Origin: Gammaproteobacteria bacterium
GTDB taxonomy: Bacteria > Pseudomonadota > Gammaproteobacteria > Steroidobacterales > Steroidobacteraceae
Assembly: GCA_016874235.1 (NCBI GenBank)
Contig: VGUJ01000003.1
Location: 124,001-188,000 of the forward strand
Reading direction: 5' to 3'
DNA length: 64,000 nt
Within the stretch, counting starts at the first letter, position 1. Each line of letters begins with the position of its first letter. The notes under the pieces were generated by a model. It made no database searches and was not told the origin of the DNA. It saw only the letters and a list, made by a program, of their open reading frames with translations. Positions 1 to 64,000 of this stretch are shown one piece after another. Made by a program: the position numbers and the translations under genes.

Positions 1-579
1 TACCTGCGCACGGGTCAGCGACTCGATGCCATCTACACCGGTCGGCTCAAAAGACAGCGGGAAACGGCGACCATTCTCGCCTCACCTGCAGTCAGCGACG
101 TGAAAGATCACCCCGGCTTCGACGAGTACGACGCTCATACTCTATTCCTCGCCCATGCTGACCTCACGGGCGTTCCACTCTCGACGCTGCGAGGCTCGGG
201 GCCACCGGATGCGCGTGCGTTTCAAAGGCGCCTCGAGGAAGTCGGTCGTCAGTGGGTGGCGGGAGCACTCGATCGTCCGGGTATCGAAACCTGGAAGGCG
301 TTTAAATCACGAGTGGCCGGCGGCCTCGAGCACGTCATGCGCGAATCAGGACGATCAAAGGACGTGGCGATTTGCACCTCGGCCGGAGCGATCGGCGCCG
401 CCGTGGGCCACATCCTCGGACTCACCGATGAGGCGTCGTTACGACTGTCTTGGACAGTCTTCAATTCTTCGATCACGCGCATCCGCTTCGATCAGACGCG
501 TTGCTCTCTCGAGGTGTTCAATGCCGTGCCTCACCTCGAGGCGCAAATCGACCCTCGCATGCTCATCACCTACCGATAA
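1..579 (+). CDS. Histidine phosphatase family protein (5' end cut off by window)
   Basis: The frame is open from base 1 and ends at a TAA, so the N-terminus, including the expected RHG catalytic motif, lies outside the window. The visible start reads YTGRLKRQRETA, which matches the segment just after the active-site motif of phosphoglycerate-mutase-like phosphatases, where a surface strand is followed by R-x-x-x-TA. A later TSAGAIGAAVGHILGL stretch fits the second catalytic-histidine region (usual form sHgg.i), but the histidine itself is not obvious there. The substrate cannot be told. It overlaps the convergent saccharopine-dehydrogenase-like gene by 10 bp. Confidence 0.72.
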   Translation, partial: YLRTGQRLDAIYTGRLKRQRETATILASPAVSDVKDHPGFDEYDAHTLFLAHADLTGVPLSTLRGSGPPDARAFQRRLEEVGRQWVAGALDRPGIETWKAFKSRVAGGLEHVMRESGRSKDVAICTSAGAIGAAVGHILGLTDEASLRLSWTVFNSSITRIRFDQTRCSLEVFNAVPHLEAQIDPRMLITYR

Positions 580-1652
580 CGGGTCGACCGCTCGGATTTA
601 TAAAGACTTCCGGTTCGCGTCGCGAGGAAGGCCTCGAGCGAACTGTCCTCTTGTTTGAGGAATCCGCGCGCGGGCAGACTGCCGTTTCGAACCATCTCGA
701 TGACGGCGACAACGGAGGCCGAGGTGGTCCAGGCGATCGCCGTTCGAGATCGCCCCGCAACCTCGATCGGGTAATAACTTCGTACGAATTCCTTACGCTG
801 CAAGCGCCCCTCTGCCCATCCCTCGGCGGACGCATGCACGTATACGACATCCGCGTCGACCGGCGGCTTCGCATTCGAGAGGATCTGCCCGGCCAGTTCG
901 CGCTTTTCTCGCATGAGCAATTCGTGGAAGAAGAAGTTCATGAGCTGCACGTGCCCGGGATAGCGCATCGTCTTGTAGTCGAGATTTTCGACGCGGCCCG
1001 CGAAGGTTTCACACATGGTGCCGAGACCGCCCGAGGTGGTAAACGCCTCGAGCTGGACGCCATCAATGTAGACGGTCTCGATCCATTCCATGGCCGACAC
1101 CATCTTCCGAACGCCCTCCTCGATGACTTCGCAATCATTGAGGTATTCATTGACGACGCCCTCAGGCGACCAGTTGAACGCGTAGCCGAGCAAACCCGTC
1201 GGGTTTTGCGGCAATGCGCCCACACGCAACCTGATAGAACGCACTCGCTCAAACCCTGCGGCGAGATTCGCTCCGACGATGCCGATGAAGCCCGGCGCGA
1301 GACCACACTGAGGCGCCATCAGCCCTCGACTCGTCGTCGAGAGCTCACGGATATGGTTCGTGGTAGGAACGTCTTCGGTGAGGTCGAAGTAGTGAATGCC
1401 AAGCTCGTGCGCAATCGAGGACACACTCTTGTTGAGCGCATAAGGCAAACACGACAGTACGGCCTGCTGACCCGTCAGGGCGCGACGCAGTGCCGAGGCA
1501 TCGGCGATATCGATGCTCTGCACGATAAAATCTTTACCTGCGATCGCGCGGGCATCGATCGCTGTGACCTTGAACCCCGCTCCGTGCAGCAGTTCTGCTG
1601 CCAGGTGCCCGACTTTGCCAAGACCCAGTACTGCGATTTTTTCGAATGTCAT
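570..1652 (-). CDS. Saccharopine dehydrogenase family protein
   Basis: A 360-residue cytoplasmic oxidoreductase. The N-terminus has a Rossmann nucleotide-binding motif GLGKVG at residues 10-15, followed by a saccharopine-dehydrogenase/lysine-dehydrogenase type C-terminal region. Saccharopine dehydrogenases and lysine 6-dehydrogenases act on lysine or saccharopine to give aminoadipate semialdehyde. The gene lies 3 bp downstream of an antiquitin-like aldehyde dehydrogenase that would oxidise that semialdehyde, which supports a joint role in lysine catabolism. That pathway role is inference: other members of this family have unrelated substrates. It is the last gene of a minus-strand run starting at about 5475. 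Confidence 0.82.
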   Translation of the reverse strand: MTFEKIAVLGLGKVGHLAAELLHGAGFKVTAIDARAIAGKDFIVQSIDIADASALRRALTGQQAVLSCLPYALNKSVSSIAHELGIHYFDLTEDVPTTNHIRELSTTSRGLMAPQCGLAPGFIGIVGANLAAGFERVRSIRLRVGALPQNPTGLLGYAFNWSPEGVVNEYLNDCEVIEEGVRKMVSAMEWIETVYIDGVQLEAFTTSGGLGTMCETFAGRVENLDYKTMRYPGHVQLMNFFFHELLMREKRELAGQILSNAKPPVDADVVYVHASAEGWAEGRLQRKEFVRSYYPIEVAGRSRTAIAWTTSASVVAVIEMVRNGSLPARGFLKQEDSSLEAFLATRTGSLYKSERSTRYR

Positions 1653-1655
1653 GAT

Positions 1656-3116
1656 TCAGATCTCGAAGCTCACGCCCTGCGCGAGCGGAAGTTTGTCGGA
1701 ATAGTTGACCGTCGCGGTCTGGCGACGCATGTAACCTCGCCACGCGTCTGAGCCGCTCTCGCGTCCGCCACCGGTTTCTTTCTCACCGCCAAATGCGCCA
1801 CCGATCTCGGCACCTGATGGCCCGATGTTGACGTTGGCGATTCCGCAATCGGATCCCGCCGCTGACAGAAACGTCTCGGCCTCTCTCAAATCGCGCGTAA
1901 AAATGCATGACGACAAGCCTTGAGGAACGTCGTTGTGCATCGCAATGGCTTCCGCAAGCGTCTCGTAACCAAGCACATAAAGAATCGGCGCAAAGGTCTC
2001 TTCACGCACGATTGACGTTTGCTTCGGCATTTCAACGATGGCTGGCTCAACATAGTGCCCGCCCGCGGGCACACCACGACTGCGACGGCCTCCACCGAAG
2101 ACCACCCCGCCCTCGGCCCGCGCTTTTTCGACGACGTCCTGCATACGCGTCACCGCGTCAGCATCAATCAGGGGACCGACGAGCACACCCGTTTCGCGCG
2201 GATCTCCAATCGACAAGCTGCTGTAGGCTTTCTTCAGTCGCTCGAGCAACTCGCCGCGTCGGCTGTGATGAACAATGAGTCGTCGTAGAGTCGTGCATCG
2301 CTGTCCGGATGTTCCAACAGCCGAAAAGACGATGGCGCGTACCGCAAGATCGAGATCAGCCGACGGTCCGACGATCATGGCGCTGTTACCACCGAGCTCG
2401 AGGATGGTTCGGCCAAATCGCGATGCGACGCGCGGGCCCACCACGCGTCCCATGCGCGTGGAGCCCGTCGCCGACACGATGGGTACATCACGCGAGTCGA
2501 CGAGCGCTTCGCCGAGTGCGGCTCCACCGATAACGCACTGCACGAGACCTGCGGGGGCGTCGCTGCCGAAGCGCTTGAGCGCACGCTCGACGATTCGCAT
2601 GGTGGCGAGCGCCGTAAGCGGAGTCTTTTCAGAGGGCTTCCAGATGACCGGATCGCCGCAGACGAGCGCGAGCGCCGCATTCCAGCACCACACCGCTACC
2701 GGAAAATTGAAAGCTGAAATCACAGCGCAAGGACCCATCGGATGCCAGGTTTCCATCATGCGATGACCCGGACGTTCGGATGCGATGGTGAGGCCGTAAA
2801 GTTGACGGGAGAGACCGACCGCGAAATCGCAGATGTCGATCATTTCCTGAACTTCTCCAAGACCCTCGGAGGCGATCTTACCCATCTCGGCGGTCACGAG
2901 CGCCGCAAGGGATTCTTTGTCGCGACGCAACTCCTCGCCGAGCAAACGAATGAACTCCCCTCGCCGTGGCGCCGGAACCACTCGCCAGGCCTCGAACGCC
3001 GCGTTTGCACGCGCGATCACCGCCGGAATGTCTTCGAGCGGCGTCATCGGTGCGCGACCGATCTCCTGACCGTCGATGGGCGAGCGAATGACCAGTTCCA
3101 GTTTAGACGCAGACAT
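1656..3116 (-). CDS. amaB: Antiquitin-type (ALDH7) aldehyde dehydrogenase, probable aminoadipate-semialdehyde dehydrogenase
   Basis: A full-length NAD(P)-dependent aldehyde dehydrogenase of 486 residues. The general-base Glu is in ELGGNS (about 240) and the nucleophile Cys is in GQRCTT (about 274). The C-terminal third carries the ALDH7 signature NVNIGPSGAEIGGAFGGEK followed by TGGGRESGSDAW and SDKLPLAQG, closely resembling human ALDH7A1 and bacterial AmaB. These enzymes oxidise alpha-aminoadipate semialdehyde (piperideine-6-carboxylate). Two ATGs sit side by side; the AGGAGG at 3123-3128 is 6 nt from the second (3116) but only 3 nt from the first (3119), so 3116 is chosen. It is followed after 3 bp by the saccharopine-dehydrogenase-like gene. 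Confidence 0.9.
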   Translation of the reverse strand: MSASKLELVIRSPIDGQEIGRAPMTPLEDIPAVIARANAAFEAWRVVPAPRRGEFIRLLGEELRRDKESLAALVTAEMGKIASEGLGEVQEMIDICDFAVGLSRQLYGLTIASERPGHRMMETWHPMGPCAVISAFNFPVAVWCWNAALALVCGDPVIWKPSEKTPLTALATMRIVERALKRFGSDAPAGLVQCVIGGAALGEALVDSRDVPIVSATGSTRMGRVVGPRVASRFGRTILELGGNSAMIVGPSADLDLAVRAIVFSAVGTSGQRCTTLRRLIVHHSRRGELLERLKKAYSSLSIGDPRETGVLVGPLIDADAVTRMQDVVEKARAEGGVVFGGGRRSRGVPAGGHYVEPAIVEMPKQTSIVREETFAPILYVLGYETLAEAIAMHNDVPQGLSSCIFTRDLREAETFLSAAGSDCGIANVNIGPSGAEIGGAFGGEKETGGGRESGSDAWRGYMRRQTATVNYSDKLPLAQGVSFEI

Positions 3117-3146
3117 CATGGGCCTCCTGAGGGGCGCGAGGATTAC

Positions 3147-4442
3147 TCAGTCGCCCCGATTCCACAAGAGCCGATAGGCTCCGTCAGAGTCATACATCCG
3201 CGACTGTCGCTCAGGGTCGAAACGTCGTCCCTCTCGCGGATCGGTCCCCCGTCCGGAGAGGTACAGCCAATTACCCTGATTACTGTACGGATCGTAATCG
3301 ACGAGTTGCGATTCGAACCATGCCGCACCGGCTCGATAGTCGCAACGTAAATCATTGATGAGCCAGCTCGCGACGTTTTGGCGAAGACGATTCGACAGGT
3401 AGCCCGTCGCAGAGAGCTCTCGCATTCCCGCATCGTTGAACGACTCGCCACTGCGCCCTGTACACCACGCCTCAAACCGCCCCTCATCGTGTGGAGGCAG
3501 GGGCTCGCGAGTGAGCCCTGACGCGCGATAAAGACGGGTGCCGTGCTGGAGATGTAGAAATCTGAAGTAGTCGCGCCAGAGCAATTCGAACCAAATCCAG
3601 TACGTGCTCTCGTTCGCGCCCTGCGTCGACTCGTGCTGCTTCAACGCAGCAAACAACGTACGCGGCGAAAGTGATCCCGTAGCGAGCCACGGCGAGAACT
3701 TGGTCGAGTAGTCGACACCCATCAGGCCGTTGCGCGTCTCTTTGTATCGTTGCGCAGCCTCTCCAGAAAAATAACGCGTCATGTGCGACAGCGCCGCCGA
3801 CTCTCCGCCGCGATACCCCGGCTGGCCATACGGAAACGACGATCGATCATCGGATGACGCCGCAACCCCCTTCAATAGTTGATCGACGATCATCGACTCG
3901 GACGGCGCCACCACGGCCGGCGGCAAGGCGCTCGGCGGAGCGTCTGGTCGCGGCGGCACCACGCCCTCCCCCTCCACACGCTTACGAAAGACGGTGAACA
4001 CCTGCGGGAGCACTGAGACATCGAACGGGAGCGCCGTAGGATCGAGCAAACTCGATTGCCAGATTGTCTGTACCTCGACGCCCGCCGCTCGAACCTCCGC
4101 GACATCCTGCTCTTCCTCGGGTGCGGCAATATGCTCACAAACGATACCCGTCGCGTGGACGGCCTGCGCAAGCCTCGGCAACACCTCAGCGGCTCGGCCG
4201 CGCGTCAGCCAAAGACGATGCCCCAGTCGGGTCAGGGAGGCGTCGAGATCCCGAAGGGTATCGACCAAAAATACGCGACGGTGACGGCCCATCCTCGAGA
4301 AACCCCAACGCGTGGACTGATCGTGGCGTGGATCGTGGATGTACACGCAGAGGAGTCGATCGCTCTGCTCGATCGCCCGTTTGAGCACGCGGTTGTCATG
4401 CAGACGCAGGTCGTTCCGAAACCAGACGATGACCGTTTTCAT
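3147..4442 (-). CDS. DASH-type cryptochrome / photolyase family flavoprotein
   Basis: A 431-residue FAD protein of the cryptochrome/photolyase family. The N-terminus IVWFRNDLRLHDN is the family's antenna-domain start. The middle has PQVFTVFRKRVE, typical of the DASH subfamily, then LLWRDYFRF, NRLRQNVASWL and DYDPYSNQGNWLYLSGRGTDP. The C-terminus (DPERQSRMYDSDGAYRLLW) matches the DASH ending. DASH proteins repair cyclobutane pyrimidine dimers, chiefly in single-stranded DNA, and may act as blue-light sensors. The start codon overlaps the stop of the DUF2256 gene as ATGA, showing translational coupling. Confidence 0.92.
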   Translation of the reverse strand: MKTVIVWFRNDLRLHDNRVLKRAIEQSDRLLCVYIHDPRHDQSTRWGFSRMGRHRRVFLVDTLRDLDASLTRLGHRLWLTRGRAAEVLPRLAQAVHATGIVCEHIAAPEEEQDVAEVRAAGVEVQTIWQSSLLDPTALPFDVSVLPQVFTVFRKRVEGEGVVPPRPDAPPSALPPAVVAPSESMIVDQLLKGVAASSDDRSSFPYGQPGYRGGESAALSHMTRYFSGEAAQRYKETRNGLMGVDYSTKFSPWLATGSLSPRTLFAALKQHESTQGANESTYWIWFELLWRDYFRFLHLQHGTRLYRASGLTREPLPPHDEGRFEAWCTGRSGESFNDAGMRELSATGYLSNRLRQNVASWLINDLRCDYRAGAAWFESQLVDYDPYSNQGNWLYLSGRGTDPREGRRFDPERQSRMYDSDGAYRLLWNRGD

Positions 4443-4615
4443 TGTTTGACGGGTGCCATCTTGCCGTCACGGCGACAGCGCTCGGAGCAATACTTCACGC
4501 TATCCCAGTTTTTGGCCCAGGACTTCCGCCACGTCATGGGACGGCCGCAGACCGTACAAGGCTTCGCCGGCAACGACTGCTTGTTGCCGCGAAAACCAGA
4601 GCGCTCAGGGCTCAT
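4439..4615 (-). CDS. DUF2256 small zinc-ribbon-like protein
   Basis: A 58-residue ORF, easily missed because of its length. It encodes a basic protein with a CTVCGRPMTWRKSW segment followed by KYCSERCRR. These are two CxxC-type pairs, a likely zinc knuckle, with the conserved W-R-K-x-W spacing of DUF2256 proteins. Its start ATG (4613-4615) overlaps the CitE-like stop and its stop overlaps the cryptochrome start, both as ATGA. DUF2256 genes are often found beside cryptochromes and photolyases, but no function is established. The overlap on both sides argues that it is a real, co-translated gene. Confidence 0.88.
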   Translation of the reverse strand: MSPERSGFRGNKQSLPAKPCTVCGRPMTWRKSWAKNWDSVKYCSERCRRDGKMAPVKQ

Positions 4616-5475
4616 CGGCGGCGTGCAGCCGCCAGCACTCTTTCGGCCTGCAGCCGATGCGGGCGGTCGACGAGCTTGCCGTCGACCCGGAGCGCACCCG
4701 CGCTAGGCGACTTCGAGAATGCCGCGAGCACCGCTTCGGCATGCGCCACTTCGGCTGCGCTCGGCGTAAACGCCGCATGCAGAGCCGGAATCTGCGAAGG
4801 ATGGATCGCGAGCTTTGCCACGTAACCACTACGACGCGAGCTGCAGGCGCGCTGCTCGACCGCGGCGATATCTTTGATCTCGGTATCGACGGTATCGATT
4901 GCGCTGACACCCGCTGCCGCCGCAGTGAAGAGACAGCCCGCGCTCGCCATCTGATAGGGCATCTCATAGTGACCCGTTTCGTCGCGGCTGGCTGCGGCGC
5001 CGAGTTCGGTCGCAAGATCTTCGGCACCCCAGGTCATACCGACCACACGCGGAGGTGTCGGCACGAAGGAGGTAAGTTGCAACATGGCGCCCGCCGTCTC
5101 GGTGATCATCGGAATGACTTTGATGCCACCCGCGATCAAACCGTGAGCAGCCTCGAGCGCCTCGAGCCAGTGATCGAAACGGAGCACATCCCGGCCGTCT
5201 CGAGCCTTCGGCAACAGCAGTCCATCCGGTCTCGCCGGGACTACCGCCGCCAGATCGATGAGCGCATCGGGACTGTCGATGGGGTTGATACGCACCCAAA
5301 GCGGCACAGGCCGAGAAGATCGTTGCAGGTGGGCCGTGATGGCCTCGCGAGCCTTGGGTCGCTGCGCCGCCGCGACGGCATCCTCGAGGTCAAGGATCAC
5401 GGCATCCGCCCCACTCGCTTCCGCTTTTTCGAAACGCTCCGGTCGGTCTCCGGGAACGAACAGCATCGACCGCAT
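4612..5475 (-). CDS. HpcH/HpaI aldolase / CitE-like CoA-ester lyase
   Basis: A 287-residue TIM-barrel lyase of the CitE group. It begins MRSMLFVPGDRPERF, the hallmark N-terminus. It has an acidic metal/CoA site DLEDAV and further acidic residues in TETAGAML and WGAEDLATELG. Members cleave or form malyl-, citramalyl- or beta-methylmalyl-CoA, or act as malyl-CoA thioesterases; the precise substrate cannot be read from sequence. Upstream in-frame ATGs exist (5493, 5691), but GAGG about 7 nt upstream supports 5475. It heads the run that continues into DUF2256 and cryptochrome, and it is divergent from the monooxygenase gene. Confidence 0.85.
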   Translation of the reverse strand: MRSMLFVPGDRPERFEKAEASGADAVILDLEDAVAAAQRPKAREAITAHLQRSSRPVPLWVRINPIDSPDALIDLAAVVPARPDGLLLPKARDGRDVLRFDHWLEALEAAHGLIAGGIKVIPMITETAGAMLQLTSFVPTPPRVVGMTWGAEDLATELGAAASRDETGHYEMPYQMASAGCLFTAAAAGVSAIDTVDTEIKDIAAVEQRACSSRRSGYVAKLAIHPSQIPALHAAFTPSAAEVAHAEAVLAAFSKSPSAGALRVDGKLVDRPHRLQAERVLAAARRR

Positions 5476-5513
5476 GCCACATCCTCGCCGCATCCCGTGC
5501 GGATGGCGGACAT

Positions 5514-5541
5514 GATAACCCGTCGGCTCGATACTGTTATC
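5514..5541. promoter_or_regulatory. Inverted repeat in the CitE / monooxygenase divergent promoter region
   Basis: GATAAC at 5514-5519 and GTTATC at 5536-5541 form a perfect 6-bp inverted repeat with a 16-bp spacer, in the 112 bp between two divergent operons. It could be an operator, or simply the two -10 elements of divergent promoters. No regulator gene is adjacent. Confidence 0.3.
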
Positions 5542-5587
5542 CTGCCACCACGGCCTCAGCGGCGCAGTCCGCTGCGATGGAGTCATG

Positions 5588-7045
5588 ATGTCTACCGAGA
5601 TTCTGGATGTTCTGATCGTGGGTGCCGGGCTCTCCGGAATCGGCGCAGCCGCCGAAATCCGCCGCCAATTCCCTGCCAAGAAAATCGCCATACTCGAGTC
5701 GCGAGACCGTCTCGGTGGAACCTGGGACCTGTTTCGCTATCCCGGCATCCGCTCCGACTCCGACATGTACACGCTCGGCTTCAAGGCAAAGCCGTGGCGC
5801 AAACCTAAATCAATCGTTGACGGTCCCGCAATCCTCAACTATTTGCGCGAGATGGCAGACGAGAGCGGCGTCGCCTCGACCATTCAGTACGGCAAGCGAG
5901 TCGAGTCGGCGGATTGGTCGAGTGCGCGTTGTGAATGGACCGTCACCGTGCGCGATCGTGACGGCAATACGTCGACGCTGCATACGCGCTTCCTGCACCT
6001 CTGTACGGGCTATTACAGCTATACCGAAGCCTATCGACCCCACTTCGAAGGCGAGGCGGATTTCCGTGGTCAAATCATCCACCCGCAGTTCTGGCCCGAA
6101 AACTTTGAATACACGGGTCGTCGCATCGTCGTGATCGGCAGTGGCGCGACGGCCATCACGCTCGTGCCCGCACTCGCAGAAAAAGCTGCACACGTGACAC
6201 AGCTGCAGCGCACGCCCTCGTACGTAGTCAATCAACCGGGCGTCGACCCGTGGGCTCGAGTACTGTCGAAAATACTTCCAGCCGCGATCGTCTATCCGAT
6301 GGTGCGTTGGAAGCACATCTTGCTGACCTCATTCTTTTATCGGCTGGCTCGCAAGTACCCACGCTGGTTCGGCCAACGGCTCGTCGACCTTGCGGCCGAG
6401 GATCTGCCCAAGGGTTACGACGTCGCCCGCCACTTCAAGCCCGACTACAACCCGTGGGATCAGCGAGTCTGCGCCGCGCCCGACGGTGATCTCTTTCAAG
6501 CGATCTCGAAGGGACGCGTCAGCATCGTCACGGACACCATCGATCGTTTTGTACCCGAAGGGATCAAACTGAATTCGGGCGAGACGCTCGCTGCCGATAT
6601 CGTCGTCACAGCCACGGGACTCAAAGTATTGCCGCTCGGCGCAATCCAACTGTCGCTCGACGGGAAAGCCGTCACGCTGGGCGACTCGATGGTATATCGC
6701 GGGGTGATGCTGAGCGGCATCCCGAACCTCGTACTCACCTTCGGCTACACCAATGCCTCGTGGACGCTGCGTGCCGACCTGATCGCCGCCTATGTTTGCC
6801 GGCTGCTCGATCACTTCGATCGACATGGCTACCACTACGCCGTCCCGATACGTGATTCGACGGTCGGCGAGATGCCGTTTATCGACTTCAACTCCGGCTA
6901 TGTCCTGCGCGCCCTTGAAGGCCTTCCCACGCAAGGTGATCGCTTCCCCTGGCGGGTCCATCAAACCTACCTGCGCGATCTCGGTGTCACGCGCTTCCGG
7001 CGTATCACCGATCCCGCTCTCCAATTCGGCCGCGCTCAAAGCTGA
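5588..7045 (+). CDS. Flavin-binding monooxygenase, Baeyer-Villiger type
   Basis: A 485-residue class B flavin monooxygenase. The FAD Rossmann motif GAGLSG is at residues 12-17. The Baeyer-Villiger fingerprint FxGxxxHxxxWP is complete as FRGQIIHPQFWP (about 159-170). The NADPH-binding GSGATA follows about 15 residues later. Such enzymes insert oxygen next to a ketone to form an ester or lactone. Two ATGs are present; GGAG at 5579-5582 is spaced better for 5588 than for 5585. It leads a six-gene plus-strand run with an SDR and two alpha/beta hydrolases, a combination that fits alcohol-ketone-ester-hydrolysis chemistry. The substrate is unknown. Confidence 0.88.
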   Translation: MSTEILDVLIVGAGLSGIGAAAEIRRQFPAKKIAILESRDRLGGTWDLFRYPGIRSDSDMYTLGFKAKPWRKPKSIVDGPAILNYLREMADESGVASTIQYGKRVESADWSSARCEWTVTVRDRDGNTSTLHTRFLHLCTGYYSYTEAYRPHFEGEADFRGQIIHPQFWPENFEYTGRRIVVIGSGATAITLVPALAEKAAHVTQLQRTPSYVVNQPGVDPWARVLSKILPAAIVYPMVRWKHILLTSFFYRLARKYPRWFGQRLVDLAAEDLPKGYDVARHFKPDYNPWDQRVCAAPDGDLFQAISKGRVSIVTDTIDRFVPEGIKLNSGETLAADIVVTATGLKVLPLGAIQLSLDGKAVTLGDSMVYRGVMLSGIPNLVLTFGYTNASWTLRADLIAAYVCRLLDHFDRHGYHYAVPIRDSTVGEMPFIDFNSGYVLRALEGLPTQGDRFPWRVHQTYLRDLGVTRFRRITDPALQFGRAQS

Positions 7046-7052
7046 GCCCACC

Positions 7053-7874
7053 ATGAAAACTGCTCTGCTCGACTTTCGCGGTAAAACCGCTGTCATCACC
7101 GGCGCCGGCAGCGGCATCGGTCGCGCGCTCGCACAAGCACTCGCGACGCGGGGATGTCACCTCGCTCTCGCTGACATCAACCCAGGTAACCTCGCCGAGA
7201 CGGCCGCGCTCGCCGCGGCTTCGGGTCACCGCGTGTCGATCCACGAACTCGATGTCGCCTCGCGCGAACTCGTTGCCGCATTCCCGAACGAGGTGATGCG
7301 CCATCATCCGGCCATCGACCTCCTCTTCAATAACGCAGGTGTCGCAGTCGGTGGCCGCTTTCTCGAAACCACGGAAGCCGACTTCGACTGGCTGTTCGAC
7401 ATCAATTTTCATGGTGTCGTGCGTATGACACGCGCCTTCCTCCCCATGTTACTCACACGGCCAGATGCCCACATCGTCAATACTGCGAGTCTCTTCGGCA
7501 TCATCGCGCCCGCGGGGCAAACGCATTACTCGGCGAGCAAGTTCGCAGTCCGCGGATTCAGCGATGCGCTGCATCACGAACTCGTGGGCACTTCCGTCGG
7601 CGTGAGCGCTGTGTGCCCCGGGGGTGTCGCCACCGCTATTGCGAGCAGTGCTCGGTTCTCTTCGGCACTCTCCAAAGAAACCATTTCGCATCAACTCGAG
7701 AAATCGCGACGCCTGTTACGCAAGCCGCCGGCGAAAGCCGCAGAGATCATCCTCTCGGGTGTCGAGCGCCGACGACCGCGGATTTTGGTCGGTGCCGATG
7801 CACGCCTCGGCTACTGGCTCGAACGCCTCATGCCGACGACCTACGGGTCGTTGCTGAAACGGTTCGAGTTATGA
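7053..7874 (+). CDS. Short-chain dehydrogenase/reductase
   Basis: A classical SDR of 273 residues. It has the cofactor motif TGAGSGIG (16-23), the NNAG structural motif (about 93-96), and a catalytic Ser146, Tyr159 and Lys163 (NTASLFG, then YSASK). The longer in-frame extension that overlaps the upstream gene is not SDR-like; ATG 7053 gives the standard N-terminus and leaves 7 bp after the monooxygenase stop. In this cluster the likely role is oxidation of an alcohol to the ketone used by the monooxygenase, or the reverse. That role is inferred from context. Confidence 0.88.
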   Translation: MKTALLDFRGKTAVITGAGSGIGRALAQALATRGCHLALADINPGNLAETAALAAASGHRVSIHELDVASRELVAAFPNEVMRHHPAIDLLFNNAGVAVGGRFLETTEADFDWLFDINFHGVVRMTRAFLPMLLTRPDAHIVNTASLFGIIAPAGQTHYSASKFAVRGFSDALHHELVGTSVGVSAVCPGGVATAIASSARFSSALSKETISHQLEKSRRLLRKPPAKAAEIILSGVERRRPRILVGADARLGYWLERLMPTTYGSLLKRFEL

Positions 7875-8836
7875 CGCTGATCCTGATCCTGCTTGCTCTC
7901 GCAGCGCTGTCGGTCGCTCTTGCGCTCTTCACTCGGCGTGTGGCGAGGCAGGTGGAGCACGCCGTCCCGCCTTGCGGGAAATTCCTTGACGTGCCGAATG
8001 CGCGTCTGCATTACGTCGATCAAGGCGTCGCCCCCGCGGGAACACCGACCATCGTGATGATCCACGGCCTCGGCGCACATCTCCACCATTTCAAGTACGC
8101 GCTCGTCGACGAACTTGCTCGCGATACCCGCGTCATCGCCATCGATCGCCCGGGGTCGGGTTATTCCACGCGCACGACGGGTCGCGCCACGACCCTCACG
8201 GAGCAGGCCGATGCGGTCGTATCGCTACTCGATCAACTGAAGGTCGAGCGCGCGCTCTTCGTCGGTCACTCCTTGGGCGGCGCACTGTCGCTGACCCTCG
8301 CCCTGCGCCACGCGACTCGCGTCGCAGGCCTCGCCTTGATCGCGCCGCTTACCCACTACGCGGGACGATTTCCCGAAGTTTTCCTCGCTTTGACGGTACG
8401 CGGGCATGTGGCTCGTCGATTCGTTGCCCACGTTCTCGCTGCACCGGGTTTCATCCTCGGGCGTCGACGAGTGATGCCGAAAATCTTTGGGCCTGAACCC
8501 GTGCCCCGCGATTATCGCGTCCGCGGTGGCGGCCTGCTGACGCTACGCCCGAGTCAGTACATCGGGGCGTCAGAGGATCTGGCGGCGACACCAGCCGTCC
8601 TGCCGTCGCTCGAAGCCCGGTACGAATCTTTGAACCGAAACGATGCGCCACCGATCGCCGTGCTTTACGGACGCGAGGACGCGCTCCTCGACTATCGTAT
8701 TCACGGCGAGCGTTTTGCCGAGCGCGTGCCCGCGTGTCGACTCGAACTGGTCTCCGGTGGGCACATGCTGCCGCTCACTCAACCGGAGCGCGTCGCACGT
8801 TTTATTCGGCATGCCTTGGAGCGCAGCCGAGTCTAA
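7871..8836 (+). CDS. Membrane-anchored alpha/beta hydrolase
   Basis: A 321-residue alpha/beta-fold hydrolase. An N-terminal hydrophobic helix (about 2-20) suggests membrane anchoring. The oxyanion region is IHGLGAH and the nucleophile elbow is GHSLGG with Ser134. A likely acid lies in GREDALLDY and the catalytic His in GGHML near the C-terminus. The start overlaps the SDR stop as ATGA, showing translational coupling. Beside a Baeyer-Villiger monooxygenase it would plausibly hydrolyse the ester or lactone product. An upstream extended reading frame is an artefact of overlap with the SDR. Confidence 0.87.
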   Translation: MTLILILLALAALSVALALFTRRVARQVEHAVPPCGKFLDVPNARLHYVDQGVAPAGTPTIVMIHGLGAHLHHFKYALVDELARDTRVIAIDRPGSGYSTRTTGRATTLTEQADAVVSLLDQLKVERALFVGHSLGGALSLTLALRHATRVAGLALIAPLTHYAGRFPEVFLALTVRGHVARRFVAHVLAAPGFILGRRRVMPKIFGPEPVPRDYRVRGGGLLTLRPSQYIGASEDLAATPAVLPSLEARYESLNRNDAPPIAVLYGREDALLDYRIHGERFAERVPACRLELVSGGHMLPLTQPERVARFIRHALERSRV

Positions 8837-8844
8837 AGACCGCC

Positions 8845-9450
8845 ATGAGCCGCCACGCCAGACCGCAGCGCATCCTCCTTCTCACGGGTGTATACCTGCT
8901 GGCCGTCATCCTCGGCGTCGGCAGTGCCTGGCTCTGGCTCACGCGAGTGGGTATCTCGGGCGTGGACGCAGGCGCATGGCGCGTCAATCTCCTTGCAGGC
9001 AGCCAGGACGCCGATGCGTATACCCGTGCCCGTATCGCGCTCGGTGCCGTACTCGCCCTGGGTCGCAGCGAGACGCTCTACTACACAACAGATCACGATG
9101 ATCTCGGTGACTCGCTGCGTGCGGAGTGCCGCTATCGCATTGAGGGTCTACCCCCACCCGCTCGATGGTGGAGCGTCACGGCCTATGCCGCCGATCATTT
9201 TCTGTTCCCCAACGATCAAAAACGTTACAGCGTCAACGGCGAAACCGTAACACTCGATGACGCAGGGCGATTCAGCGCCACCATCGGTCCGCCCGCGGAC
9301 GAATCGCGCGGCGATCCCGCATGGATTCCGACGGCGGGTCGCGGAGGAATGCGCCTGACCTTGCGATTGTACGGCGCGTCGGAGAGCGTGCAGCGTGCAC
9401 CGGGGTCGCTCGCTGTCCCGAGCATTCGACGCGTCGGAGAATGTCCGTGA
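8845..9450 (+). CDS. DUF1214 domain protein with N-terminal membrane anchor
   Basis: A 201-residue protein. One hydrophobic segment (about 10-34) is followed by a DUF1214 region: NLLAGSQDADAYTRARIALG, then YRIEGLPPPARWWSVTAYA, NGETVTLDDAGRF, and a final RLTLRLYGAS. DUF1214 usually forms the C-terminal half of a DUF1254-DUF1214 protein of unknown function. Here it is separate and precedes the DUF1254 gene. It starts 8 bp after the hydrolase stop. No enzymatic motif is recognised. Confidence 0.8.
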   Translation: MSRHARPQRILLLTGVYLLAVILGVGSAWLWLTRVGISGVDAGAWRVNLLAGSQDADAYTRARIALGAVLALGRSETLYYTTDHDDLGDSLRAECRYRIEGLPPPARWWSVTAYAADHFLFPNDQKRYSVNGETVTLDDAGRFSATIGPPADESRGDPAWIPTAGRGGMRLTLRLYGASESVQRAPGSLAVPSIRRVGECP

Positions 9451-10028
9451 ATCCAAAGCCATTAAACTGGACGCGACATTTGCTACGTGTGTCGGTCGTC
9501 GTCGTGCTGATGCATGGACTCACGATTTGGGCTGTGCCCCGGCTCATCATGGACCGCATCATCGACTTGGGCACAGCGGACTCGAGTTTGGAGCGTGCGA
9601 ACGGCGTCACACTACCTCCGCCGACCGATCACACTCAGCGCCGCATCGTCATGCCGAGTCCGGATTTGCTTTACGCCACCTGTTTTTTCGATCTCGCTGA
9701 CGGCCCCATTCGAGTGACGCTCTCGACCGATTACCCCCGCTATTGGTCGATCGCCCTCTATGCATCGACCTCAGACAATTTTTTTGTCGTGAATGATCGG
9801 AGTGCTCCGGAAGGACGCGTGGACCTGACGATCCTCCCGTCGAGTCATGATGCTGCAACCTCTAAAGTTCAGCATCACGGCACACAGGTCGTGATATCGC
9901 CCACTCGTCGAGGCATGCTGTTGATGCGTTTACTTGTCAACGAAGATCCAGCCGTACGTGTTTCGGCCGAGGCCGCGCGTCGAAGCATCCGCTGTTCGCG
10001 TGACGCGCGACGGAGCGCCGCCGTATGA
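9441..10028 (+). CDS. DUF1254 domain protein with N-terminal membrane anchor
   Basis: A 195-residue protein with a short hydrophobic N-terminal segment (about 12-30) and a DUF1254-like core: MPSPDLLYATCFFDLADGP, then YPRYWSIALYASTSDNFFV and a basic tail. Function is unknown. ATG 9441 gives a 10-bp overlap with the DUF1214 gene; GTG 9447 would give a GTGA overlap and is an equally good alternative. Together with the preceding gene it looks like a naturally split DUF1254/DUF1214 pair in reversed order. Confidence 0.78.
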   Translation: MSVNPKPLNWTRHLLRVSVVVVLMHGLTIWAVPRLIMDRIIDLGTADSSLERANGVTLPPPTDHTQRRIVMPSPDLLYATCFFDLADGPIRVTLSTDYPRYWSIALYASTSDNFFVVNDRSAPEGRVDLTILPSSHDAATSKVQHHGTQVVISPTRRGMLLMRLLVNEDPAVRVSAEAARRSIRCSRDARRSAAV

Positions 10029-11032
10029 CGCGGCAGAGGATCAAGCCTATTCGCTCGATCGTCGGACTCGGTCTCATCGTTGTTTTATTGGTGGCAACTC
10101 CAAGCGGCTTGGCAGAAACGATCCAGCGCGCACCCTGTGAAGCGGTCGAATCGGGAGATTTTGAACGCTATCGCGAGCGCCAGCTCGCCACCCTCAAAGC
10201 CGAGCAAGCGGCCGCAACGCGCCAGGGCTTGAGTGTCCGAATCGTACGTGACCTCGACTCAGACCTCGGCACCGAAAGTGACTACCTCGCCCGTCAACAG
10301 CCCGGGGTACGCTGCGAGCGTATCGTCTACGAAAGCGACGGACTCAAGATACGTGGATTTCTTTGGACTCCGTCGGCATTAGCGAAGAACCAAAAAATAC
10401 CGATAATAGTGTTCAACCGAGGCGGCTCGGGAGAGGACTCCAAACTCAGACCGAATACACAGTTCGGTTTCGAACGTTTCGTTCGGGCGGGTTACGCGGT
10501 AATCGGCTCTCAGTATCGCGGGAACGACGGGAGCGAGGGCTCCGACGAGCTCGGCGGCGCCGATGTGCGTGACGTCCTTCGGCTCGCCACGATTGCACGC
10601 GAGCTTCCTTTTGCGGACGCAAACAATCTCTTTGCGATGGGCTATTCGCGAGGCGCGATGATGGCGCTGTCAGCCCTTCGCGATGGCGCGACGTTCAACG
10701 CCGTGGCGCTGGTCGGCTTGCCATCGGATTTTCGGACCTCTCAATTCGATCGTCGGTTTTCCCCAAGCTCACCCCAAATGGCGGCAGCCCGAGCACAGCG
10801 TTCCGCTGTACTTTGGGCGGAACGGCTCGACACCCCGATGCTGTTGCTGCAAGGCAGCGGCGACCCGCTCGTCTCGACGGCCGAACAAACCCTACCGTTT
10901 GCGGCGCGCCTGCAAGCACTCGGCAAGCCGTACGAGCTCGTTGTGTACGAGGGCGACAGCCACGGGCTGATCCTCAACGGAAAAGACCGGGATGCCCGAA
11001 TACTGAATTGGTTCGAACGCTTTCGGCGCTGA
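10025..11032 (+). CDS. Secreted alpha/beta hydrolase (prolyl-oligopeptidase/dienelactone-hydrolase-like)
   Basis: A 335-residue hydrolase starting with a basic stretch and a hydrophobic signal segment (about 11-30, ending near GLAET), so it is probably exported. The catalytic domain shows FNRGGSGEDS, a nucleophile elbow GYSRGAM, a GSGDPLVS acid loop and a DSHGL His loop. This arrangement is that of S9-type peptidases and acyl-ester hydrolases. The start overlaps the DUF1254 stop as ATGA, so it is the last gene of the six-gene run. Substrate unknown. Confidence 0.82.
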   Translation: MTRQRIKPIRSIVGLGLIVVLLVATPSGLAETIQRAPCEAVESGDFERYRERQLATLKAEQAAATRQGLSVRIVRDLDSDLGTESDYLARQQPGVRCERIVYESDGLKIRGFLWTPSALAKNQKIPIIVFNRGGSGEDSKLRPNTQFGFERFVRAGYAVIGSQYRGNDGSEGSDELGGADVRDVLRLATIARELPFADANNLFAMGYSRGAMMALSALRDGATFNAVALVGLPSDFRTSQFDRRFSPSSPQMAAARAQRSAVLWAERLDTPMLLLQGSGDPLVSTAEQTLPFAARLQALGKPYELVVYEGDSHGLILNGKDRDARILNWFERFRR

Positions 11033-11075
11033 TCCACAATGCGGAGACCCTAACGGGTCGACAGGCACTAAGGAA

Positions 11076-11151
11076 TGGTGCCGGAAATAGGATTCGAACC
11101 TACGACCTACGCATTACGAATGCGCCGCTCTACCAACTGAGCTATTCCGGC
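11076..11151 (-). tRNA. thrW: tRNA-Thr (anticodon CGU)
   Basis: On the minus strand a 76-nt cloverleaf with encoded CCA. The acceptor arm GCCGGAA pairs with TTCCGGC. The D arm contains AGCTCAGTTGGTAGAGC. The anticodon loop TTCGTAA is closed by GCGCA/TGCGT, giving anticodon CGU. The T loop is GTTCGAATC. It closely resembles E. coli thrW. Confidence 0.96.
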
Positions 11152-11181
11152 GTCCAGACCCGGTCTGGGCCGGGGCGGCGA

Positions 11182-11210
11182 ATCTTAAACTCGCCGCAGG
11201 CGGATGAAAA
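11182..11210 (-). promoter_or_regulatory. Predicted sigma-70 promoter of tRNA-Thr
   Basis: On the minus strand a TTTTCA -35-like hexamer (11205-11210) lies 17 bp from a TAAGAT -10 (11182-11187), followed by a G+C-rich discriminator typical of stable-RNA promoters and then the tRNA about 30 nt later. Confidence 0.45.
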
Positions 11211-11356
11211 GTTCGATCCCCGCCGCTTTGGGGCGGGGGCTGCCGCTCGGGGCAGGTTTTCTTGGGATTAGGGCCCTGAAGGGCTCCGCAGACACTGTCT
11301 CAGCCACCCTGGGTCACCTCGGCCTCTCCCCAGGCCCGCCGGCATGCCCTACGGTC
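11211..11356. other. G+C-rich noncoding gap with hairpins between tRNA-Thr and ispH
   Basis: No gene is recognised here. The stretch holds several inverted repeats. One is CCCCGCC with GGCGGGG; another is CTGCC-GCTCGG-GGCAG at 11240-11255 followed by GTTTTCTT, which could act as a weak plus-strand terminator for the upstream hydrolase operon. No known RNA family was recognised on either strand. Confidence 0.35.
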
Positions 11357-12331
11357 TCAGGCGCGGGTAGAACGCCCGCTAGGCACGGGCGGCACGGGCA
11401 CGCGTAACTCGCGCGGCAAGCCGAAGACCACGTGCTCTTCGCGACCCGCTAACTCGCGCGGTGCCTGCGCACCCCACTGCTTCAGACGATCGATGACTTC
11501 GAGTACCAGGACCTCAGGCGCCGACGCCCCCGCTGAGAGCCCCACGCATTGCTTGCCGTCGAACCACTCGCGACGCAGATCGGCCGCCCCGTCGACGAGG
11601 AAAGCAGGAATGCCCGCTCGCTGACCGAGCTCGACGAGACGATTGGAATTGGAGCTCGCGACTGAGCCCACGACGACGAGGACATCGCACTCGCGTAGTA
11701 AATCTTTGACGGCATCCTGCCGGTTCTGAGTGGCATAGCAGATATCTTCTTTGCGCGGACTCGCAAGTTCTGGAAAACGACGGCGCAGCGTCTCAACAAT
11801 TTCGGCGGTGTCATCGACAGACAGCGTCGTCTGTGTGACGAAGGCGAGGTTCGAAGGGTTTTGAACGTTAAGTGAGGCGGCATCGTCCACCGACTCGACA
11901 AGATGGATCTTGCCGCCGAAGGAGGTATCGAAACGCCCAAGCGTTCCCTCCACCTCCGGGTGCCCGTCGTGACCGATCAGAATGACCTCACGGGCCTCGC
12001 GCGAATAGCGACGAACTTCCATGTGCACCTTGGTCACCAGCGGACAGGTCGCATCGAACACGGTGAGCCCGCGGCGCGAAGCCTCATCCTCCACCGCCTT
12101 CGACACGCCGTGAGCCGAGAAAATAACCGTCGCACCGTCAGGAACCTCATCGAGTTCCTCGACGAATATCGCACCCATCGAGCGCAAGCGCTCGACGACA
12201 TGACGGTTATGAACGACCTCGTGTCGAACGTGGATGGGTGTACCAAAGAGCGCAATGGCACGCTCGACGATATCGATCGCCCGATCGACACCGGCGCAGA
12301 ACCCGCGCGGATTCGCGAGCAATATGTTCAT
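11357..12331 (-). CDS. ispH: 4-hydroxy-3-methylbut-2-enyl diphosphate reductase
   Basis: A 324-residue iron-sulfur enzyme for the last step of the MEP isoprenoid pathway, giving IPP and DMAPP. The three cluster cysteines are visible in [12 protein letters not shown] (Cys12), FDATCPLV and [10 protein letters not shown], and the active-site segments HEVVHN and SAHGVSK are present. ATG 12331 overlaps the lspA stop as ATGA and gives the canonical [14 protein letters not shown] start; the longer frame is not real. A Pro/Arg-rich C-terminal tail follows. Confidence 0.97.
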
Positions 12332-12852
12332 CGGCTGCGCCTCCAATCGGCGAAGGCGTCGTAGATGAGCAAGATGGCGCCCACGGTGATAGCCGCATCG
12401 GCGATGTTGAACGCCGGAAAGTAGGCTTGCTGCCAATGCACGTGGATGAAGTCGATGACGAAGCCGTGCTCGAAACGGTCGATGACATTGCCGATGGCCC
12501 CAGAGAGCACCAGCGCGAGCGCGAGCGCGAGCACCCGTTCACGGCTTGCGTGCAACGTGCGCAGCCAGACGATCAGCGCGACACTCACGACGACGGCCAA
12601 AATACTGAAGAAGTAGCGCTGCCAGCCGCCGGCATCCGCCAGGAAACTGAACGCCGCGCCTGGGTTGTGTAGGCGAGTGATGTCGAGCCAAAAAAACACC
12701 GGCGTGAACTCGCCGAGCTCGTAATACGTTTCGATCCAAGCCTTGCTCGTCTGATCGGCGATGATGAGGAGCGCTGACAGCCACAGCCAGCGCCAGCCGC
12801 TCTCTCGCCAACGAACGGCCGCCAGTGCCTCGCGCAGAGACGATCCACTCAT
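12328..12852 (-). CDS. lspA: Lipoprotein signal peptidase (signal peptidase II)
   Basis: A 174-residue inner-membrane aspartyl protease that cleaves prolipoprotein signal peptides. It has four predicted membrane segments. The catalytic dyad Asps are in [11 protein letters not shown] and FNIADAAI, and NPGAAFSFL is also conserved. ATG 12852 overlaps the ileS stop as ATGA. It sits in the conserved ileS-lspA-ispH order. Confidence 0.96.
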
Positions 12853-15653
12853 GCGAAACGACGCTCCTCTCCGGACCCTGCGACATTGACGACACAGCGG
12901 CCACAAAGTTCAGGATGCTCCGCATGGTGGCCGACATCGTCCCGACGATGCCAGCAGCGCGTGCATTTCGGCGCGGTCGTGGCCTTCACACGAACGGTCG
13001 CCGCGGAGACGGCCGAATCGACGACGACCCGAGCCGCTGACGTGATGAAGAAAAATCTCAACTCATCACCGAGCGCGCCGTAGCGAGCCTGTTCGCTCGC
13101 GGGCACAGCAATCTCCACTTCCGCTTCGAGGGGCGAACCGATTTCACCGGCTTCACGCAGTCGCTCGAGCTCGCGCGCCACCTCGCCTCGCAGGGCGAGC
13201 AAAGCGTCCCAATCGATGGAGTCCGACGACACGTCAGGCAGGGTGTGCCAGACCGAGTGGAACACTGAAGCCTCGCGACGAGCCGGTAGCTGCGTCCAAA
13301 TTTCTTCGGCAGTAAACGACAACACGGGTGCGAGCCACCGCACCATAGCCTCGACGATGTGATACATCGCCGTCTGCGCAGAGCGTCGCGCATGACTTTT
13401 TGGTGCCGTGGTGTAGAGACGATCTTTGAGTACGTCGAGATAGCACCCGCCCAGCTCGACGACACAGAACCCGTGCACCTTCTGATAGACCAGATGGAAC
13501 TGGTAATCGCGGTAGGCCGTGATCACGTCATCATGCAGCGCTCTCGCCCGACCGAGCGCCCAGCGATCGAGAGCGATCATCTCTTTGACCGGCACCGCAT
13601 CCGTCGCCGGGTCGAACCCTGCGAGATTGCCGAGCAGAAAGCGCACCGTATTGCGAATACGGCGATAGCTGTCAGACATTCGTTTCAAGATTTCATCGGA
13701 CACGCTCATTTCATTGGCGTAGTCCGTCGAGGCGACCCACAAGCGCAGCACGTCGGCGCCAAGACTCTGCATCACCTTTTGCGGCGCGATGACGTTACCG
13801 AGCGACTTCGACATCTTCCGACCCTTGTCATCGACCGTGAACCCGTGAGTCAGCACGCCCTTGTACGGCGCACGGCGGTGCAGGGCTTCGGACATCAACA
13901 AAGACGAGTGGAACCAGCCGCGATGCTGATCGGAGCCTTCGAGATACAGATCTACGGGCCCTTCGATTTCTGGGCGCTGGGCCGCCACACACTCAAAGGA
14001 CAGACCAGAATCCGCCCAAACGTCCATGACGTCGGTGACTTTGTCGTACTGAGCGGCCTCGGCGCCGAGGAGTTCGGCTGGATCGAGCGCGAACCACGCC
14101 TCGATACCACCCTGCTCGACCTTGGCTGCCGCACGATCGATGAGCGCGACGGTATCCGGGTGTAATTCACCGGTGGTTTTGTGGACGAACAGCGGAATGG
14201 GCACACCCCAAGTCCGCTGACGCGAGATACACCAATCGGGACGATTCTCGATCATGCCGGTGATGCGCTGCTCGCCCCAGGCGGGCGTCCAAGTGACTTT
14301 TTTGATGTCCTCGAGCGCACCGGCGCGCAGCCCGCGCTGATCCATGCTGATGAACCACTGCGGCGTCGCGCGGAAGATCACCGGGGTTTTGTGACGCCAG
14401 CAATGCGGATAACTATGACGATAAGGCGCGTGCTTCACGAGCGCCCCGCTCTCGCGCATGAGTCCGATCAAGGTCTCGCCCGCCTCGTCGAGTTTGAGAC
14501 CCGCGACGAGCGGCGTACCCTCGATGAACCGACCGTCACCGCCCACGGGGTTGCGCACGGGGAGTCCATACTTTTGACCGACGGCGAAGTCTTCCTGACC
14601 ATGCGCAGGCGCCGTGTGCACCGCGCCTGTCCCGGCATCGAGTGTCACGTGATCGCCCACGATCACCGGTACCTCGCGATCGAGGAACGGGTGCTTCAAC
14701 ATCAAGCCTTCGAGCGCCACGCCTTTGAAGCGCGCGATCGGCTTGAGGCTCTCCGATTCGATGCCATACCGAGCGGCAACGGCGCCGAGCAGTTCGCCCG
14801 CAAGCACAACCAGCCGCGACGGGAACTCGCCCTGTGCGGGCACGTGCACAAGCGCGTACTCGATTTCAGGACCGACTGTGACCGCCTCATTCGCCGGGAG
14901 CGTCCAAGGGGTCGTCGTCCAGATCACGAGCGCCGGACGCAGGCCCTCTGCCATCTTTTCGCCGGGGCGCAAGCCGATACGCGCGCGTAAGTCATCGACA
15001 TCGACGACTTTGAATGCGACGTCGATCGCAGGCGAGGTTTTGTCTTCGTACTCCACTTCGGCTTCGGCCAGCGCTGAGCGGCAATCGAGGCACCAGTGCA
15101 CAGGCTTTGCGCCCTTGTAGAGATGTCCGTTCTGCACGATGCGCCCGAAAGCGCGCATCTGCTCGGCTTCATAGGCCGGATCCATGGTGCGATACGGACG
15201 ATCCCAATCACCGAGCACACCGAGTCGCTTGAAATCGGTTCGCTGCAGTTCGATTTGTTCGGCCGCAAACGCGCGACAGGCTGCACGGAAGGCATTAACG
15301 TCGAGTTTTTGACCCGGCCGTCCGTGTTTCTTTTCGACGGCGAGCTCGATCGGAAGACCATGACAGTCCCAGCCCGGGATGTATGGCGCATCAAACCCGT
15401 CGAGCGTGCGCGACTTGACGATGATGTCCTTCAATATTTTGTTGAGCGCATGACCAATGTGGATGCTTCCGTTGGCATACGGCGGACCATCGTGCAGGAC
15501 GAAACGCGGACGACCTTTGGCGATGCGTCGCAGCTCACCGTAGGTGTCGCTCGTCTGCCAACGCTCAACGAAAGCCGGCTCGCGCGTCGCGAGATCAGCC
15601 TTCATCGGGAAGGCTGTCTGCGGAAGATTGACCGTCTGCTTGTAATCCGTCAC
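12849..15653 (-). CDS. ileS: Isoleucyl-tRNA synthetase
   Basis: A class I aminoacyl-tRNA synthetase of about 934 residues. The HIGH motif is in [11 protein letters not shown] and KMSKS is in [11 protein letters not shown]. The editing (CP1) domain is long, and the C-terminal zinc site shows [10 protein letters not shown] and ELCGRCVV. The GTG at 15653 yields [11 protein letters not shown], matching the usual MTDYK start, and overlaps the ribF stop as GTGA. An ATG five codons upstream (15668) is the alternative. It lies in the order ribF-ileS-lspA-ispH. Confidence 0.96.
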
Positions 15654-16594
15654 TGCTCTGTCACCCATTCACGCGCGGTTCGCGCATCGACCTGCATCTG
15701 AACCACCATCAACTCGACGCTCTCGAACCGCAACTCGTCGCGCAGGTGAGCGACGAACTCGATCTCGAGTTCGCGACCATACAGGTCACCGGAAAAATCG
15801 AATACGAACGTTTCGAGCAACGGCTCCACGCCCCCGACCGTGGGGCGCGTGCCGAGACTCGCCACGCCACCGAAAGGCGACCCGGCGATGCCGTGTACTC
15901 GAACGGCAAAGACGCCGCTGAGCGGCAGTCGTCGTCGTCGAACTCGAATGTTAGCCGTCGGGAAGCCAAGCGTGCGGCCAAGTTGCTGACCGGCCACCAC
16001 CCGACCCCGCATGGTGTAGGGTCGCCCGAGCAGGCGCGCCGCCCGGGGCAGATCGCGCACCGCCAACGCATGCCGCAGTTCAGAGCTGCTGACGCGCTCG
16101 GCCCCGAGTCGGACGGGCTCGATGACCTCGACCCAAAACCCGCTACCCTCACTCGCAGCCTGCAGGAAGGTGGCATCGGCCTCGCCGTGCCGACCAAAGC
16201 GGAAATCGTGGCCCACGACGATGCCCGCGGCGCCCAGGTCTTCGACTAGCAGCCTCAGGAAGTCTGCACCCGACAACTGCCGCAACGCCTCATGGAACCG
16301 AAGCAAGACGAAGGCATTGAGCCCCGCTTGTTCGAAGAGCCGCCAGCGCTCGCGGAAATTAGTGAGCCGTGCCGGCGCCGTCTCGGGGGACAAATACTCT
16401 CGCGGCATCGGCTCGAAGCTCACGATGAGGGCCGGTCGACCCTCTGCCCTTGCGCGCTCGAGCGTGCGTGAGATCAAGGTCTGATGTCCGCGATGCACGC
16501 CATCGAAACTGCCGATGGTGACGATGCCGCCGCGTAGGTCTTCGGGCACGGCACGCGTGCCGCGCAGCAGCCTGAGGGACGATCGCGCCGACAT
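15650..16594 (-). CDS. ribF: Bifunctional riboflavin kinase / FAD synthetase
   Basis: A 314-residue enzyme making FMN and FAD. The N-terminal adenylyltransferase domain begins with [15 protein letters not shown] and contains [14 protein letters not shown]. The C-terminal kinase domain has [20 protein letters not shown] and LGTRPTVGG. The ATG (16594) overlaps the murJ stop by one base (TGATG). It is co-oriented with murJ and ileS. Confidence 0.96.
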
Positions 16595-18150
16595 CACGCC
16601 CCTCGCAAATGCGCAGGTCGCAGCCCGAGCAGCCCGAGCGCGGCACTGTAGGTCGCCACACCCGCCAGGATGCAGCCTGACAACAGCACCGCCCGATCGA
16701 GCGGCGAGGCATCGAGCCATTCATTGAGCGCAGGGCTCACCGCCCACAGCGCCACGGCCATCAAGGAATTGGCGATCAGCACCCGAAGACCGAGCGCTCT
16801 CCATCCTGAAGAAGGGCGATAGACACCCTCGCGTCTTAACCCACTCCAGAGCAGGAAACTATTGAGCGTTGCAGAGAGACAGGTCGACGTCGCCAGCAAT
16901 ACGAACGGCGTCGCAAACCCCGCAAAGTGTGCAGGTAAGACCACGACGAGGTTGAAACCCATATTGACGGCGAGCGCGATCAGGCCGACACGGACAGGCG
17001 TTCTGGTGTCTTGCCGCGCGAAGTAACCGGGCGCAAGTACTTTGACGAGACTGAAGCCGATGAGACCCCAGGAGTACGCCATGAGGCCGTACTGGGTCAT
17101 GAGCACGTCTTTGTCAGAGAATTGACCGTAGCCGAAGATGGTCGCGGTGATGGGGCCTGCGAGCACGAGCAAGCCCACCGTCGCCGGCGTCACGATGACG
17201 AGCACGAGGCGCAGAGACCAATCGAGCGTGGCCGAGAATCGAGCGGCATCGCCCGTCGCATGCTGAGCCGAGAGCCGCGGCAAAATCACCGTGGCAAGCG
17301 CGATACTAAATACACCGAGCGCGAACTCCATCAAGCGATCTGCATAGTAGAGCCACGCGATGCTACCGGTGACGAGGAACGACGCAATGAGCGTATCGAG
17401 TAGCAGACTCACCTGCGCCATCGACGAGCCGAAGATTCCCGGGATCATCAACTTACCGATACGGCGTACGCCCTCGGCCGCGGGTCGCCAGCGTGGCATC
17501 GACAGCAAACCGAGTCGCGCAACCGACGGCAACTGAAACAGCAATTGCGCCACACCCGCGACGAACACGCCGATGGCAAGCGCCACACCCGGGTTGTCGG
17601 AGTTCGAGGCGATTGCGACCGCGAACAGAATCATCACGAGGTTCATCACGACCTGCGTGAACGCCGGCACGGCGAATCGACCGTAGCTGTTCAGCACGCC
17701 ACTGAAGAGCGCAGTCAAAGAGATGAAAAAGAGATACGGAAACGTCCAGCGCAGCATGTCGACGGCGAGCTCGTACTTGCCGGCCTCCTGCGTGAAGCCG
17801 GGCGCGAAGAGCAAAATAATGATCGGGGCGGCGACGACACCGATCGCCGTCACGATCAACAACGCCCCGCCGAGCGTTCCGGCCACGCCCGCCACGAGCT
17901 CGCGCACCTCACCCTCGTCGCGACGGACCTTGTATTCGGAGATCACGGGAACGAAGGACTGCGAAAATGCCCCCTCGGCAAACAAGCGGCGCAGGAAGTT
18001 CGGGATCTTGAAGGCGACCAGGAACGCGTCCATCAGCGTGCCGGCACCGAAGGTCTGCGAATAGACCATGTCGCGCAGCAAACCGGTAACCCGGGATAGC
18101 AAGGTGGTGAGGCCCACCACCGAGGTGCTCTTGAAGATCGCGCGACTCAT
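16594..18150 (-). CDS. murJ: Lipid II flippase
   Basis: A 518-residue polytopic inner-membrane protein with about 14 helices. It flips lipid II for peptidoglycan synthesis. The N-terminus MSRAIFKSTSVVGLTTLLSR and the following TGLLRDMVYSQTFGAG and FAEGAFSQSFVPV are MurJ/MviN signatures. The start at 18150 is chosen because the extra ten upstream residues are not conserved. It is the first gene of the murJ-ribF-ileS-lspA-ispH run and divergent from rpsT. Confidence 0.96.
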   Translation of the reverse strand: MSRAIFKSTSVVGLTTLLSRVTGLLRDMVYSQTFGAGTLMDAFLVAFKIPNFLRRLFAEGAFSQSFVPVISEYKVRRDEGEVRELVAGVAGTLGGALLIVTAIGVVAAPIIILLFAPGFTQEAGKYELAVDMLRWTFPYLFFISLTALFSGVLNSYGRFAVPAFTQVVMNLVMILFAVAIASNSDNPGVALAIGVFVAGVAQLLFQLPSVARLGLLSMPRWRPAAEGVRRIGKLMIPGIFGSSMAQVSLLLDTLIASFLVTGSIAWLYYADRLMEFALGVFSIALATVILPRLSAQHATGDAARFSATLDWSLRLVLVIVTPATVGLLVLAGPITATIFGYGQFSDKDVLMTQYGLMAYSWGLIGFSLVKVLAPGYFARQDTRTPVRVGLIALAVNMGFNLVVVLPAHFAGFATPFVLLATSTCLSATLNSFLLWSGLRREGVYRPSSGWRALGLRVLIANSLMAVALWAVSPALNEWLDASPLDRAVLLSGCILAGVATYSAALGLLGLRPAHLRGA

Positions 18151-18207
18151 GACTGCCGTGTGGGGACCCCGCGAGTCCAACTATACCGGAGCTGCCCCTC
18201 TTTAGCG

Positions 18208-18236
18208 TTGACAACCCCCCGTTACACCCCGAAAAT
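18208..18236 (+). promoter_or_regulatory. Predicted sigma-70 promoter of rpsT
   Basis: A consensus -35 TTGACA (18208-18213), a 17-bp spacer and a -10-like GAAAAT (18231-18236), about 30 bp upstream of the rpsT GTG. The C-rich spacer is unusual. Confidence 0.55.
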
Positions 18237-18268
18237 ACGCGCCTTTTTTACGACCCCGAGCATCATCC

Positions 18269-18538
18269 GTGGCCAACACCAAGTCCGCCGAAAAAGCCGC
18301 CCGCCAGGCTGTCAAACATCGCGCCCGCAACGTTGCGCTGCGTTCCCGTTCTCGCTCCGCGATTCGCGAGGCGGTCGAGACCATCGCCAAGGGCGATAAG
18401 GCGGCGGCTCCTGCTGCGGTACGCAAGGCGGCCTCCTCGGTCGACTCGATGGTCAACAAGGGCCTCGTTCACCGAAACAAGGCATCGCGCCACAAGAAGC
18501 GCCTGGCTGCCAAGCTGAAGAAGCTCGCCGGCAAGTAA
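18269..18538 (+). CDS. rpsT: 30S ribosomal protein S20
   Basis: An 89-residue, very basic protein of the 30S subunit. Its GTG start gives MANTKSAEKAARQAVKHR, a canonical S20 N-terminus, and the C-terminus is KKRLAAKLKKLAGK. The position next to murJ on the opposite strand is common in gammaproteobacteria. A strong hairpin terminator follows 25 bp after the stop. Confidence 0.97.
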   Translation: MANTKSAEKAARQAVKHRARNVALRSRSRSAIREAVETIAKGDKAAAPAAVRKAASSVDSMVNKGLVHRNKASRHKKRLAAKLKKLAGK

Positions 18539-18563
18539 AAGATCGTCTCGATCTCGTTCAACG

Positions 18564-18593
18564 AAAAACCGGCCTAGCGCCGGTTTTTCTTTT
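18564..18593. terminator. Bidirectional rho-independent terminator (rpsT / TfoX-C gene)
   Basis: A perfect 10-bp stem (AAAAACCGGC, 18564-18573, with GCCGGTTTTT, 18579-18588) and a 5-nt loop, followed by CTTTTT on the plus strand. The left arm's A-run gives a U-tract on the minus strand, so it can also end the convergent TfoX-C transcript, whose stop codon lies inside the stem. Confidence 0.88.
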
Positions 18594-19077
18594 TGGGCGT
18601 CTTTCCCTGCTCGGACTTTCGGCGAGTCTCAAAAGGTAGGCCCGGGACCCATACTCGATCGTCGGAATCGGTGGGAGGACGCGACGTCGACCTCTTGGGC
18701 CTGCTCTGTCCGGCACGCGCCGCGACGCCCCCCGCCTCGAGCGCGCTGCGCCGAGCCGTCACCCTCGATTCGACCGCGAGCAACAAGGGCAATCTCGCCT
18801 CGCTGGCCGCCACCTCTCGCCAGTCACGCCCTTCTGGCCAAGGCTCGAGCGCGCCGACTAACGCCCAAAGCAGATTCAGCGATCGAGTGAGGCCCGCATG
18901 ACGCACGGCGAGGTACGCCTCGAGCGCGCCACGCCGACGCAGGGCCTCCACATCGTGGATACCGATTGCGGCGAGCAGACGCTCTGATTGGGGCCCAAGG
19001 TTGCGCAAGTCGCACAGGCGAAGCCGAAGCTTGCCTTGCGCCAACCGGCGGCGAACCTTGGGGTTGCGATCAGGCAT
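18574..19077 (-). CDS. TfoX C-terminal domain protein
   Basis: A 167-residue protein. Residues about 22-95 match the C-terminal domain of TfoX/Sxy: [20 protein letters not shown], then [17 protein letters not shown] and [10 protein letters not shown]. The N-terminal TfoX domain is absent. A long basic, low-complexity tail (about 110-167) ends KKKNRR. TfoX/Sxy is a competence regulator in Haemophilus and Vibrio; stand-alone C-terminal domains have no proven role. It overlaps the obgE end by 8 bp and is likely co-transcribed with it. Confidence 0.75.
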
Positions 19078-20116
19078 CTTCGGCCGATTGTCCGGCGGAT
19101 TTAGCGGCTTCCTCCTCGAGGAAGCGCATCACCGCCTCGGTGAGTTCGCGCGTACCGGCGCCAGTGACACCGGAGATGAGGAACCACGGACCTTTGTAGC
19201 GCAACGAGCGCACGATCGCTTTGGCTTTTTTCTCAGCTTCATCCGGCGGTAACAAGTCGCTTTTGTTGATGACGAGCCAGCGCGGTTTCGTAATGAGATC
19301 TTTGGAGAATTTTTTGAGCTCGGCGACGATCGACCGCGCATCCTTCACGGGATCAGCCTCGGGATCGAGGGGTGCCATGTCGACAAGATGCAGCAATACT
19401 CGTGTGCGCTGCAGATGCTTCAAGAAACGAATACCGAGTCCCGCGCCCTCTGCCGCGCCCTCGATGAGACCCGGAATATCGGCCATCACGAAGCTGCGAT
19501 GCTCGCCGCAATAGACGACGCCAAGATTGGGATGCAGCGTGGTGAAGGGATAGTCGGCGACTTTCGGACGCGCCGAAGACACTGCGCGAATCAGTGTCGA
19601 TTTACCGGCATTCGGTAACCCGAGCAAACCCACATCAGCGATGACTTTGAGTTCGAGCTCAAGCACGCGCTTCTCGCCAGGCAAACCTGTGCCGAACTGT
19701 CGTGGCGCGCGATTGGTACTGGTCTTGAATCGAGCATTACCCCAACCGCCCTTGCCGCCATGAGCGACCAGTAAGGTGTCGCCCTCGCGTACGAGATCAC
19801 CGAGCTGCTCACCGGTCTCCGAGTCGCGAATGACCGTACCAATCGGCACCGACACATACAAATCGTCACCCCCGCGGCCAAAGCAGTCGTTACCGCTGCC
19901 ACTCTCACCCGACTTCGCTTTGAAGGTTCGCTCGACTCGAAAATCAGCCAGCGTATTGATCCCGGGCGCGGCGAGCAGATAGACACTGCCGCCATGACCG
20001 CCGTCCCCGCCATCAGGTCCACCGAACGGCACGAATTTTTCGCGACGGAAACTGAGGCAACCTCGACCTCCGTTGCCGGCCTGCACGCGAATTCTGGCCT
20101 CATCGACGAACTTCAT
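19070..20116 (-). CDS. obgE: GTPase Obg (CgtA), ribosome assembly
   Basis: A 348-residue large-subunit-assembly GTPase. The Gly-rich OBG fold is N-terminal ([17 protein letters not shown], then [14 protein letters not shown]). The G1 motif is GLPNAGKST, the G3 DIPGLIEGA and the G4 NKSDLL. ATG 20116 gives the canonical MKFVDEA start. It follows rplU and rpmA as in most bacteria, but a terminator-like hairpin separates it from rpmA. Confidence 0.97.
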
Positions 20117-20140
20117 GAACGCATCCTCTGCAAAAGCCGC

Positions 20141-20171
20141 AAACAAAAACCCCGGCGCGTGGCCGGGGTTT
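20141..20171 (-). terminator. Terminator between rpmA and obgE
   Basis: A 10-bp perfect stem (20147-20156 with 20162-20171, core CCCCGGC/GCCGGGG) and a 5-nt loop. On the minus strand it is followed by TTTTTGTTT. It lies directly after rpmA and upstream of obgE, so it probably lets the ribosomal genes be expressed above obgE by partial termination. Confidence 0.8.
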
Positions 20172-20194
20172 CAGATGCGGAAGGCGTCTCGCCG

Positions 20195-20452
20195 TTAGTC
20201 GGCGACCACGCTCACGAACATCTTCTTCTCGGCGCCGCGGCGCTTGAACGCAACCTTGCCATTCGTTAACGCGAACAGCGTGTGGTCAGTGCCGATGCCG
20301 ACGTTGGCACCCGGGCGGTACTGCGTGCCGCGCTGACGGATGATGATGTTTCCCGCGAGCACCTGCTCGCCGCCGAAGGCTTTCACGCCAAGTCGCTTAC
20401 TGTGCGACTCGCGGCCGTTACGGGTACTACCACCTGCTTTTTTATGTGCCAT
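20195..20452 (-). CDS. rpmA: 50S ribosomal protein L27
   Basis: An 85-residue basic ribosomal protein. [20 protein letters not shown] is the canonical N-terminus and [13 protein letters not shown] is diagnostic. It follows rplU after 16 bp and ends at a strong hairpin. Confidence 0.98.
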
Positions 20453-20468
20453 GAAACTTGCTCCGTAA

Positions 20469-20783
20469 TCAGCCGGCGTTGATGCCGGTTACCTTGATTT
20501 CAGTGAACTGCTGTCGATGGTTCTTCATGCGCAGGTAGTGCTTGCGGCGGCGGAATTTAACCACGCTCACCTTGTCGCCCTGACCATGACGCTGCACCGT
20601 CGCCGAAACCGAAGCGCCCGCCAACATCGGCGCGCCCACCTTGACCGACTCGCCTGAACCGACGAGCAGGACTTCGCCGAACTTCACTTCGGAGCCCGGC
20701 TCCACGGGAAGCTTCTCGATGCGGAGCACACTGCCCGCTTCGACCCGATATTGCTTTCCGCCCGTGGCGATGACCGCGTACAT
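20469..20783 (-). CDS. rplU: 50S ribosomal protein L21
   Basis: A 104-residue ribosomal protein starting [17 protein letters not shown], with [16 protein letters not shown] near the C-terminus, the family pattern. A GGAGG sits 8 nt upstream of the ATG and a strong sigma-70 promoter lies about 30 bp upstream. First gene of rplU-rpmA(-obgE). Confidence 0.98.
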
Positions 20784-20809
20784 GTAGAGACCTCCGGAAA
20801 AGGCCGCGC

Positions 20810-20838
20810 ATTCTACTGAGCGACCGACGGTCGGTCAA
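20810..20838 (-). promoter_or_regulatory. rplU-rpmA sigma-70 promoter with embedded palindrome
   Basis: On the minus strand -35 TTGACC (20833-20838), a 17-bp spacer and -10 TAGAAT (20810-20815). A perfect 15-bp palindrome, GACCGAC-G-GTCGGTC (20822-20836), fills most of the spacer and reaches into the -35 element. This is a position where a bound repressor would block RNA polymerase. The promoter is well supported; the operator role is inference. Confidence 0.7.
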
Positions 20839-20916
20839 ACCCCGCCCACCCGGCCTGACTCCTTGGGTTTCAATGACTTACCCCTTGGACACCTAGGTCG
20901 GCTACCATCGCCTCCC

Positions 20917-21894
20917 GTGAATACGCTGCTGGCCTCGGTCAAGGAGCTGGTTCGTCAGGATCTCCTGGCCGTCGATGCCGTGATCCGCGCCAGCATGAAA
21001 AGCTCAGTCGCCCTGGTCGACCAGGTCGCCGAACACATCATTTCGGGCGGGGGAAAGCGGCTCCGCCCGCTCATCGTCCTACTCGCCGCCCGCGCCGGTG
21101 GCTATCGGGGCGCGAGCCATATCGACGCTGCGGCGTTTATAGAATTCATCCATACCGCCACGCTCCTGCACGACGATGTCGTCGATGGTTCCTCACGTCG
21201 ACGTGGGCGCGCGACCGCCAACGCACTGTATGGCAACCAGGCGAGCGTGCTCGTCGGCGACTTCGTGTATTCGCGAGCGTTTCAGATGATGGCGGCGATT
21301 GGCTCGCAACGCGTCATGGAAATCATGTCACAGGCGACGAACGTCATCGCTGAGGGTGAGGTGCTGCAGCTCATGAATGCGGGTGATCCCGACACGACGC
21401 AGCAACGCTATTTGGAAGTGATTTACCGCAAGACCGCAAAACTCTTCGAAGCAGGTGCCGAAGTGTCGGCCGTCATCGCCGGGGCCAGCCCGAGCCAGCA
21501 GCGGGCGCTCGCCGACTTCGGTCGCCATCTCGGAACGGCTTATCAGCTGATCGACGATGTACTCGACTACCAATCCAACCCCGCCGAGCTCGGCAAGAAT
21601 CTCGGTGATGATCTCGCCGAAGGCAAACCCACCCTGCCCCTGATCCAGGCCCTCAAAAAGGCACCCGATCCCGGCATCCAGTCGATCATCCGCGGAGCCA
21701 TCGAAAACGGCGGTCTCGAACAACTGGATGTGATCGTGGGCGCAATTGAATCGACCGGCGCTCTTGAGTACACTCGCGCCCTCGCTCAGGACGAGGCCGA
21801 TCAGGCACTTACAGCCCTCCAAGCGCTGCCAGAGTCGCCGTACAAACAAGGTCTCGCTGCTCTCGCCCGGTTCGCCGTCGAGCGCTCTTCCTGA
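20917..21894 (+). CDS. ispB: Octaprenyl diphosphate synthase
   Basis: A 325-residue trans-prenyltransferase making the ubiquinone side chain. The two Asp-rich motifs are LLHDDVVDGS and LIDDVLDYQ, with GGGKRLRP upstream. GTG 20917 gives VNTLLASVKELV and a length close to E. coli IspB (323); a TTG 18 codons upstream is less likely. Its divergent position next to rplU is the standard gammaproteobacterial order. Confidence 0.94.
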   Translation: MNTLLASVKELVRQDLLAVDAVIRASMKSSVALVDQVAEHIISGGGKRLRPLIVLLAARAGGYRGASHIDAAAFIEFIHTATLLHDDVVDGSSRRRGRATANALYGNQASVLVGDFVYSRAFQMMAAIGSQRVMEIMSQATNVIAEGEVLQLMNAGDPDTTQQRYLEVIYRKTAKLFEAGAEVSAVIAGASPSQQRALADFGRHLGTAYQLIDDVLDYQSNPAELGKNLGDDLAEGKPTLPLIQALKKAPDPGIQSIIRGAIENGGLEQLDVIVGAIESTGALEYTRALAQDEADQALTALQALPESPYKQGLAALARFAVERSS

Positions 21895-21921
21895 CACCGG
21901 CCCCCGTGGGCCCGCCAGCAT

Positions 21922-21998
21922 CGGGATGTAGCTCAGCCTGGTAGAGCACTACGTTCGGGACGTAGGAGTCGGAGGTTCAAATCCTCTCATCCCGACCA
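21922..21998 (+). tRNA. proK: tRNA-Pro (anticodon CGG)
   Basis: A 77-nt cloverleaf with encoded CCA. The acceptor arm CGGGATG pairs with CATCCCG. The anticodon loop TTCGGGA is closed by CTACG/CGTAG, giving CGG. The T arm is GGAGGTTCAAATCCTCT. It follows ispB closely. Confidence 0.96.
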
Positions 21999-22018
21999 TC
22001 TCCCGCTCGAAGAATATT

Positions 22019-22045
22019 GTCCGAGTAAACCACTCGGGACTATTC
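22019..22045 (+). terminator. Possible terminator after tRNA-Pro
   Basis: CCGAGT-AAACC-ACTCGG (22021-22037) forms a 6-bp stem, followed after several bases by CTACTTTTC. The U-tract is not immediate, so termination is uncertain. Confidence 0.35.
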
Positions 22046-22092
22046 TACTTTTCAGCTTTTCAGCGACTTTGTTTCGAGCGTATGTCGTAACG

Positions 22093-22509
22093 ATGAATGA
22101 CCGGGCCACCCGACTCGTAGAGAGTTTCTACGCCGACATTTGGAACCGACACGACAAGTCGGCGATTCCAAAATTGCTCTGTGCTGATTTTACCTTTCGC
22201 GGCTCTCTAGGACCCAGCAAAGTCGGTCACGAAGAGTTTGCGGGTTATGTTGATTTCGTTCATGACGCACTGGGTGATTATCGCTGCGACATTCAGGACT
22301 TGGTGGTCAGTGACCACAAAGCATTCGCCAAGATGCTGTTCTCGGGAATACACCGCAAGAACTTTTTAGGCTACGAACCCACATCGCTGCGTGTTGAGTG
22401 GGCTGGCGCTGCGCTGATCACTTTCAGAGAGGGGTTGATTGCAGATATTTGGGTGCTGGGCGATTTACATGGACTACATCAACTGCTGAAACGAAATCGC
22501 AGGACTTAG
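22093..22509 (+). CDS. SnoaL/NTF2-like (ester-cyclase type) protein
   Basis: A 138-residue protein of the cone-shaped NTF2-like fold. It starts RLVESFYADIWNRHD, then FRGSLGP, FVHDALGDYRCDIQDLVVSD and RVEWAGAALITFREG, the layout of SnoaL-like polyketide cyclases and ester cyclases. Catalytic use is not certain, since many such small proteins have unknown roles. Base composition is visibly lower in G+C than its neighbours, and it lies directly behind a tRNA gene, which suggests acquisition. No good Shine-Dalgarno is seen; ATG 22093 is preferred over an upstream TTG. Confidence 0.7.
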   Translation: MNDRATRLVESFYADIWNRHDKSAIPKLLCADFTFRGSLGPSKVGHEEFAGYVDFVHDALGDYRCDIQDLVVSDHKAFAKMLFSGIHRKNFLGYEPTSLRVEWAGAALITFREGLIADIWVLGDLHGLHQLLKRNRRT

Positions 22510-22562
22510 ATCGTTACGACCGAACGACATGATGGAGCAACCCTCCCACAAAGGGGACACAC

Positions 22563-22998
22563 ATGGAACTGGAACAGCTAGCCTTCACCGCGCTAGTCAG
22601 CTTTGTTGGCGTCGCACTGTTATCTTTTTCTTAGCGCGCCGTCATGCCAAGGATCAGCCCGCGACAAACGATCAGGCGGTTGTTGATCGAAATGCCACCG
22701 CATACAAGGTCGTCTCGGGGCTTTTTATCGGTAGTCTGATTATTCCAACGTCCTTCTACTACCTGTTCGGGGTGGATGACAACGAAGCCTGGCCCGCGGT
22801 GATGGGATTTCTGCTATCTGCCATCCTTCCTGTCGGCTATCTCGGCTTGCGAAAGCTTCGTGGCGGCCCCGGATTCAACGAATCCTGCGCTACAGCGAAC
22901 TAAAAGACGGCTGGCCGAGGAAGTGGCAGATTGCGATTTTTTACTCATGGCTCCCCTTTGTTGCGGGAGCGGTCGTGGTTGTGGCGTTGATGGATTAG
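22563..22998 (+). pseudogene. Small membrane protein gene broken by two -1 frameshifts
   Basis: AAAGGGG about 8 nt before ATG 22563 starts a frame reading MELEQLAFTALVSFVGVALL that stops after 24 codons. Continuation FLARRHAKDQ... through two hydrophobic segments is in the -1 frame, joined at a TTTTT run (about 22624). That frame ends at 22903, but a further -1 frame carries RILRYSELKDGWPRKWQIA and a last hydrophobic helix, ending TAG 22998, joined at the CCCC run (22867-22870). Restoring one T and one C gives one continuous protein of about 145 residues with four membrane segments. Both lesions are one-base losses in homopolymers, so sequencing error is a real alternative. Function unknown. 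Confidence 0.65.
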
Positions 22999-24188
22999 CC
23001 AACAACACCGGCACCTTCTATCTCGCGGATCACCCCCTCCGCCTCGCGGTGCAAGATGGCCGCCGCCTCCTGCGAATCTTTGATCACGGCGCCCTCATGT
23101 ACGAGCGGATGCCCAAGACGCGCCAGCGTCGCAGTGACACTCGCTGCGATTGACGTGGCATCACACGCACCGGCTCGATGTGCACCGAGTGCGAGCAGCG
23201 TCCGCCAACCGAGCTCGACACCCCCACCCGTTGCAGGCGAGGCAAGCGTACTGAGGTACGGCTCATCAAGGGCGCGTTGCAGCAAACGCGCGTTGAACTC
23301 ATCAATCTTTGCGCGCTCGACGATCACATAATTCTCTACCGAGCCCTCTGCCACAGGCGCTCGCGGTACACGCGGCGCCTGCTCTCGAACCCAAAGGTCT
23401 CGTCGAAACCCGGACTCTTTGTTCCCCGATTTAGCCTGGGCACCATACTTGAGACCGAGCGGCTCGAAGGTGGCGGCCATGTCGGTCTCGTCGAACAATA
23501 CCCAGTCGCGGTTGAAATACTCGTGGGCGAGATAGGCCTTGGACTGATGACGAATCTTGCGCAAATGCTTCTCGAACGCCGGATCGTCCCGAGCAGGCGG
23601 TAGATCGCAAGCCACGATGTGTTGTGCCGCGACGAGCGCGGCCTCGATACGATCGGGTAAAGATTTCGCGTTGAGCTCAGGTCGCGACGCCGTAGCAACC
23701 AAGAACTCGCGTAGCGGCACCACCGAGGCCCAGACCTTGCGGACGTTGTACGACACATACAGGACGCCACCCACCGCGAGTTGGCGATCAATGAACTCTT
23801 GGATGACGTCTCGGTTGCTCTGCGAGATCCAACTCCACACACCGTGCATGGCGATGAAATCGAAGATCGGCAGATCATCGCGGGCGCAAAACTCTGCGAA
23901 GGTCTCTGCCGAGACGTGAATGCGGTTCGTGAGTCCGCGCGTGAGCGTCTGCACTTCTTCAACATGCCGCGGCAGCATATCGTTCCCCCACCATTCGGCA
24001 TCACCGGCCACCGCATGGATCGCGAGACTCAAGCCTCGACCAAAGCCGAGCTCACACGCGCGACGAATGGGCGCGATCTCGACACCTGCGCGCGCGAGCG
24101 TCTCGCGAGCTCGAAGCGGATCGAGTTCGGGGTAGTAACCGAGCGTGTACGGAAGCTCGGTGACATAACCCTCTGCGCGATCACGCAT
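22995..24188 (-). CDS. SAM-dependent methyltransferase with regulatory domain
   Basis: A protein of 397 residues. The N-terminal class I methyltransferase domain has the SAM motif ACELGFGRGLSLAIHA, then FDFIAMHGVWSWIS and GGVLYVSYN. A long C-terminal region fits the methyltransferase regulatory domain seen in this family. ATG 24188 begins MRDRAEGYVTELPYTLGYYP, the conserved start; an upstream ATG at 24233 would overlap the preceding gene. The substrate is unknown. It is co-oriented with the lipoprotein and VOC genes. Confidence 0.78.
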   Translation of the reverse strand: MRDRAEGYVTELPYTLGYYPELDPLRARETLARAGVEIAPIRRACELGFGRGLSLAIHAVAGDAEWWGNDMLPRHVEEVQTLTRGLTNRIHVSAETFAEFCARDDLPIFDFIAMHGVWSWISQSNRDVIQEFIDRQLAVGGVLYVSYNVRKVWASVVPLREFLVATASRPELNAKSLPDRIEAALVAAQHIVACDLPPARDDPAFEKHLRKIRHQSKAYLAHEYFNRDWVLFDETDMAATFEPLGLKYGAQAKSGNKESGFRRDLWVREQAPRVPRAPVAEGSVENYVIVERAKIDEFNARLLQRALDEPYLSTLASPATGGGVELGWRTLLALGAHRAGACDATSIAASVTATLARLGHPLVHEGAVIKDSQEAAAILHREAEGVIREIEGAGVVG

Positions 24189-24210
24189 CGACGGCGTCAA
24201 GACCCTATTC

Positions 24211-25302
24211 TCAGCGCCACGCAATCCGGTCACCCGCGAAGGTGCCGAGATACAGCCGACCCTTGAACGGCAACGCGACAGTCACCGCTCCGATGGGCGA
24301 ACCTTGCTGATCGAGGATCACTCGCGAGGCCAGCGTTTCTGGATCGACTTCGACGATTTGGAATCGAAAGCCGCAATTACCGCGCTCGATGCCGAGACAC
24401 TTGAGTAAATCGAAGGTGCTCGCATGGTGCGAGGCGACGAGCAGCATTCCGTCATCGGACCAGGTGACGTTGTCTGGCCCCATCACCGAAACCTCGCCCA
24501 CGCGCTGGCCAGTGGAGGTGTCGACCTTGATGAGGGCATTTTCGAAATAGCCATTGAGGTAAACGAAGCGCCCGTCCGGTGACGACTCGATGCCGTTGGC
24601 ATAGGCGGTCTCGCTGCCTGCGAGGCGCGAGTACCCTCGACCCGGCCGCCACTCCCAGGCAAAACCCGGGCGATGCGACCCATACCGCATGCGTAACCCG
24701 GAAATAATCGTGTTCTCGCTACGACGAAAACTGTCGGAGACTCGGAATCCGCCGTCGCCGAGCACGACGACGTCGTTCGTCGTGGAATCGGGCGGTGCAA
24801 GCACACAACCACGCGGCTCAAGAGTGACCTCTCGACCATCATCAAAGATTTCGAAGATCTCGATCGACTCCCGCGTTCCGTGATTGACGACGTACAACAC
24901 GTGTTGACCGTCATCGAGACGCTTGGAGTTGATTCCATGCGGGACGAATGCCGCAGTCCCGAGCGCAGGGCATGCCGGATCACCGATCAGGCTCGCCTCC
25001 TGTGATTCGGCGTTACTCGAGGATGACGTCGATCCACGCGGCCACAGCGGTCGGATATCGCCCGCGCTCCCGGCAGCACCGGGCACGTAGGCCACAAGCC
25101 GACCGGCTCGTGACTCCACGCTACCCTGCCCCATTTCACTGATGATCAAGGCGGTGCCACGCGGACTCACCGCTAAATCCTCAGGATTTTCGAAACGACA
25201 GTCGGGGGTGAGCCCATTGGCCGCACGACAGTCGAGGATGTCCGGTGTCGTACAAGCCGTGAGCGATAGCAGAAGCATCAAGAGTGCGAGACGACTCAGC
25301 AT
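24211..25302 (-). CDS. Predicted lipoprotein, six-bladed beta-propeller (SMP-30/paraoxonase-like)
   Basis: A 363-residue protein with a type II signal peptide; the lipobox LTAC puts the acylated Cys at 17. The mature part shows repeated strands of a calcium-dependent propeller: FVPHGINSKRLDDGQHVLYVVNH, then ANGIESSPDGRFVYLNGYFEN and MGPDNVTWSDDGMLLVASHH, ending GRLYLGTFAGDR. Paraoxonase and SMP-30 relatives hydrolyse lactones or esters, so an envelope lactonase is possible. It overlaps the VOC gene by 7 bp. Confidence 0.75.
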   Translation of the reverse strand: MLSRLALLMLLLSLTACTTPDILDCRAANGLTPDCRFENPEDLAVSPRGTALIISEMGQGSVESRAGRLVAYVPGAAGSAGDIRPLWPRGSTSSSSNAESQEASLIGDPACPALGTAAFVPHGINSKRLDDGQHVLYVVNHGTRESIEIFEIFDDGREVTLEPRGCVLAPPDSTTNDVVVLGDGGFRVSDSFRRSENTIISGLRMRYGSHRPGFAWEWRPGRGYSRLAGSETAYANGIESSPDGRFVYLNGYFENALIKVDTSTGQRVGEVSVMGPDNVTWSDDGMLLVASHHASTFDLLKCLGIERGNCGFRFQIVEVDPETLASRVILDQQGSPIGAVTVALPFKGRLYLGTFAGDRIAWR

Positions 25303-26306
25303 TGAAAAATCTCCACGGGAAAATCGTCAGGGGTCGCGATCACAATCGAGCGGCAACGTCCGATGCCGGGCATCTCAAGTTCGGTCGGCGAGCCAAGCAC
25401 CGTCGTACCGTGGCGAGCGATACGATCTTCCACTTCCCCGAACTTGAACGTTGGAAAAGACCAAAGACCGATTCCTCTGTTTTTCAAACCGAGCCCATTG
25501 GGCGCGCGGAGACGCTCAGACAGTAACTGCATGATGACGAGATAGCCCGTTCGAGAACCTGGGGCAAACCATTGTTGGAACCGTACGCGAATTCCTTTGG
25601 CGAGTTTCATGCCTCCTTGCGGCCCCTCACTCTCGAAGGTGAACTCTCGACGCAGTTCGTAGCCGAGAATTTGGTCAAGGAATTCTCCGTATCGATCGAC
25701 ATCGCTGACGAGCGCACTCGAGTAACTTGGTCCACCGATCGCGAGCCCCGGGTCGATCGACCCAACCGGCTGCAAATGTGCACGATCAACCCCAGGTACC
25801 ATTACATCGTCGGGCGCGACCCAATGCGTCTCGCCGATATCGTAGGTCGTTCCGTCGGATCGTGGGAAAGTCATCGTCGTGACCCCCGCGTTGGCCATGA
25901 ACCCGTAGGCCTCGACGATGGCGTGCCGCTGCGCGAGCCCTCTGACTGGAACGCCAAAACCGAGTGGCCCGTCAAAGCGGCAATCGAGACCCGGACGCGA
26001 GGTCGGACGGTCGGGCGCAACACGTACGACACGCACGGTCAGGGCGTCTGGCAACCCTGGCCGCGTCAGCAGCAACACATCGAGCGCATCGTGAGCGGCG
26101 ATCCCAAAGTGACGCGCGAGCTGCTGCGCAGCCTCACCCGACCAACGCATCGTATCGACCCGAAGATCCAAGGCACCGCCGTAAAAACGGCGACATCGCT
26201 CCAGGTCTGCCGAGGCCAACGTGATGCCCGCGAGGGGCTCGCACAGAACGGGTCGACCATCCGGCCGCGGGGTCATGGGATCGAGGGGTACAACCGGTTG
26301 ACTCAT
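25296..26306 (-). CDS. VOC superfamily protein (two glyoxalase-type modules)
   Basis: A 336-residue protein. The first vicinal-oxygen-chelate module starts near GITLASADLERCRRFYGGALDL; the second starts near YSSALVSDVDRYGEFLDQILGYEL. They have the spacing of ring-cleaving dioxygenase and glyoxalase relatives. Metal ligands cannot be assigned confidently. GGGAG lies about 9 nt upstream of the ATG. It probably forms a three-gene unit with the propeller lipoprotein and the methyltransferase. Function unknown. Confidence 0.68.
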   Translation of the reverse strand: MSQPVVPLDPMTPRPDGRPVLCEPLAGITLASADLERCRRFYGGALDLRVDTMRWSGEAAQQLARHFGIAAHDALDVLLLTRPGLPDALTVRVVRVAPDRPTSRPGLDCRFDGPLGFGVPVRGLAQRHAIVEAYGFMANAGVTTMTFPRSDGTTYDIGETHWVAPDDVMVPGVDRAHLQPVGSIDPGLAIGGPSYSSALVSDVDRYGEFLDQILGYELRREFTFESEGPQGGMKLAKGIRVRFQQWFAPGSRTGYLVIMQLLSERLRAPNGLGLKNRGIGLWSFPTFKFGEVEDRIARHGTTVLGSPTELEMPGIGRCRSIVIATPDDFPVEIFQC

Positions 26307-26365
26307 CGAAACACTCCCGTGCAGTCATCTCAAAACTAACATGCTGACGACTACACTAGGCAGCC

Positions 26366-27940
26366 ATGACAGACCGTCGTGATTTTCTCTCTGCCACCCT
26401 CCTCTCGGCGGCGCTCGCGGGCTCCGGAATCGGACTACCGGCTTGGAGCGCCACCCAGCAGTCGGCGCGCCGCCCACAGTTCAAGAGTGATCCATTCGGA
26501 CTCGGCGTCGCCTCGGGATACCCCGTGAACGATGGGATAGTGCTTTGGACGAGACTGGCCACACAGCCAACCAATCCCGAAGCACATCAAGGCGAGTACG
26601 ACCTCGCCGTGCATTATGAAATTTCGGAAGACGCCCACTTCTCGAAGGTCATTCAGTCGGGGGTCACACGAGCGGAAGCGCGCTATGCGCATTCGGTCCA
26701 TCTCGAGGTTCGGGGACTCAAGCCCGGTCGCGACTATTTTTATCGCTTCAGAGCCGGCGATTATGTGAGCTCAATCGGTCGAACGTGGACCTCACCTCTC
26801 GGCGAGAGACAGGCGCCGCTGCAGATCGCCGTCGCCAGTTGCCAGCATTATGAACAAGGTTACTTCCACGCCTACTCCCACATGATAGAGCGCGGCACCG
26901 ATCTCATCATTCACGTGGGCGATTACATCTACGAGGGAAACACCAGCTCACCTGTACGTCGACACGATATCGGCGAGTGCAAGACGCTCAATGATTATCG
27001 ACTCCGTTACGCTTGGTATCGAAGTGATCCAGTCCTACGCGCCGCGCACGCCCACTGCCCCTGGCTCGTCACTCACGACGATCACGAGGTCGATAACGAT
27101 TACGCGGGCTTGATCGCCGAACACCCAGATGGCCAGGCGGAATTCGCCGCGCGACGCGCAGCGGCCTACCAAGCATATTGGGAGCACATGCCGCTGCCAC
27201 GCTCAGCGCTGCCGCGCGGCAATGACATGCAGCTCTACATGACGCGCACGCTCGGCGACCTCTTGGCCATCCACATGCTCGACGAGCGGCAATACCGCTC
27301 ACCACAAGTGTGCCCAACTCCGCCCCGTCTCGGCGGTGGCTCACGTGTGTACGTCGATGCATGTCCCAGCTGGAATGACGAGTCGCGTAGCATTCTCGGT
27401 GCGACTCAAGAGGGTTGGATCGATGCACAACTTCGCGCCTCCAACGCACGCTGGAATTTCATCGCACAAGGGGTCGTGATGACGCTGATCGATGAAGACC
27501 CGGGTCCGCGGCAACAACACTGGAGCGACAGTTGGGCCGGCTACCCAGCTGCGCGTCGTCGCATGCTCGAATCGATCGCCTCAAGTGGCTGCAAAAATCC
27601 GGTGATGCTGGGCGGCGATATCCATGCCTTCATCGTGGCGGATCAACGCCTCGTTCCGCATGACAACGACTCTCCGCTCATCGCGAGCGAAATCGTCACC
27701 ACCTCGATCACCTCCGGGCCACCGCCCCAGAAAGTCATCGATGCGTACAATCGACCCGAGGCTTCGGACGTCTTCTTGGCCGATGGTGCGTATCGCGGCT
27801 ACGCAAGGCTCACGCTGACGCCCGCCAGACTCGAAGCGGAACTCATTGGTTACGCCTCCGTGCGGGAACCGGAGGCGGTCGCTCAGTCGCTCGCGCGTTT
27901 CGTGATTGAGGACAGTCGACCGGGTCTGCAACGGGCCTGA
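26366..27940 (+). CDS. PhoD-like alkaline phosphatase / phosphodiesterase
   Basis: A 524-residue exported metallophosphoesterase. The N-terminus has a Tat-like RRDFLSATL motif and a hydrophobic stretch ending near PAWSA. A fibronectin-like N-domain precedes the catalytic domain with HVGDYIYEG, THDDHEVDNDY and GGDIHAF, the PhoD metal-binding motifs. Family members release phosphate from phosphomono- and diesters outside the cytoplasm. A TACACT -10-like box ends only 8 nt before the ATG. No PhoB box was found. Confidence 0.88.
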   Translation: MTDRRDFLSATLLSAALAGSGIGLPAWSATQQSARRPQFKSDPFGLGVASGYPVNDGIVLWTRLATQPTNPEAHQGEYDLAVHYEISEDAHFSKVIQSGVTRAEARYAHSVHLEVRGLKPGRDYFYRFRAGDYVSSIGRTWTSPLGERQAPLQIAVASCQHYEQGYFHAYSHMIERGTDLIIHVGDYIYEGNTSSPVRRHDIGECKTLNDYRLRYAWYRSDPVLRAAHAHCPWLVTHDDHEVDNDYAGLIAEHPDGQAEFAARRAAAYQAYWEHMPLPRSALPRGNDMQLYMTRTLGDLLAIHMLDERQYRSPQVCPTPPRLGGGSRVYVDACPSWNDESRSILGATQEGWIDAQLRASNARWNFIAQGVVMTLIDEDPGPRQQHWSDSWAGYPAARRRMLESIASSGCKNPVMLGGDIHAFIVADQRLVPHDNDSPLIASEIVTTSITSGPPPQKVIDAYNRPEASDVFLADGAYRGYARLTLTPARLEAELIGYASVREPEAVAQSLARFVIEDSRPGLQRA

Positions 27941-27952
27941 TCGGCTCGGCCA

Positions 27953-27964
27953 CGCGTTAACGCG
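27953..27964. repeat. 12-bp perfect palindrome between convergent genes
   Basis: CGCGTTAACGCG lies in the 25-bp gap between the convergent phoD-like and hydrolase genes, flanked by CCTGA (27936-27940) and TCAGG (27966-27970), so a larger hairpin can form. There is no U-tract. It may help termination in both directions. Confidence 0.4.
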
Positions 27965-27965
27965 G

Positions 27966-28793
27966 TCAGGCACGCAAATAACGAACGATCTCCCGCACCC
28001 AGTTTTCAGGTTGCTCGTCGATGATGTCGTGCGATCCACCTTGCAACTCGGCATAGGCAAAGAAATCAGGGCGCAGACCGTGCGCACGCTGGGTCGCCGA
28101 ATGCAAATCTTCACCGGTATTGGTGAACATCAGCGTCGGTACTTCGATGCGCTTCAGTACGGCCTCGAGATCGGCGGAGATCACGAGCGGAAAAGCCCGC
28201 CAGTTGCTGCCGTCACGGTGCAAGGCCTCGACCGTGTAGCGATGCATCAAACGGATATCGCTCCAGCCTGGCGTTGATCGAAGACGGTTCTCCCAAGCGA
28301 TCAGTAGATGAGATCCGTCGGGTTTCGGGTCTTTCGGTCCGAAGTAAAAGGTCGCGAAGTGATCGCGCTCGGCTTTACCGAGCAACGGGAAGCCGTTGAG
28401 TACAAGCTTACGTACAGCCTGCGGATTCGCCGCTGCAAACACGGCACCGAGTACAGCGCCGGTGTGGTGACCGACGAGGTTCGCGCTTGTCCAACCCATT
28501 GCCCGCAGACCTGCAGAAATGATGCTCGCGAAATCTTCGAGGGTCGCCCCGTCTGCAGCGACGTCCGACATCCCGAACCCGGGCATATCGAGCGCCAGGG
28601 CATCGAAGCCGACCGCCGCGAGCGCGGGCATCACCGCCTCGAATTGCGTCGAGGACAAGGGTGATTGATGGAGCAATATGAGCGGCTCGCCCACCTCGCC
28701 CCCTGAGCCGCGACCCATGCATCGACGATAGTGGATCTGCCCCGTGGGCCCGTCGAGATAGCCGCGGCGGATCGATGAACGCGAAGTGGTCAT
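27966..28793 (-). CDS. Alpha/beta hydrolase with His at the nucleophile position
   Basis: A 275-residue alpha/beta-fold protein. The oxyanion segment is ILLHQSPLSS, and ALDMPGFGMSD is a normal post-strand-4 element. The nucleophile elbow reads VGHHTGA, so the usual Ser/Asp/Cys is replaced by His. The acid region LMFTNTGEDLHSA and the terminal GGSHDIIDE supply the expected Asp/His loops. ATG 28793 is chosen; the longer frame runs into the divergent transporter. Related G-x-HTG proteins exist, but their activity is not clear. Possible roles are a non-classical lyase or a degenerate hydrolase. Confidence 0.72.
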   Translation of the reverse strand: MTTSRSSIRRGYLDGPTGQIHYRRCMGRGSGGEVGEPLILLHQSPLSSTQFEAVMPALAAVGFDALALDMPGFGMSDVAADGATLEDFASIISAGLRAMGWTSANLVGHHTGAVLGAVFAAANPQAVRKLVLNGFPLLGKAERDHFATFYFGPKDPKPDGSHLLIAWENRLRSTPGWSDIRLMHRYTVEALHRDGSNWRAFPLVISADLEAVLKRIEVPTLMFTNTGEDLHSATQRAHGLRPDFFAYAELQGGSHDIIDEQPENWVREIVRYLRA

Positions 28794-28854
28794 GCGCTCG
28801 AGTGTATCCGGGACCCCCTGATTTGCGCCTACAATCGCCCCTCGTCGCCTCTGC

Positions 28855-30453
28855 ATGAACATGAGTACCCCCCACAACACACCGATGACCCGAGTGGTGG
28901 TCGCCTCCTCGACGGGCACCGTCTTCGAGTTCTACGATTTTTTCTTATACGGCAGCCTCGTCACATTTTTCGGTGCGCTGTTTTTCCCACCCGGTAACGA
29001 AACGGCAGCCCTACTCGCAAGTCTCGCCGCCTTTGGCGCAGGCTTCGCCATCCGACCACTGGGCGCGCTCCTCTTTGGTCGTCTCGGTGACCGTGTCGGT
29101 CGCAAACGAACCTTCCTGATCACCATCGTGTTCATGGGGCTCTCCACCGCGCTGGTCGGACTCATCCCGACCTTCGAAGTCATCGGCTGGTGGGCGCCTG
29201 CACTGCTCGTGACGCTCCGGCTCGTTCAGGGGCTCGCACTCGGCGGTGAGTATGGCGGCGCAGCGATCTATGTCGCCGAGCACAGCGAGCCGTCTCGCCG
29301 TGGTTATTTCACGAGCTGGATCCAGACCACCGCGACGCTCGGGCTCGTACTGTCTTTGCTCGTGATCCTCGGCTGCCGATATGCCCTCGGCGAAGAGGCG
29401 TTCCGCGAGTGGGGATGGCGTATTCCGTTTTTATTGTCGGTGATCTTGCTCGGTCTATCGGTTTACATCCGTCTGCAAATCTCAGAGTCACCGCTCTTCG
29501 AACAACTGAGGCGTGAGGGCGGGCTCGCCCGCGCACCCATCCGCGAAACCTTACTCGGCGCCGAGCATCGCAAACCCATGGCGGCCGCGCTCGTGGTGGC
29601 TGCCGGCATGGCACTCAGCTGGTATACGGCGCAATTTTATTCTTTGGTATTTCTACAGACAGCATTGCTCATCGACAACGCTACGGCGTCGGTCTTGATT
29701 GTCCTCGCTCTGCTCATCGGCATGAGCACCTTCGTCCTCGCCGGCACCCTCGCCGATCGCATCGGACGGCGACCGGTGATACTCGCGGGCATGTTGGTCT
29801 CGGCACTCTCGATCATGCCCGCGTACACGGGACTGCTCACCGTCGGCAACCCGATGCTCGCGACCCTCCAAACGACCGCACCCGTCAGTGTCTATGCAAC
29901 GCCAACGCGTTTCGATCCGTTCGCAAGCGCCGCAGAGCTCGATGACGCGACCCGTGGGCGCGACTATCTCGCCAAGCGCGGAATCTCCTATTCCAACGCT
30001 CCACCCCTCGAGGGCTCGGAGTTGGTCATCACGGTGAATGACACTCGCATCGTCGGATTCGATCGGGAGCTTCTGCAACAGACGCTCGCGGAAGCGGGTT
30101 ATCCCGACAAGTCCGCTGTCACGCGACTCGAATCCCTCTCCGACCTCGACTCCACCCACGTCAAACTGATCGCGCTGATCTTGATCATGATCGTCGGCGC
30201 GGGCCTCACCTGCGGCCCTGGCGCGACGTTTCTCGCCGAGGTTTTCCCCACGCGCATCCGCTACACCGCGCTCTCGGTGCCGTATCACATCACGAGCGCC
30301 TGGTTCGGTGGCTTCATGCCGCTCACCGCCGCATGGCTCGTCGCACGCTCGGGTGATGTGCTCGTAGGGCTTTGGTATCCAGTGGTCGTGATGAGCACAG
30401 CCCTCGTGCTCGCGCTCTGGGTCGTCCCTGAGACGCGAGGTCGTTCGCTGTGA
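28855..30453 (+). CDS. MHS-family MFS transporter with a large extracytoplasmic insertion
   Basis: A 532-residue proton symporter of the metabolite:H+ symporter group (ShiA/KgtP/ProP-like). The N-terminus has TGTVFEFYDFFLYGS and the loop 2-3 signature GRLGDRVGRKRT; the second half repeats ADRIGRRPV. Between the second-half helices, about residues 330-435 form a hydrophilic stretch (PTRFDPFASAAEL ... TRLESLSDLDS), much longer than in ShiA. The end is VVPETRGRSL. Substrate is probably an organic acid or zwitterion. It is coupled to the reductase by a GTGA overlap. Confidence 0.86.
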   Translation: MNMSTPHNTPMTRVVVASSTGTVFEFYDFFLYGSLVTFFGALFFPPGNETAALLASLAAFGAGFAIRPLGALLFGRLGDRVGRKRTFLITIVFMGLSTALVGLIPTFEVIGWWAPALLVTLRLVQGLALGGEYGGAAIYVAEHSEPSRRGYFTSWIQTTATLGLVLSLLVILGCRYALGEEAFREWGWRIPFLLSVILLGLSVYIRLQISESPLFEQLRREGGLARAPIRETLLGAEHRKPMAAALVVAAGMALSWYTAQFYSLVFLQTALLIDNATASVLIVLALLIGMSTFVLAGTLADRIGRRPVILAGMLVSALSIMPAYTGLLTVGNPMLATLQTTAPVSVYATPTRFDPFASAAELDDATRGRDYLAKRGISYSNAPPLEGSELVITVNDTRIVGFDRELLQQTLAEAGYPDKSAVTRLESLSDLDSTHVKLIALILIMIVGAGLTCGPGATFLAEVFPTRIRYTALSVPYHITSAWFGGFMPLTAAWLVARSGDVLVGLWYPVVVMSTALVLALWVVPETRGRSL

Positions 30454-31475
30454 CACTGAATACCCAGTGGGTACTCGCCGCGAGACCCGTCGGTGCGGTC
30501 AAAGAAAGCGACTTCCGGCTGATCGAGTCACCATTACGCCCTCTCGTCGAGGGTGAATTCCGTATCGAGGTGCTCTATCTCGGCGTGGCGGCGGTGATGC
30601 GCGGCTACATGCTGAACAGCGAAAAATTTGAGCGGCCGCTCGAGATAGGCGATGTCATGCATGGCCGCGGCGTCGGACGGATCGTCGAATCTCGGCATAA
30701 GGATTGGCGAGTCGGTGAGATTGTCCACGGCAAGATGGGCTGGCAGCGCTACGCCATCGCCGACGGATCGCCCTATTTCCTCATGTTCAAGGTGCGCCAA
30801 CGCGTCGTGCCCGTCTCGACGGCACTCGGCGTGCTCGGCCTGACGGGTTTCACGTCCTATCTCGGGCTCGTCGATATCGGCGCCGTGAAAGCCGGGGATC
30901 AAGTGCTGGTGTCCGGCGCTGCGGGCGGTGTCGGCTCCAATGTGGGGCAGATCGCGCGCAACCTTGGCGCCGAAGCTGTCGGGATCGCGGGATCACCGGA
31001 GAAATGCGCGCTGCTGATCAACACGCTCGGGTATCGCGCAGCCATCAACTACAAATCGGACCACGTCGAGCAGCGTATCGGCGAACTCTTTCCGAGCGGA
31101 CTCGATGTGTTGTTCGATAACGTCGGCGGCACGACACTCGATGCCGGGCTCGCGCATCTCCGCCGCCACGCGCGGGTCGTACTCTGCGGTGCGATCTCGC
31201 AATACATCGATGGCGTTGAACAACCCTACGCGCTCAAGAATGCCTTCGCCATCTTCAAAAAAATGGCGCGCATGGAAGCCTTTTTCATTTATGAAATGAG
31301 TGAACGATTCGAGCAGGCCGAAGCGCAACTGGCCGATTGGATCGCGGCAGGCACGCTGCACTATCAGGAAGACATCCTCGAAGGTTTAGAACAAATGCCG
31401 ACCGCTCTGATTCGACTCTTCGAGGGACGCAACGTTGGCAAACAGCTTGTACGCGTGACACCCGACGCCCGATGA
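30450..31475 (+). CDS. NADP-dependent MDR oxidoreductase (CurA / prostaglandin-reductase-like)
   Basis: A 341-residue zinc-free medium-chain reductase. The Rossmann motif lies in SGAAGGVGSNVGQIARN, preceded by LGLTGFTSYLGL, both typical of CurA and leukotriene B4 dehydrogenase. Family members reduce alpha,beta-unsaturated ketones with NADPH. The GTG start at 30450 overlaps the transporter stop as GTGA, so import and reduction of one substrate is a reasonable guess. Confidence 0.85.
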   Translation: MTLNTQWVLAARPVGAVKESDFRLIESPLRPLVEGEFRIEVLYLGVAAVMRGYMLNSEKFERPLEIGDVMHGRGVGRIVESRHKDWRVGEIVHGKMGWQRYAIADGSPYFLMFKVRQRVVPVSTALGVLGLTGFTSYLGLVDIGAVKAGDQVLVSGAAGGVGSNVGQIARNLGAEAVGIAGSPEKCALLINTLGYRAAINYKSDHVEQRIGELFPSGLDVLFDNVGGTTLDAGLAHLRRHARVVLCGAISQYIDGVEQPYALKNAFAIFKKMARMEAFFIYEMSERFEQAEAQLADWIAAGTLHYQEDILEGLEQMPTALIRLFEGRNVGKQLVRVTPDAR

Positions 31476-31513
31476 ACCGCTCATCGATCCACGAAAAAGA
31501 ATCATGCAAAAAG

Positions 31514-31545
31514 AAAAAGGCCCGATGATTAACCGGGCCTTTTTT
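31514..31545. terminator. Bidirectional rho-independent terminator
   Basis: AAAAAGGCCCG (31514-31524) pairs with CGGGCCTTTTT (31534-31544) around a 9-nt loop, with T-runs on both strands. It separates the convergent reductase and RNA-binding-protein genes. Confidence 0.88.
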
Positions 31546-31578
31546 GTTCGACCGCGCCGCGGTGAACGTCAGCGCGCT

Positions 31579-31938
<360 letters not shown>

Positions 31939-32223
31939 CTCTGGAAACACTCTCTAACTTAACGGAACACTAACGCCTTGAATGCAGCGCCGCCTTGCGA
32001 CAACGACAGCCTTCTCGGCCTCCTGATCGATGTCGATTCAGCAATGCAGACCGGCGTTAGGACGCCCAGAGATGCAGACAGAAAGGAAACGATCGCCCAG
32101 GAGTCTAACACCGAAAAGCGACTGCAACACTACAATCTCACGCGCTATAGTGTTGATCTTCCTCCAAAATGACTGTTGCGGCTTTCCAACGAATCGCTTC
32201 CATCTCGCCCAAGGCCCCCTCAG
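31939..32223. other. 285-bp intergenic leader of the RNA-binding protein / YeiH genes
   Basis: No gene is seen. CTAACGCC (31970-31977) and GGCGTTAG (32053-32060) are perfect 8-bp complements 75 nt apart and could close a long stem in the 5' leader of the minus-strand RRM gene, where cold-regulated leaders are common. A regulatory role is inference. Confidence 0.35.
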
Positions 32224-33264
32224 ATGACCCCCGTTACCCCCTCGCCCCAGGCCTCGGGCCTCGCCCGCCAGCTCCCGGGGCTCTTGCTGGCCGTGGGCGT
32301 GGCCGCCGCCGCCTTCGGGGTCCGCGCCCTCGAGCTGCCGGGGCTCTCGAAGATCAGTCCACTGATGCTGGCCATCGTGATCGGCATGGTGGTCCGAAAT
32401 ACCGTCGGGCGACCCGAGAGTGCCCGCTCGGGAATCGCCATGTGCCTACGGAGACCCCTTCGAACCGGGATCGTCTTGCTCGGCTTGCAGGTCACGCTGG
32501 CGGAAATCCTTGGGATCGGCGTGGTAGGGCTCGCCATCCTCGCTTTCGCGTTGCTCGGCACGTTCTTCCTGACCCAATGGCTGGGCGTACGACTCGGGGT
32601 TCGCCCCGGTCTCGCCACGTTGATCGCCACCGGCACCGGCATCTGTGGCGCCTCGGCCATCGTCGCAGCGAACACGGTCGTCCGCGATGATGAGGAAGCC
32701 GTCGCCTATGCCCTCGCGACCGTCACGCTTTTCGGCACGATCGCGATGTTCGCGTATCCCGTGATCGGCGGATTACTGGATCTCGATGCGCGCAGCTATG
32801 GTTTATGGACCGGCGCTTCGGTCCACGAAGTTGCTCAAGTCGTTGCCGCGGGATTCGCCCGAGGCGAGGTGGCCGGAGAATTCGCCACGGTCGCCAAACT
32901 TGCGCGCGTCTTGATGCTCGCGCCACTCATCATCGGAATGGGACTGTGGGCACGACGTCAGCTCGCCCGCCGCACCGATGCGAACTCCACGGAAATCCAA
33001 GGCCACGCGCCCATGCCCTGGTTCGTCTTCGGCTTCCTCGGCATGGTGGTGCTGTCGGGCAGCGGCTGGCTGCCGGTCGAGGCCAAGCCGATCGCGGCGC
33101 CGATTGCGCAAGCCCTGCTGGCCCTTGCGCTCGCGGCGGTCGGACTCGAGACCGACGTACGCAAACTCATCGCTCAGGGCTGGCAGCCTCTCGCGCTCGG
33201 CGCGCTAGCCACCGTATTCATTGCATCGAGCACGCTCGCGCTCGCCCTGCTCTGGCAGGGCTGA
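32224..33264 (+). CDS. YeiH-family (UPF0324) putative exporter
   Basis: A 346-residue inner-membrane protein with about ten hydrophobic segments. The diagnostic features are LMLAIVIGMVVRN, LGLQVTLAEI and TGTGICGASAIVAAN, followed by FGTIAMFAYPV. The family is often called putative sulfate or sulfonate exporter, without firm proof. ATG 32224 fits; an in-frame start 48 bp upstream adds a non-conserved stretch. It is convergent with the RND pump gene, 6 bp apart. Confidence 0.86.
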   Translation: MTPVTPSPQASGLARQLPGLLLAVGVAAAAFGVRALELPGLSKISPLMLAIVIGMVVRNTVGRPESARSGIAMCLRRPLRTGIVLLGLQVTLAEILGIGVVGLAILAFALLGTFFLTQWLGVRLGVRPGLATLIATGTGICGASAIVAANTVVRDDEEAVAYALATVTLFGTIAMFAYPVIGGLLDLDARSYGLWTGASVHEVAQVVAAGFARGEVAGEFATVAKLARVLMLAPLIIGMGLWARRQLARRTDANSTEIQGHAPMPWFVFGFLGMVVLSGSGWLPVEAKPIAAPIAQALLALALAAVGLETDVRKLIAQGWQPLALGALATVFIASSTLALALLWQG

Positions 33265-33270
33265 CACGAG

Positions 33271-36200
33271 TCACGCCGTCCGGGTCTCGCCGGAGGTCAG
33301 CAGCTTGGCGAAACGCGGGGCCAGCCAACGCTCAAAATCATCGACCACGGAGAACATCGACGGCACGATCACGAGCGTCAGCGCCGTCGACGTGATGAGT
33401 CCGCCGATCACGGCAATACCCATGGGCGCACGAAACCCTCCGGCGGCCAAACTGAGCGCAATCGGTAGCATGCCGGCCACCATCGCGACGGTGGTCATGA
33501 CGATCGGTCGCGCTCGCTTGTGACCCGCTTCAATCAAGGCTTCGAGTTTCGGCGTACCGGCCCGCATCTCCTCGATGGCGAAATCAACGAGCAAAATCGA
33601 GTTCTTGCCGACGATACCCATCAGCATGAGAAAGCCGATGACGACCGGCATCGAGAACGGCTTGCCGGTGAGCATGAGCGCGATGATCGCACCCCCGACC
33701 GAAAGGGGTAACGCCGACAAAATGGTGATCGGCTGAAAGACGCGCGCAAAGAGCAGCACCAGCACCGCAAAAACCAGCAATACGCCAGCGACGATGGCGA
33801 GCGTGAAGTTAGAGGCAAGCTCTTTCAAGAACTCGGCTTGGCCGACTTCGACGAGTCGCACGCCCTCAGGTAAATTTTTGATCTCGGTTAGCGCATAGAC
33901 CTTGGCGAGTGCCGGACCGATCTCGACACCCTTGGCGAGATCCGACTCCACCACGACACGCCGAGTCTGGTTATAGCGACGAATGACCGACGGGCCCTCA
34001 CCGAAGCTAATGTCGGCGACCGCTTTGAGCGGGACCGTCGAACCTGCGGCCGTGCGCACCGGCAGATTCTCGAGCGTCGACAGATCTCGTCGGGATTCTT
34101 CGAGCAGACTCACGCGGATCGGAATCTGGCGATCACTCAAGGAAAACTTCGCCGCATTCTGGGGAAGGTCACCGAGCGTCGCGATACGAATGGTCTGACT
34201 GATTGCCGCAACGGACACGCCAAGCTCGGAGGCGAGATCGAGCCGCGGGCGAACCAACACCTCGGGTCGCTGCATATCGCCATTGACCCGCGGGTCACGC
34301 AACTCTGGCAGCTGACGCATCGCCGCCACAGCACGCTGAGCTGCCGCTTCGATCTTGGCTGGATCCTCACCGGTCAGGAACAAGGTGATCGGACGTCCGC
34401 CCGGCCCGCCATCGTCACCACTGAAGACAACGCGTGCATCGGGAATATCGGCAAAAAGCGGCATGACGCGATCCTGCCACTCTTTTTGGCTGACCGATCG
34501 CTCCTTGCGAGGAACCAAGGTCACGTAGAGCGATGCCGTTCGAACGTCTCCGTCACCGATCGACTCAATGATATCTGTCACCTCGGGCTGCTTTGCGATC
34601 AGCGAGGTGACCTGCGCAGAAATCTTTGCGGTCTGCTCGAGCTGCACACCAGGCGGTAACTCAATATTAATTTGTGAGGATGAAAAATCCTGAGGAGGGA
34701 TCAAGGCCTTCGGTATCGCAACCAAAAGACCGATCGAGAACAGGAAGAACGCAAGCCCACCCAGCAATGTCATGCGCCGATGTTGCAAGGTCCATCGAAG
34801 CGCATCGAGATAGGCCGTCATCATCGGACCATCCGCTGATCGGATGTCATCATGCGACTTGAGTGTGTGGGCCGCGATCAGAGGGGTGATGAGCCGCGCG
34901 ACCAAAAGAGAGAAAAACACCGCCGCGGCGACGGTCAATCCAAACTGTTTGAAGTATTGGCCCGTGAAGCCGCCCATGAAACTCACCGGCACGAACACCG
35001 CAATGATGGTTGCCGAGGTTGCCACCACCGCAAGACCGATTTCGTCGGCAGCATCGAGAGCGGCCTGATAGCCGCTCTTGCCCATCCTCATATGACGGAC
35101 GATGTTCTCGATCTCGACAATGGCGTCGTCCACGAGCACCCCGGCTACAAGCGACAGCGCCAAGAGACTGATGCTGTTGAGGGTGAAATCCTGCCAATAC
35201 ATGAACGCAAAGGTCGGGATTGCCGAAAGCGGAATGGCGAGCGCCGAGATCACGGTGGCTCTCCAATCTCGCAAGAACACGAAGACCACAAGTACGGCGA
35301 GAATCGATCCTTCGATCATCGCCATGAGAGCCGAGCGATACGTCTCCCGGGTGTGTTCGACCGTGGTGAAAACCCGCTTGATTCCGATATCCGGATTTTC
35401 TTTGAGGACGGTTGCGATCTCGGCTTCGACGAGATCGAGCGCCGCGACATCGGAAGCACCGCGCGCCTTGAAGACCCCAAAATTGGTCGCCTGACGGCCG
35501 TTTAATCGCGAGATCGAACGCTGCTCACCCACGGCGTCACGCACGTCGGCAACATCCTGCAAGCGTACGCTTGCACCGCTGGCGAGTCGAATCTGGGTCG
35601 CGCCGAGTTCCAAAGCCGTCTCCGCAGAACCCAGCACTCGGATCGACTGCTCACCGCCGCCTACTTGCGCTCGCCCACCTGGTGCATTGAGGTTGAGCAC
35701 TCGAAGTTGCTGATTGACCTCCGCAGCCGTAATGCCGAGTGCCTGCATGCGAGCCGGGTCGAGCTCGACGCGTATCTCGCGCGATACGCCGCCGCCCCGC
35801 GCCACCTGTGCGACGCCCGGCACCGCGAGCAGACGCTTGCTGATCGTGTTATCCACGAACCAGCTGAGCTGTTCGGGCGAGCGCCCCGTCGTGGCGACGG
35901 CATACCAGGCAATCGCCCCGCCCTCGACATCGATACGGTTGACCTGAGGCTCATCCACACCGTCAGGCAGATCCGATCGGATCTTGCTCACGGCATCGCG
36001 GATATCATTGAGCGCACGATCGATCGGCGTCCCGATCTGGAACTCGATCGTGGTGTTCGAGAATCCTTCGGCCGCGCGCGAACTGATGCTTCGCACATCG
36101 GCGACGCTGCGCACCGCGCCCTCGACCTTCTGTGTGATCTGGGTTTCGATCTCGGGCGGTGCTGCGCCCGGTTGCGACACCTGCACCGAGACCAACGGAA

Positions 36201-36327
36201 AACTGACGTCTGGATTCAGGTTGATCGGAAGCCGCTGAAAGCTCACAAGACCGACGAAGGTCAGCACCATGAAGAGCACGATGGGGAACGTCGGATGACG
36301 AATCGCCCATGCGGACATATTCTTCAT
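33271..36327 (-). CDS. RND efflux pump, inner-membrane transporter (HAE1/AcrB-like)
   Basis: A 1018-residue proton-driven transporter. It starts with a cytoplasmic stretch and a first helix (IVLFMVLTFVGLV), then a porter domain with LPINLNPDVSFPLVSV. Helix 4 carries the proton-relay pair in VDDAIVEIENI, and the second half has the matching IVGKNSILLVDFAIEE. It exports drugs, dyes or lipophilic compounds with its adaptor. The start overlaps the adaptor stop as ATGA. No outer-membrane channel gene is in the operon, so it probably shares a TolC elsewhere. Confidence 0.93.
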   Translation of the reverse strand: MKNMSAWAIRHPTFPIVLFMVLTFVGLVSFQRLPINLNPDVSFPLVSVQVSQPGAAPPEIETQITQKVEGAVRSVADVRSISSRAAEGFSNTTIEFQIGTPIDRALNDIRDAVSKIRSDLPDGVDEPQVNRIDVEGGAIAWYAVATTGRSPEQLSWFVDNTISKRLLAVPGVAQVARGGGVSREIRVELDPARMQALGITAAEVNQQLRVLNLNAPGGRAQVGGGEQSIRVLGSAETALELGATQIRLASGASVRLQDVADVRDAVGEQRSISRLNGRQATNFGVFKARGASDVAALDLVEAEIATVLKENPDIGIKRVFTTVEHTRETYRSALMAMIEGSILAVLVVFVFLRDWRATVISALAIPLSAIPTFAFMYWQDFTLNSISLLALSLVAGVLVDDAIVEIENIVRHMRMGKSGYQAALDAADEIGLAVVATSATIIAVFVPVSFMGGFTGQYFKQFGLTVAAAVFFSLLVARLITPLIAAHTLKSHDDIRSADGPMMTAYLDALRWTLQHRRMTLLGGLAFFLFSIGLLVAIPKALIPPQDFSSSQINIELPPGVQLEQTAKISAQVTSLIAKQPEVTDIIESIGDGDVRTASLYVTLVPRKERSVSQKEWQDRVMPLFADIPDARVVFSGDDGGPGGRPITLFLTGEDPAKIEAAAQRAVAAMRQLPELRDPRVNGDMQRPEVLVRPRLDLASELGVSVAAISQTIRIATLGDLPQNAAKFSLSDRQIPIRVSLLEESRRDLSTLENLPVRTAAGSTVPLKAVADISFGEGPSVIRRYNQTRRVVVESDLAKGVEIGPALAKVYALTEIKNLPEGVRLVEVGQAEFLKELASNFTLAIVAGVLLVFAVLVLLFARVFQPITILSALPLSVGGAIIALMLTGKPFSMPVVIGFLMLMGIVGKNSILLVDFAIEEMRAGTPKLEALIEAGHKRARPIVMTTVAMVAGMLPIALSLAAGGFRAPMGIAVIGGLITSTALTLVIVPSMFSVVDDFERWLAPRFAKLLTSGETRTA

Positions 36328-37448
36328 TGCGCGATCCTCACGGCCTCACCGGCGCGAAGATAAGGACCTGCAGTCGTCACGACCTTTTCACCCCCCTGCA
36401 GACCGCTGCCGATCACCACACCCTCGGCGCGCGAACCTTCGACGCGAACGTCACGGCGCTCAACTTTGCTCGAAGCGTCGACGACGAAGACGTAGTTACC
36501 CGTGGTATCGCTCATCACCGCGGTCTGCGGAAGGAGCGGACGGCGGCCTGAGCCCACCGAGATTTCCCCTCGCGCAAAGGCGCCCGGACGCAGATCCCGA
36601 TTCGCGGGCAGATCGATGCGTACGCTGCCGAGCCGCGTCTGAGGATCGATGACGGCACCGATCAACCGAACCTTGCCTTCGAACGCCTGCTCGACACCCG
36701 TGACTCGAACGCGCGCGGGCTGCCCGGACGCAAGTCGTGGCAAATCGCGCTCCGCGACGTTGCCACGCATTTCGATTCCGCCGGCTCGTCCGAGACGAAA
36801 GAGCGGCGCACCACCAGGGCCCGCCAGTTGACCGACCTCGGCCGAGCGCGTGAGGACGATACCGTCGAAGGGTGCGCGCACGTCGGTTCGACGCAGACGC
36901 GCCTGCGCCTCGGCGAGTTGGGCCGAGACGACTTTGACCTTGGCCCCTGCCGCGATCGCCGCGGCTCCCCGACGCTCGATTTCTTGGGCAGACAACGCGC
37001 CCGTGCTGGCCACCGCTTGCGCACGTCGATAGTCGGCTTCAGCCACGGCCGCATTGGCCTTCGATTCTTGTAATGACGCCTCGAGACTCGCCACTTGAGG
37101 AGCCACCAAAGACGTATCGAGACGAGCGAGCACTTGCCCGGCTTTCACGCGATCACCCACCTCGGCATTGAGCGCCGACACTCGCCCGCCCTCGCCCTCG
37201 GCACTGATCGCCGCCTCGTCACGTGCTGCAATGGCTCCAGAGAACGTGACGACATCGGCAAGCTCCACCGCCTCGACCACCGTGACCGAGACCAACGGCG
37301 GCGGATTGATCGCCCCGTCCTCACGACCGGAAAACACGAAGGTGCGGATCAGCCCAAGCACCGCCAGCAGAAGTAGCGCGGCGAGGGTCCAAAGAATACT
37401 TCGGGGAACGGTAGTCAAAGAAAACTTGAGCGCAGAGAGACGGGACAT
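36324..37448 (-). CDS. RND efflux periplasmic adaptor (membrane fusion protein)
   Basis: A 374-residue HlyD/AcrA-type adaptor. A membrane anchor is at about 20-38. A biotinyl-lipoyl hairpin starts near GDRVKAGQVLARLD, and a coiled-coil hairpin (VASLEASLQESKANAAVAEA...) follows. The barrel part DVRAPFDGIVLTRSAEVGQ closes the lipoyl domain, and GLQGGEKVV lies near the end. GGAAG 6 nt before ATG 37448 supports that start over an ATG seven codons upstream. It is the first gene of a two-gene operon. Confidence 0.92.
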   Translation of the reverse strand: MSRLSALKFSLTTVPRSILWTLAALLLLAVLGLIRTFVFSGREDGAINPPPLVSVTVVEAVELADVVTFSGAIAARDEAAISAEGEGGRVSALNAEVGDRVKAGQVLARLDTSLVAPQVASLEASLQESKANAAVAEADYRRAQAVASTGALSAQEIERRGAAAIAAGAKVKVVSAQLAEAQARLRRTDVRAPFDGIVLTRSAEVGQLAGPGGAPLFRLGRAGGIEMRGNVAERDLPRLASGQPARVRVTGVEQAFEGKVRLIGAVIDPQTRLGSVRIDLPANRDLRPGAFARGEISVGSGRRPLLPQTAVMSDTTGNYVFVVDASSKVERRDVRVEGSRAEGVVIGSGLQGGEKVVTTAGPYLRAGEAVRIAQ

Positions 37449-37480
37449 GATCACTTCCAGGACGGCCAAGAGTTCAAGGT

Positions 37481-37525
37481 GTTATATTTAACTACAACAG
37501 TATAACGCAGATCCCATTTAGGGAT
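37481..37525. promoter_or_regulatory. A+T-rich inverted repeats upstream of the RND operon
   Basis: GTTATA (37481-37486) and TATAAC (37501-37506) form an inverted repeat with a 14-bp A+T-rich spacer; a second one, ATCCC-ATTTA-GGGAT, follows at 37511-37525. They lie 33-77 bp upstream of the adaptor start and stand out in G+C-rich surroundings. This is a likely promoter/operator of the efflux operon. No regulator gene is adjacent. Confidence 0.4.
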
Positions 37526-37559
37526 ACAGTGCGGGCGCGGAGTTTATGCTGTCCCGATC

Positions 37560-37694
37560 ATGCGTATCGCAAAACCTATCCTTCTTGTCAGCACCCCAAT
37601 CGGCGTGGTCTTTGGGATCATCGAGGCTTGGCGGGTCGGAGCGTGGCTTGGCACCTTGATGCTGGCCCTGCTCAGTGTGCTAGGCGGATTTTAA
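37560..37694 (+). CDS. Predicted 44-residue membrane protein
   Basis: A short ORF divergent from the efflux operon. It reads MRIAKPILLVSTPIGVVFG, then a charged EAWR, a second hydrophobic segment (LGTLMLALLSVLGGF) and a TAA. Two hydrophobic stretches around a charged hinge look like a small two-helix membrane protein, similar to short hypotheticals I associate with proteobacteria. The Shine-Dalgarno is weak. It overlaps the end of the convergent UspE-like gene by 15 bp. Function unknown. Confidence 0.5.
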   Translation: MRIAKPILLVSTPIGVVFGIIEAWRVGAWLGTLMLALLSVLGGF

Positions 37695-38108
37695 TGGCTG
37701 ACGGTGCGACGGATTCGATCGGAACGCGACGGAGAATCGCGCGACCAGCGATGAGTCGACGGGAGACCTCGGTACGATGAGAGTGTCGCAGGTGATGGTA
37801 GACAAAAGAGTTTCGAATTTGGAGATCTCTGCCGAGGTCCGCTGAGAGCCTTCAGGCGCCGCCATCACCAAGATGTCAGTCTGTTTGCGCGCCACCTTCC
37901 CGCATAACGCCTTCGGATCCTGCTCGGAATCCACCTCAGGCTCAGAAAACCATCCGTGACATTCGCGACGCAACCGGTGTGACAGATCGAAAATCTTTGC
38001 GCGGGTCACCTCGTCGGGGGTGTTGAACGCGTCGGCGATCAGGATGCGAAGTGACGGCGCCCACGGGCTGCCCCGGGTCAGCAGGATGGGAGCCGTCACC
38101 TGCTTCAC
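37680..38108 (-). pseudogene. UspE-like universal stress protein, C-terminal half only
   Basis: The readable frame gives 142 residues from a GTG. It resembles E. coli UspE from the end of the first Usp domain (VKQVTAPILLTRGSPW) through a second domain with KQTDILVMAAPEGS and LLSTITCDTLIVP. The frame continues upstream of the GTG with family-like TLFRPELVQL but meets TGA at about 38177. Other frames of 38109-38250 hold fragments (NLEIDRHAHKLRELAPLL across two frames) that look like the rest of the first domain. So the first domain seems deleted and frameshifted. A short functional protein cannot be excluded. Confidence 0.5.
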
Positions 38109-38262
38109 TAACTGAACGAGTTCAGGTCGGAAGAGAGTCGGGAACCACGCTCCCCTCCCTCTACGAGCCCGCGAATCACGAGCAAAGGCGCCAGCTCACT
38201 CGCGCAGCTTGTGCGCATGACGATCGATCTCGAGATTAACCGAGAGCAGTGACGCCGGGTTT

Positions 38263-38865
38263 TTAAAGCGGCTCGCGCGAGAGCCAATCGGCGATCGCCT
38301 CGGCGCGCTCCGGCGGAATTCGAGAGATGATCGCCCGATGAGATTGTCCGATTGAGTTTTGTCCGGCGGCCGCCTCACGCATTTTTCGCTCGAGATAACT
38401 GGCGTGCTGACGGGCGAGCGCAGGGATACCCCTTGATGCCACCGCCTGCCCCCGCGGGCCATGACAGCTCGCGCAACTGCGGGCGAACTCTGCTGCCCCC
38501 GCGTCGAGTGCACGGCCGGATCCCGTAGCGGGCGGCATCACGCGCTGCAGCCCGGCGACGTATCGCGAGACCGCCTCGACCGCCTCGTCGCCAGCCAGAT
38601 GATCGTTGTTTGAGAAATGCTGCATGCGCAGATCCGTTCACGCTCCACGACGAAAACTTTGGAGCTGACGTCTGACGACCTCGGCCGGTTGCCCGCCGAT
38701 CGCAGGCACGCTGCCGTCGATCACACCGCCGCCATCCTTGCCGTGACAGGCTGCGCAGTCGCGATAAAGCTTGGCCCCCGTCGAATCCCAATCTGCTTGC
38801 GCCGCTACGCTAAACCGCAAAAACACCACAGTCTGTGACGTTAAAGAAAAAGTGTTCGCCGCCAA
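38263..38865 (-). pseudogene. Dihaem cytochrome c (c4-like) with in-frame TGA
   Basis: One reading frame encodes two class I haem sites, CAACH and CASCH, in a cytochrome c4-like arrangement: GGQPAEVVRRQLQSFRRGA, a TGA at 38638-38640, then TDLRMQHFSNND, AVEAVSRYVAGL, and the second haem domain ending ADWLSREPL. Related proteins have Arg where the TGA lies (F-R-x-G-A-R), so a CGA to TGA transition is the simplest explanation. The N-terminus lacks a good start or signal peptide (only TTG/GTG). It should be a periplasmic electron carrier if intact. Readthrough or a base-calling error are alternatives. Confidence 0.72.
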
Positions 38866-38967
38866 ATTCTAACTTAATCGCATCCCTCGACTCGCATCTC
38901 GCGCTGCGTCATATACCTACATTCGAGCGGTAGATCGCCCTCGAGGAAGACCTGCCCTCGCCCCATC

Positions 38968-39732
38968 TCAACGCGGCTGCCAGCGAATCGAAACCCCCGC
39001 GCTCGTGAATCGGGCGAACGCATAGACTTCATCGTTGTCTGCGCCGCCATCCAGAAACCGCACACTCGCGCCGACGGACCACTCGTCGTCCATCGATTTC
39101 ATCAGCTTAAGTCCGGCGTCGACGGCATAGCCGGGTCCACCGGCGAGCGCATCGATGTCTCCCTCGACTCGCCAGCCTGAACCCAGAGGGCGTTCGAACG
39201 CGCCGTGCAGCAAGGGTACGAAGCCGGTGTTGTCCTTCTTGGCGGAGAGAGCGCCCTGACGAAGCCGAATGCTGGCATCGCGGATCTTTGCCGTGAATCC
39301 AACCTTCACCACGAGATCGTCACGATCGATCCAACGCCATCGCACCGTGCCTCGCCACGAATTGAACTGATAACGGGCATCGACTGGACCTGAAGCAAAG
39401 TTCGCACCCTGAAAGCGGATCGGATCGGCACTCACGCCCTCGTTCGAGAGCGAAAGCGGAGCGAGCAGCACACGCCACTCCCGTCGTCCACTCGAGGGCC
39501 AAGACAGCTGCACGCGCGGCGCCAGGTAGGGCCCGTCACCGGTCAGGCGATCAAGTGCGAATCTCGATCCGGTCGAGTCGTTCGGCACCTGTACGTCGTT
39601 GCGACCCTGCCATGCCGCATACAAGTCGGTATCGATGACCCAGCCTGAAGTTGAGTTCTCGGCCCGCGCCAAGTCAGCCGAGAAGAAGGTGCTCAAAGAA
39701 ACCAGCGCCATCCCAACGGCGACCCGTCGCAT
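38968..39732 (-). CDS. Secreted or outer-membrane protein of unknown function
   Basis: A 254-residue protein with a Sec signal peptide (MRRVAVGMALVSLSTFFSA, cleavage near ARA-EN). The rest alternates polar and hydrophobic residues with many aromatic ends (LSWPSSGRREWRVLLAPL, RGTVRWRWIDRDDLVVKVGF, SVGASVRFLDGG, final SIRWQPR), suggesting a small beta-barrel. Family not recognised. The start at 39732 is chosen because it begins the signal peptide. It lies 25 bp downstream of ppc on the same strand. Confidence 0.7.
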   Translation of the reverse strand: MRRVAVGMALVSLSTFFSADLARAENSTSGWVIDTDLYAAWQGRNDVQVPNDSTGSRFALDRLTGDGPYLAPRVQLSWPSSGRREWRVLLAPLSLSNEGVSADPIRFQGANFASGPVDARYQFNSWRGTVRWRWIDRDDLVVKVGFTAKIRDASIRLRQGALSAKKDNTGFVPLLHGAFERPLGSGWRVEGDIDALAGGPGYAVDAGLKLMKSMDDEWSVGASVRFLDGGADNDEVYAFARFTSAGVSIRWQPR

Positions 39733-39757
39733 GACAGAACTGCGGTTTCGAATGTGA

Positions 39758-42487
39758 TCAGCCGGTGTCCTGAAGACCTTGAGCAATACCATTGACACTC
39801 GCCAGCAAGGCTTCGAGTAGATCGCGGTCATTTCGTCCTCCTTCCCGCCAGCGGCGCAGCAGATCGACCTGCATGAGATTCATCGGGTCGACGTATGGGT
39901 TGCGCAGCGCCAGAGCCCGCTGCTGCGTTCGATCGCCATCGAGCAAATTCTGTTGATCTTTGACGAGCAGCAGAAGCTCCCGAGTCAGACCGTGCTCCCG
40001 ACGCACTTCGTCGAAGAATCGATGGCCGGACGCGGGATGTAATGAATCGTACTTTGCCGCAATCTGCAGATCAGAGCGTGCCAGCATGATCTCGACGTCG
40101 TCGATCAAGTTACGCAGGAACGTCCATTCGAGCAGGAGATGTCGTAACGTAGAAATCCCGAAAGCCTCGACTGCAGCCTGCAGCCCAGCGCCCGCCCCAT
40201 ACCAACCGGGCAGCAGCATGCGATTCTGCGTCCATGCGAATACCCAAGGCACCGCACGTAACCCCGCAATACCCTCGAGCCCCTCACGTGCGATCGGGCG
40301 ACCACCGATTTGCATATGCTCGATGACGTCGATCGGCGTCACGGCACGAAACCAGTCATGGAAGTCGGTCGAATCATCGACGAGGGCGCAGTACCGCTCT
40401 GCGCTGGCTCGCGAGAGTACATTCGCGATCTTGAGTCGCTCGGCGTCGGCTGACTCAGATCTTTGGCGTCGTCCGGTCGCATTGGCGACGGATAAGGCGC
40501 TGAACGCGCGCTCGAGAGTACGCAACGCAATTGGTCCAAGTCCGTAGTGCTGGATGATTCCCTCACCCTGCTCAGTGAGCTTGAGCCAACCGTTGATCGT
40601 AGACGGCGGCGACGCACCGACGATCGCGTCGATTCGTCCACCCCCACGGGGAAGACTCCCTCCTCGAGCGTGCACGATTCGATGCTCCTCTCCAGCGGCT
40701 GCGAGCGACGACGCGATGGAGCCCTGCGCCTGATGCACGGCAAATCGGGAGGTGACGATCCCTTGGCGCTTGTTCCCCTCTGAGTAGCCAACCAGCACCG
40801 TTTGCTGCCGCCCCCTCGAGTCCAAGTGTCGACGATAGAGCGGCTCGGCGAGCAGTTCGCGCATGATCTCGCCGGCCTGATCCAAGGCCTCAGGGGTGGC
40901 AAACATCGGCGCGAAGTCGATCGCAATCTCGTCCGTCTGCTTATCGAACGCTTCGGCCCAACGAGCGAGCAGTACGGCCGCGAGCACGTCATCGGCTCCC
41001 TCCGTCCCGTTGACAATATACGAACCAATCGCCTCGCCGCCGAATCGCCGACGACACTGCAACATCGCCTCGAAGACCGCGAGTGCTCGCTTTCCCTCCG
41101 CATTCAGCTCGACGCGAGGTCCCATGTCGCGAGCGATCAGATCGACGAGTCGTATCTGACGCTGCGCGCGATTCAACGTGAGCCACTCAGGCTCATCCAA
41201 GGCGCGAGCCAGGATGCCGTGATGGACGCCCGAGTGCTGGCGAACATCGAGCGTCGCCAGGTGGAAGCCGAACGTCGCAATACGACGCTGCAGCCGACGC
41301 ACGGCAAAGAGGCCTGCATGCTCACCGCGATGGGCCAGCAAGCTCTCGACGACCAGATCGATATCGCGCTGTAATTGCGCCGGCCCCTCGTACCCCGAAG
41401 GTCGGCCGTCATACGTTGCCCGTAACCTCTCCGCGACTTGAGTGAGGAACACCCGATACGGCATGCGATCATGACTAGCCGGCGCTGATGAACGCGCGCC
41501 GGGGATCAAGATCAAATATTCTTCACTGCGCTTTTGCAGCGCCGCACTGATGCCGATGCGACTCGCACTCTGCGACAGCAGCTGAGCAAGCGACTGCACC
41601 TCGAGGAAGTACGCGTTGACGATGGTCTGCTGCTGTCGAGCCAGCGTATCTCGCAGACTTTTGGCATGGACGTCGGGATTACCATCCATGTCGCCGCCCA
41701 CCCACGTCCCGAAACGCAGGATGGTCGGCAGTTCAACCTGTCGAGGATCAACCCCGAAGTGTTTGCCCAAAGATTCGGCAATTTCTTCATAGAAGTTTGG
41801 GACGATCCGGTAAAGCACTTCTGCTAGGAAGAACAACACATGCTCGCGCTCATCGGCGACCGTCAAACGCTGACGCGGATGGTCTTCGGTCTGCCAGTGA
41901 GTCGTGAGCTCGACGCGAATTTGACCTGCTGAGGCTCGTCGCTCGTTCGGCGCCAAGGTCGGATTGAGTCGATCGTACAAAAGCTCCGCGAGCTTCAGCT
42001 GTTTACGCAGAATAGTGCGACGAGTGGACTCCGTCGGGTGCGCCATGAACACCGGCATGATGTGTAGCGATCGCAGCAGCTCCATGAGTTCATCGAGAGA
42101 CAAACCCGCTGCCTTGAGTCGGCCGATGGCATCGTCGGCGCCGCCCGGCTGTGGACGCTCCGCATCATCTTGGAAATACGCACGACGCCGACGGATACGA
42201 TGAACCTGCTCGGCGAGATTGACGGCCTGAAACCAACTTGAGAAAGCGCGTTCGAGATCTCGAGCGAGCGCCGGATCGCGACCGGCGACCCGCGCTTCAA
42301 GCTCAGCGTCGGCCGACGCATCACCACGACGCCGCGCGATGGCGAGCGTGCGATCACGCTCCACGATGTCGAACAGTTCGTCACCCCCCTGGTCGCGAAG
42401 CACCTCGCCGACCAAGGTTCCGAGCATATGGACATCGTCACGCAACGCCGCGTGCTTAGGTGGGAACTCGATGTCGTTGCGGCTCAC
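39758..42487 (-). CDS. ppc: Phosphoenolpyruvate carboxylase, divergent active site
   Basis: A 909-residue enzyme, usual PEPC length, ending QGLQDTG. Conserved are the catalytic His segment FMAHPTESTRRTIL, HARGGSLPRGG, LTEQGE and VFAWTQNRMLLPGW. Compared with E. coli PEPC recalled from memory, metal ligand Glu506 (PLFETLDD) aligns with Ala in PMFATPEA, and Asp543 (GYSDSAKDAG) aligns with Glu in GYSEGNKRQG; the Lys is kept. PEPC converts PEP and bicarbonate to oxaloacetate. The family call is secure; normal activity is less certain. It may be a distinct subfamily. Confidence 0.9.
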   Translation of the reverse strand: MSRNDIEFPPKHAALRDDVHMLGTLVGEVLRDQGGDELFDIVERDRTLAIARRRGDASADAELEARVAGRDPALARDLERAFSSWFQAVNLAEQVHRIRRRRAYFQDDAERPQPGGADDAIGRLKAAGLSLDELMELLRSLHIMPVFMAHPTESTRRTILRKQLKLAELLYDRLNPTLAPNERRASAGQIRVELTTHWQTEDHPRQRLTVADEREHVLFFLAEVLYRIVPNFYEEIAESLGKHFGVDPRQVELPTILRFGTWVGGDMDGNPDVHAKSLRDTLARQQQTIVNAYFLEVQSLAQLLSQSASRIGISAALQKRSEEYLILIPGARSSAPASHDRMPYRVFLTQVAERLRATYDGRPSGYEGPAQLQRDIDLVVESLLAHRGEHAGLFAVRRLQRRIATFGFHLATLDVRQHSGVHHGILARALDEPEWLTLNRAQRQIRLVDLIARDMGPRVELNAEGKRALAVFEAMLQCRRRFGGEAIGSYIVNGTEGADDVLAAVLLARWAEAFDKQTDEIAIDFAPMFATPEALDQAGEIMRELLAEPLYRRHLDSRGRQQTVLVGYSEGNKRQGIVTSRFAVHQAQGSIASSLAAAGEEHRIVHARGGSLPRGGGRIDAIVGASPPSTINGWLKLTEQGEGIIQHYGLGPIALRTLERAFSALSVANATGRRQRSESADAERLKIANVLSRASAERYCALVDDSTDFHDWFRAVTPIDVIEHMQIGGRPIAREGLEGIAGLRAVPWVFAWTQNRMLLPGWYGAGAGLQAAVEAFGISTLRHLLLEWTFLRNLIDDVEIMLARSDLQIAAKYDSLHPASGHRFFDEVRREHGLTRELLLLVKDQQNLLDGDRTQQRALALRNPYVDPMNLMQVDLLRRWREGGRNDRDLLEALLASVNGIAQGLQDTG

Positions 42488-42521
42488 GGCGGAATTTTAC
42501 ACCCGGGCGACAGCCTGAAAC

Positions 42522-42553
42522 GAAAAGGCCGGAAGGGAAACCCTTCCGGCCTT
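42522..42553 (-). terminator. Terminator of the TonB-dependent receptor gene
   Basis: A perfect 13-bp stem (AAGGCCGGAAGGG with CCCTTCCGGCCTT) around AAA at 42525-42553, with TTTTC following on the minus strand. It lies 36 bp past the receptor stop. Confidence 0.85.
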
Positions 42554-42588
42554 GTTCGTCTCCACGCCGCGAACGGCGTCGAATGAGA

Positions 42589-45162
42589 TCAACGGAACGA
42601 GTAGGTGAAATCCACACCGTAGCTCTGGCCCGCCGAGTCGTGGATGAACGACCCGCCGAACTCCGGCGCCGGGATGATTTCCTGGAGATACTCCTCGTCG
42701 GTCACGTTACGGCCCCAGGCCGTGAGGCTGAAGGTGCCGTTGGTGACACCGAGGCGTGCATTGATCGACTGGAACGGATCACGCTGCATCTTCGAGAACT
42801 CACCCTGGCCGAAGCCGAAGTAGGTGAAAAGGTTCGGCAGCCGCTGCTTCTGCACCGGGTGGAACCAGGTCTCGCCGACGAACGAGCCATCGATGCGAGC
42901 GCTCACGGTCCAGTTGGTCGTGATCGGGAACTTGATGTCGATACCCGCGTTGCCCGTGTACTTCGGCGCGTACGGCACTTCACTGCCCTTGGTGTAGGGA
43001 CGACCCGTGTACTTGTCGATCTCGCCGTCGGTGACCGCGTAGCCCGCAAAGAGCGACACGTTTTCGTTGACGTTCCAGCGCGCATCGAGCTCGTAACCCT
43101 TGATCGACACTTCGTCGATGTTGGTGACGACGCGGAGCAGACCGAAGGGACCCGCGAAGAAGTTGAAGAACTGCATGTCCTCCACCTTCGTCTGGAAGGC
43201 CGCGAAGTTCACGCTGATCGTACGATCGGCGAAGAACGACTTGAAGCCCACCTCGGCCGCCTTCGACACTTCCTTGCGGTAGAGGTCGTTGACGTCCGTG
43301 ATGTTGAGCGTGGCATTCGCACCGCAGGTCGGCGGTGGTAACCCGGCCCCTAAACACAGGACCGTGCCACCCGCCCGACCAAAAGCGGAGGCAACGGTCG
43401 CCGCGCTACCCGACGAGTTGAAGCCGCCGCTACGGAAACCGTAACCGTACGAGGCGTACACCGCGAAGTCCTCTGAGGTCTTCCAATTGGCCGACAACTT
43501 CGGCTGCAACTGGCTGAAGCTCTTCGAACGGCTCGGGATCCCTGTCGCTGCGAAAGCCGGATTCGCCGTGTAGGCCGGATTGATGTACGGGTTCGAGAAG
43601 AAGCTGAACCCAACGGTCTGAGCACGGCACGGACCCGACGTGGCCGCGGCGCTCGAGCAGCGCGGCACGTTGTTGTCGACCGAACGATCTTCGACGTCGT
43701 AGCGCACGGCGAGCGCGAGCTCGAGGGCGTCCGTCACGTCGTAGGCCACTTGACCGAACGCCGCAAACACATTACTCGAAAAATCATCGTCATAAAGTAG
43801 ATCAGTCGGATTCTTGCCCGTTGTTGGCACGAAACCCGCGGCCGTCAAGCCACGATCAAAATCAGACCCCTGGGATACGATCACGCGTCGCTGGATGTCA
43901 GCCGCGTAAAGACCCGCAACCCAGCGCGGCGACTGCTCGCCTGACGAAGTGAGACGCAGCTCAAGGCTCGTATCCTGCTGGTCACGCTGCTGATACTGAT
44001 AACCGTCGCAGGTAGTCGGGGAGTACGGTGGCAGAAAGCCCGCACCGTTGTTACCCGCGGGCGTCAACCAAATGCTCGACGGAATACCAAAGAATGGCGG
44101 GATGTAGCCCGGGTTCGACAGCTTCGCGTCGTTGGTGCGGCGGCATGTCGCATCCAAGGAGTACAGCAAGAACGCACCGCTCGTGCCATCGGTGAGGAAG
44201 TAGTTGGTCTGATCATTAAACGCCAAGTAGCTCGAAAGCGTACCCAGCGACGTCTCCCACTCGCCCTTCACCGACAAATTCAGGTTTTCCTGTTCGTTCT
44301 GCGGCGCGATGTTGTTGATGTAGCGAAACGTGTGCTCGTTCGGATTGGCGTAAAACGCGGGCCCGACGAACGGCGCCACGTCGGCGAGCGCAATCGAGGC
44401 GTTGAAGTTGATGGCACCCGCGTCGATGGTCGAGTACTTCGCCTTCACGTCGATATCGCCACCGGCCACCGGGAACAACAAGCGGGCTTGGAAACCCGAC
44501 TCCTCATAAAAATCGACACAGTCGTCGCAGCGGAGGTCGAGGTTGCTCCACTGACCATCCGTCGTGCGCGTATAGGCTGAGATCGAGCCTCGTGCGGAAT
44601 CACCGACGGGGCCACCCAAATAGAAGTTGCCCTTGAAGCTGCCGTACTCGCCGCCACCCAAGCCGATGTCGAACTCGACTGAGTCGCTCGGCTTGCGCGT
44701 GGTGATGATCATGGCGCCGGCCAACGCGTTACGGCCATACAGCGCGCCTTGCGGGCCCTTCAGGATTTCGATCTGCGACACGCCCGAAAGCTCTTGGTTG
44801 AGCGCGTTCGGGTTGGTCTGCAACACGCCGTCGATCACGAGCGCAAAGTTAGTCTCCGCATCGCGCGCGGTGTTGATGCCGCGGATGTTGACTTGAAGGT
44901 CACCGGCTTCGGCCGTCTGCACTTGTGAGACACCGGCCGTCAGGGCGATGAAGTCCTGGGGACGCTCGATGCCGGCGTTCTTGATTTCGGTTTGGGTGAA
45001 AGCCGTGATCGTCACCGGGACGTCTTCGATGCGCTCAGCACGCTGACGAGCGGTCACCACGATTTCTTCGAGCTGCGCCTCTTGCGCGCCAGACTGAGCG
45101 GCCGCCAACACGGCCAGAACGCTCGCCCCGACGAGGGAAAGCTTGTTATTGCGGTAAGACAT
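42589..45162 (-). CDS. TonB-dependent outer-membrane receptor
   Basis: An 857-residue receptor. The signal peptide (about 1-26) is followed by a TonB-box-like EEIVVTARQRAER, a plug domain (DVPVTITAF, VNIRGINTARDAETNF, EILKGPQGALYGRNALAGAM) and a large barrel ending DFTYSFR. This plug type is common in receptors of alpha- and gammaproteobacteria that import glycans, polyphenols or terpenoids rather than iron. The ligand is unknown. GGAGG lies 6 nt before the ATG. It is divergent from an amidohydrolase, which suggests a shared regulon. Confidence 0.93.
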   Translation of the reverse strand: MSYRNNKLSLVGASVLAVLAAAQSGAQEAQLEEIVVTARQRAERIEDVPVTITAFTQTEIKNAGIERPQDFIALTAGVSQVQTAEAGDLQVNIRGINTARDAETNFALVIDGVLQTNPNALNQELSGVSQIEILKGPQGALYGRNALAGAMIITTRKPSDSVEFDIGLGGGEYGSFKGNFYLGGPVGDSARGSISAYTRTTDGQWSNLDLRCDDCVDFYEESGFQARLLFPVAGGDIDVKAKYSTIDAGAINFNASIALADVAPFVGPAFYANPNEHTFRYINNIAPQNEQENLNLSVKGEWETSLGTLSSYLAFNDQTNYFLTDGTSGAFLLYSLDATCRRTNDAKLSNPGYIPPFFGIPSSIWLTPAGNNGAGFLPPYSPTTCDGYQYQQRDQQDTSLELRLTSSGEQSPRWVAGLYAADIQRRVIVSQGSDFDRGLTAAGFVPTTGKNPTDLLYDDDFSSNVFAAFGQVAYDVTDALELALAVRYDVEDRSVDNNVPRCSSAAATSGPCRAQTVGFSFFSNPYINPAYTANPAFAATGIPSRSKSFSQLQPKLSANWKTSEDFAVYASYGYGFRSGGFNSSGSAATVASAFGRAGGTVLCLGAGLPPPTCGANATLNITDVNDLYRKEVSKAAEVGFKSFFADRTISVNFAAFQTKVEDMQFFNFFAGPFGLLRVVTNIDEVSIKGYELDARWNVNENVSLFAGYAVTDGEIDKYTGRPYTKGSEVPYAPKYTGNAGIDIKFPITTNWTVSARIDGSFVGETWFHPVQKQRLPNLFTYFGFGQGEFSKMQRDPFQSINARLGVTNGTFSLTAWGRNVTDEEYLQEIIPAPEFGGSFIHDSAGQSYGVDFTYSFR

Positions 45163-45210
45163 TGATCCTCCGTAACGGTCCCTGAATGGAGTAGGGAAAA
45201 ATACAACTCG

Positions 45211-45240
45211 AGTCTAGGGCGCCGGATGTCGGTGAGGCAA
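45211..45240 (-). promoter_or_regulatory. Predicted promoter of the TonB-dependent receptor
   Basis: On the minus strand TTGCCT (45235-45240), an 18-bp spacer and TAGACT (45211-45216), about 50 bp before the ATG at 45162. A reasonable sigma-70 match. Confidence 0.4.
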
Positions 45241-45269
45241 CGGAAAAACCGCCGTAAAGCCAATTTTAT

Positions 45270-45287
45270 TGTTGTTAAAACGCAACA
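45270..45287. promoter_or_regulatory. Inverted repeat in the receptor/amidohydrolase divergent region
   Basis: TGTTG (45270-45274) and CAACA (45283-45287) form a 5-bp inverted repeat with an 8-bp A+T-rich centre, just upstream of the receptor promoter and within the 237-bp divergent gap. It is a candidate operator. The rest of the gap (45288-45399) shows no gene. Confidence 0.35.
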
Positions 45288-45399
45288 TTTGTGGGCTCGA
45301 GAACGGCCGTATCGGCTCATACGCAGGCACCCGACGGGATGCTTACGGCATGATGGACGCTCGATACCTCAATCATCTCATTCGACAGAGGATTCTCTT

Positions 45400-46266
45400 G
45401 TGAACCGTCATCCGCCCGTACCCGCCATCGACATCGTGAGCGGCATCTGGACTGAGGAGGCCATTTCTCACCGCCCAGGCTGGCAAGACCAATTCTTTGC
45501 CGGAAAGATGAAGTCGAAGACGAATATGAAGGGTGTCCCGCTCGAGGATCAGCTTGCGCAGATGGCGGAGGCCGGCATCGAGCGCGCGTTTCTCTTCGCC
45601 CCGAAGGCGGGCCGCAAAGGCTTGCCGGGGTCCTTCCACCTCCCCTACGAGATCATCGCCCGAGCCATCGAGAAGTATCCCGGACGTTTTTACGGGATGG
45701 CCGGACTAGATCCTTACGAGGGCATGAATGGCGTGCGTGCACTCGAAGATGCCGTGAGGAACATGGGATTCATCGGTGCTCATCTTTATCCGCATTGGTT
45801 TGATCTTCCTCCGGACCATGCGAAGTACTACCCGCTTTACGCCAAGTGCTGTGAACTCGGCGTGCCCATTCAGATGCAGGTGGGCCAATCGATGGTCTAT
45901 TCAAAAGACCAGCCGATGCGCAGCGTAGGACGACCCATTCTGCTCGATGGCATCGCCTGTGATTTTCCGGAGCTCAAACTCATCGGCATCCACGTGGGCA
46001 TTCCCTGGACCGACGAGATGATCGCCATGGCGTGGAAACATGAGAACGTGTTCATCGGCTCCGATGCGCACAGTCCAAAGTATTGGCCGCAGGCCTTCGT
46101 GAACTACATCAATAGTTACGGACAGGACAAAGTGTTGTTCGGCACGGATTTCCCCGTGCTGGGTTTCAAGCGCACCATGGAAGAAGTCCTCGCGCTCGAG
46201 CTTCGCCCCGAGCCGCTACGAAAGTTCTTGCGTGACAACGCGCTACGCGTCTACGGCCTGAAATAA
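45400..46266 (+). CDS. Amidohydrolase-2 family metal-dependent hydrolase/decarboxylase
   Basis: A 288-residue TIM-barrel protein of the ACMSD/amidohydrolase-2 type. It shows AIDIVSGIW near the start (no H-x-H in the usual place), then MAGLDPYEG, GAHLYPHWF, IGIHVGIPWTDEM, GSDAHSPKY and a final FGTDFPVLGFKRT, where the last Asp is the conserved metal-site residue. The GTG at 45400 is preceded by AGAGGA 8 nt upstream; a longer upstream frame has no support. Relatives decarboxylate or hydrolyse aromatic and unsaturated acids. It sits at the edge of the acyl-CoA catabolic cluster. Confidence 0.8.
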   Translation: MNRHPPVPAIDIVSGIWTEEAISHRPGWQDQFFAGKMKSKTNMKGVPLEDQLAQMAEAGIERAFLFAPKAGRKGLPGSFHLPYEIIARAIEKYPGRFYGMAGLDPYEGMNGVRALEDAVRNMGFIGAHLYPHWFDLPPDHAKYYPLYAKCCELGVPIQMQVGQSMVYSKDQPMRSVGRPILLDGIACDFPELKLIGIHVGIPWTDEMIAMAWKHENVFIGSDAHSPKYWPQAFVNYINSYGQDKVLFGTDFPVLGFKRTMEEVLALELRPEPLRKFLRDNALRVYGLK

Positions 46267-46305
46267 CCTTCGCTCCTCGGCGAGTCGCGTTAAGCCGTCG
46301 TCGGG

Positions 46306-47535
46306 TCAATCACCGCCGACACCGACGGACTTCGCCGCCTGCTCGGCGTTGAGTGCCGCTCCGCTCTTCCCGAGTGAATCAATCGTCGCCTGATCGAGAC
46401 CCGCTTCGCGTAGAACCTCTTCAGTGTGTTCGCCGAGGCGCGGTGCCGGCGTACGGATCGACGCAGGCGTCGCGCTGAAGTTGATCGGGAACGACGGCAT
46501 ACGCAGCCGACCTTCGGTCGGATGATCGTAGGACTTCCAGAACCCCGTCGCATTCAGATGTGGATCTTCTGCGAGATTTTCCAACGTATTCACGACGATG
46601 TGCGGAATACCGGAGTGTGCAAACACCTCGAGCCACTCCGCGGTGGTCCGAGTCGCCATGATTTTGGCCGTGGTTTGATTGGTGGCGTCGATATTTCGTA
46701 CGCGATCGGCCAAAGTTTTGAAACGCTCGTCCTCAATGAATTCCCGATGTCCCGTGACGTTGCAGAAACTCACCCAGTGCGCGTCCAGGTAGGGCAACAC
46801 CGCGATATATCCATCCTTGGTTTTGTAGGGCTTACGATCCTTACTCATGAGACGGGTGTAACCGGGTTTACCCTTGGGTGGATCAAACGTCATTCCCCAC
46901 AGATGCTCGGCCATCACCCAGTTCACCATGGTCTCGAACATCGGAACCTCAAGTTCTTGGCCCTCACCCGTCCGCTCACGATGAAAGAGCGCCGCGAGCA
47001 CACCGTAGACCACGGTGATGGCCGTGGTCTTGTCAGCCACCACCGTTGGCAGATAGCGAGGTTCGCCCAGCACGGCGTCATTGAGCATCGCGATGCCGCT
47101 GGCCGCCTGGATTGAATCGTCCAGAGCGCCGAGACGCCCGTAGGGCCCTTTCTTTGAGTACCCGTACGCACCGCAATAAATAATGCGGGGATTGACCTTT
47201 CGCAGGTCGGTGTAATCGAGACCCAGCTTGGTCATCACCTGAGGTCGGTTGTTATGCACGAATACGTCGGTATCTTTGATGAGTGCGAGCAGCGCGTCTC
47301 GGGCGCCGGGAACCCGCAGATCGAGCACGATGCTGCGCTTGTTTCGGTTGCAAGTAAGGTAGAGGGCCGCCATGCCGGGGTTATTGGCCGCCCCGAGCGA
47401 ACGATTGCTGTCGCCCCTCGGCTGCTCGATCTTAATGACGTCGGCACCCATGTCGGCAAACATCTGGCAGGCCCAGGGTCCGAGGACCACGCTCGTCATC
47501 TCGACCACTTTGATCCCGTGCAACGGTCCGCTCAT
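46306..47535 (-). CDS. CaiB/BaiF family III CoA-transferase (copy 1)
   Basis: A 409-residue class III CoA-transferase. It begins LHGIKVVEMTSVVLGPWACQ and has the family segments ADVIKIEQPRGD and NRNKRSIVLDL. LDDSIQAASG supplies the Asp that forms the acyl-anhydride intermediate. These enzymes move CoA between carboxylic acids. It is the only cluster member on the minus strand, which suggests a separate control from the copies at 50979 and 52193. Confidence 0.9.
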   Translation of the reverse strand: MSGPLHGIKVVEMTSVVLGPWACQMFADMGADVIKIEQPRGDSNRSLGAANNPGMAALYLTCNRNKRSIVLDLRVPGARDALLALIKDTDVFVHNNRPQVMTKLGLDYTDLRKVNPRIIYCGAYGYSKKGPYGRLGALDDSIQAASGIAMLNDAVLGEPRYLPTVVADKTTAITVVYGVLAALFHRERTGEGQELEVPMFETMVNWVMAEHLWGMTFDPPKGKPGYTRLMSKDRKPYKTKDGYIAVLPYLDAHWVSFCNVTGHREFIEDERFKTLADRVRNIDATNQTTAKIMATRTTAEWLEVFAHSGIPHIVVNTLENLAEDPHLNATGFWKSYDHPTEGRLRMPSFPINFSATPASIRTPAPRLGEHTEEVLREAGLDQATIDSLGKSGAALNAEQAAKSVGVGGD

Positions 47536-47584
47536 CGGCCATCTCCCAAAAACAACCCCGTCTTTTCAATGATACGCTTGGCTC

Positions 47585-48317
47585 ATGTACTTCGAGCTTT
47601 TCCTCTTTCAAGCTCTCCTGCAGGCGGTCTTGGTCGTCTGGTTGTGGGGGGTCTGGAAATCGACGGGCCTCTTGATCGCGGGACTCTTGCTCATTCCGCA
47701 GACTCATTCCGCAGATTGGCCTCGTCTACGACAATCTCATCGTGGGGGCGGGTCGGTTCATCGGATTCTCGCCGCTTCTCGAGGCGATCTCCTGGCCTCG
47801 CTTCTGGATCCACTGGCTGTTCGGCACTTGGCTCATCGTCGCCTCGGGGATCGCGCTGCGCCTTGCGGGCTTCGAGATCATGCAGGGCACGCGACCCAAG
47901 CTGGTGTTTTGCTCGCTGACGCTCGCTTTGATGTTTTACGACCTGCCCCACTTCTGGAACGAACAACTCTATCCGGTCTGCGAGTTCGGTCTCATTCGTT
48001 ACTCGACTGCGGTATCCGCCGAAACACTCTGCTTCGGAGGTCAGGCGGTGGTCCCCAGCTCGCCTCCGATCCCATCGATCATCACGTGTCTCGTGGTGGT
48101 CGGAAGCGGCGCAGCGCTCATGATCCAGCGCAGATTCCCGTGGATATTCTTGGGCGGCATCTTGACGCTCGCCTCGGCGATGCCTCCGCTGCGAGACTTC
48201 AAGATGGATAACTTTGGCGAGATCCTGATCGCCGGCGGCTGTATCTGGGCGCTCGCGCATTTCTCGCGAGGTCGTCAGCCGGGCCGTCTCGCTCGCTCCT
48301 CCGACGCGACGACGTGA
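47585..48317 (+). pseudogene. Seven-helix membrane protein gene broken by a 13-bp tandem duplication
   Basis: The frame from ATG 47585 (MYFELFLFQALLQAVLVVWL...) leaves register at a perfect 13-bp direct repeat (47690-47715). The rest (AGRFIGFSPLLEAISWPRF ... DNFGEILIAGGCIWALAHF, to TGA 48317) is in the frame that fits exactly if one repeat copy is removed, giving LLIPQIGLVYDNLIVGAG across the join. The restored protein has about 230 residues and seven hydrophobic segments. Its stop overlaps the next gene's GTG. Function not recognised. Loss of one repeat copy would restore it. Confidence 0.78.
47690..47715 (+). repeat. 13-bp perfect tandem duplication
   Basis: CTCATTCCGCAGA occurs twice head to tail (47690-47702 and 47703-47715). 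Its length is not a multiple of three, so it shifts the reading frame of the surrounding membrane-protein gene. Confidence 0.95.
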
Positions 48318-49240
48318 ACGCCGTGTCGCCGACTAAATCAGGTCTGATCGCCCCATGGGGCGCGCTCGCTTGCGCGGCCGCTGCGATGCTGTTCGCAGCC
48401 AAAGGCATCTTCGCGAAAAAACTCTACACCCAAGGCTTGAGCTTCGAGGGTGTGGTCGCCATTCGCGCCATGATCTCACTGCCGCTCTTCTGGTGGTTTG
48501 CGCTGCGACGGGAATCTTTGAGTACCATTGCCACGACGCCGCCACGCGCAATCTTCGTGGCCGCCTTTGCGGGCGCTTTGTGCTACTACGCAGGCGCTCT
48601 GCTCGACTTTCTGGCTTTGACGATGATCGATGCGAGTATCGAGCGGGTACTCATTTTCAGCTATCCCGCGATGGTGGTGATCTTCACGTCCGCACGAGAT
48701 CGGCGCTGGCCCGAACGGCGGGTGTTGGCCGCGACGCTCCTCGCGTACCTCGGCGTCTTTTTCACCATGGGCGGATTCGATCTCGCGGAGCTGCGCGCCA
48801 ACTTACTCGGCGCGCTACTCGTGATCGGCTCCGCTCTGTCTTACGCGGTCTATTTCATGGTGGGCGAGACCTACACCCGGTCAGTCGGCAGCGCTCGATT
48901 TACGCTCATCGCAATGACGGCCGCGACGGCCTGCCTCGTGCCACATTATTTCTTGATCGGCGGGCTACACGAGATGACGACCATCGAACCCTCCGGATGG
49001 TGGTTACTGATCGGTATCGCCGTGTTCTGCATGTTTTTACCCGCCTCTTTCCAGGCCGAGGGAGTACGACGCATCGGCGCGGAACGCGGTGCGGTGCTCT
49101 CCTCAGTCGGTCCACCGACGACGGTGTTACTCGCCTTCACTTTGCTCGACGAGCGCTTATCGGCTTGGCAGTGGGCGGGTATGGCGCTGATCGTTCTTGG
49201 AATCCTGGTGCTCGATCTCGCCCGAACTCGAAAGCCCTAA
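48314..49240 (+). CDS. EamA/DMT-superfamily transporter
   Basis: A 308-residue inner-membrane protein with ten hydrophobic segments in two five-helix EamA repeats. Features include MLFAAKGIFAKKLY in helix 1, LLDFLALTMIDASIERVLIF and RIGAERGAVLSSVGPPTTVL in the second repeat. The family exports metabolites such as amino acids. The GTG at 48314 overlaps the preceding broken gene's TGA as GTGA. Substrate unknown. Confidence 0.88.
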   Translation: MNAVSPTKSGLIAPWGALACAAAAMLFAAKGIFAKKLYTQGLSFEGVVAIRAMISLPLFWWFALRRESLSTIATTPPRAIFVAAFAGALCYYAGALLDFLALTMIDASIERVLIFSYPAMVVIFTSARDRRWPERRVLAATLLAYLGVFFTMGGFDLAELRANLLGALLVIGSALSYAVYFMVGETYTRSVGSARFTLIAMTAATACLVPHYFLIGGLHEMTTIEPSGWWLLIGIAVFCMFLPASFQAEGVRRIGAERGAVLSSVGPPTTVLLAFTLLDERLSAWQWAGMALIVLGILVLDLARTRKP

Positions 49241-49295
49241 GGCGCAGTGCCTATCCGGCGATGGCATACTTTCAGGAAGGAAAGGGAGATCTGTC

Positions 49296-49814
49296 GTGAG
49301 CCATACCCCGATCAAAGTTGCCCCAAACCGTTATCGAGAGTCCTTCGGTCGCTACTACGAGGACTTTGTCGTCGGCGATATCTATGAGCACCGTCCGGGA
49401 CGCACGATCAGCGAAGCCGATAACACTTGGTTCACGCTTCTGACGATGAACACCCATCCGCTGCACTTCGATGTGGAGTACGGCAAGGCCTCGGAGTTCG
49501 GCCGCTGCCTCGTCGCCTCCCCGCTCACGCTCGCCATTCTCGTCGGCATGAGCGTGACCGATGTCAGCCAGAAAGCCATTGCGAACCTCGGCTGGAAAGA
49601 CATTCGCATGACGGCACCGGTGTTTCCCGGTGACACGCTCTACGCCGAGTCCGCGGTACTCGACAAACGCGAGTCGAACTCACGACCGACCGCAGGAGTC
49701 GTCACCGTAAGCACCACCGGCAAGAATCAGGGCGGAAAAGTGATCTGCACCTTCGAGCGCAGCATCCTCGTGGCTAAGCGAGGTCACGCCGTCGAAGACC
49801 GCATGGGCTACTGA
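49296..49814 (+). CDS. MaoC-like acyl-CoA hydratase (hot-dog fold)
   Basis: A 172-residue single-domain hot-dog protein. The MaoC features are GRYYEDFVVGDIYEHRPGRT followed by DNTWFTLLTMNTHPLHFD, which holds the conserved Asn and His of the hydratase site. Next come SPLTLAILVGMSVTD, GWKDIRMTAPVFPGDTLYAE and GHAVEDRMGY at the end. This subgroup resembles mesaconyl-CoA and itaconyl-CoA hydratases and appears often with CitE and CaiB proteins. AGGGAG about 9 nt upstream supports GTG 49296. It starts the five-gene acyl-CoA run. Confidence 0.88.
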   Translation: MSHTPIKVAPNRYRESFGRYYEDFVVGDIYEHRPGRTISEADNTWFTLLTMNTHPLHFDVEYGKASEFGRCLVASPLTLAILVGMSVTDVSQKAIANLGWKDIRMTAPVFPGDTLYAESAVLDKRESNSRPTAGVVTVSTTGKNQGGKVICTFERSILVAKRGHAVEDRMGY

Positions 49815-49836
49815 AATACTTTCGGAGTTCACAGTC

Positions 49837-50982
49837 ATGAGCGAAAACGTCGATCAGGAAATCATCGATAGTATCGAGCGCTGGGCCGAACGCGAACTCA
49901 AACCCATCGCCAAAAAATTCGATCACGCCGACGAGTATCCGCTCGAGATCGTCGAACAGATGAAAGAGCTTGGCCTCTTCGGTGCCACCATCCTCCCGGA
50001 ATATGGCGGCCTCGGACTCTCGGCGTCCACATATGCCCGAATCGTGATGAGCATCGCCTCCATATGGATGGCGCCCGTCGGTATTTTCAACTCTCATCTC
50101 ATCATGGCGGCCTGTGTGCAGCGCCACGGCACCGAAGACCAAAAGAAAAAATGGCTGCCTCGCTTCGCGAGTGGTGACATCCGCGGCGGCATCGGCCTAA
50201 CCGAGCCCAACGCGGGCACCGATCTGCAAGCCATTCGTACGATTGCGCGTCGCGAAGGCGATCATTACGTCATCAATGGAACGAAGACCTGGATCACCAA
50301 CGGCGTTTACGGGAGCTGCTTTGGCGTACTCGCGAAGACCGATCCCGAGGCGCAACCAAGACACAAGGGCATGACGATGTTTTTGTGCGAAAAAGGCGAT
50401 GGGTTTGTTGCGGCCAAGAAAATCCGCAAGCTCGGCTACAAGTCGATCGACAGCGCCGAACTCGTATTCACGGACTTCAGGGTATCCGCCGACAACCTCA
50501 TCGGCGGCATTGAAGGTCGTGGCTTTCAGCAGGCCGTCGGCGGACTCGAACTCGGGCGCATCAACGTGGCAGCACGCGGAGCGGGAATTGCTGCTGGCGC
50601 TCTACGGGATGCCCTGCGCTACGCCCAAGAACGGCAAACCTTCGGCAAACCCATTGCCCAGCATCAGGCGATCCAACTCAAGCTCGCAGACATGGCGACA
50701 CGCGTCGAAGCCGCACGTCTACTCATCGAACAAGCTGCGCGGAAATACGACACCGGCGAGCGTTGCGATCTCGAATCGAGCATGGCGAAGCTCTTCGCCT
50801 CAGAGGCCGGCGTCGAAAACAGTCTCGAAGCCATGCGGATCTTTGGCGGATACAGTTACTCCACCGATTTAGATGTTGAGCGCTACTACCGCGATGCGCC
50901 TCTCATGTGCATCGGCGAAGGCACCAATGAAATGCAGCGCATCATCATCGCGAGACAGTTGATCGAGAGGAATCCCGTTTGA
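49837..50982 (+). CDS. Acyl-CoA dehydrogenase (copy 1)
   Basis: A 381-residue FAD flavoenzyme with the normal acyl-CoA dehydrogenase layout. Residues GIGLTEPNAGTDLQAIRT and YVINGTKTWITNG form the flavin/substrate region. FGGYSYSTDLDVERYYRDA precedes IGEGTNEMQRIII, with the likely catalytic-base Glu region. It introduces a double bond into an acyl-CoA, feeding the MaoC hydratase 22 bp upstream. It is followed by an overlapping CoA-transferase gene. Confidence 0.93.
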   Translation: MSENVDQEIIDSIERWAERELKPIAKKFDHADEYPLEIVEQMKELGLFGATILPEYGGLGLSASTYARIVMSIASIWMAPVGIFNSHLIMAACVQRHGTEDQKKKWLPRFASGDIRGGIGLTEPNAGTDLQAIRTIARREGDHYVINGTKTWITNGVYGSCFGVLAKTDPEAQPRHKGMTMFLCEKGDGFVAAKKIRKLGYKSIDSAELVFTDFRVSADNLIGGIEGRGFQQAVGGLELGRINVAARGAGIAAGALRDALRYAQERQTFGKPIAQHQAIQLKLADMATRVEAARLLIEQAARKYDTGERCDLESSMAKLFASEAGVENSLEAMRIFGGYSYSTDLDVERYYRDAPLMCIGEGTNEMQRIIIARQLIERNPV

Positions 50983-52196
50983 GTGACGTGGCACATCCGA
51001 AAGGCCCGCCCCTTCCGCTCGAAGGGCTGCGAATTCTCACCTTCGAGGCTTTCGGCGCAGGGCCTTTCGGCTCCATGTATCTTGCCGACCTCGGCGCGGA
51101 AGTCATCAAAGTCGAGAGTCGCGTGCAGGGTGGCGACGCCACGCGTGGCATGGGGCCTTACTTCTTGGGCGAGCATGACTCGCATTTTTTCCAGACCTTC
51201 AACCTCAATAAGCGCAGTGTCTGCCTCGACCTGAAAACCCCTGAGGGGCAAACAGCCTTTCAAAAACTTGTCGCCACGTCCGACGCGGTGCTCAATAACT
51301 TACGCGGTGACCAACCCGACAAGCTAGGCCTCACCTACGCCGCACTCAAAGCCGCGAACCCCCGCATCGTCTGCGCGCATCTCTCCGCTTACGGCCGTGA
51401 CAATGAGCGTCGCGGTTGGCCGGGCTACGATTATCTGATGCAAGCCGAAGCCGGTTACCTTCATGTCACCGGCGAGCCTGGTTCGCCTCCGGCGCGAATG
51501 GGACTCTCGATCGTGGACTACATGACCGGCATCACGACGGCACTCGCATTACTTGCCGCGCTCTTCGGTGCCGCCCGCAGCGGAGCAGGACGTGACGTCG
51601 ATGTCAGTCTGTTCGACGTCGCTTTGCATCAACTTTCGTATCCGGGCACCTGGTATCTCAACGACGGTCTCGTCACCGGGCGAATGCCCCGAAGTGCGCA
51701 CCCTACCGCCACACCCGTTCAGCTCTTCAAGACGTCAGACGGCTGGATTTTCGTGATGTGCATGACCGAAAAGTTTTGGCAGGAGTTGATGCGAGTCATC
51801 GAGGCGCCTCAAATTGCCGAAGACTCGCGCTTCGCGACCATGGCGCGACGCCGCGAGCATCGAGAATCTTTGACCCCGCTGCTCGATACCGTGTTCGAGC
51901 GTGGCACGACCGCTCACTGGCTCGCGAAGTTGCGAGGCGTGCTGCCGGCAGCCCCCGTCAACGACCTGGCTCAGGCACTACAAAACCCCTTCCCCATCAC
52001 GACCGGAATGATCCGATCGACGCCACACCCGATGCGGCCAGACTTTCGAAGCTTTGCCAATCCCATCAAGCTTGATGGGAAGAGACTTCCTGCGAAGTCG
52101 GCACCGAGCCTCGGCGCCGACACCGACGCCGTGCTCACGGAGCTTGGTTACCCGCCCACCGAGCTCGACGCCCTGCGCAAGCGAGGCATCACGTGA
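50979..52196 (+). CDS. CaiB/BaiF family III CoA-transferase (copy 2)
   Basis: A 405-residue class III CoA-transferase. It has LEGLRILTFEAFGAGPFGSM, AEVIKVESRVQGGD and LNKRSVCLDL, and the catalytic Asp in WPGYDYLMQAEAG. The TTG start at 50979 overlaps the dehydrogenase stop as TTGA; a GTG three codons on is the alternative. It overlaps the next CoA-transferase by GTGA, so the two may work as a pair or on successive acids. Confidence 0.9.
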   Translation: MSDVAHPKGPPLPLEGLRILTFEAFGAGPFGSMYLADLGAEVIKVESRVQGGDATRGMGPYFLGEHDSHFFQTFNLNKRSVCLDLKTPEGQTAFQKLVATSDAVLNNLRGDQPDKLGLTYAALKAANPRIVCAHLSAYGRDNERRGWPGYDYLMQAEAGYLHVTGEPGSPPARMGLSIVDYMTGITTALALLAALFGAARSGAGRDVDVSLFDVALHQLSYPGTWYLNDGLVTGRMPRSAHPTATPVQLFKTSDGWIFVMCMTEKFWQELMRVIEAPQIAEDSRFATMARRREHRESLTPLLDTVFERGTTAHWLAKLRGVLPAAPVNDLAQALQNPFPITTGMIRSTPHPMRPDFRSFANPIKLDGKRLPAKSAPSLGADTDAVLTELGYPPTELDALRKRGIT

Positions 52197-53371
52197 AACT
52201 CGAGGGTCTGCGCGTCGTCGACTTGTCGCAGTTCCTGCCGGGACCTCAACTCACCTTGATGATGGCGGACCACGGCGCCGAGGTAATCAAGATTGAACCG
52301 CCCGGCGAAGGCGAGCCCGGACGCTACATCGGGCCGCGACAAGGTGGACACACGGTATTCTTTCGCAACACGCAGCGAGGAAAAAAAAGTTTCTGCGCGA
52401 ATCTCAAATCGTCGGAAGGACGAGAGGCAGTACTCCGCCTCGCCGAGACGGCCGATGTCTTCATCGAGGCGTTTCGCCCTGGCGTTGTCGACCGACTGGG
52501 CGTGGGTTACGCCGAAATCTCGGCGCGTAACCCGCGTATCGTGTACTGCTCCATCTCGGCGTTTGGTCAGGATGGTCCGTATCGCAATCAGCCGGCGCAT
52601 GATCTGGCGACCGAAGCCTTGTCTGGCATCGTCAGCCTGAATCAGGGCAACGATGGCGAGCCCGTCATGCCGCATGTGCCCGTCGCCGATATCACAGCAT
52701 CGCTCCACGCACTCTCAGGCGTGCTCATGGCGCTACTGCGCCGCGAAAAAACCGGGCGGGGCGACTATATCGACGTCGCCATGCTCGACTCTGCCATCGC
52801 TTGGACACCCAACATCACCGGATCCACTTTCGCGAGTAGAACCCCGCCAAAGCCGCGCGAGGAGCGCAGCCTGGGTGGCTCGGCGTTCTACAACATCTAT
52901 CGGACCCAAGACGGACGCCATGTCGTCCTCGGCGCTCAGGAGCTCAAGTTCGTGCGCAAACTACTCGCCGAACTCGGTCGACTCGATTTTGTCGAACTCT
53001 GCGAGCACGGGCCCGGGTCGCATCAAGCGCCGCTGATCGCCTACCTGCGCGAACTCTTCGCCACCCGCACCCGGGCCGAATGGATCGACTGGTTCGATGG
53101 CAAGGAGATCGGTTTCGCCTGGGTCAACGACCTTCGGGAAGCCTTCGACGATCCTCAAGTTCGGGCGCGCGGCATGCGCTTACTCGACGAAGACGGGCAC
53201 GAACATATCGGTCCGCCGGTCAAGTTTCGAGACGAACCTGCGGCGCCACGGCTGCGATTGCCAGAGCTCGGCGAGCACAATGCCGAAATTCTCCGTGAAC
53301 TCGGCTACGATGAGGCCTCGATCGAAGCGTTCGCGAAGACTCTGGAATCCGGCGGCCCGAGCCACCGGTAA
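52193..53371 (+). CDS. CaiB/BaiF family III CoA-transferase (copy 3)
   Basis: A 392-residue class III CoA-transferase. It starts with [20 protein letters not shown], then [19 protein letters not shown] and the catalytic Asp in [13 protein letters not shown]. The GTG start overlaps the upstream stop as GTGA. It differs clearly from the adjacent copy (different N-terminus and glycine loop), so it is not a recent duplicate. The two adjacent genes could form a heteromeric transferase such as seen for BbsEF-type enzymes; that is inference. Confidence 0.9.
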
Positions 53372-53409
53372 CTCCGGCAAAACCTTCCTTCGATCGCGAG
53401 GGAGACGGC

Positions 53410-54636
53410 ATGCACTTCGATTACAGCGACCAGGTCAAGGCACTCCGCGGGCGGCTGCTCGCCTTCATGGATGCGCACGTTTATCCAAACGAACGTCGAT
53501 TCTTAGATGAAATCGCTGCGAATCGCGCAGCAGGTAATCCTTGGGTGCCAACCAAGATCGTCGAGGAACTGAAGGTCAAGGCGCGCGCCGCGGGCCTGTG
53601 GAATCTTTTCCTGCCTCGTAGCGAGCGGGCACCCGAGGGTCTCAGCAATCTCGAGTACGCCCCACTCTGCGAAATCATGGGTCGTGTGTCCTTTGCAGCC
53701 GAAGTGTTCAATTGCTCGGCACCGGACACCGGCAACATGGAAGTGTTCGAGCGCTATGCCAGCGAAGCACTCAAGGATCGATGGCTCGAGCCGTTGCTCA
53801 AGGGCGAGATGCGATCCGCCTTCCTCATGACCGAGCCGGACGTCGCCTCCTCGGATGCCACCAACATCGCCTGCCGTATCGAACGCGATGGGGACCACTA
53901 CGTGATCAATGGTCGCAAGTGGTGGAGCTCGGGAGCCGGAGACCCGCGCTGCAAGGTCTACATCATCATGGGACGCAGCAACCCCGACGCACCCGCTCAC
54001 TCCCAACAAAGTATGATCGTCGTCCCAGCGGACACGCTGGGCATCACCGTATTACGGGCGTTACCGGTCTTCGGGTATGACGACGCACCTCACGGTCATA
54101 TGGAAGTGTCGCTCACGAATGTGCGTGTCCCCATCGAGAACTTGTTACTCGGAGAAGGACGCGGCTTCGAAATCGCCCAAGGACGCCTTGGACCCGGACG
54201 TATCCACCACTGCATGCGCTCGATCGGTGTGGCCGAGCGCGCGCTCGAACTCATGTGTCACCGCTTGGCAAGTCGCGTGGCCTTTGGCGAGCCGCTCGCC
54301 ATGCAGGGCGTTTGGCGCGAGCGGATCGCGGAGTCTCGTATCGCCATCGAGCAAGCGAGACTGCTCACGCTCAAAGCAGCCTGGATGATGGACGTGGTCG
54401 GCAATAAGGTCGCACGTAACGAAATCGCGATGATCAAAGTCGTCGCGCCGAATGTCGCGTTGCGCGTACTAGACTTCGCGATTCAGGCTCACGGCGGTGC
54501 CGGTGTGAGCGATGACTTCCCCCTGGCGTACGCCTACGCCTCTCAGCGTACGCTGCGTCTCGCAGACGGCCCCGATGAAGTACATCGCGACGCCATCGCC
54601 AAAGGCGAGTTTCGCAAATTCATTCCGAAAATCTGA
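53410..54636 (+). CDS. Acyl-CoA dehydrogenase (copy 2, ACAD10/11-like)
   Basis: A 408-residue FAD flavoenzyme. Motifs include [19 protein letters not shown] and [19 protein letters not shown], then [18 protein letters not shown] and [14 protein letters not shown]. The WWSSGA and DGPDEVHR forms are those of the ACAD10/11 group, which acts on long, branched or hydroxylated acyl-CoAs. GAGGGAGA lies about 6 nt before the ATG. It is 38 bp after the CoA-transferase. Confidence 0.93.
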
Positions 54637-54648
54637 GAATCCTCCATC

Positions 54649-55452
54649 ATGAAAAATCTGTTTTCCGTGTCGGGCAAAGTTGTGCTCGTCACCGGCGGAT
54701 CACGCGGCATCGGCGAGATGATTTCGGCGGGCTTTCTCGCCAACGGCGCAAAGGTGTACATCAGTGCCCGAAAAGCCGACGCCTGCAAAGACACCGCAGC
54801 ACGTCTTTCACGCGAATACGGGGGTCAGTGCGAGGCCCTTCCCGCAGACCTCTCCAAAATCGAAGGCGTCACCGCGCTCGCTCAGGCCCTCGCAGAGCGT
54901 GAAGCCCGGCTCGACGTGCTCGTCAATAATGCGGGGGCTTCTTGGGGCGCTCCGCTCGGCAGCTTCCCGGAAGCGGGATGGGACAAAGTCATGGACACCA
55001 ACGTCAAGGGGGTATTTTTTTTGACGCAGGCTTTACTGCCGCTGCTGCGCGCCGCGGCCGCTAGAGATAACCCTGCCCGCGTGATCAATATCGGCTCCAT
55101 CGACGGGATCGGCAAACCGCTTTTCGAGACGTACTCTTACGGCCCCTCCAAAGCGGCGCTGCATCACCTCACGCACATGCTCGCCGCGCGACTCGCCCCC
55201 GAACATATCCTCGTCAATGCCATCGCGCCCGGTCCTTTCCCGACCTGGATGTTGAGCACGGGCGTCGGATTCGGCGGCAAAGTCGAGGGAGACGGCGTCG
55301 ATTGGGAGGCCGTCGGCCGGACCAATCCGAGCGGCCGGGTGGGTACGCCTGAGGATATCGCGGGGCTCGCGATTTTCCTCGCCTCGCGTGCAAGTGCCTA
55401 CACGGTGGGCGAAGTGATCACCTGCGACGGCGGACTGCTCGTTTCGCGTTGA
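54649..55452 (+). CDS. Short-chain dehydrogenase/reductase (RhlG-like)
   Basis: A 267-residue SDR. It has TGGSRGIGE at the cofactor site (about 15-23), NNAG at about 91-94, then INIGSIDG and YSYGPSKAALHHL carrying Ser, Tyr and Lys, and a final GEVITCDGGLL. It would oxidise a hydroxyacyl intermediate in the same pathway. The ATG lies 12 bp after the dehydrogenase stop and its stop overlaps the sulfatase start (TGATG). Confidence 0.91.
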   Translation: MKNLFSVSGKVVLVTGGSRGIGEMISAGFLANGAKVYISARKADACKDTAARLSREYGGQCEALPADLSKIEGVTALAQALAEREARLDVLVNNAGASWGAPLGSFPEAGWDKVMDTNVKGVFFLTQALLPLLRAAAARDNPARVINIGSIDGIGKPLFETYSYGPSKAALHHLTHMLAARLAPEHILVNAIAPGPFPTWMLSTGVGFGGKVEGDGVDWEAVGRTNPSGRVGTPEDIAGLAIFLASRASAYTVGEVITCDGGLLVSR

Positions 55453-57269
55453 TGTCACAAGCGCTGATATATCGCACGACCTGCGCCACCTCGATGTGGG
55501 TCGCGATGTTGATCGTTGCCTCGCTGCAAGGCTCGCTCGCGAGCGAGCCACAAAAACCATCGCGCCCAAATATCGTCGTCATCGTCGCGGATGATCTCGG
55601 CTACAGCGACGTCGGGTCTTTCGGGAGCGAGATCCCGACTCCCAATCTCGATGCGCTCGCCGCTGAGGGCACGCGATTCTCAAGCTTTCACGTCTCGGGT
55701 GAATGCTCGCCGACCCGTGCCATGCTGCTCACCGGCATTCGCAGCCATCGAACCGGCGTCGGCGCCATGCACGAATCCATCCCTCCGTCGCTTGAGGGCA
55801 AGCCGGGCTATCTCACGGTGCTCGATCGCAATGTGATCACGGTGAGCTCGCTACTTCAGCGTAGCGGCTATCGCACGTATGCCGTCGGCAAGTGGCATGT
55901 AGGCAAAGAGACGTACAACCTACCTCCTGCGCGCGGGTTTGATCGCTCGCTGATTCAGGGTGACAGCGGCTCGGACAACTGGGAGACCAATCAACGCTAT
56001 CTCGCTTTGACAGATCGAGTCTATTGGTTCGAAGACGGCCAGCCGGCAAAAATGCCGAAAGAGTTTTACTCGTCGCGTTTTTATGCCGACAAGGCGATCG
56101 ACTATCTGCGCAACGACTGGGCGGCGACCCAAGCTGCCGACCGCGCGCCGTTCTTTCTCTATCTTGCTCTCCAGGCCAATCACATTCCGCTGCAAGCTCC
56201 GCCCGAATTCATTGAACGGCAGCGTGGTCGATACGATGCGGGATGGAAAGCGCTACGCGAGCGACGTCATGCTCGAACCATCGAACTCGGTTTACTACCC
56301 GACGAGACTCAGCTCGGGAACTGGCCAGGACTCGAAGATTGGAATGCGCTGGACCCGAAGCGTCGTGCCTATGAAACCCGTCGCATGGAGATCTACGCCG
56401 GCATGGCCGAGGCCTTGGACTACGAGATCGGTCGCCTGCGCCAAGCGATTCGGGCGCTCGGCGAGGACGACAATACGATCTTCGTGTTTCTCTCAGACAA
56501 CGGCGCAGAGCCCTCAGATCCGTACGAATACTTGAGCGGCCGACTCTGGCTCGCGACGCAATACACACGAGACACCGACCGCCTCGGTGAGAAAGGCGCC
56601 TATGCAACGATTGGTCGGAACTGGGTGAGCGCCGCGGTATCGCCACTCTCGACACACAAATTTTATGCGGGTGAAGGCGGTTTGCGCGTACCACTCATCA
56701 TTCGAGCGCCTATCGCCTTTGCAGACGACCGACCACGCGGACAGATCGCCTCCGGCTTTACGCATGTCACGGATATCACTCCCACCCTGCTCGAGCTCGC
56801 AGGCGTATCCCACCCCGGTACGCAGAGCGGTCCGGAGCCGATGACCGGTCGAAGCCTTCTCCCATTACTTCGCGACACGACTGCGCGGATTCGCGCGCCT
56901 GGGGAGACTCTCGGCTACGAACTCGCAGGAAACGCGGCACTCTTCGAGGGTGATCTCAAACTCGTTCGTAATCTGCCTCCCGTCGGCAACGGCGAGTGGA
57001 TGCTGTTCGACATCGCACGCGATCCCGGCGAAACACGAGACCTTCGAGCGGTCCGCCCCGAGGATTTTCAACGGCTGCTCGAGGCCTATCAAAGATTTGA
57101 AAGCGAAGATGGCGTGCAGCCTTTACCGGAGGGTTACACCCCGCAACGGCAGGTCTCCCTCAACGCCCTACGTCGCGTCATCCTTCCTTCTCTTCTCTGG
57201 CCCGCCATCGTTATCGTCGGCTTGACACTGCTTTGGCGGGTTCTTCGCAGACGTCGACGACTCGAATGA
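55452..57269 (+). CDS. Type I sulfatase, exported, with C-terminal membrane anchor
   Basis: A 605-residue arylsulfatase-type enzyme. A signal peptide (about 1-32) precedes PNIVVIVADDLGYSD with the metal-binding Asp pair. The formylglycine site is ECSPTRAMLLTG with Cys85 in a C-x-P-x-R motif. GYRTYAVGKWHVG, LSDNGAEPSD and FYAGEGGLRVPLI complete the active site. A C-terminal helix (PSLLWPAIVIVGLTLLW) and an Arg-rich tail suggest periplasmic anchoring. The maturation enzyme is not in the window. The substrate, a sulfate ester, is unknown. Confidence 0.92.
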   Translation: MSQALIYRTTCATSMWVAMLIVASLQGSLASEPQKPSRPNIVVIVADDLGYSDVGSFGSEIPTPNLDALAAEGTRFSSFHVSGECSPTRAMLLTGIRSHRTGVGAMHESIPPSLEGKPGYLTVLDRNVITVSSLLQRSGYRTYAVGKWHVGKETYNLPPARGFDRSLIQGDSGSDNWETNQRYLALTDRVYWFEDGQPAKMPKEFYSSRFYADKAIDYLRNDWAATQAADRAPFFLYLALQANHIPLQAPPEFIERQRGRYDAGWKALRERRHARTIELGLLPDETQLGNWPGLEDWNALDPKRRAYETRRMEIYAGMAEALDYEIGRLRQAIRALGEDDNTIFVFLSDNGAEPSDPYEYLSGRLWLATQYTRDTDRLGEKGAYATIGRNWVSAAVSPLSTHKFYAGEGGLRVPLIIRAPIAFADDRPRGQIASGFTHVTDITPTLLELAGVSHPGTQSGPEPMTGRSLLPLLRDTTARIRAPGETLGYELAGNAALFEGDLKLVRNLPPVGNGEWMLFDIARDPGETRDLRAVRPEDFQRLLEAYQRFESEDGVQPLPEGYTPQRQVSLNALRRVILPSLLWPAIVIVGLTLLWRVLRRRRRLE

Positions 57270-57302
57270 CTTACAATGCGGGCCTTGTCGCAAGGATGCC
57301 GC

Positions 57303-59732
57303 ATGATTTCCAACGTCCATTTTTCGTTCCCTCACCTCGCGTGGCTCGCCCTGACGATGGGCGTGCTGACATCAGATATCGCTTTGGCTCAGCAAAGCGT
57401 GGACGAGATGGGTCTCGAGGAAGTCGTCGTCACCAGTCGTCGCGAACCGGGTGCAGTCATCGGCGACATCACGCCGGAATTTCAACTGTCGGCTCAAGAG
57501 ATCCGGGCGCTCGGCGTGGGGTCTGTCTCTGAACTGCTCGTCGCACTCGGCCCTCAGCTCGGCAGTAATCGCGGCCGCGGCGGTGGACGACCCATCGTGC
57601 TCATCAACGGCGTACGCGCCTCAGGCTTCGCGGAGATTCGTGATATCCCGACCGAGGCCATCCTGCGTACCGACATCCTGCCAGAAGAGGTCGCGCTCAA
57701 ATATGGGTATCGCGCCGACCAGCGCGTCATCAACTTCGTTCTGCGTCCGCGTTTTCAGGCGTTCACGTCCGAAGTCGGCGCTCGAGGTACGACAGAGGGT
57801 GGCCGCGAGGGGATCGATCTCGGAGGCAACTGGTTACGCATTCAGCGCGACGATCGGCTTCAGTTCGACTTGAAGGCGCGCCGCGAGGAGGGTCTCCTCG
57901 AAAGCGAACGCAGTGTCGTTGGCGCGAATGGGCAGCCTAATGCGGATGCCGCCTTCCGCTCCTTGTCTCCCACCGTCGATCAGCTGACGGCGAACGTGGT
58001 CCTCGCAAAGCCGTTCTCTGAAGGCGCGTCGTTCACGATAAACGGCACGCTTGATGACACGCGTCAGCAGTCACTACTTGGACTTCGACCCTCGCCCACG
58101 GGCACTAATCCGCTTCGTCGCGACGTCGACGCACGCGAGGGACGCTTGAGTGGCCTGCTTCAGGGAACGCGTTCGGGTTGGCGCTGGTCGTCTAGTCTTA
58201 ACGCTGAGCGGGTCGACTCGACCACCGAGACGAGTGGCGAAGCGATTGCAGGCCGCTCAAAGAATGACTCGCTCGAGATCGATCTCGTGGCCAACGGCAC
58301 CCCGCTCGATCTTCCAGCAGGCCCTTTAAGCCTCACACTCAAGGCCGCGGCAGGTACTCGCAACATCGATAGCGTTTCGACTCGCCTCGGTAACTCGATC
58401 GTCAGTGATCTGTCGCGCAGTCAACGCGACGCTCAATTCAATGTCGACGTGCCGGTATGGCGCGGCGAAGCTGAGCAAGCCGCGCTTGGGGCGCTCGGAG
58501 CAAACTTTAATTATGCGGTCGAAGATATCTCTGAGGTGGGCTCTCTGCGGACGCTCGGCTATGGAATCAATTGGTCGGTCGCTCGAAAACTTCGTTTGAT
58601 CCTCTCTGTGACGGACGAAGAAGGTGCGCCGTCGATGCAGCAACTCGGAGGGGCCGTCATTTCGACGCCGTTTACCCGAGTTTTTGATACGACGCGTAAC
58701 GAAACCGTCGACGTCACCCGCATCACCGGCGGCAATCCGCTGCTCACGCCCGACCGTCGGGAGGTCTTCAAAATCGGGGTCGGCTCTCGTCCGCTCGAAG
58801 ACATCGATTTCGATATCAACGCGGACTACGTCCGAACGCGCTCCAGCAACATTATTTCAGGACTTCCCCTTGCCACACCCGATCTGGAGAACGCGTTCCC
58901 GACACGATTTCAACGCGATGTATCGGGCCGCCTGACCACTCTCGATGCGCGCGCCCTGAATCTTTCGGGGCGAGATCGGGAGGAACTTCGATTCACCCTC
59001 AATCTCAGTCGACCGTGGGGACCGCAGCCCGAAGCGCCCTTCCCGCAACGCGGTGGTGCGAGCGGAAACGGTGGCGCAGGCGGCGGAGGCTCCCGTCCCG
59101 CCATGCCGGGTACGCAGACGCCGTCGGGTACCGCGCCCGCATCGGCCGAAGACGAAGCAGCCCGGCGCGCCCGCATGGCGCAGATCGGCGAGCGTTTCCT
59201 CGCGTTCGCGCGTCGAGGCAGTGCGCAATTCACCCTGACTTATACGCAACGCTTGGAGGATCAGATCACACTCGCTCCGGGTCTGCTGATTCTCGATTTA
59301 CTCGATGGTGACTCGCTCTTCGACACCGGCGCCGCAGCGCGTCATGAACTCGAGGTGGCCGTCGGCGCCAATCGCGATGGTTTCGGTGGGCGCCTCGTCA
59401 CCAATTGGCGTAGCAGCAGCCGCGTGACCGGCTCCCCGAGCGCGCAACAAGGTGATCTCGAGTTCGCATCGCTGACCACTGTGAACCTCCGCGTCTTCGC
59501 AGACCTCGGGTTACAGCCCTGGGCGAGGGATTACCCGTTCCTGCGGGGCGCGAGAGTCAGTCTCGTCATCGGCAATCTCTTCAACGAACGCCAGTCGGTG
59601 ACGGCACGGGATGGCACGGTGCCAGTGATTTACCAGCCTGATCTACTCGACCCTCAAGGTCGAACGCTCCGCCTCACCTTCCGCAAACTCTTTTTCCCGG
59701 CCTTTCAACCGCCCGGAGGTCGCGCCGGCTGA
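57303..59732 (+). CDS. TonB-dependent receptor-like outer-membrane protein with Gly-rich insertion
   Basis: An 809-residue protein. A signal peptide ends near ALAQQ, followed by a TonB-box-like LEEVVVTSRREPG. The plug is short (FQLSAQEIRALGVGSVSELL, GGRPIVLINGVRASGFAEI), then LKYGYRADQRVINFVLRPRF. The barrel region contains a low-complexity block (about 580-610: GGASGNGGAGGGGSRP and PSGTAPASAE), probably a surface loop. It ends LRLTFRKLFFPAFQPPGGRAG, not in the usual aromatic residue. This receptor type is widespread in proteobacteria but its ligand is unknown. Confidence 0.82.
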   Translation: MISNVHFSFPHLAWLALTMGVLTSDIALAQQSVDEMGLEEVVVTSRREPGAVIGDITPEFQLSAQEIRALGVGSVSELLVALGPQLGSNRGRGGGRPIVLINGVRASGFAEIRDIPTEAILRTDILPEEVALKYGYRADQRVINFVLRPRFQAFTSEVGARGTTEGGREGIDLGGNWLRIQRDDRLQFDLKARREEGLLESERSVVGANGQPNADAAFRSLSPTVDQLTANVVLAKPFSEGASFTINGTLDDTRQQSLLGLRPSPTGTNPLRRDVDAREGRLSGLLQGTRSGWRWSSSLNAERVDSTTETSGEAIAGRSKNDSLEIDLVANGTPLDLPAGPLSLTLKAAAGTRNIDSVSTRLGNSIVSDLSRSQRDAQFNVDVPVWRGEAEQAALGALGANFNYAVEDISEVGSLRTLGYGINWSVARKLRLILSVTDEEGAPSMQQLGGAVISTPFTRVFDTTRNETVDVTRITGGNPLLTPDRREVFKIGVGSRPLEDIDFDINADYVRTRSSNIISGLPLATPDLENAFPTRFQRDVSGRLTTLDARALNLSGRDREELRFTLNLSRPWGPQPEAPFPQRGGASGNGGAGGGGSRPAMPGTQTPSGTAPASAEDEAARRARMAQIGERFLAFARRGSAQFTLTYTQRLEDQITLAPGLLILDLLDGDSLFDTGAAARHELEVAVGANRDGFGGRLVTNWRSSSRVTGSPSAQQGDLEFASLTTVNLRVFADLGLQPWARDYPFLRGARVSLVIGNLFNERQSVTARDGTVPVIYQPDLLDPQGRTLRLTFRKLFFPAFQPPGGRAG

Positions 59733-59778
59733 CCCGGGCTGCGATAATGCGGGGGTTTCCACGCTGCGCAGGCCCGTC

Positions 59779-60969
59779 ATGCTCGAGACTCTTACCCGCG
59801 TCCCGCCCGATCCGATCCTCGGTGTTTCGGCCGCTTTTCAAAAAGACGATACACCCAAAAAAGTGGATCTCGGTGTCGGCGTCTACAAAGACGAGTCGGG
59901 CAAGACACCGATCCCGCGGGCCGTGAAGCGCGCCGAGCAAGAAATGCTCGCCGCCCAAACCTCCAAAACCTACCTCTCCCCGATCGGCAACCCAGGCTTC
60001 AACGCCCAAGTCGCCGGTCTTACTTTCGGCAGCGACCTCGTCGGCCGTAAAGGCGACCTTTCTCTCGCCCAAGCTCCTGGCGGCAGCGGCGCACTGCGCC
60101 TCGGCGCCGAACTGCTGATCGCGGCTCGACCGGGCTCGAGCATTCATGTCAGTGATCCGACGTGGGCGAACCATGTTCCGCTGCTCGGTAACGCAGGTCT
60201 TCGACTCGAGAAATACCCCTACTACGACGCCGCTCGCAACGCACTCGCATTCGATCGGATGATCGAATATTTTGATGCTTTGTCCGCAGGATCCGTCGTA
60301 CTGCTGCACGCCTGCTGTCACAACCCGACAGGCCAAGATCTCGATTCGTCCCAGTGGAGTGCGGTCGCTGAGATACTCGCGCGTCGTCGTCTTGTACCGT
60401 TCATTGATTTGGCCTATCAGGGCCTTGGGGAAGATCTCGATCGCGACGCGGCGTCGATCCGCCTCATCGCGAAAGCGGTTCCAGAACTACTCGTCGCGGT
60501 GTCCTGCTCAAAGAATTTCGGGCTCTATCGCGAACGAACAGGACTGCTGGCCGTGCTCTCAGCCGGAAGTGAGCCTGCCTCGATCGTTTCGGGGCAGCTC
60601 GGCCGTCTTGCTCGTACGTTATGGTCGATGCCACCGGATCACGGCGCCGCAATCGTCGATCGCGTTCTAGCTCAACCCGAACTTCGACAGGACTGGATGA
60701 CGGAGCTGCGTCACATGGCGAATCGCATCAATTCTTTACGAACGCTGCTCGCCGATCGTCTCACCGAGGCGAGTCAACGCGATTTCAGCTGGATCAAAAC
60801 GCAGCGCGGCATGTTCTCGCGCCTCCCCCTCACGGCCGACCAAGTGGTGACGGCGCGCGAGGCGTTGCACATTTACATGGCGCCCGACGGCCGTATCAAC
60901 ATCGCGGGTGTGAGCCCGGCCAACGTCGAGCATGTCGCAACGGGCCTTGCCTCGGTGATTCGCGGATGA
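59779..60969 (+). CDS. Aromatic/aspartate aminotransferase (class I)
   Basis: A 396-residue PLP enzyme of the AspC/TyrB type. It begins LTRVPPDPILGVSAAF, then VDLGVGVYKDESG, CCHNPTGQDL and SCSKNFGLYRERTG with the PLP lysine. The Arg in that last motif and a near-terminal GRINIAGVSPANV are conserved. It transaminates aspartate or aromatic amino acids. GATAAT at 59743-59748 is a likely -10 box. It is coupled to the next gene by ATGA. Confidence 0.92.
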   Translation: MLETLTRVPPDPILGVSAAFQKDDTPKKVDLGVGVYKDESGKTPIPRAVKRAEQEMLAAQTSKTYLSPIGNPGFNAQVAGLTFGSDLVGRKGDLSLAQAPGGSGALRLGAELLIAARPGSSIHVSDPTWANHVPLLGNAGLRLEKYPYYDAARNALAFDRMIEYFDALSAGSVVLLHACCHNPTGQDLDSSQWSAVAEILARRRLVPFIDLAYQGLGEDLDRDAASIRLIAKAVPELLVAVSCSKNFGLYRERTGLLAVLSAGSEPASIVSGQLGRLARTLWSMPPDHGAAIVDRVLAQPELRQDWMTELRHMANRINSLRTLLADRLTEASQRDFSWIKTQRGMFSRLPLTADQVVTAREALHIYMAPDGRINIAGVSPANVEHVATGLASVIRG

Positions 60970-62303
60970 CACACGACGCGACCGCGGGGCTTGGAGACGC
61001 TGCGCTGCGCGCGTGGTGGATGCCCTTCACCCACAATCGCCACTTCAAGTCGCATCCGCGCCTGATCACCTCGGGTCAAGGCGCTTACTACACGCTGGCA
61101 GACGGAAGGCGTGTCTTCGACGGGTTGTCGGGTCTCTGGTGTTGCCCTCTCGGACACTCTCCCGAGCGTGTTGTCGAGGCGGTTCAGCGACAAGTCGCCA
61201 GCCTCGATTTCAGTCCAAGTTTTCAGATGGGACATCCAGCGGCATTCTCTCTTGCAGAGCGCATCGCCCATTTCGCAGGCCGTCCCAACGATCGCGTGTT
61301 CTTCGTGAATTCAGGCTCGGAGGCGGTCGATACGGCGCTCAAAATCGCCGTCGCCTACCACCGTGTTCGCGGCGAAGGCTCGCGCACCCGCATCATCGGG
61401 CGCGAGCGCGGTTACCACGGCGTCGGGATGGGAGGCATCTCGGTGGGCGGTATGGTCTTCAACAGGAAGATGTTCGCGTCGCTCATGATTCCGGGCGTCG
61501 ATCATCTGCCCCACACCTTCGACCCTAGACACATGGGTTACTCGCGCGGTCAGCCCGAGTGGGGGGTCCATCTGGCCGACGAACTTGAACGCCTCGTCAC
61601 TCTGCACGATGCCAGCAACATCGCTGCGGTCATCGTCGAACCCATGCAAGGTTCAACCGGCGTCATCGTCCCACCTCAGGGCTACCTGAAACGACTACGA
61701 GAAATTTGCACGCGCCACGGCATTCTGCTGATTTTCGATGAGGTCATCACTGGCTTTGGACGCCTCGGTACCCCATTCGCGGCTGATTTTTTTGACGTGA
61801 AACCCGATCTCATCACGTTCGCCAAAGCCGTCAATAATGCTGCGGTGCCTCTCGGTGGCGTACTCGCCTCTGACTCGATTTACGACGCGTTCATGAGTGG
61901 CCCAGAGCACTTGATCGAGTTTTTTCATGGCTACACCTATTCGGGTCATCCGCTTGGCGTGGCCGCCGCTCACGCCACGCTCGATGAATTGCTCGAGCGC
62001 GGATTGATCGACCGCGCTGCAAAACTCGCACCCGTACTTGAGGAAGCCATTCATTCGCTGCGCGGTGAGCCGCTCGTCGCTGATATCCGAAATTTAGGTC
62101 TCGCCGCCGCCGTCGATGTCACACCGATTCCGGGGAAACCTGCCTTACGAGCGTTCCAAGTGTTCGAGCAGGCCTTGTCTCGTGGATTGTTGCCGCGCTT
62201 TACCGGCGAGACGATCGCCCTCGCGCCACCCTTCATCTCGACCGAAGATGAAGTACGCAACGCAGTCGAAGTGTTGAGGGCCGCGCTGCGCGCAGCCGCG
62301 TAA
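60966..62303 (+). CDS. Class III aminotransferase (omega-amino acid:pyruvate type)
   Basis: A 445-residue PLP enzyme. It has WWMPFTHNRHFKSHPRL, a start typical of beta-alanine/omega-amino acid:pyruvate transaminases, then FVNSGSEAVDTALK, IFDEVITGFGRLG and ITFAKAVNNAAVPLGG with the PLP lysine; GYTYSGHPLG lies further on. The start at 60966 overlaps the upstream stop as ATGA; the long upstream extension of the frame is an antiparallel-free shadow over the class I gene. It likely interconverts an omega-amino acid and a semialdehyde. Confidence 0.92.
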   Translation: MTHDATAGLGDAALRAWWMPFTHNRHFKSHPRLITSGQGAYYTLADGRRVFDGLSGLWCCPLGHSPERVVEAVQRQVASLDFSPSFQMGHPAAFSLAERIAHFAGRPNDRVFFVNSGSEAVDTALKIAVAYHRVRGEGSRTRIIGRERGYHGVGMGGISVGGMVFNRKMFASLMIPGVDHLPHTFDPRHMGYSRGQPEWGVHLADELERLVTLHDASNIAAVIVEPMQGSTGVIVPPQGYLKRLREICTRHGILLIFDEVITGFGRLGTPFAADFFDVKPDLITFAKAVNNAAVPLGGVLASDSIYDAFMSGPEHLIEFFHGYTYSGHPLGVAAAHATLDELLERGLIDRAAKLAPVLEEAIHSLRGEPLVADIRNLGLAAAVDVTPIPGKPALRAFQVFEQALSRGLLPRFTGETIALAPPFISTEDEVRNAVEVLRAALRAAA

Positions 62304-62314
62304 GGCACTGCGCG

Positions 62315-62950
62315 TCAGATCACGCAGGACACGCCGGTTCCACCGAGTCCGCAATACCCATTCGGATTTTTCGCGAGGTACTGCTGATGGTAGTCCTCAG
62401 CGTAAAAGAATTCCGGCGCTGAAATGATGTCGGTGGTGATTGCACCGTACCCCTTGCCAGCGAGGCTCGCTTGGTAACGGTCGCGACTCGTCTTGGCCTG
62501 CTCAAGTTGCGCCTCACTCGTGCAGTAGATCACCGAACGATACTGGGTGCCGATGTCATTACCCTGGCGCATGCCCTGCGTGGGGTCATGACGCTCCCAA
62601 AACGCACGCAGCAACTCACCGTAAGACACCTTGGCCGGATCAAAGATCACGCGCACGACTTCGGTGTGCCCCGTGAGCCCACTACAGACTTCTTCGTAGG
62701 TGGGATTCGGCGTATGGCCACCTGTATAACCGACCGAGGTCGACACGACCCCGGGAATCTTCCAGAACAGGCGCTCGGCACCCCAGAAACAGCCCATACC
62801 GAACACCGCCTCGACGGTACCGGCCGGAAATGGCGGCTTCAACGGCGCGCCATTGACGGCATGCGTGGCGGGAACGGACATGGGCGCGGCGCGCCCGGGC
62901 AGCGCCTCGGCAGCGCTGATGAGGTCGGTTTTGCGACGAAAGAGAGCCAT
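62315..62950 (-). CDS. msrA: Peptide methionine sulfoxide reductase MsrA
   Basis: A 211-residue repair enzyme that reduces methionine-S-sulfoxide. The catalytic Cys is in [13 protein letters not shown], followed by [33 protein letters not shown] and [17 protein letters not shown] with recycling Cys residues near the C-terminus. Length and layout match E. coli MsrA (212). ATG 62950 gives [20 protein letters not shown], aligning with the E. coli N-terminus. It is convergent with the aminotransferase, 11 bp apart. Confidence 0.97.
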
Positions 62951-63032
62951 GGGGTGAATTCTGGGGGCGGACCGCGCGGTCTTCAAGCGGCGGGTTGTTC
63001 TTGAGCGGATCGCTGCGTAACCTTGCATCGCC

Positions 63033-63302
63033 ATGACGACCTGCCACGCCCACAATCTGAGAGAAAATCCTGCCGAGACGCCGAAGCCCTACGGATTACG
63101 CGTGTCGCTCAAGCCCGGAGACCCCTTCAGAGCACTACTCGGCGCGGACTGGAGCCGCACTCATTGGTTCGCCTCCGCGGAAGAACGTGATGCCGCCCTG
63201 ATCGAGATGAGTCGCAAGCACGAGTATTCGCGTCCGGGGGATCGCCCCGCTCACGTATACGAAAAAGTACTCAATCAGAACGTCCGACCGAGAAACAAAT
63301 AA
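63033..63302 (+). CDS. Conserved 89-residue protein of unknown function
   Basis: A small, charged, soluble protein. Its core [18 protein letters not shown], then [20 protein letters not shown] and [17 protein letters not shown], looks like a conserved family in gammaproteobacteria, but I cannot name it. No catalytic or metal site is evident. It is divergent from msrA (82 bp) and overlaps the end of the convergent patatin-like gene by 28 bp. Confidence 0.68.
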
Positions 63303-64000
63303 AACGTATTCTCGCCGCCCTCGCCAAAGCCTGAGCCTAAATAGACGGGCCCTAGCAGCGTATCGAACCCGACGAAAACGCTGCCGTGAGTGAGAGAAGA
63401 GCCGACGCTGATGTCGCTGCGTCGGTCCCAAATGTTTCCTGCTTCCAGAGAGAGCCCCGCGTAAGCGGGCACGTTGAGGAACCCCTCTCCTCCACGCCCG
63501 ATCTGTCGGTAGTACATCAGCCGCGCGAGCGCGTAGTGACGACCGCTCAAAGAATCAGGCGCTAATCCCGAAAGATTGAGAAACCCACCCACGGGGAAGA
63601 GTGAACGGATGGTGTCGGGGTTGGAGTTGATATTGGTCCCGAACGACGTCCACAACACACCCGTGTGCCTACCACTCGAACGCGCGGCGAGCCAATCGAT
63701 GGACACGAGATCGGCGCGTCGGTCCGAGCCTAAACTGGGTGTTTCGGCGCGCCACTCCGCAACGAGATGCTGACCGCGCCTCGGAAAGTTCCGGTTATCG
63801 AGCACATCATACGAAAATCGCCCGTAGAACTCGCGAAGATCAAAGTCCTCGACATCAGGAGCGCCCTCTTCACCGATGCGCAGACGCGCTTGTCCCGACG
63901 CACGACGCACGCCTGCGCGTATCTCGCCCCAATTGGACAGCTCACGACCGACGTCGATGCCGTATTCGGTGGTACGAAGACGATATTCCGCGCGGCGCAC
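63275..64000 (-). CDS. Patatin-like phospholipase, C-terminal outer-membrane barrel (5' part outside window)
   Basis: An open frame running off the right edge; 241 C-terminal residues are visible. They show the barrel of PlpD/RssA-type patatin autotransporters (type Vd) or a related Omp85-like barrel: FYGRFSYDVLDNRNFPRRGQ, then FPVGGFLNLSGLAPDSLSG, AGLSLEAGNIW, SVFVGFDTLLGPVYLGSG and a terminal FYLFLGRTF with the aromatic end of barrel proteins. The patatin lipase domain, if present, is beyond the window, so the lipase name is inferred. Confidence 0.72.
   Translation of the reverse strand: MRRAEYRLRTTEYGIDVGRELSNWGEIRAGVRRASGQARLRIGEEGAPDVEDFDLREFYGRFSYDVLDNRNFPRRGQHLVAEWRAETPSLGSDRRADLVSIDWLAARSSGRHTGVLWTSFGTNINSNPDTIRSLFPVGGFLNLSGLAPDSLSGRHYALARLMYYRQIGRGGEGFLNVPAYAGLSLEAGNIWDRRSDISVGSSLTHGSVFVGFDTLLGPVYLGSGFGEGGENTFYLFLGRTF

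Follow-up and report, generated by a model that had tools for sequence, protein, structure and literature searches.

A phosphoenolpyruvate carboxylase-like protein with a changed metal site in a Steroidobacteraceae genome, and signs of piecemeal active-site remodelling across its family

The window, i.e. the whole 64,000-nucleotide stretch of DNA analysed here, carries a gene for a phosphoenolpyruvate carboxylase (PEPC)-like protein. Its residues were mapped on a MAFFT alignment with E. coli K-12 ppc (NC_000913; row L087) as reference. In the E. coli numbering used throughout, we take Glu506 and Asp543 to be the metal ligands, His138 to be the catalytic histidine and Arg587 to have a catalytic role. 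The features are as follows.

39758..42487, minus strand: PEPC-like gene, 909 aa, GTG start, stop included (ORF translation, PF00311, phmmer against 1fiy)
42525..42553, minus strand: 13-pair terminator-like hairpin, in the gap that separates the PEPC-like gene from the TonB-receptor gene upstream of it
42038..42040, minus strand: His150, at the position of catalytic His138 (alignment)
40898..40900, minus strand: Ala530, at the position of metal ligand Glu506 (alignments; directly follows predicted strand 525-529)
40778..40780, minus strand: Glu570, at the position of metal ligand Asp543 (alignments; just past predicted strand 561-567)
40766..40768, minus strand: Arg574, at the position of Asp547, KDAG having become KRQG (alignment)
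40646..40666, minus strand: Arg608 to Arg614, covering the positions of Arg581 and Arg587 (RGGSLPR, glycine loop; alignment)

Terminator-like hairpins occur in the stretch at chance level (3 found against 2.6 expected in shuffles), and the one at 42525..42553 suggests that the PEPC-like gene forms its own transcription unit. In the genus loci with long flanks (the window, L121 and L125), the PEPC-like gene is preceded by a TonB receptor gene and followed by an unassigned ORF; L122 and L127 likewise have a TonB receptor upstream, and ExbB/ExbD-like genes were seen by eye upstream in many other loci of the family. Comparison of 35 loci, comprising 34 named family loci and the window, revealed no common partner gene, the commonest cluster being present in 18. 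In the window itself, the ORF at 38968..39831 (minus strand) overlaps the 3' end of the PEPC-like gene and has no Pfam match; its true start is likely an ATG inside the frame, near 39732, with a signal-peptide-like stretch after it. The TonB receptor, amidohydrolase, CoA-transferase III and acyl-CoA dehydrogenase genes at 42589..50982 look like a degradation cluster, and an RND efflux pump of the AcrB family is encoded with its membrane-fusion protein at 33271..37469 (minus strand).

The frame of the PEPC-like gene contains a single stop, at its end. The protein matched PF00311 over the entire model (positions 1-919 of 919) with 736.5 bits against a cut-off of 22.4, and phmmer aligned E. coli PEPC (1fiy) to it over nearly the full length (E 2.7e-97); the two proteins are 29% identical. 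The AlphaFold model, with 39 sequences, had a mean pLDDT of 91.3 and a pTM of 0.92. The best 50 matches listed for it among solved structures were all PEPCs, in keeping with a predicted PEPC fold, and comparison with 1jqn (a complex of E. coli PEPC with a substrate analogue and Mn2+) gave TM-scores of 0.85/0.88. The full-length PF00311 match and the predicted model thus bear out the PEPC homology and fold which the initial annotation had read from sequence motifs. The score against the NCBIfam equivalog NF000584 (phosphoenolpyruvate carboxylase) was 737.6 bits, below the curated cut-off of 815.

It had further been claimed, by comparison with the E. coli sequence, that Glu506 and Asp543 are replaced by Ala and Glu, that KDAG reads KRQG and that the glycine loop is HARGGSLPRGG. 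MAFFT and phmmer agreed in placing Ala530 and Glu570, and not the canonical Glu and Asp, at the ligand positions; since D543E is conservative, only one carboxylate is lost. The KRQG motif and the glycine loop are also as claimed. Misalignment was rejected as the cause, as the phmmer alignment to 1fiy is free of gaps at the ligand motifs and in their flanks, MAFFT gives the same result, and in the predicted model residues 530 and 570 sit at or just after strand ends. A sequencing accident was rejected too, because genus relatives with 61-85% identity to the window protein show comparable states (A, V or D, and one E, at 506; mostly E at 543). Further changes with respect to E. coli PEPC are S544 to G, G586 to P, D510A, K773R and N881D, while H138, R396, K546, H579, R581, R587, R699, R713 and W248 are unchanged. 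Both catalytic residues are therefore in place (His150, Arg614), as are R396, K546, R581 and R713 (window R416, K573, R608 and R744), which we take to be the PEP-binding basic residues. At K773, R832 and N881, presumably the aspartate/malate effector site, R832 alone is unchanged. The Glu and Asp expected of a Mg-dependent PEPC are both missing from the window protein; a passage of PMC10176493 names a Glu, an Asp and water molecules as what holds the Mg2+ of PEPC, and describes a conserved His as taking the proton from carboxyphosphate.

A PEPC-like homologue was found in 23 of the 24 genomes of the genus. The 21 non-redundant genus rows divide at position 506 into 13 with D, 5 with V, 2 with A and 1 with E, at position 543 into 19 with E and 2 with D, and at position 547 into 14 with Q, 5 with R and 2 with E. 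Exchanged acids, i.e. D506 with E543, are the usual state of the genus. R396, K546, R581 and R587 are present in all 21 rows and R713 in 20. The window protein and L003-L006 form a subclade in which every member has A or V at 506 together with R547; P508, N545 and R547 occur in 5/5 members of this subclade and in 0/16 other genus rows. Two rows with V506/D543 (L007, L008) were placed away from it. The quick LG+G4 tree comprised 99 rows (85 of the family and 14 of a canonical outgroup), on which the 85 family rows formed one clade (SH-aLRT 100) and the genus another (100), so that the distinct subfamily suggested earlier is supported. Because one genus row is E/E and most are D/E, the simplest order of substitution would be D543E, then E506D, then loss of the acid at 506, as read off the tree rather than reconstructed. 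Across 81 rows including the outgroup, the states at 506/543 were D/E in 18, E/D in 54, E/E in 7 and D/D in 2, a coupling of D506 with E543 that is strong by row count but comes down to 4-5 independent pairs, at which level there is no significance. Active-site constraint in A/V506 rows as against D506/E543 rows was 1.08 (0.80-1.43) versus 0.91 (0.73-1.09), a difference that was not significant (column bootstrap). Altered metal use, as the initial annotation proposed, is plausible for the window's genus on these residues.

Across the family, taken as Steroidobacteraceae from the titles of its records (one genus member, L121, is titled Nevskiaceae), a PF00311 match was found in 191 of 200 genomes, and in 111 of the 114 that are at least 90% complete. 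Three genomes of 93-99% completeness (G059, G073 and G104) had no PF00311 match; loss of the gene is therefore possible in the family. Two kinds of PF00311 protein occur: a high-scoring canonical kind (L027-L056), from 30/200 genomes of which 28 have two or more PF00311 matches, and the window kind. For the latter, 101 rows were taken and 85 kept, after removal of 4 shorter than 800 aa and 12 more than 98.5% identical to others, and eight core residues were scored (138, 396, 506, 543, 546, 581, 587 and 713). At least one was changed in 67/85 rows: none in 18, one in 21, two in 38 and three to five in 8. The change affected acids only in 30 rows, basic residues only in 22, both in 15 and neither in 18. 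The part that is lost varies by genus and may be the metal acids, Lys546, Arg713, R396 or the glycine loop, a part of which is deleted in L082; in the window's genus the metal site is changed and the PEP-binding basic residues are kept, and some other genera show the reverse. The cultured Peristeroidobacter agariperforans KA5-B (L144) has D543A and R581Q. Parsimony counted 11 changes at 506, 12 at 543, 12 at 546, 14 at 547, 5 at 713, 4 at 396 and 0 at 138 on the 99-row tree. D510 is lost in 85/85 rows. K773 is kept in 4/85 rows as compared to 77/81 canonical ones, and N881 in 4/85 as compared to 76/81, with which the earlier suggestion of altered regulation is consistent. Taken by its residues, the window protein would be one instance of an active-site remodelling that is family-wide.

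Such a pattern fits diversification of a PEP-binding protein and piecemeal loss in a pseudoenzyme alike. In the latter case carboxylase activity would have been lost long ago, the protein persisting in a structural, metabolite-sensing or partner-binding role, and from so ancient a loss it would follow that different genera lose different catalytic parts. This is what the spread of hits over acids, K546, R713, R396 and glycine loop looks like, with its 22 rows changed in basic residues only beside 30 changed in acids only, and some family genomes do carry another, canonical PEPC (L027-L056, with multiple matches in 28 of 30). However, His138 is His in 85/85 family rows and Arg587 is Arg in 83/85, the PEP-binding basic residues are intact in the window's genus apart from R713 in one row, and no partner gene accompanies the protein family-wide. 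Conservation of His138 and Arg587 favours some retained chemistry, although about 90 aligned positions are invariant in the 85 rows, so that His138 is one among many. We consider a pseudoenzyme rather unlikely.

Changed cores occur outside the family as well, much more rarely. Of 62 non-redundant outgroup rows, 50 keep all eight residues and 12 have at least one change; before removal of duplicates, changes were present in 5/19 rows of L101-L119, which were chosen from a longer list so as to spread over families, and in 8/46 of L151-L200. The 62 rows include the changed rows among 13 that had been excluded from the canonical set on visual inspection, their cores looking changed (L109, L113, L114, L115, L116, L166, L167, L171, L173, L174, L180, L181 and L195) and were put back here, duplicates L155 and L173 and the short L191 being removed. 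All 13 carry core changes, and the figure of 0/81 core changes in the canonical set is therefore partly so by construction; moreover, 30 of its 81 rows are high-scoring PF00311 loci of family genomes, a choice that favours canonical ones. Position 506 is Glu and position 543 is Asp in 81/81 canonical rows; in the outgroup, 506 is Glu in 62/62 and 543 has become Glu in 3. Two PEPC homologues, L166 (Chromatiales) and L167 (Gammaproteobacteria), have the catalytic His changed (H138D), and L166 additionally has K546R and R713H. In two further pairs outside the family, L114/L180 and L116/L195, K546 is replaced by Ala or Ser and the glycine loop is shortened or scrambled; from these pairs, remodelling of PEPC seems to have taken place more than once.

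The gene is under purifying selection. Of 42 pairs that are 80-97.5% identical, the 30 closest had dN/dS values of 0.04-0.20, and internal stops were absent from every PF00311-type match listed for the genus, the family and outside relatives. A pseudogene was rejected on these open frames and dN/dS values. Of 118 positions near-invariant in the 81 canonical rows, 40 fall below 90% in the family, namely 30/45 within active-site segments against 10/73 elsewhere, a contrast whose p value is descriptive because the segments were drawn after the losses were known. For the family, the ratio of amino-acid divergence in active-site segments to that in the rest of the protein was 0.88-1.11, and for the genus 0.69-1.08. 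The corresponding values were 0.32-0.62 for 49 same-type canonical relatives and 0.29-0.73 for the 62 outgroup rows, whose most diverged bin (11 pairs) reached 0.95. As the family ratios exceed the canonical and outgroup ones, the extra constraint on the active site is largely gone in the family, while the whole protein is still constrained. Pairs of close relatives mostly show no faster divergence in the active segments than elsewhere (0.060 against 0.072 for L002/L003), and catalysis may therefore still be under selection. That the gene stays intact while its active site changes piecemeal suggests an enzyme being repurposed.

We also considered a relic heading for loss, a gene decaying in lineages that live on acetyl-CoA substrates and for which PEPC has become unnecessary. 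The three of 114 family genomes at 90% completeness or above that have no PF00311 match would agree with decay, as would the glyoxylate bypass and PEPCK encoded in the window's own genome, against which stand the lack of internal stops in the matches listed and dN/dS far below 1. We regard such a relic as very improbable.

The own genome (1.8 Mb, 95% complete) has one PF00311 match, i.e. the window gene. A search for a second, canonical ppc, advised at the outset, found none in it; within the genus only G016 has an additional canonical PEPC (L025), with 35% identity to the window protein, the second PF00311 place in G022 being a 26-residue piece at a contig end. Archaeal-type PEPC (PF14010) had no match in 13 genomes, those of the window and 12 congeners. 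The possibility that the window protein is a paralogue backed by a canonical copy in the same genome was rejected, there being neither a second PF00311 nor a PF14010 match. Pyruvate carboxylase (PF02436), malic enzyme and ATP-PEPCK gave no match in the own genome; GTP-PEPCK gave one, and its contig C3 carries Pfam matches of isocitrate lyase and malate synthase (36887 to 39335) with some 0.5 kb between them. By these matches, the genome encodes a glyoxylate bypass with PEPCK, and its oxaloacetate supply need not rest on PEPC; since the bypass enzymes and GTP-PEPCK are encoded, the window protein need not be the main source of oxaloacetate. In a survey of carbon enzymes in 13 of the 24 genus genomes, full-length pyruvate carboxylase was found in 0/13 (G020 had a partial match in a 533-aa frame), GTP-PEPCK in 10/13 and a malate synthase match in 13/13, of which four were weaker and two of these cut at a contig end.

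An ordinary PEPC, in which Glu570 with water or another acid holds the metal and which is still anaplerotic, would agree with this being the sole PEPC found in a genome where pyruvate carboxylase and malic enzyme were not found. Most genus rows hold two acids, if in swapped order, the protein is under purifying selection, and 18/85 family rows have all eight core residues. These points have to be set against Glu506/Asp543 in 81/81 canonical rows and Glu506 in every one of the outgroup rows, the loss of D510 throughout the family, an NF000584 score of 737.6 where 815 is required, and the one Glu, one Asp and waters given as Mg2+ ligands in the part of PMC10176493 cited above. We hold an ordinary PEPC to be unlikely; the window protein is probably no longer an ordinary Mg-dependent anaplerotic enzyme.

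Redundancy with pyruvate carboxylase was examined as a cause of relaxation in 25 family genomes outside the genus that have a single PF00311 match and are represented in the alignment. Full-length pyruvate carboxylase was present in 7/7 genomes with an unchanged PEPC core and in 10/18 with a changed one. Relaxation through such redundancy was rejected, as the association is absent or, if anything, the reverse, and the window's own genome has no pyruvate carboxylase match. At least 4 of the 18 changed-core genomes (G043, G052, G057 and G061) have neither full-length pyruvate carboxylase nor an isocitrate lyase match, and the altered PEPC may therefore still be anaplerotic there; oxaloacetate would have to be supplied in these four by the altered PEPC or by PEPCK run towards oxaloacetate, a direction of use that is described in part of PMC8100219.

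The reading that we favour, tentatively and at somewhat short of an even chance, is that of a remodelled PEPC whose function is still based on PEP binding but is not ordinary Mg-dependent carboxylation. The protein would have been inherited vertically with its fold, PEP-binding basic residues, catalytic His and Arg587 retained and its divalent-metal site rebuilt. In the genus, the ligand lengths would first have been exchanged (D506/E543), giving a site that may still hold metal. In the window subclade the carboxylate at 506 would next have been lost and Arg547 would have arisen near Glu543, such that binding of Mg2+ or Mn2+ at the site would now be weak or absent. The protein may bind PEP, and perhaps bicarbonate, with carboxylation slow or partial, for example ending in hydrolysis of PEP to pyruvate. 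A bolder version, which we think improbable, is a metal-free enzyme in which Arg547, salt-bridged to Glu543, replaces the charge of Mg2+ and PEP is turned over with no divalent metal; the stepwise dismantling would then run from E/D through E/E and the exchanged D/E to A or V with E and Arg.

A PF00311 match is usually taken to mean an oxaloacetate-forming carboxylase. If the proteins of this kind are inactive or altered, genome-based predictions of anaplerosis and CO2 fixation for these bacteria are wrong; if they are active, the requirements of PEPC, the metal ligands above all, need widening. Here the gene is under purifying selection in a family that has cultured members, while its catalytic residues have been substituted on many separate occasions. 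The series of graded states found in a single genus amounts to a natural experiment on the dismantling of a metal site. Among the open literature matches listed, as judged by titles and the beginnings of abstracts and with subscription papers mostly outside their range, none dealt with PEPC remodelling of such kind.

Comparison of the window protein with E. coli Ppc (PF00311; 1fiy, 1jqn) reveals homology over the full length, the same predicted fold and shared His138, Arg587 and PEP-binding basic residues, but A/E in place of the E/D metal acids, as well as D547R, D510A, K773R and N881D. Archaeal-type PEPC (PF14010) shares only the name of the reaction with the family of the window protein. 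The canonical PEPCs of Gammaproteobacteria (L151-L200, including those of Woeseiaceae, Stenotrophomonas and Pseudoxanthomonas) are its closest canonical relatives, at most 49% identical to the window protein, with L108 the nearest row, and most of them keep all eight core residues, unlike the window protein. The PEPC-like proteins of Steroidobacteraceae, including that of the cultured strain (L144), belong to the same clade and have likewise undergone piecemeal changes of the active site. In those proteins other residues are hit, whereas the window subclade is distinguished by A/V506, P508, N545 and R547.
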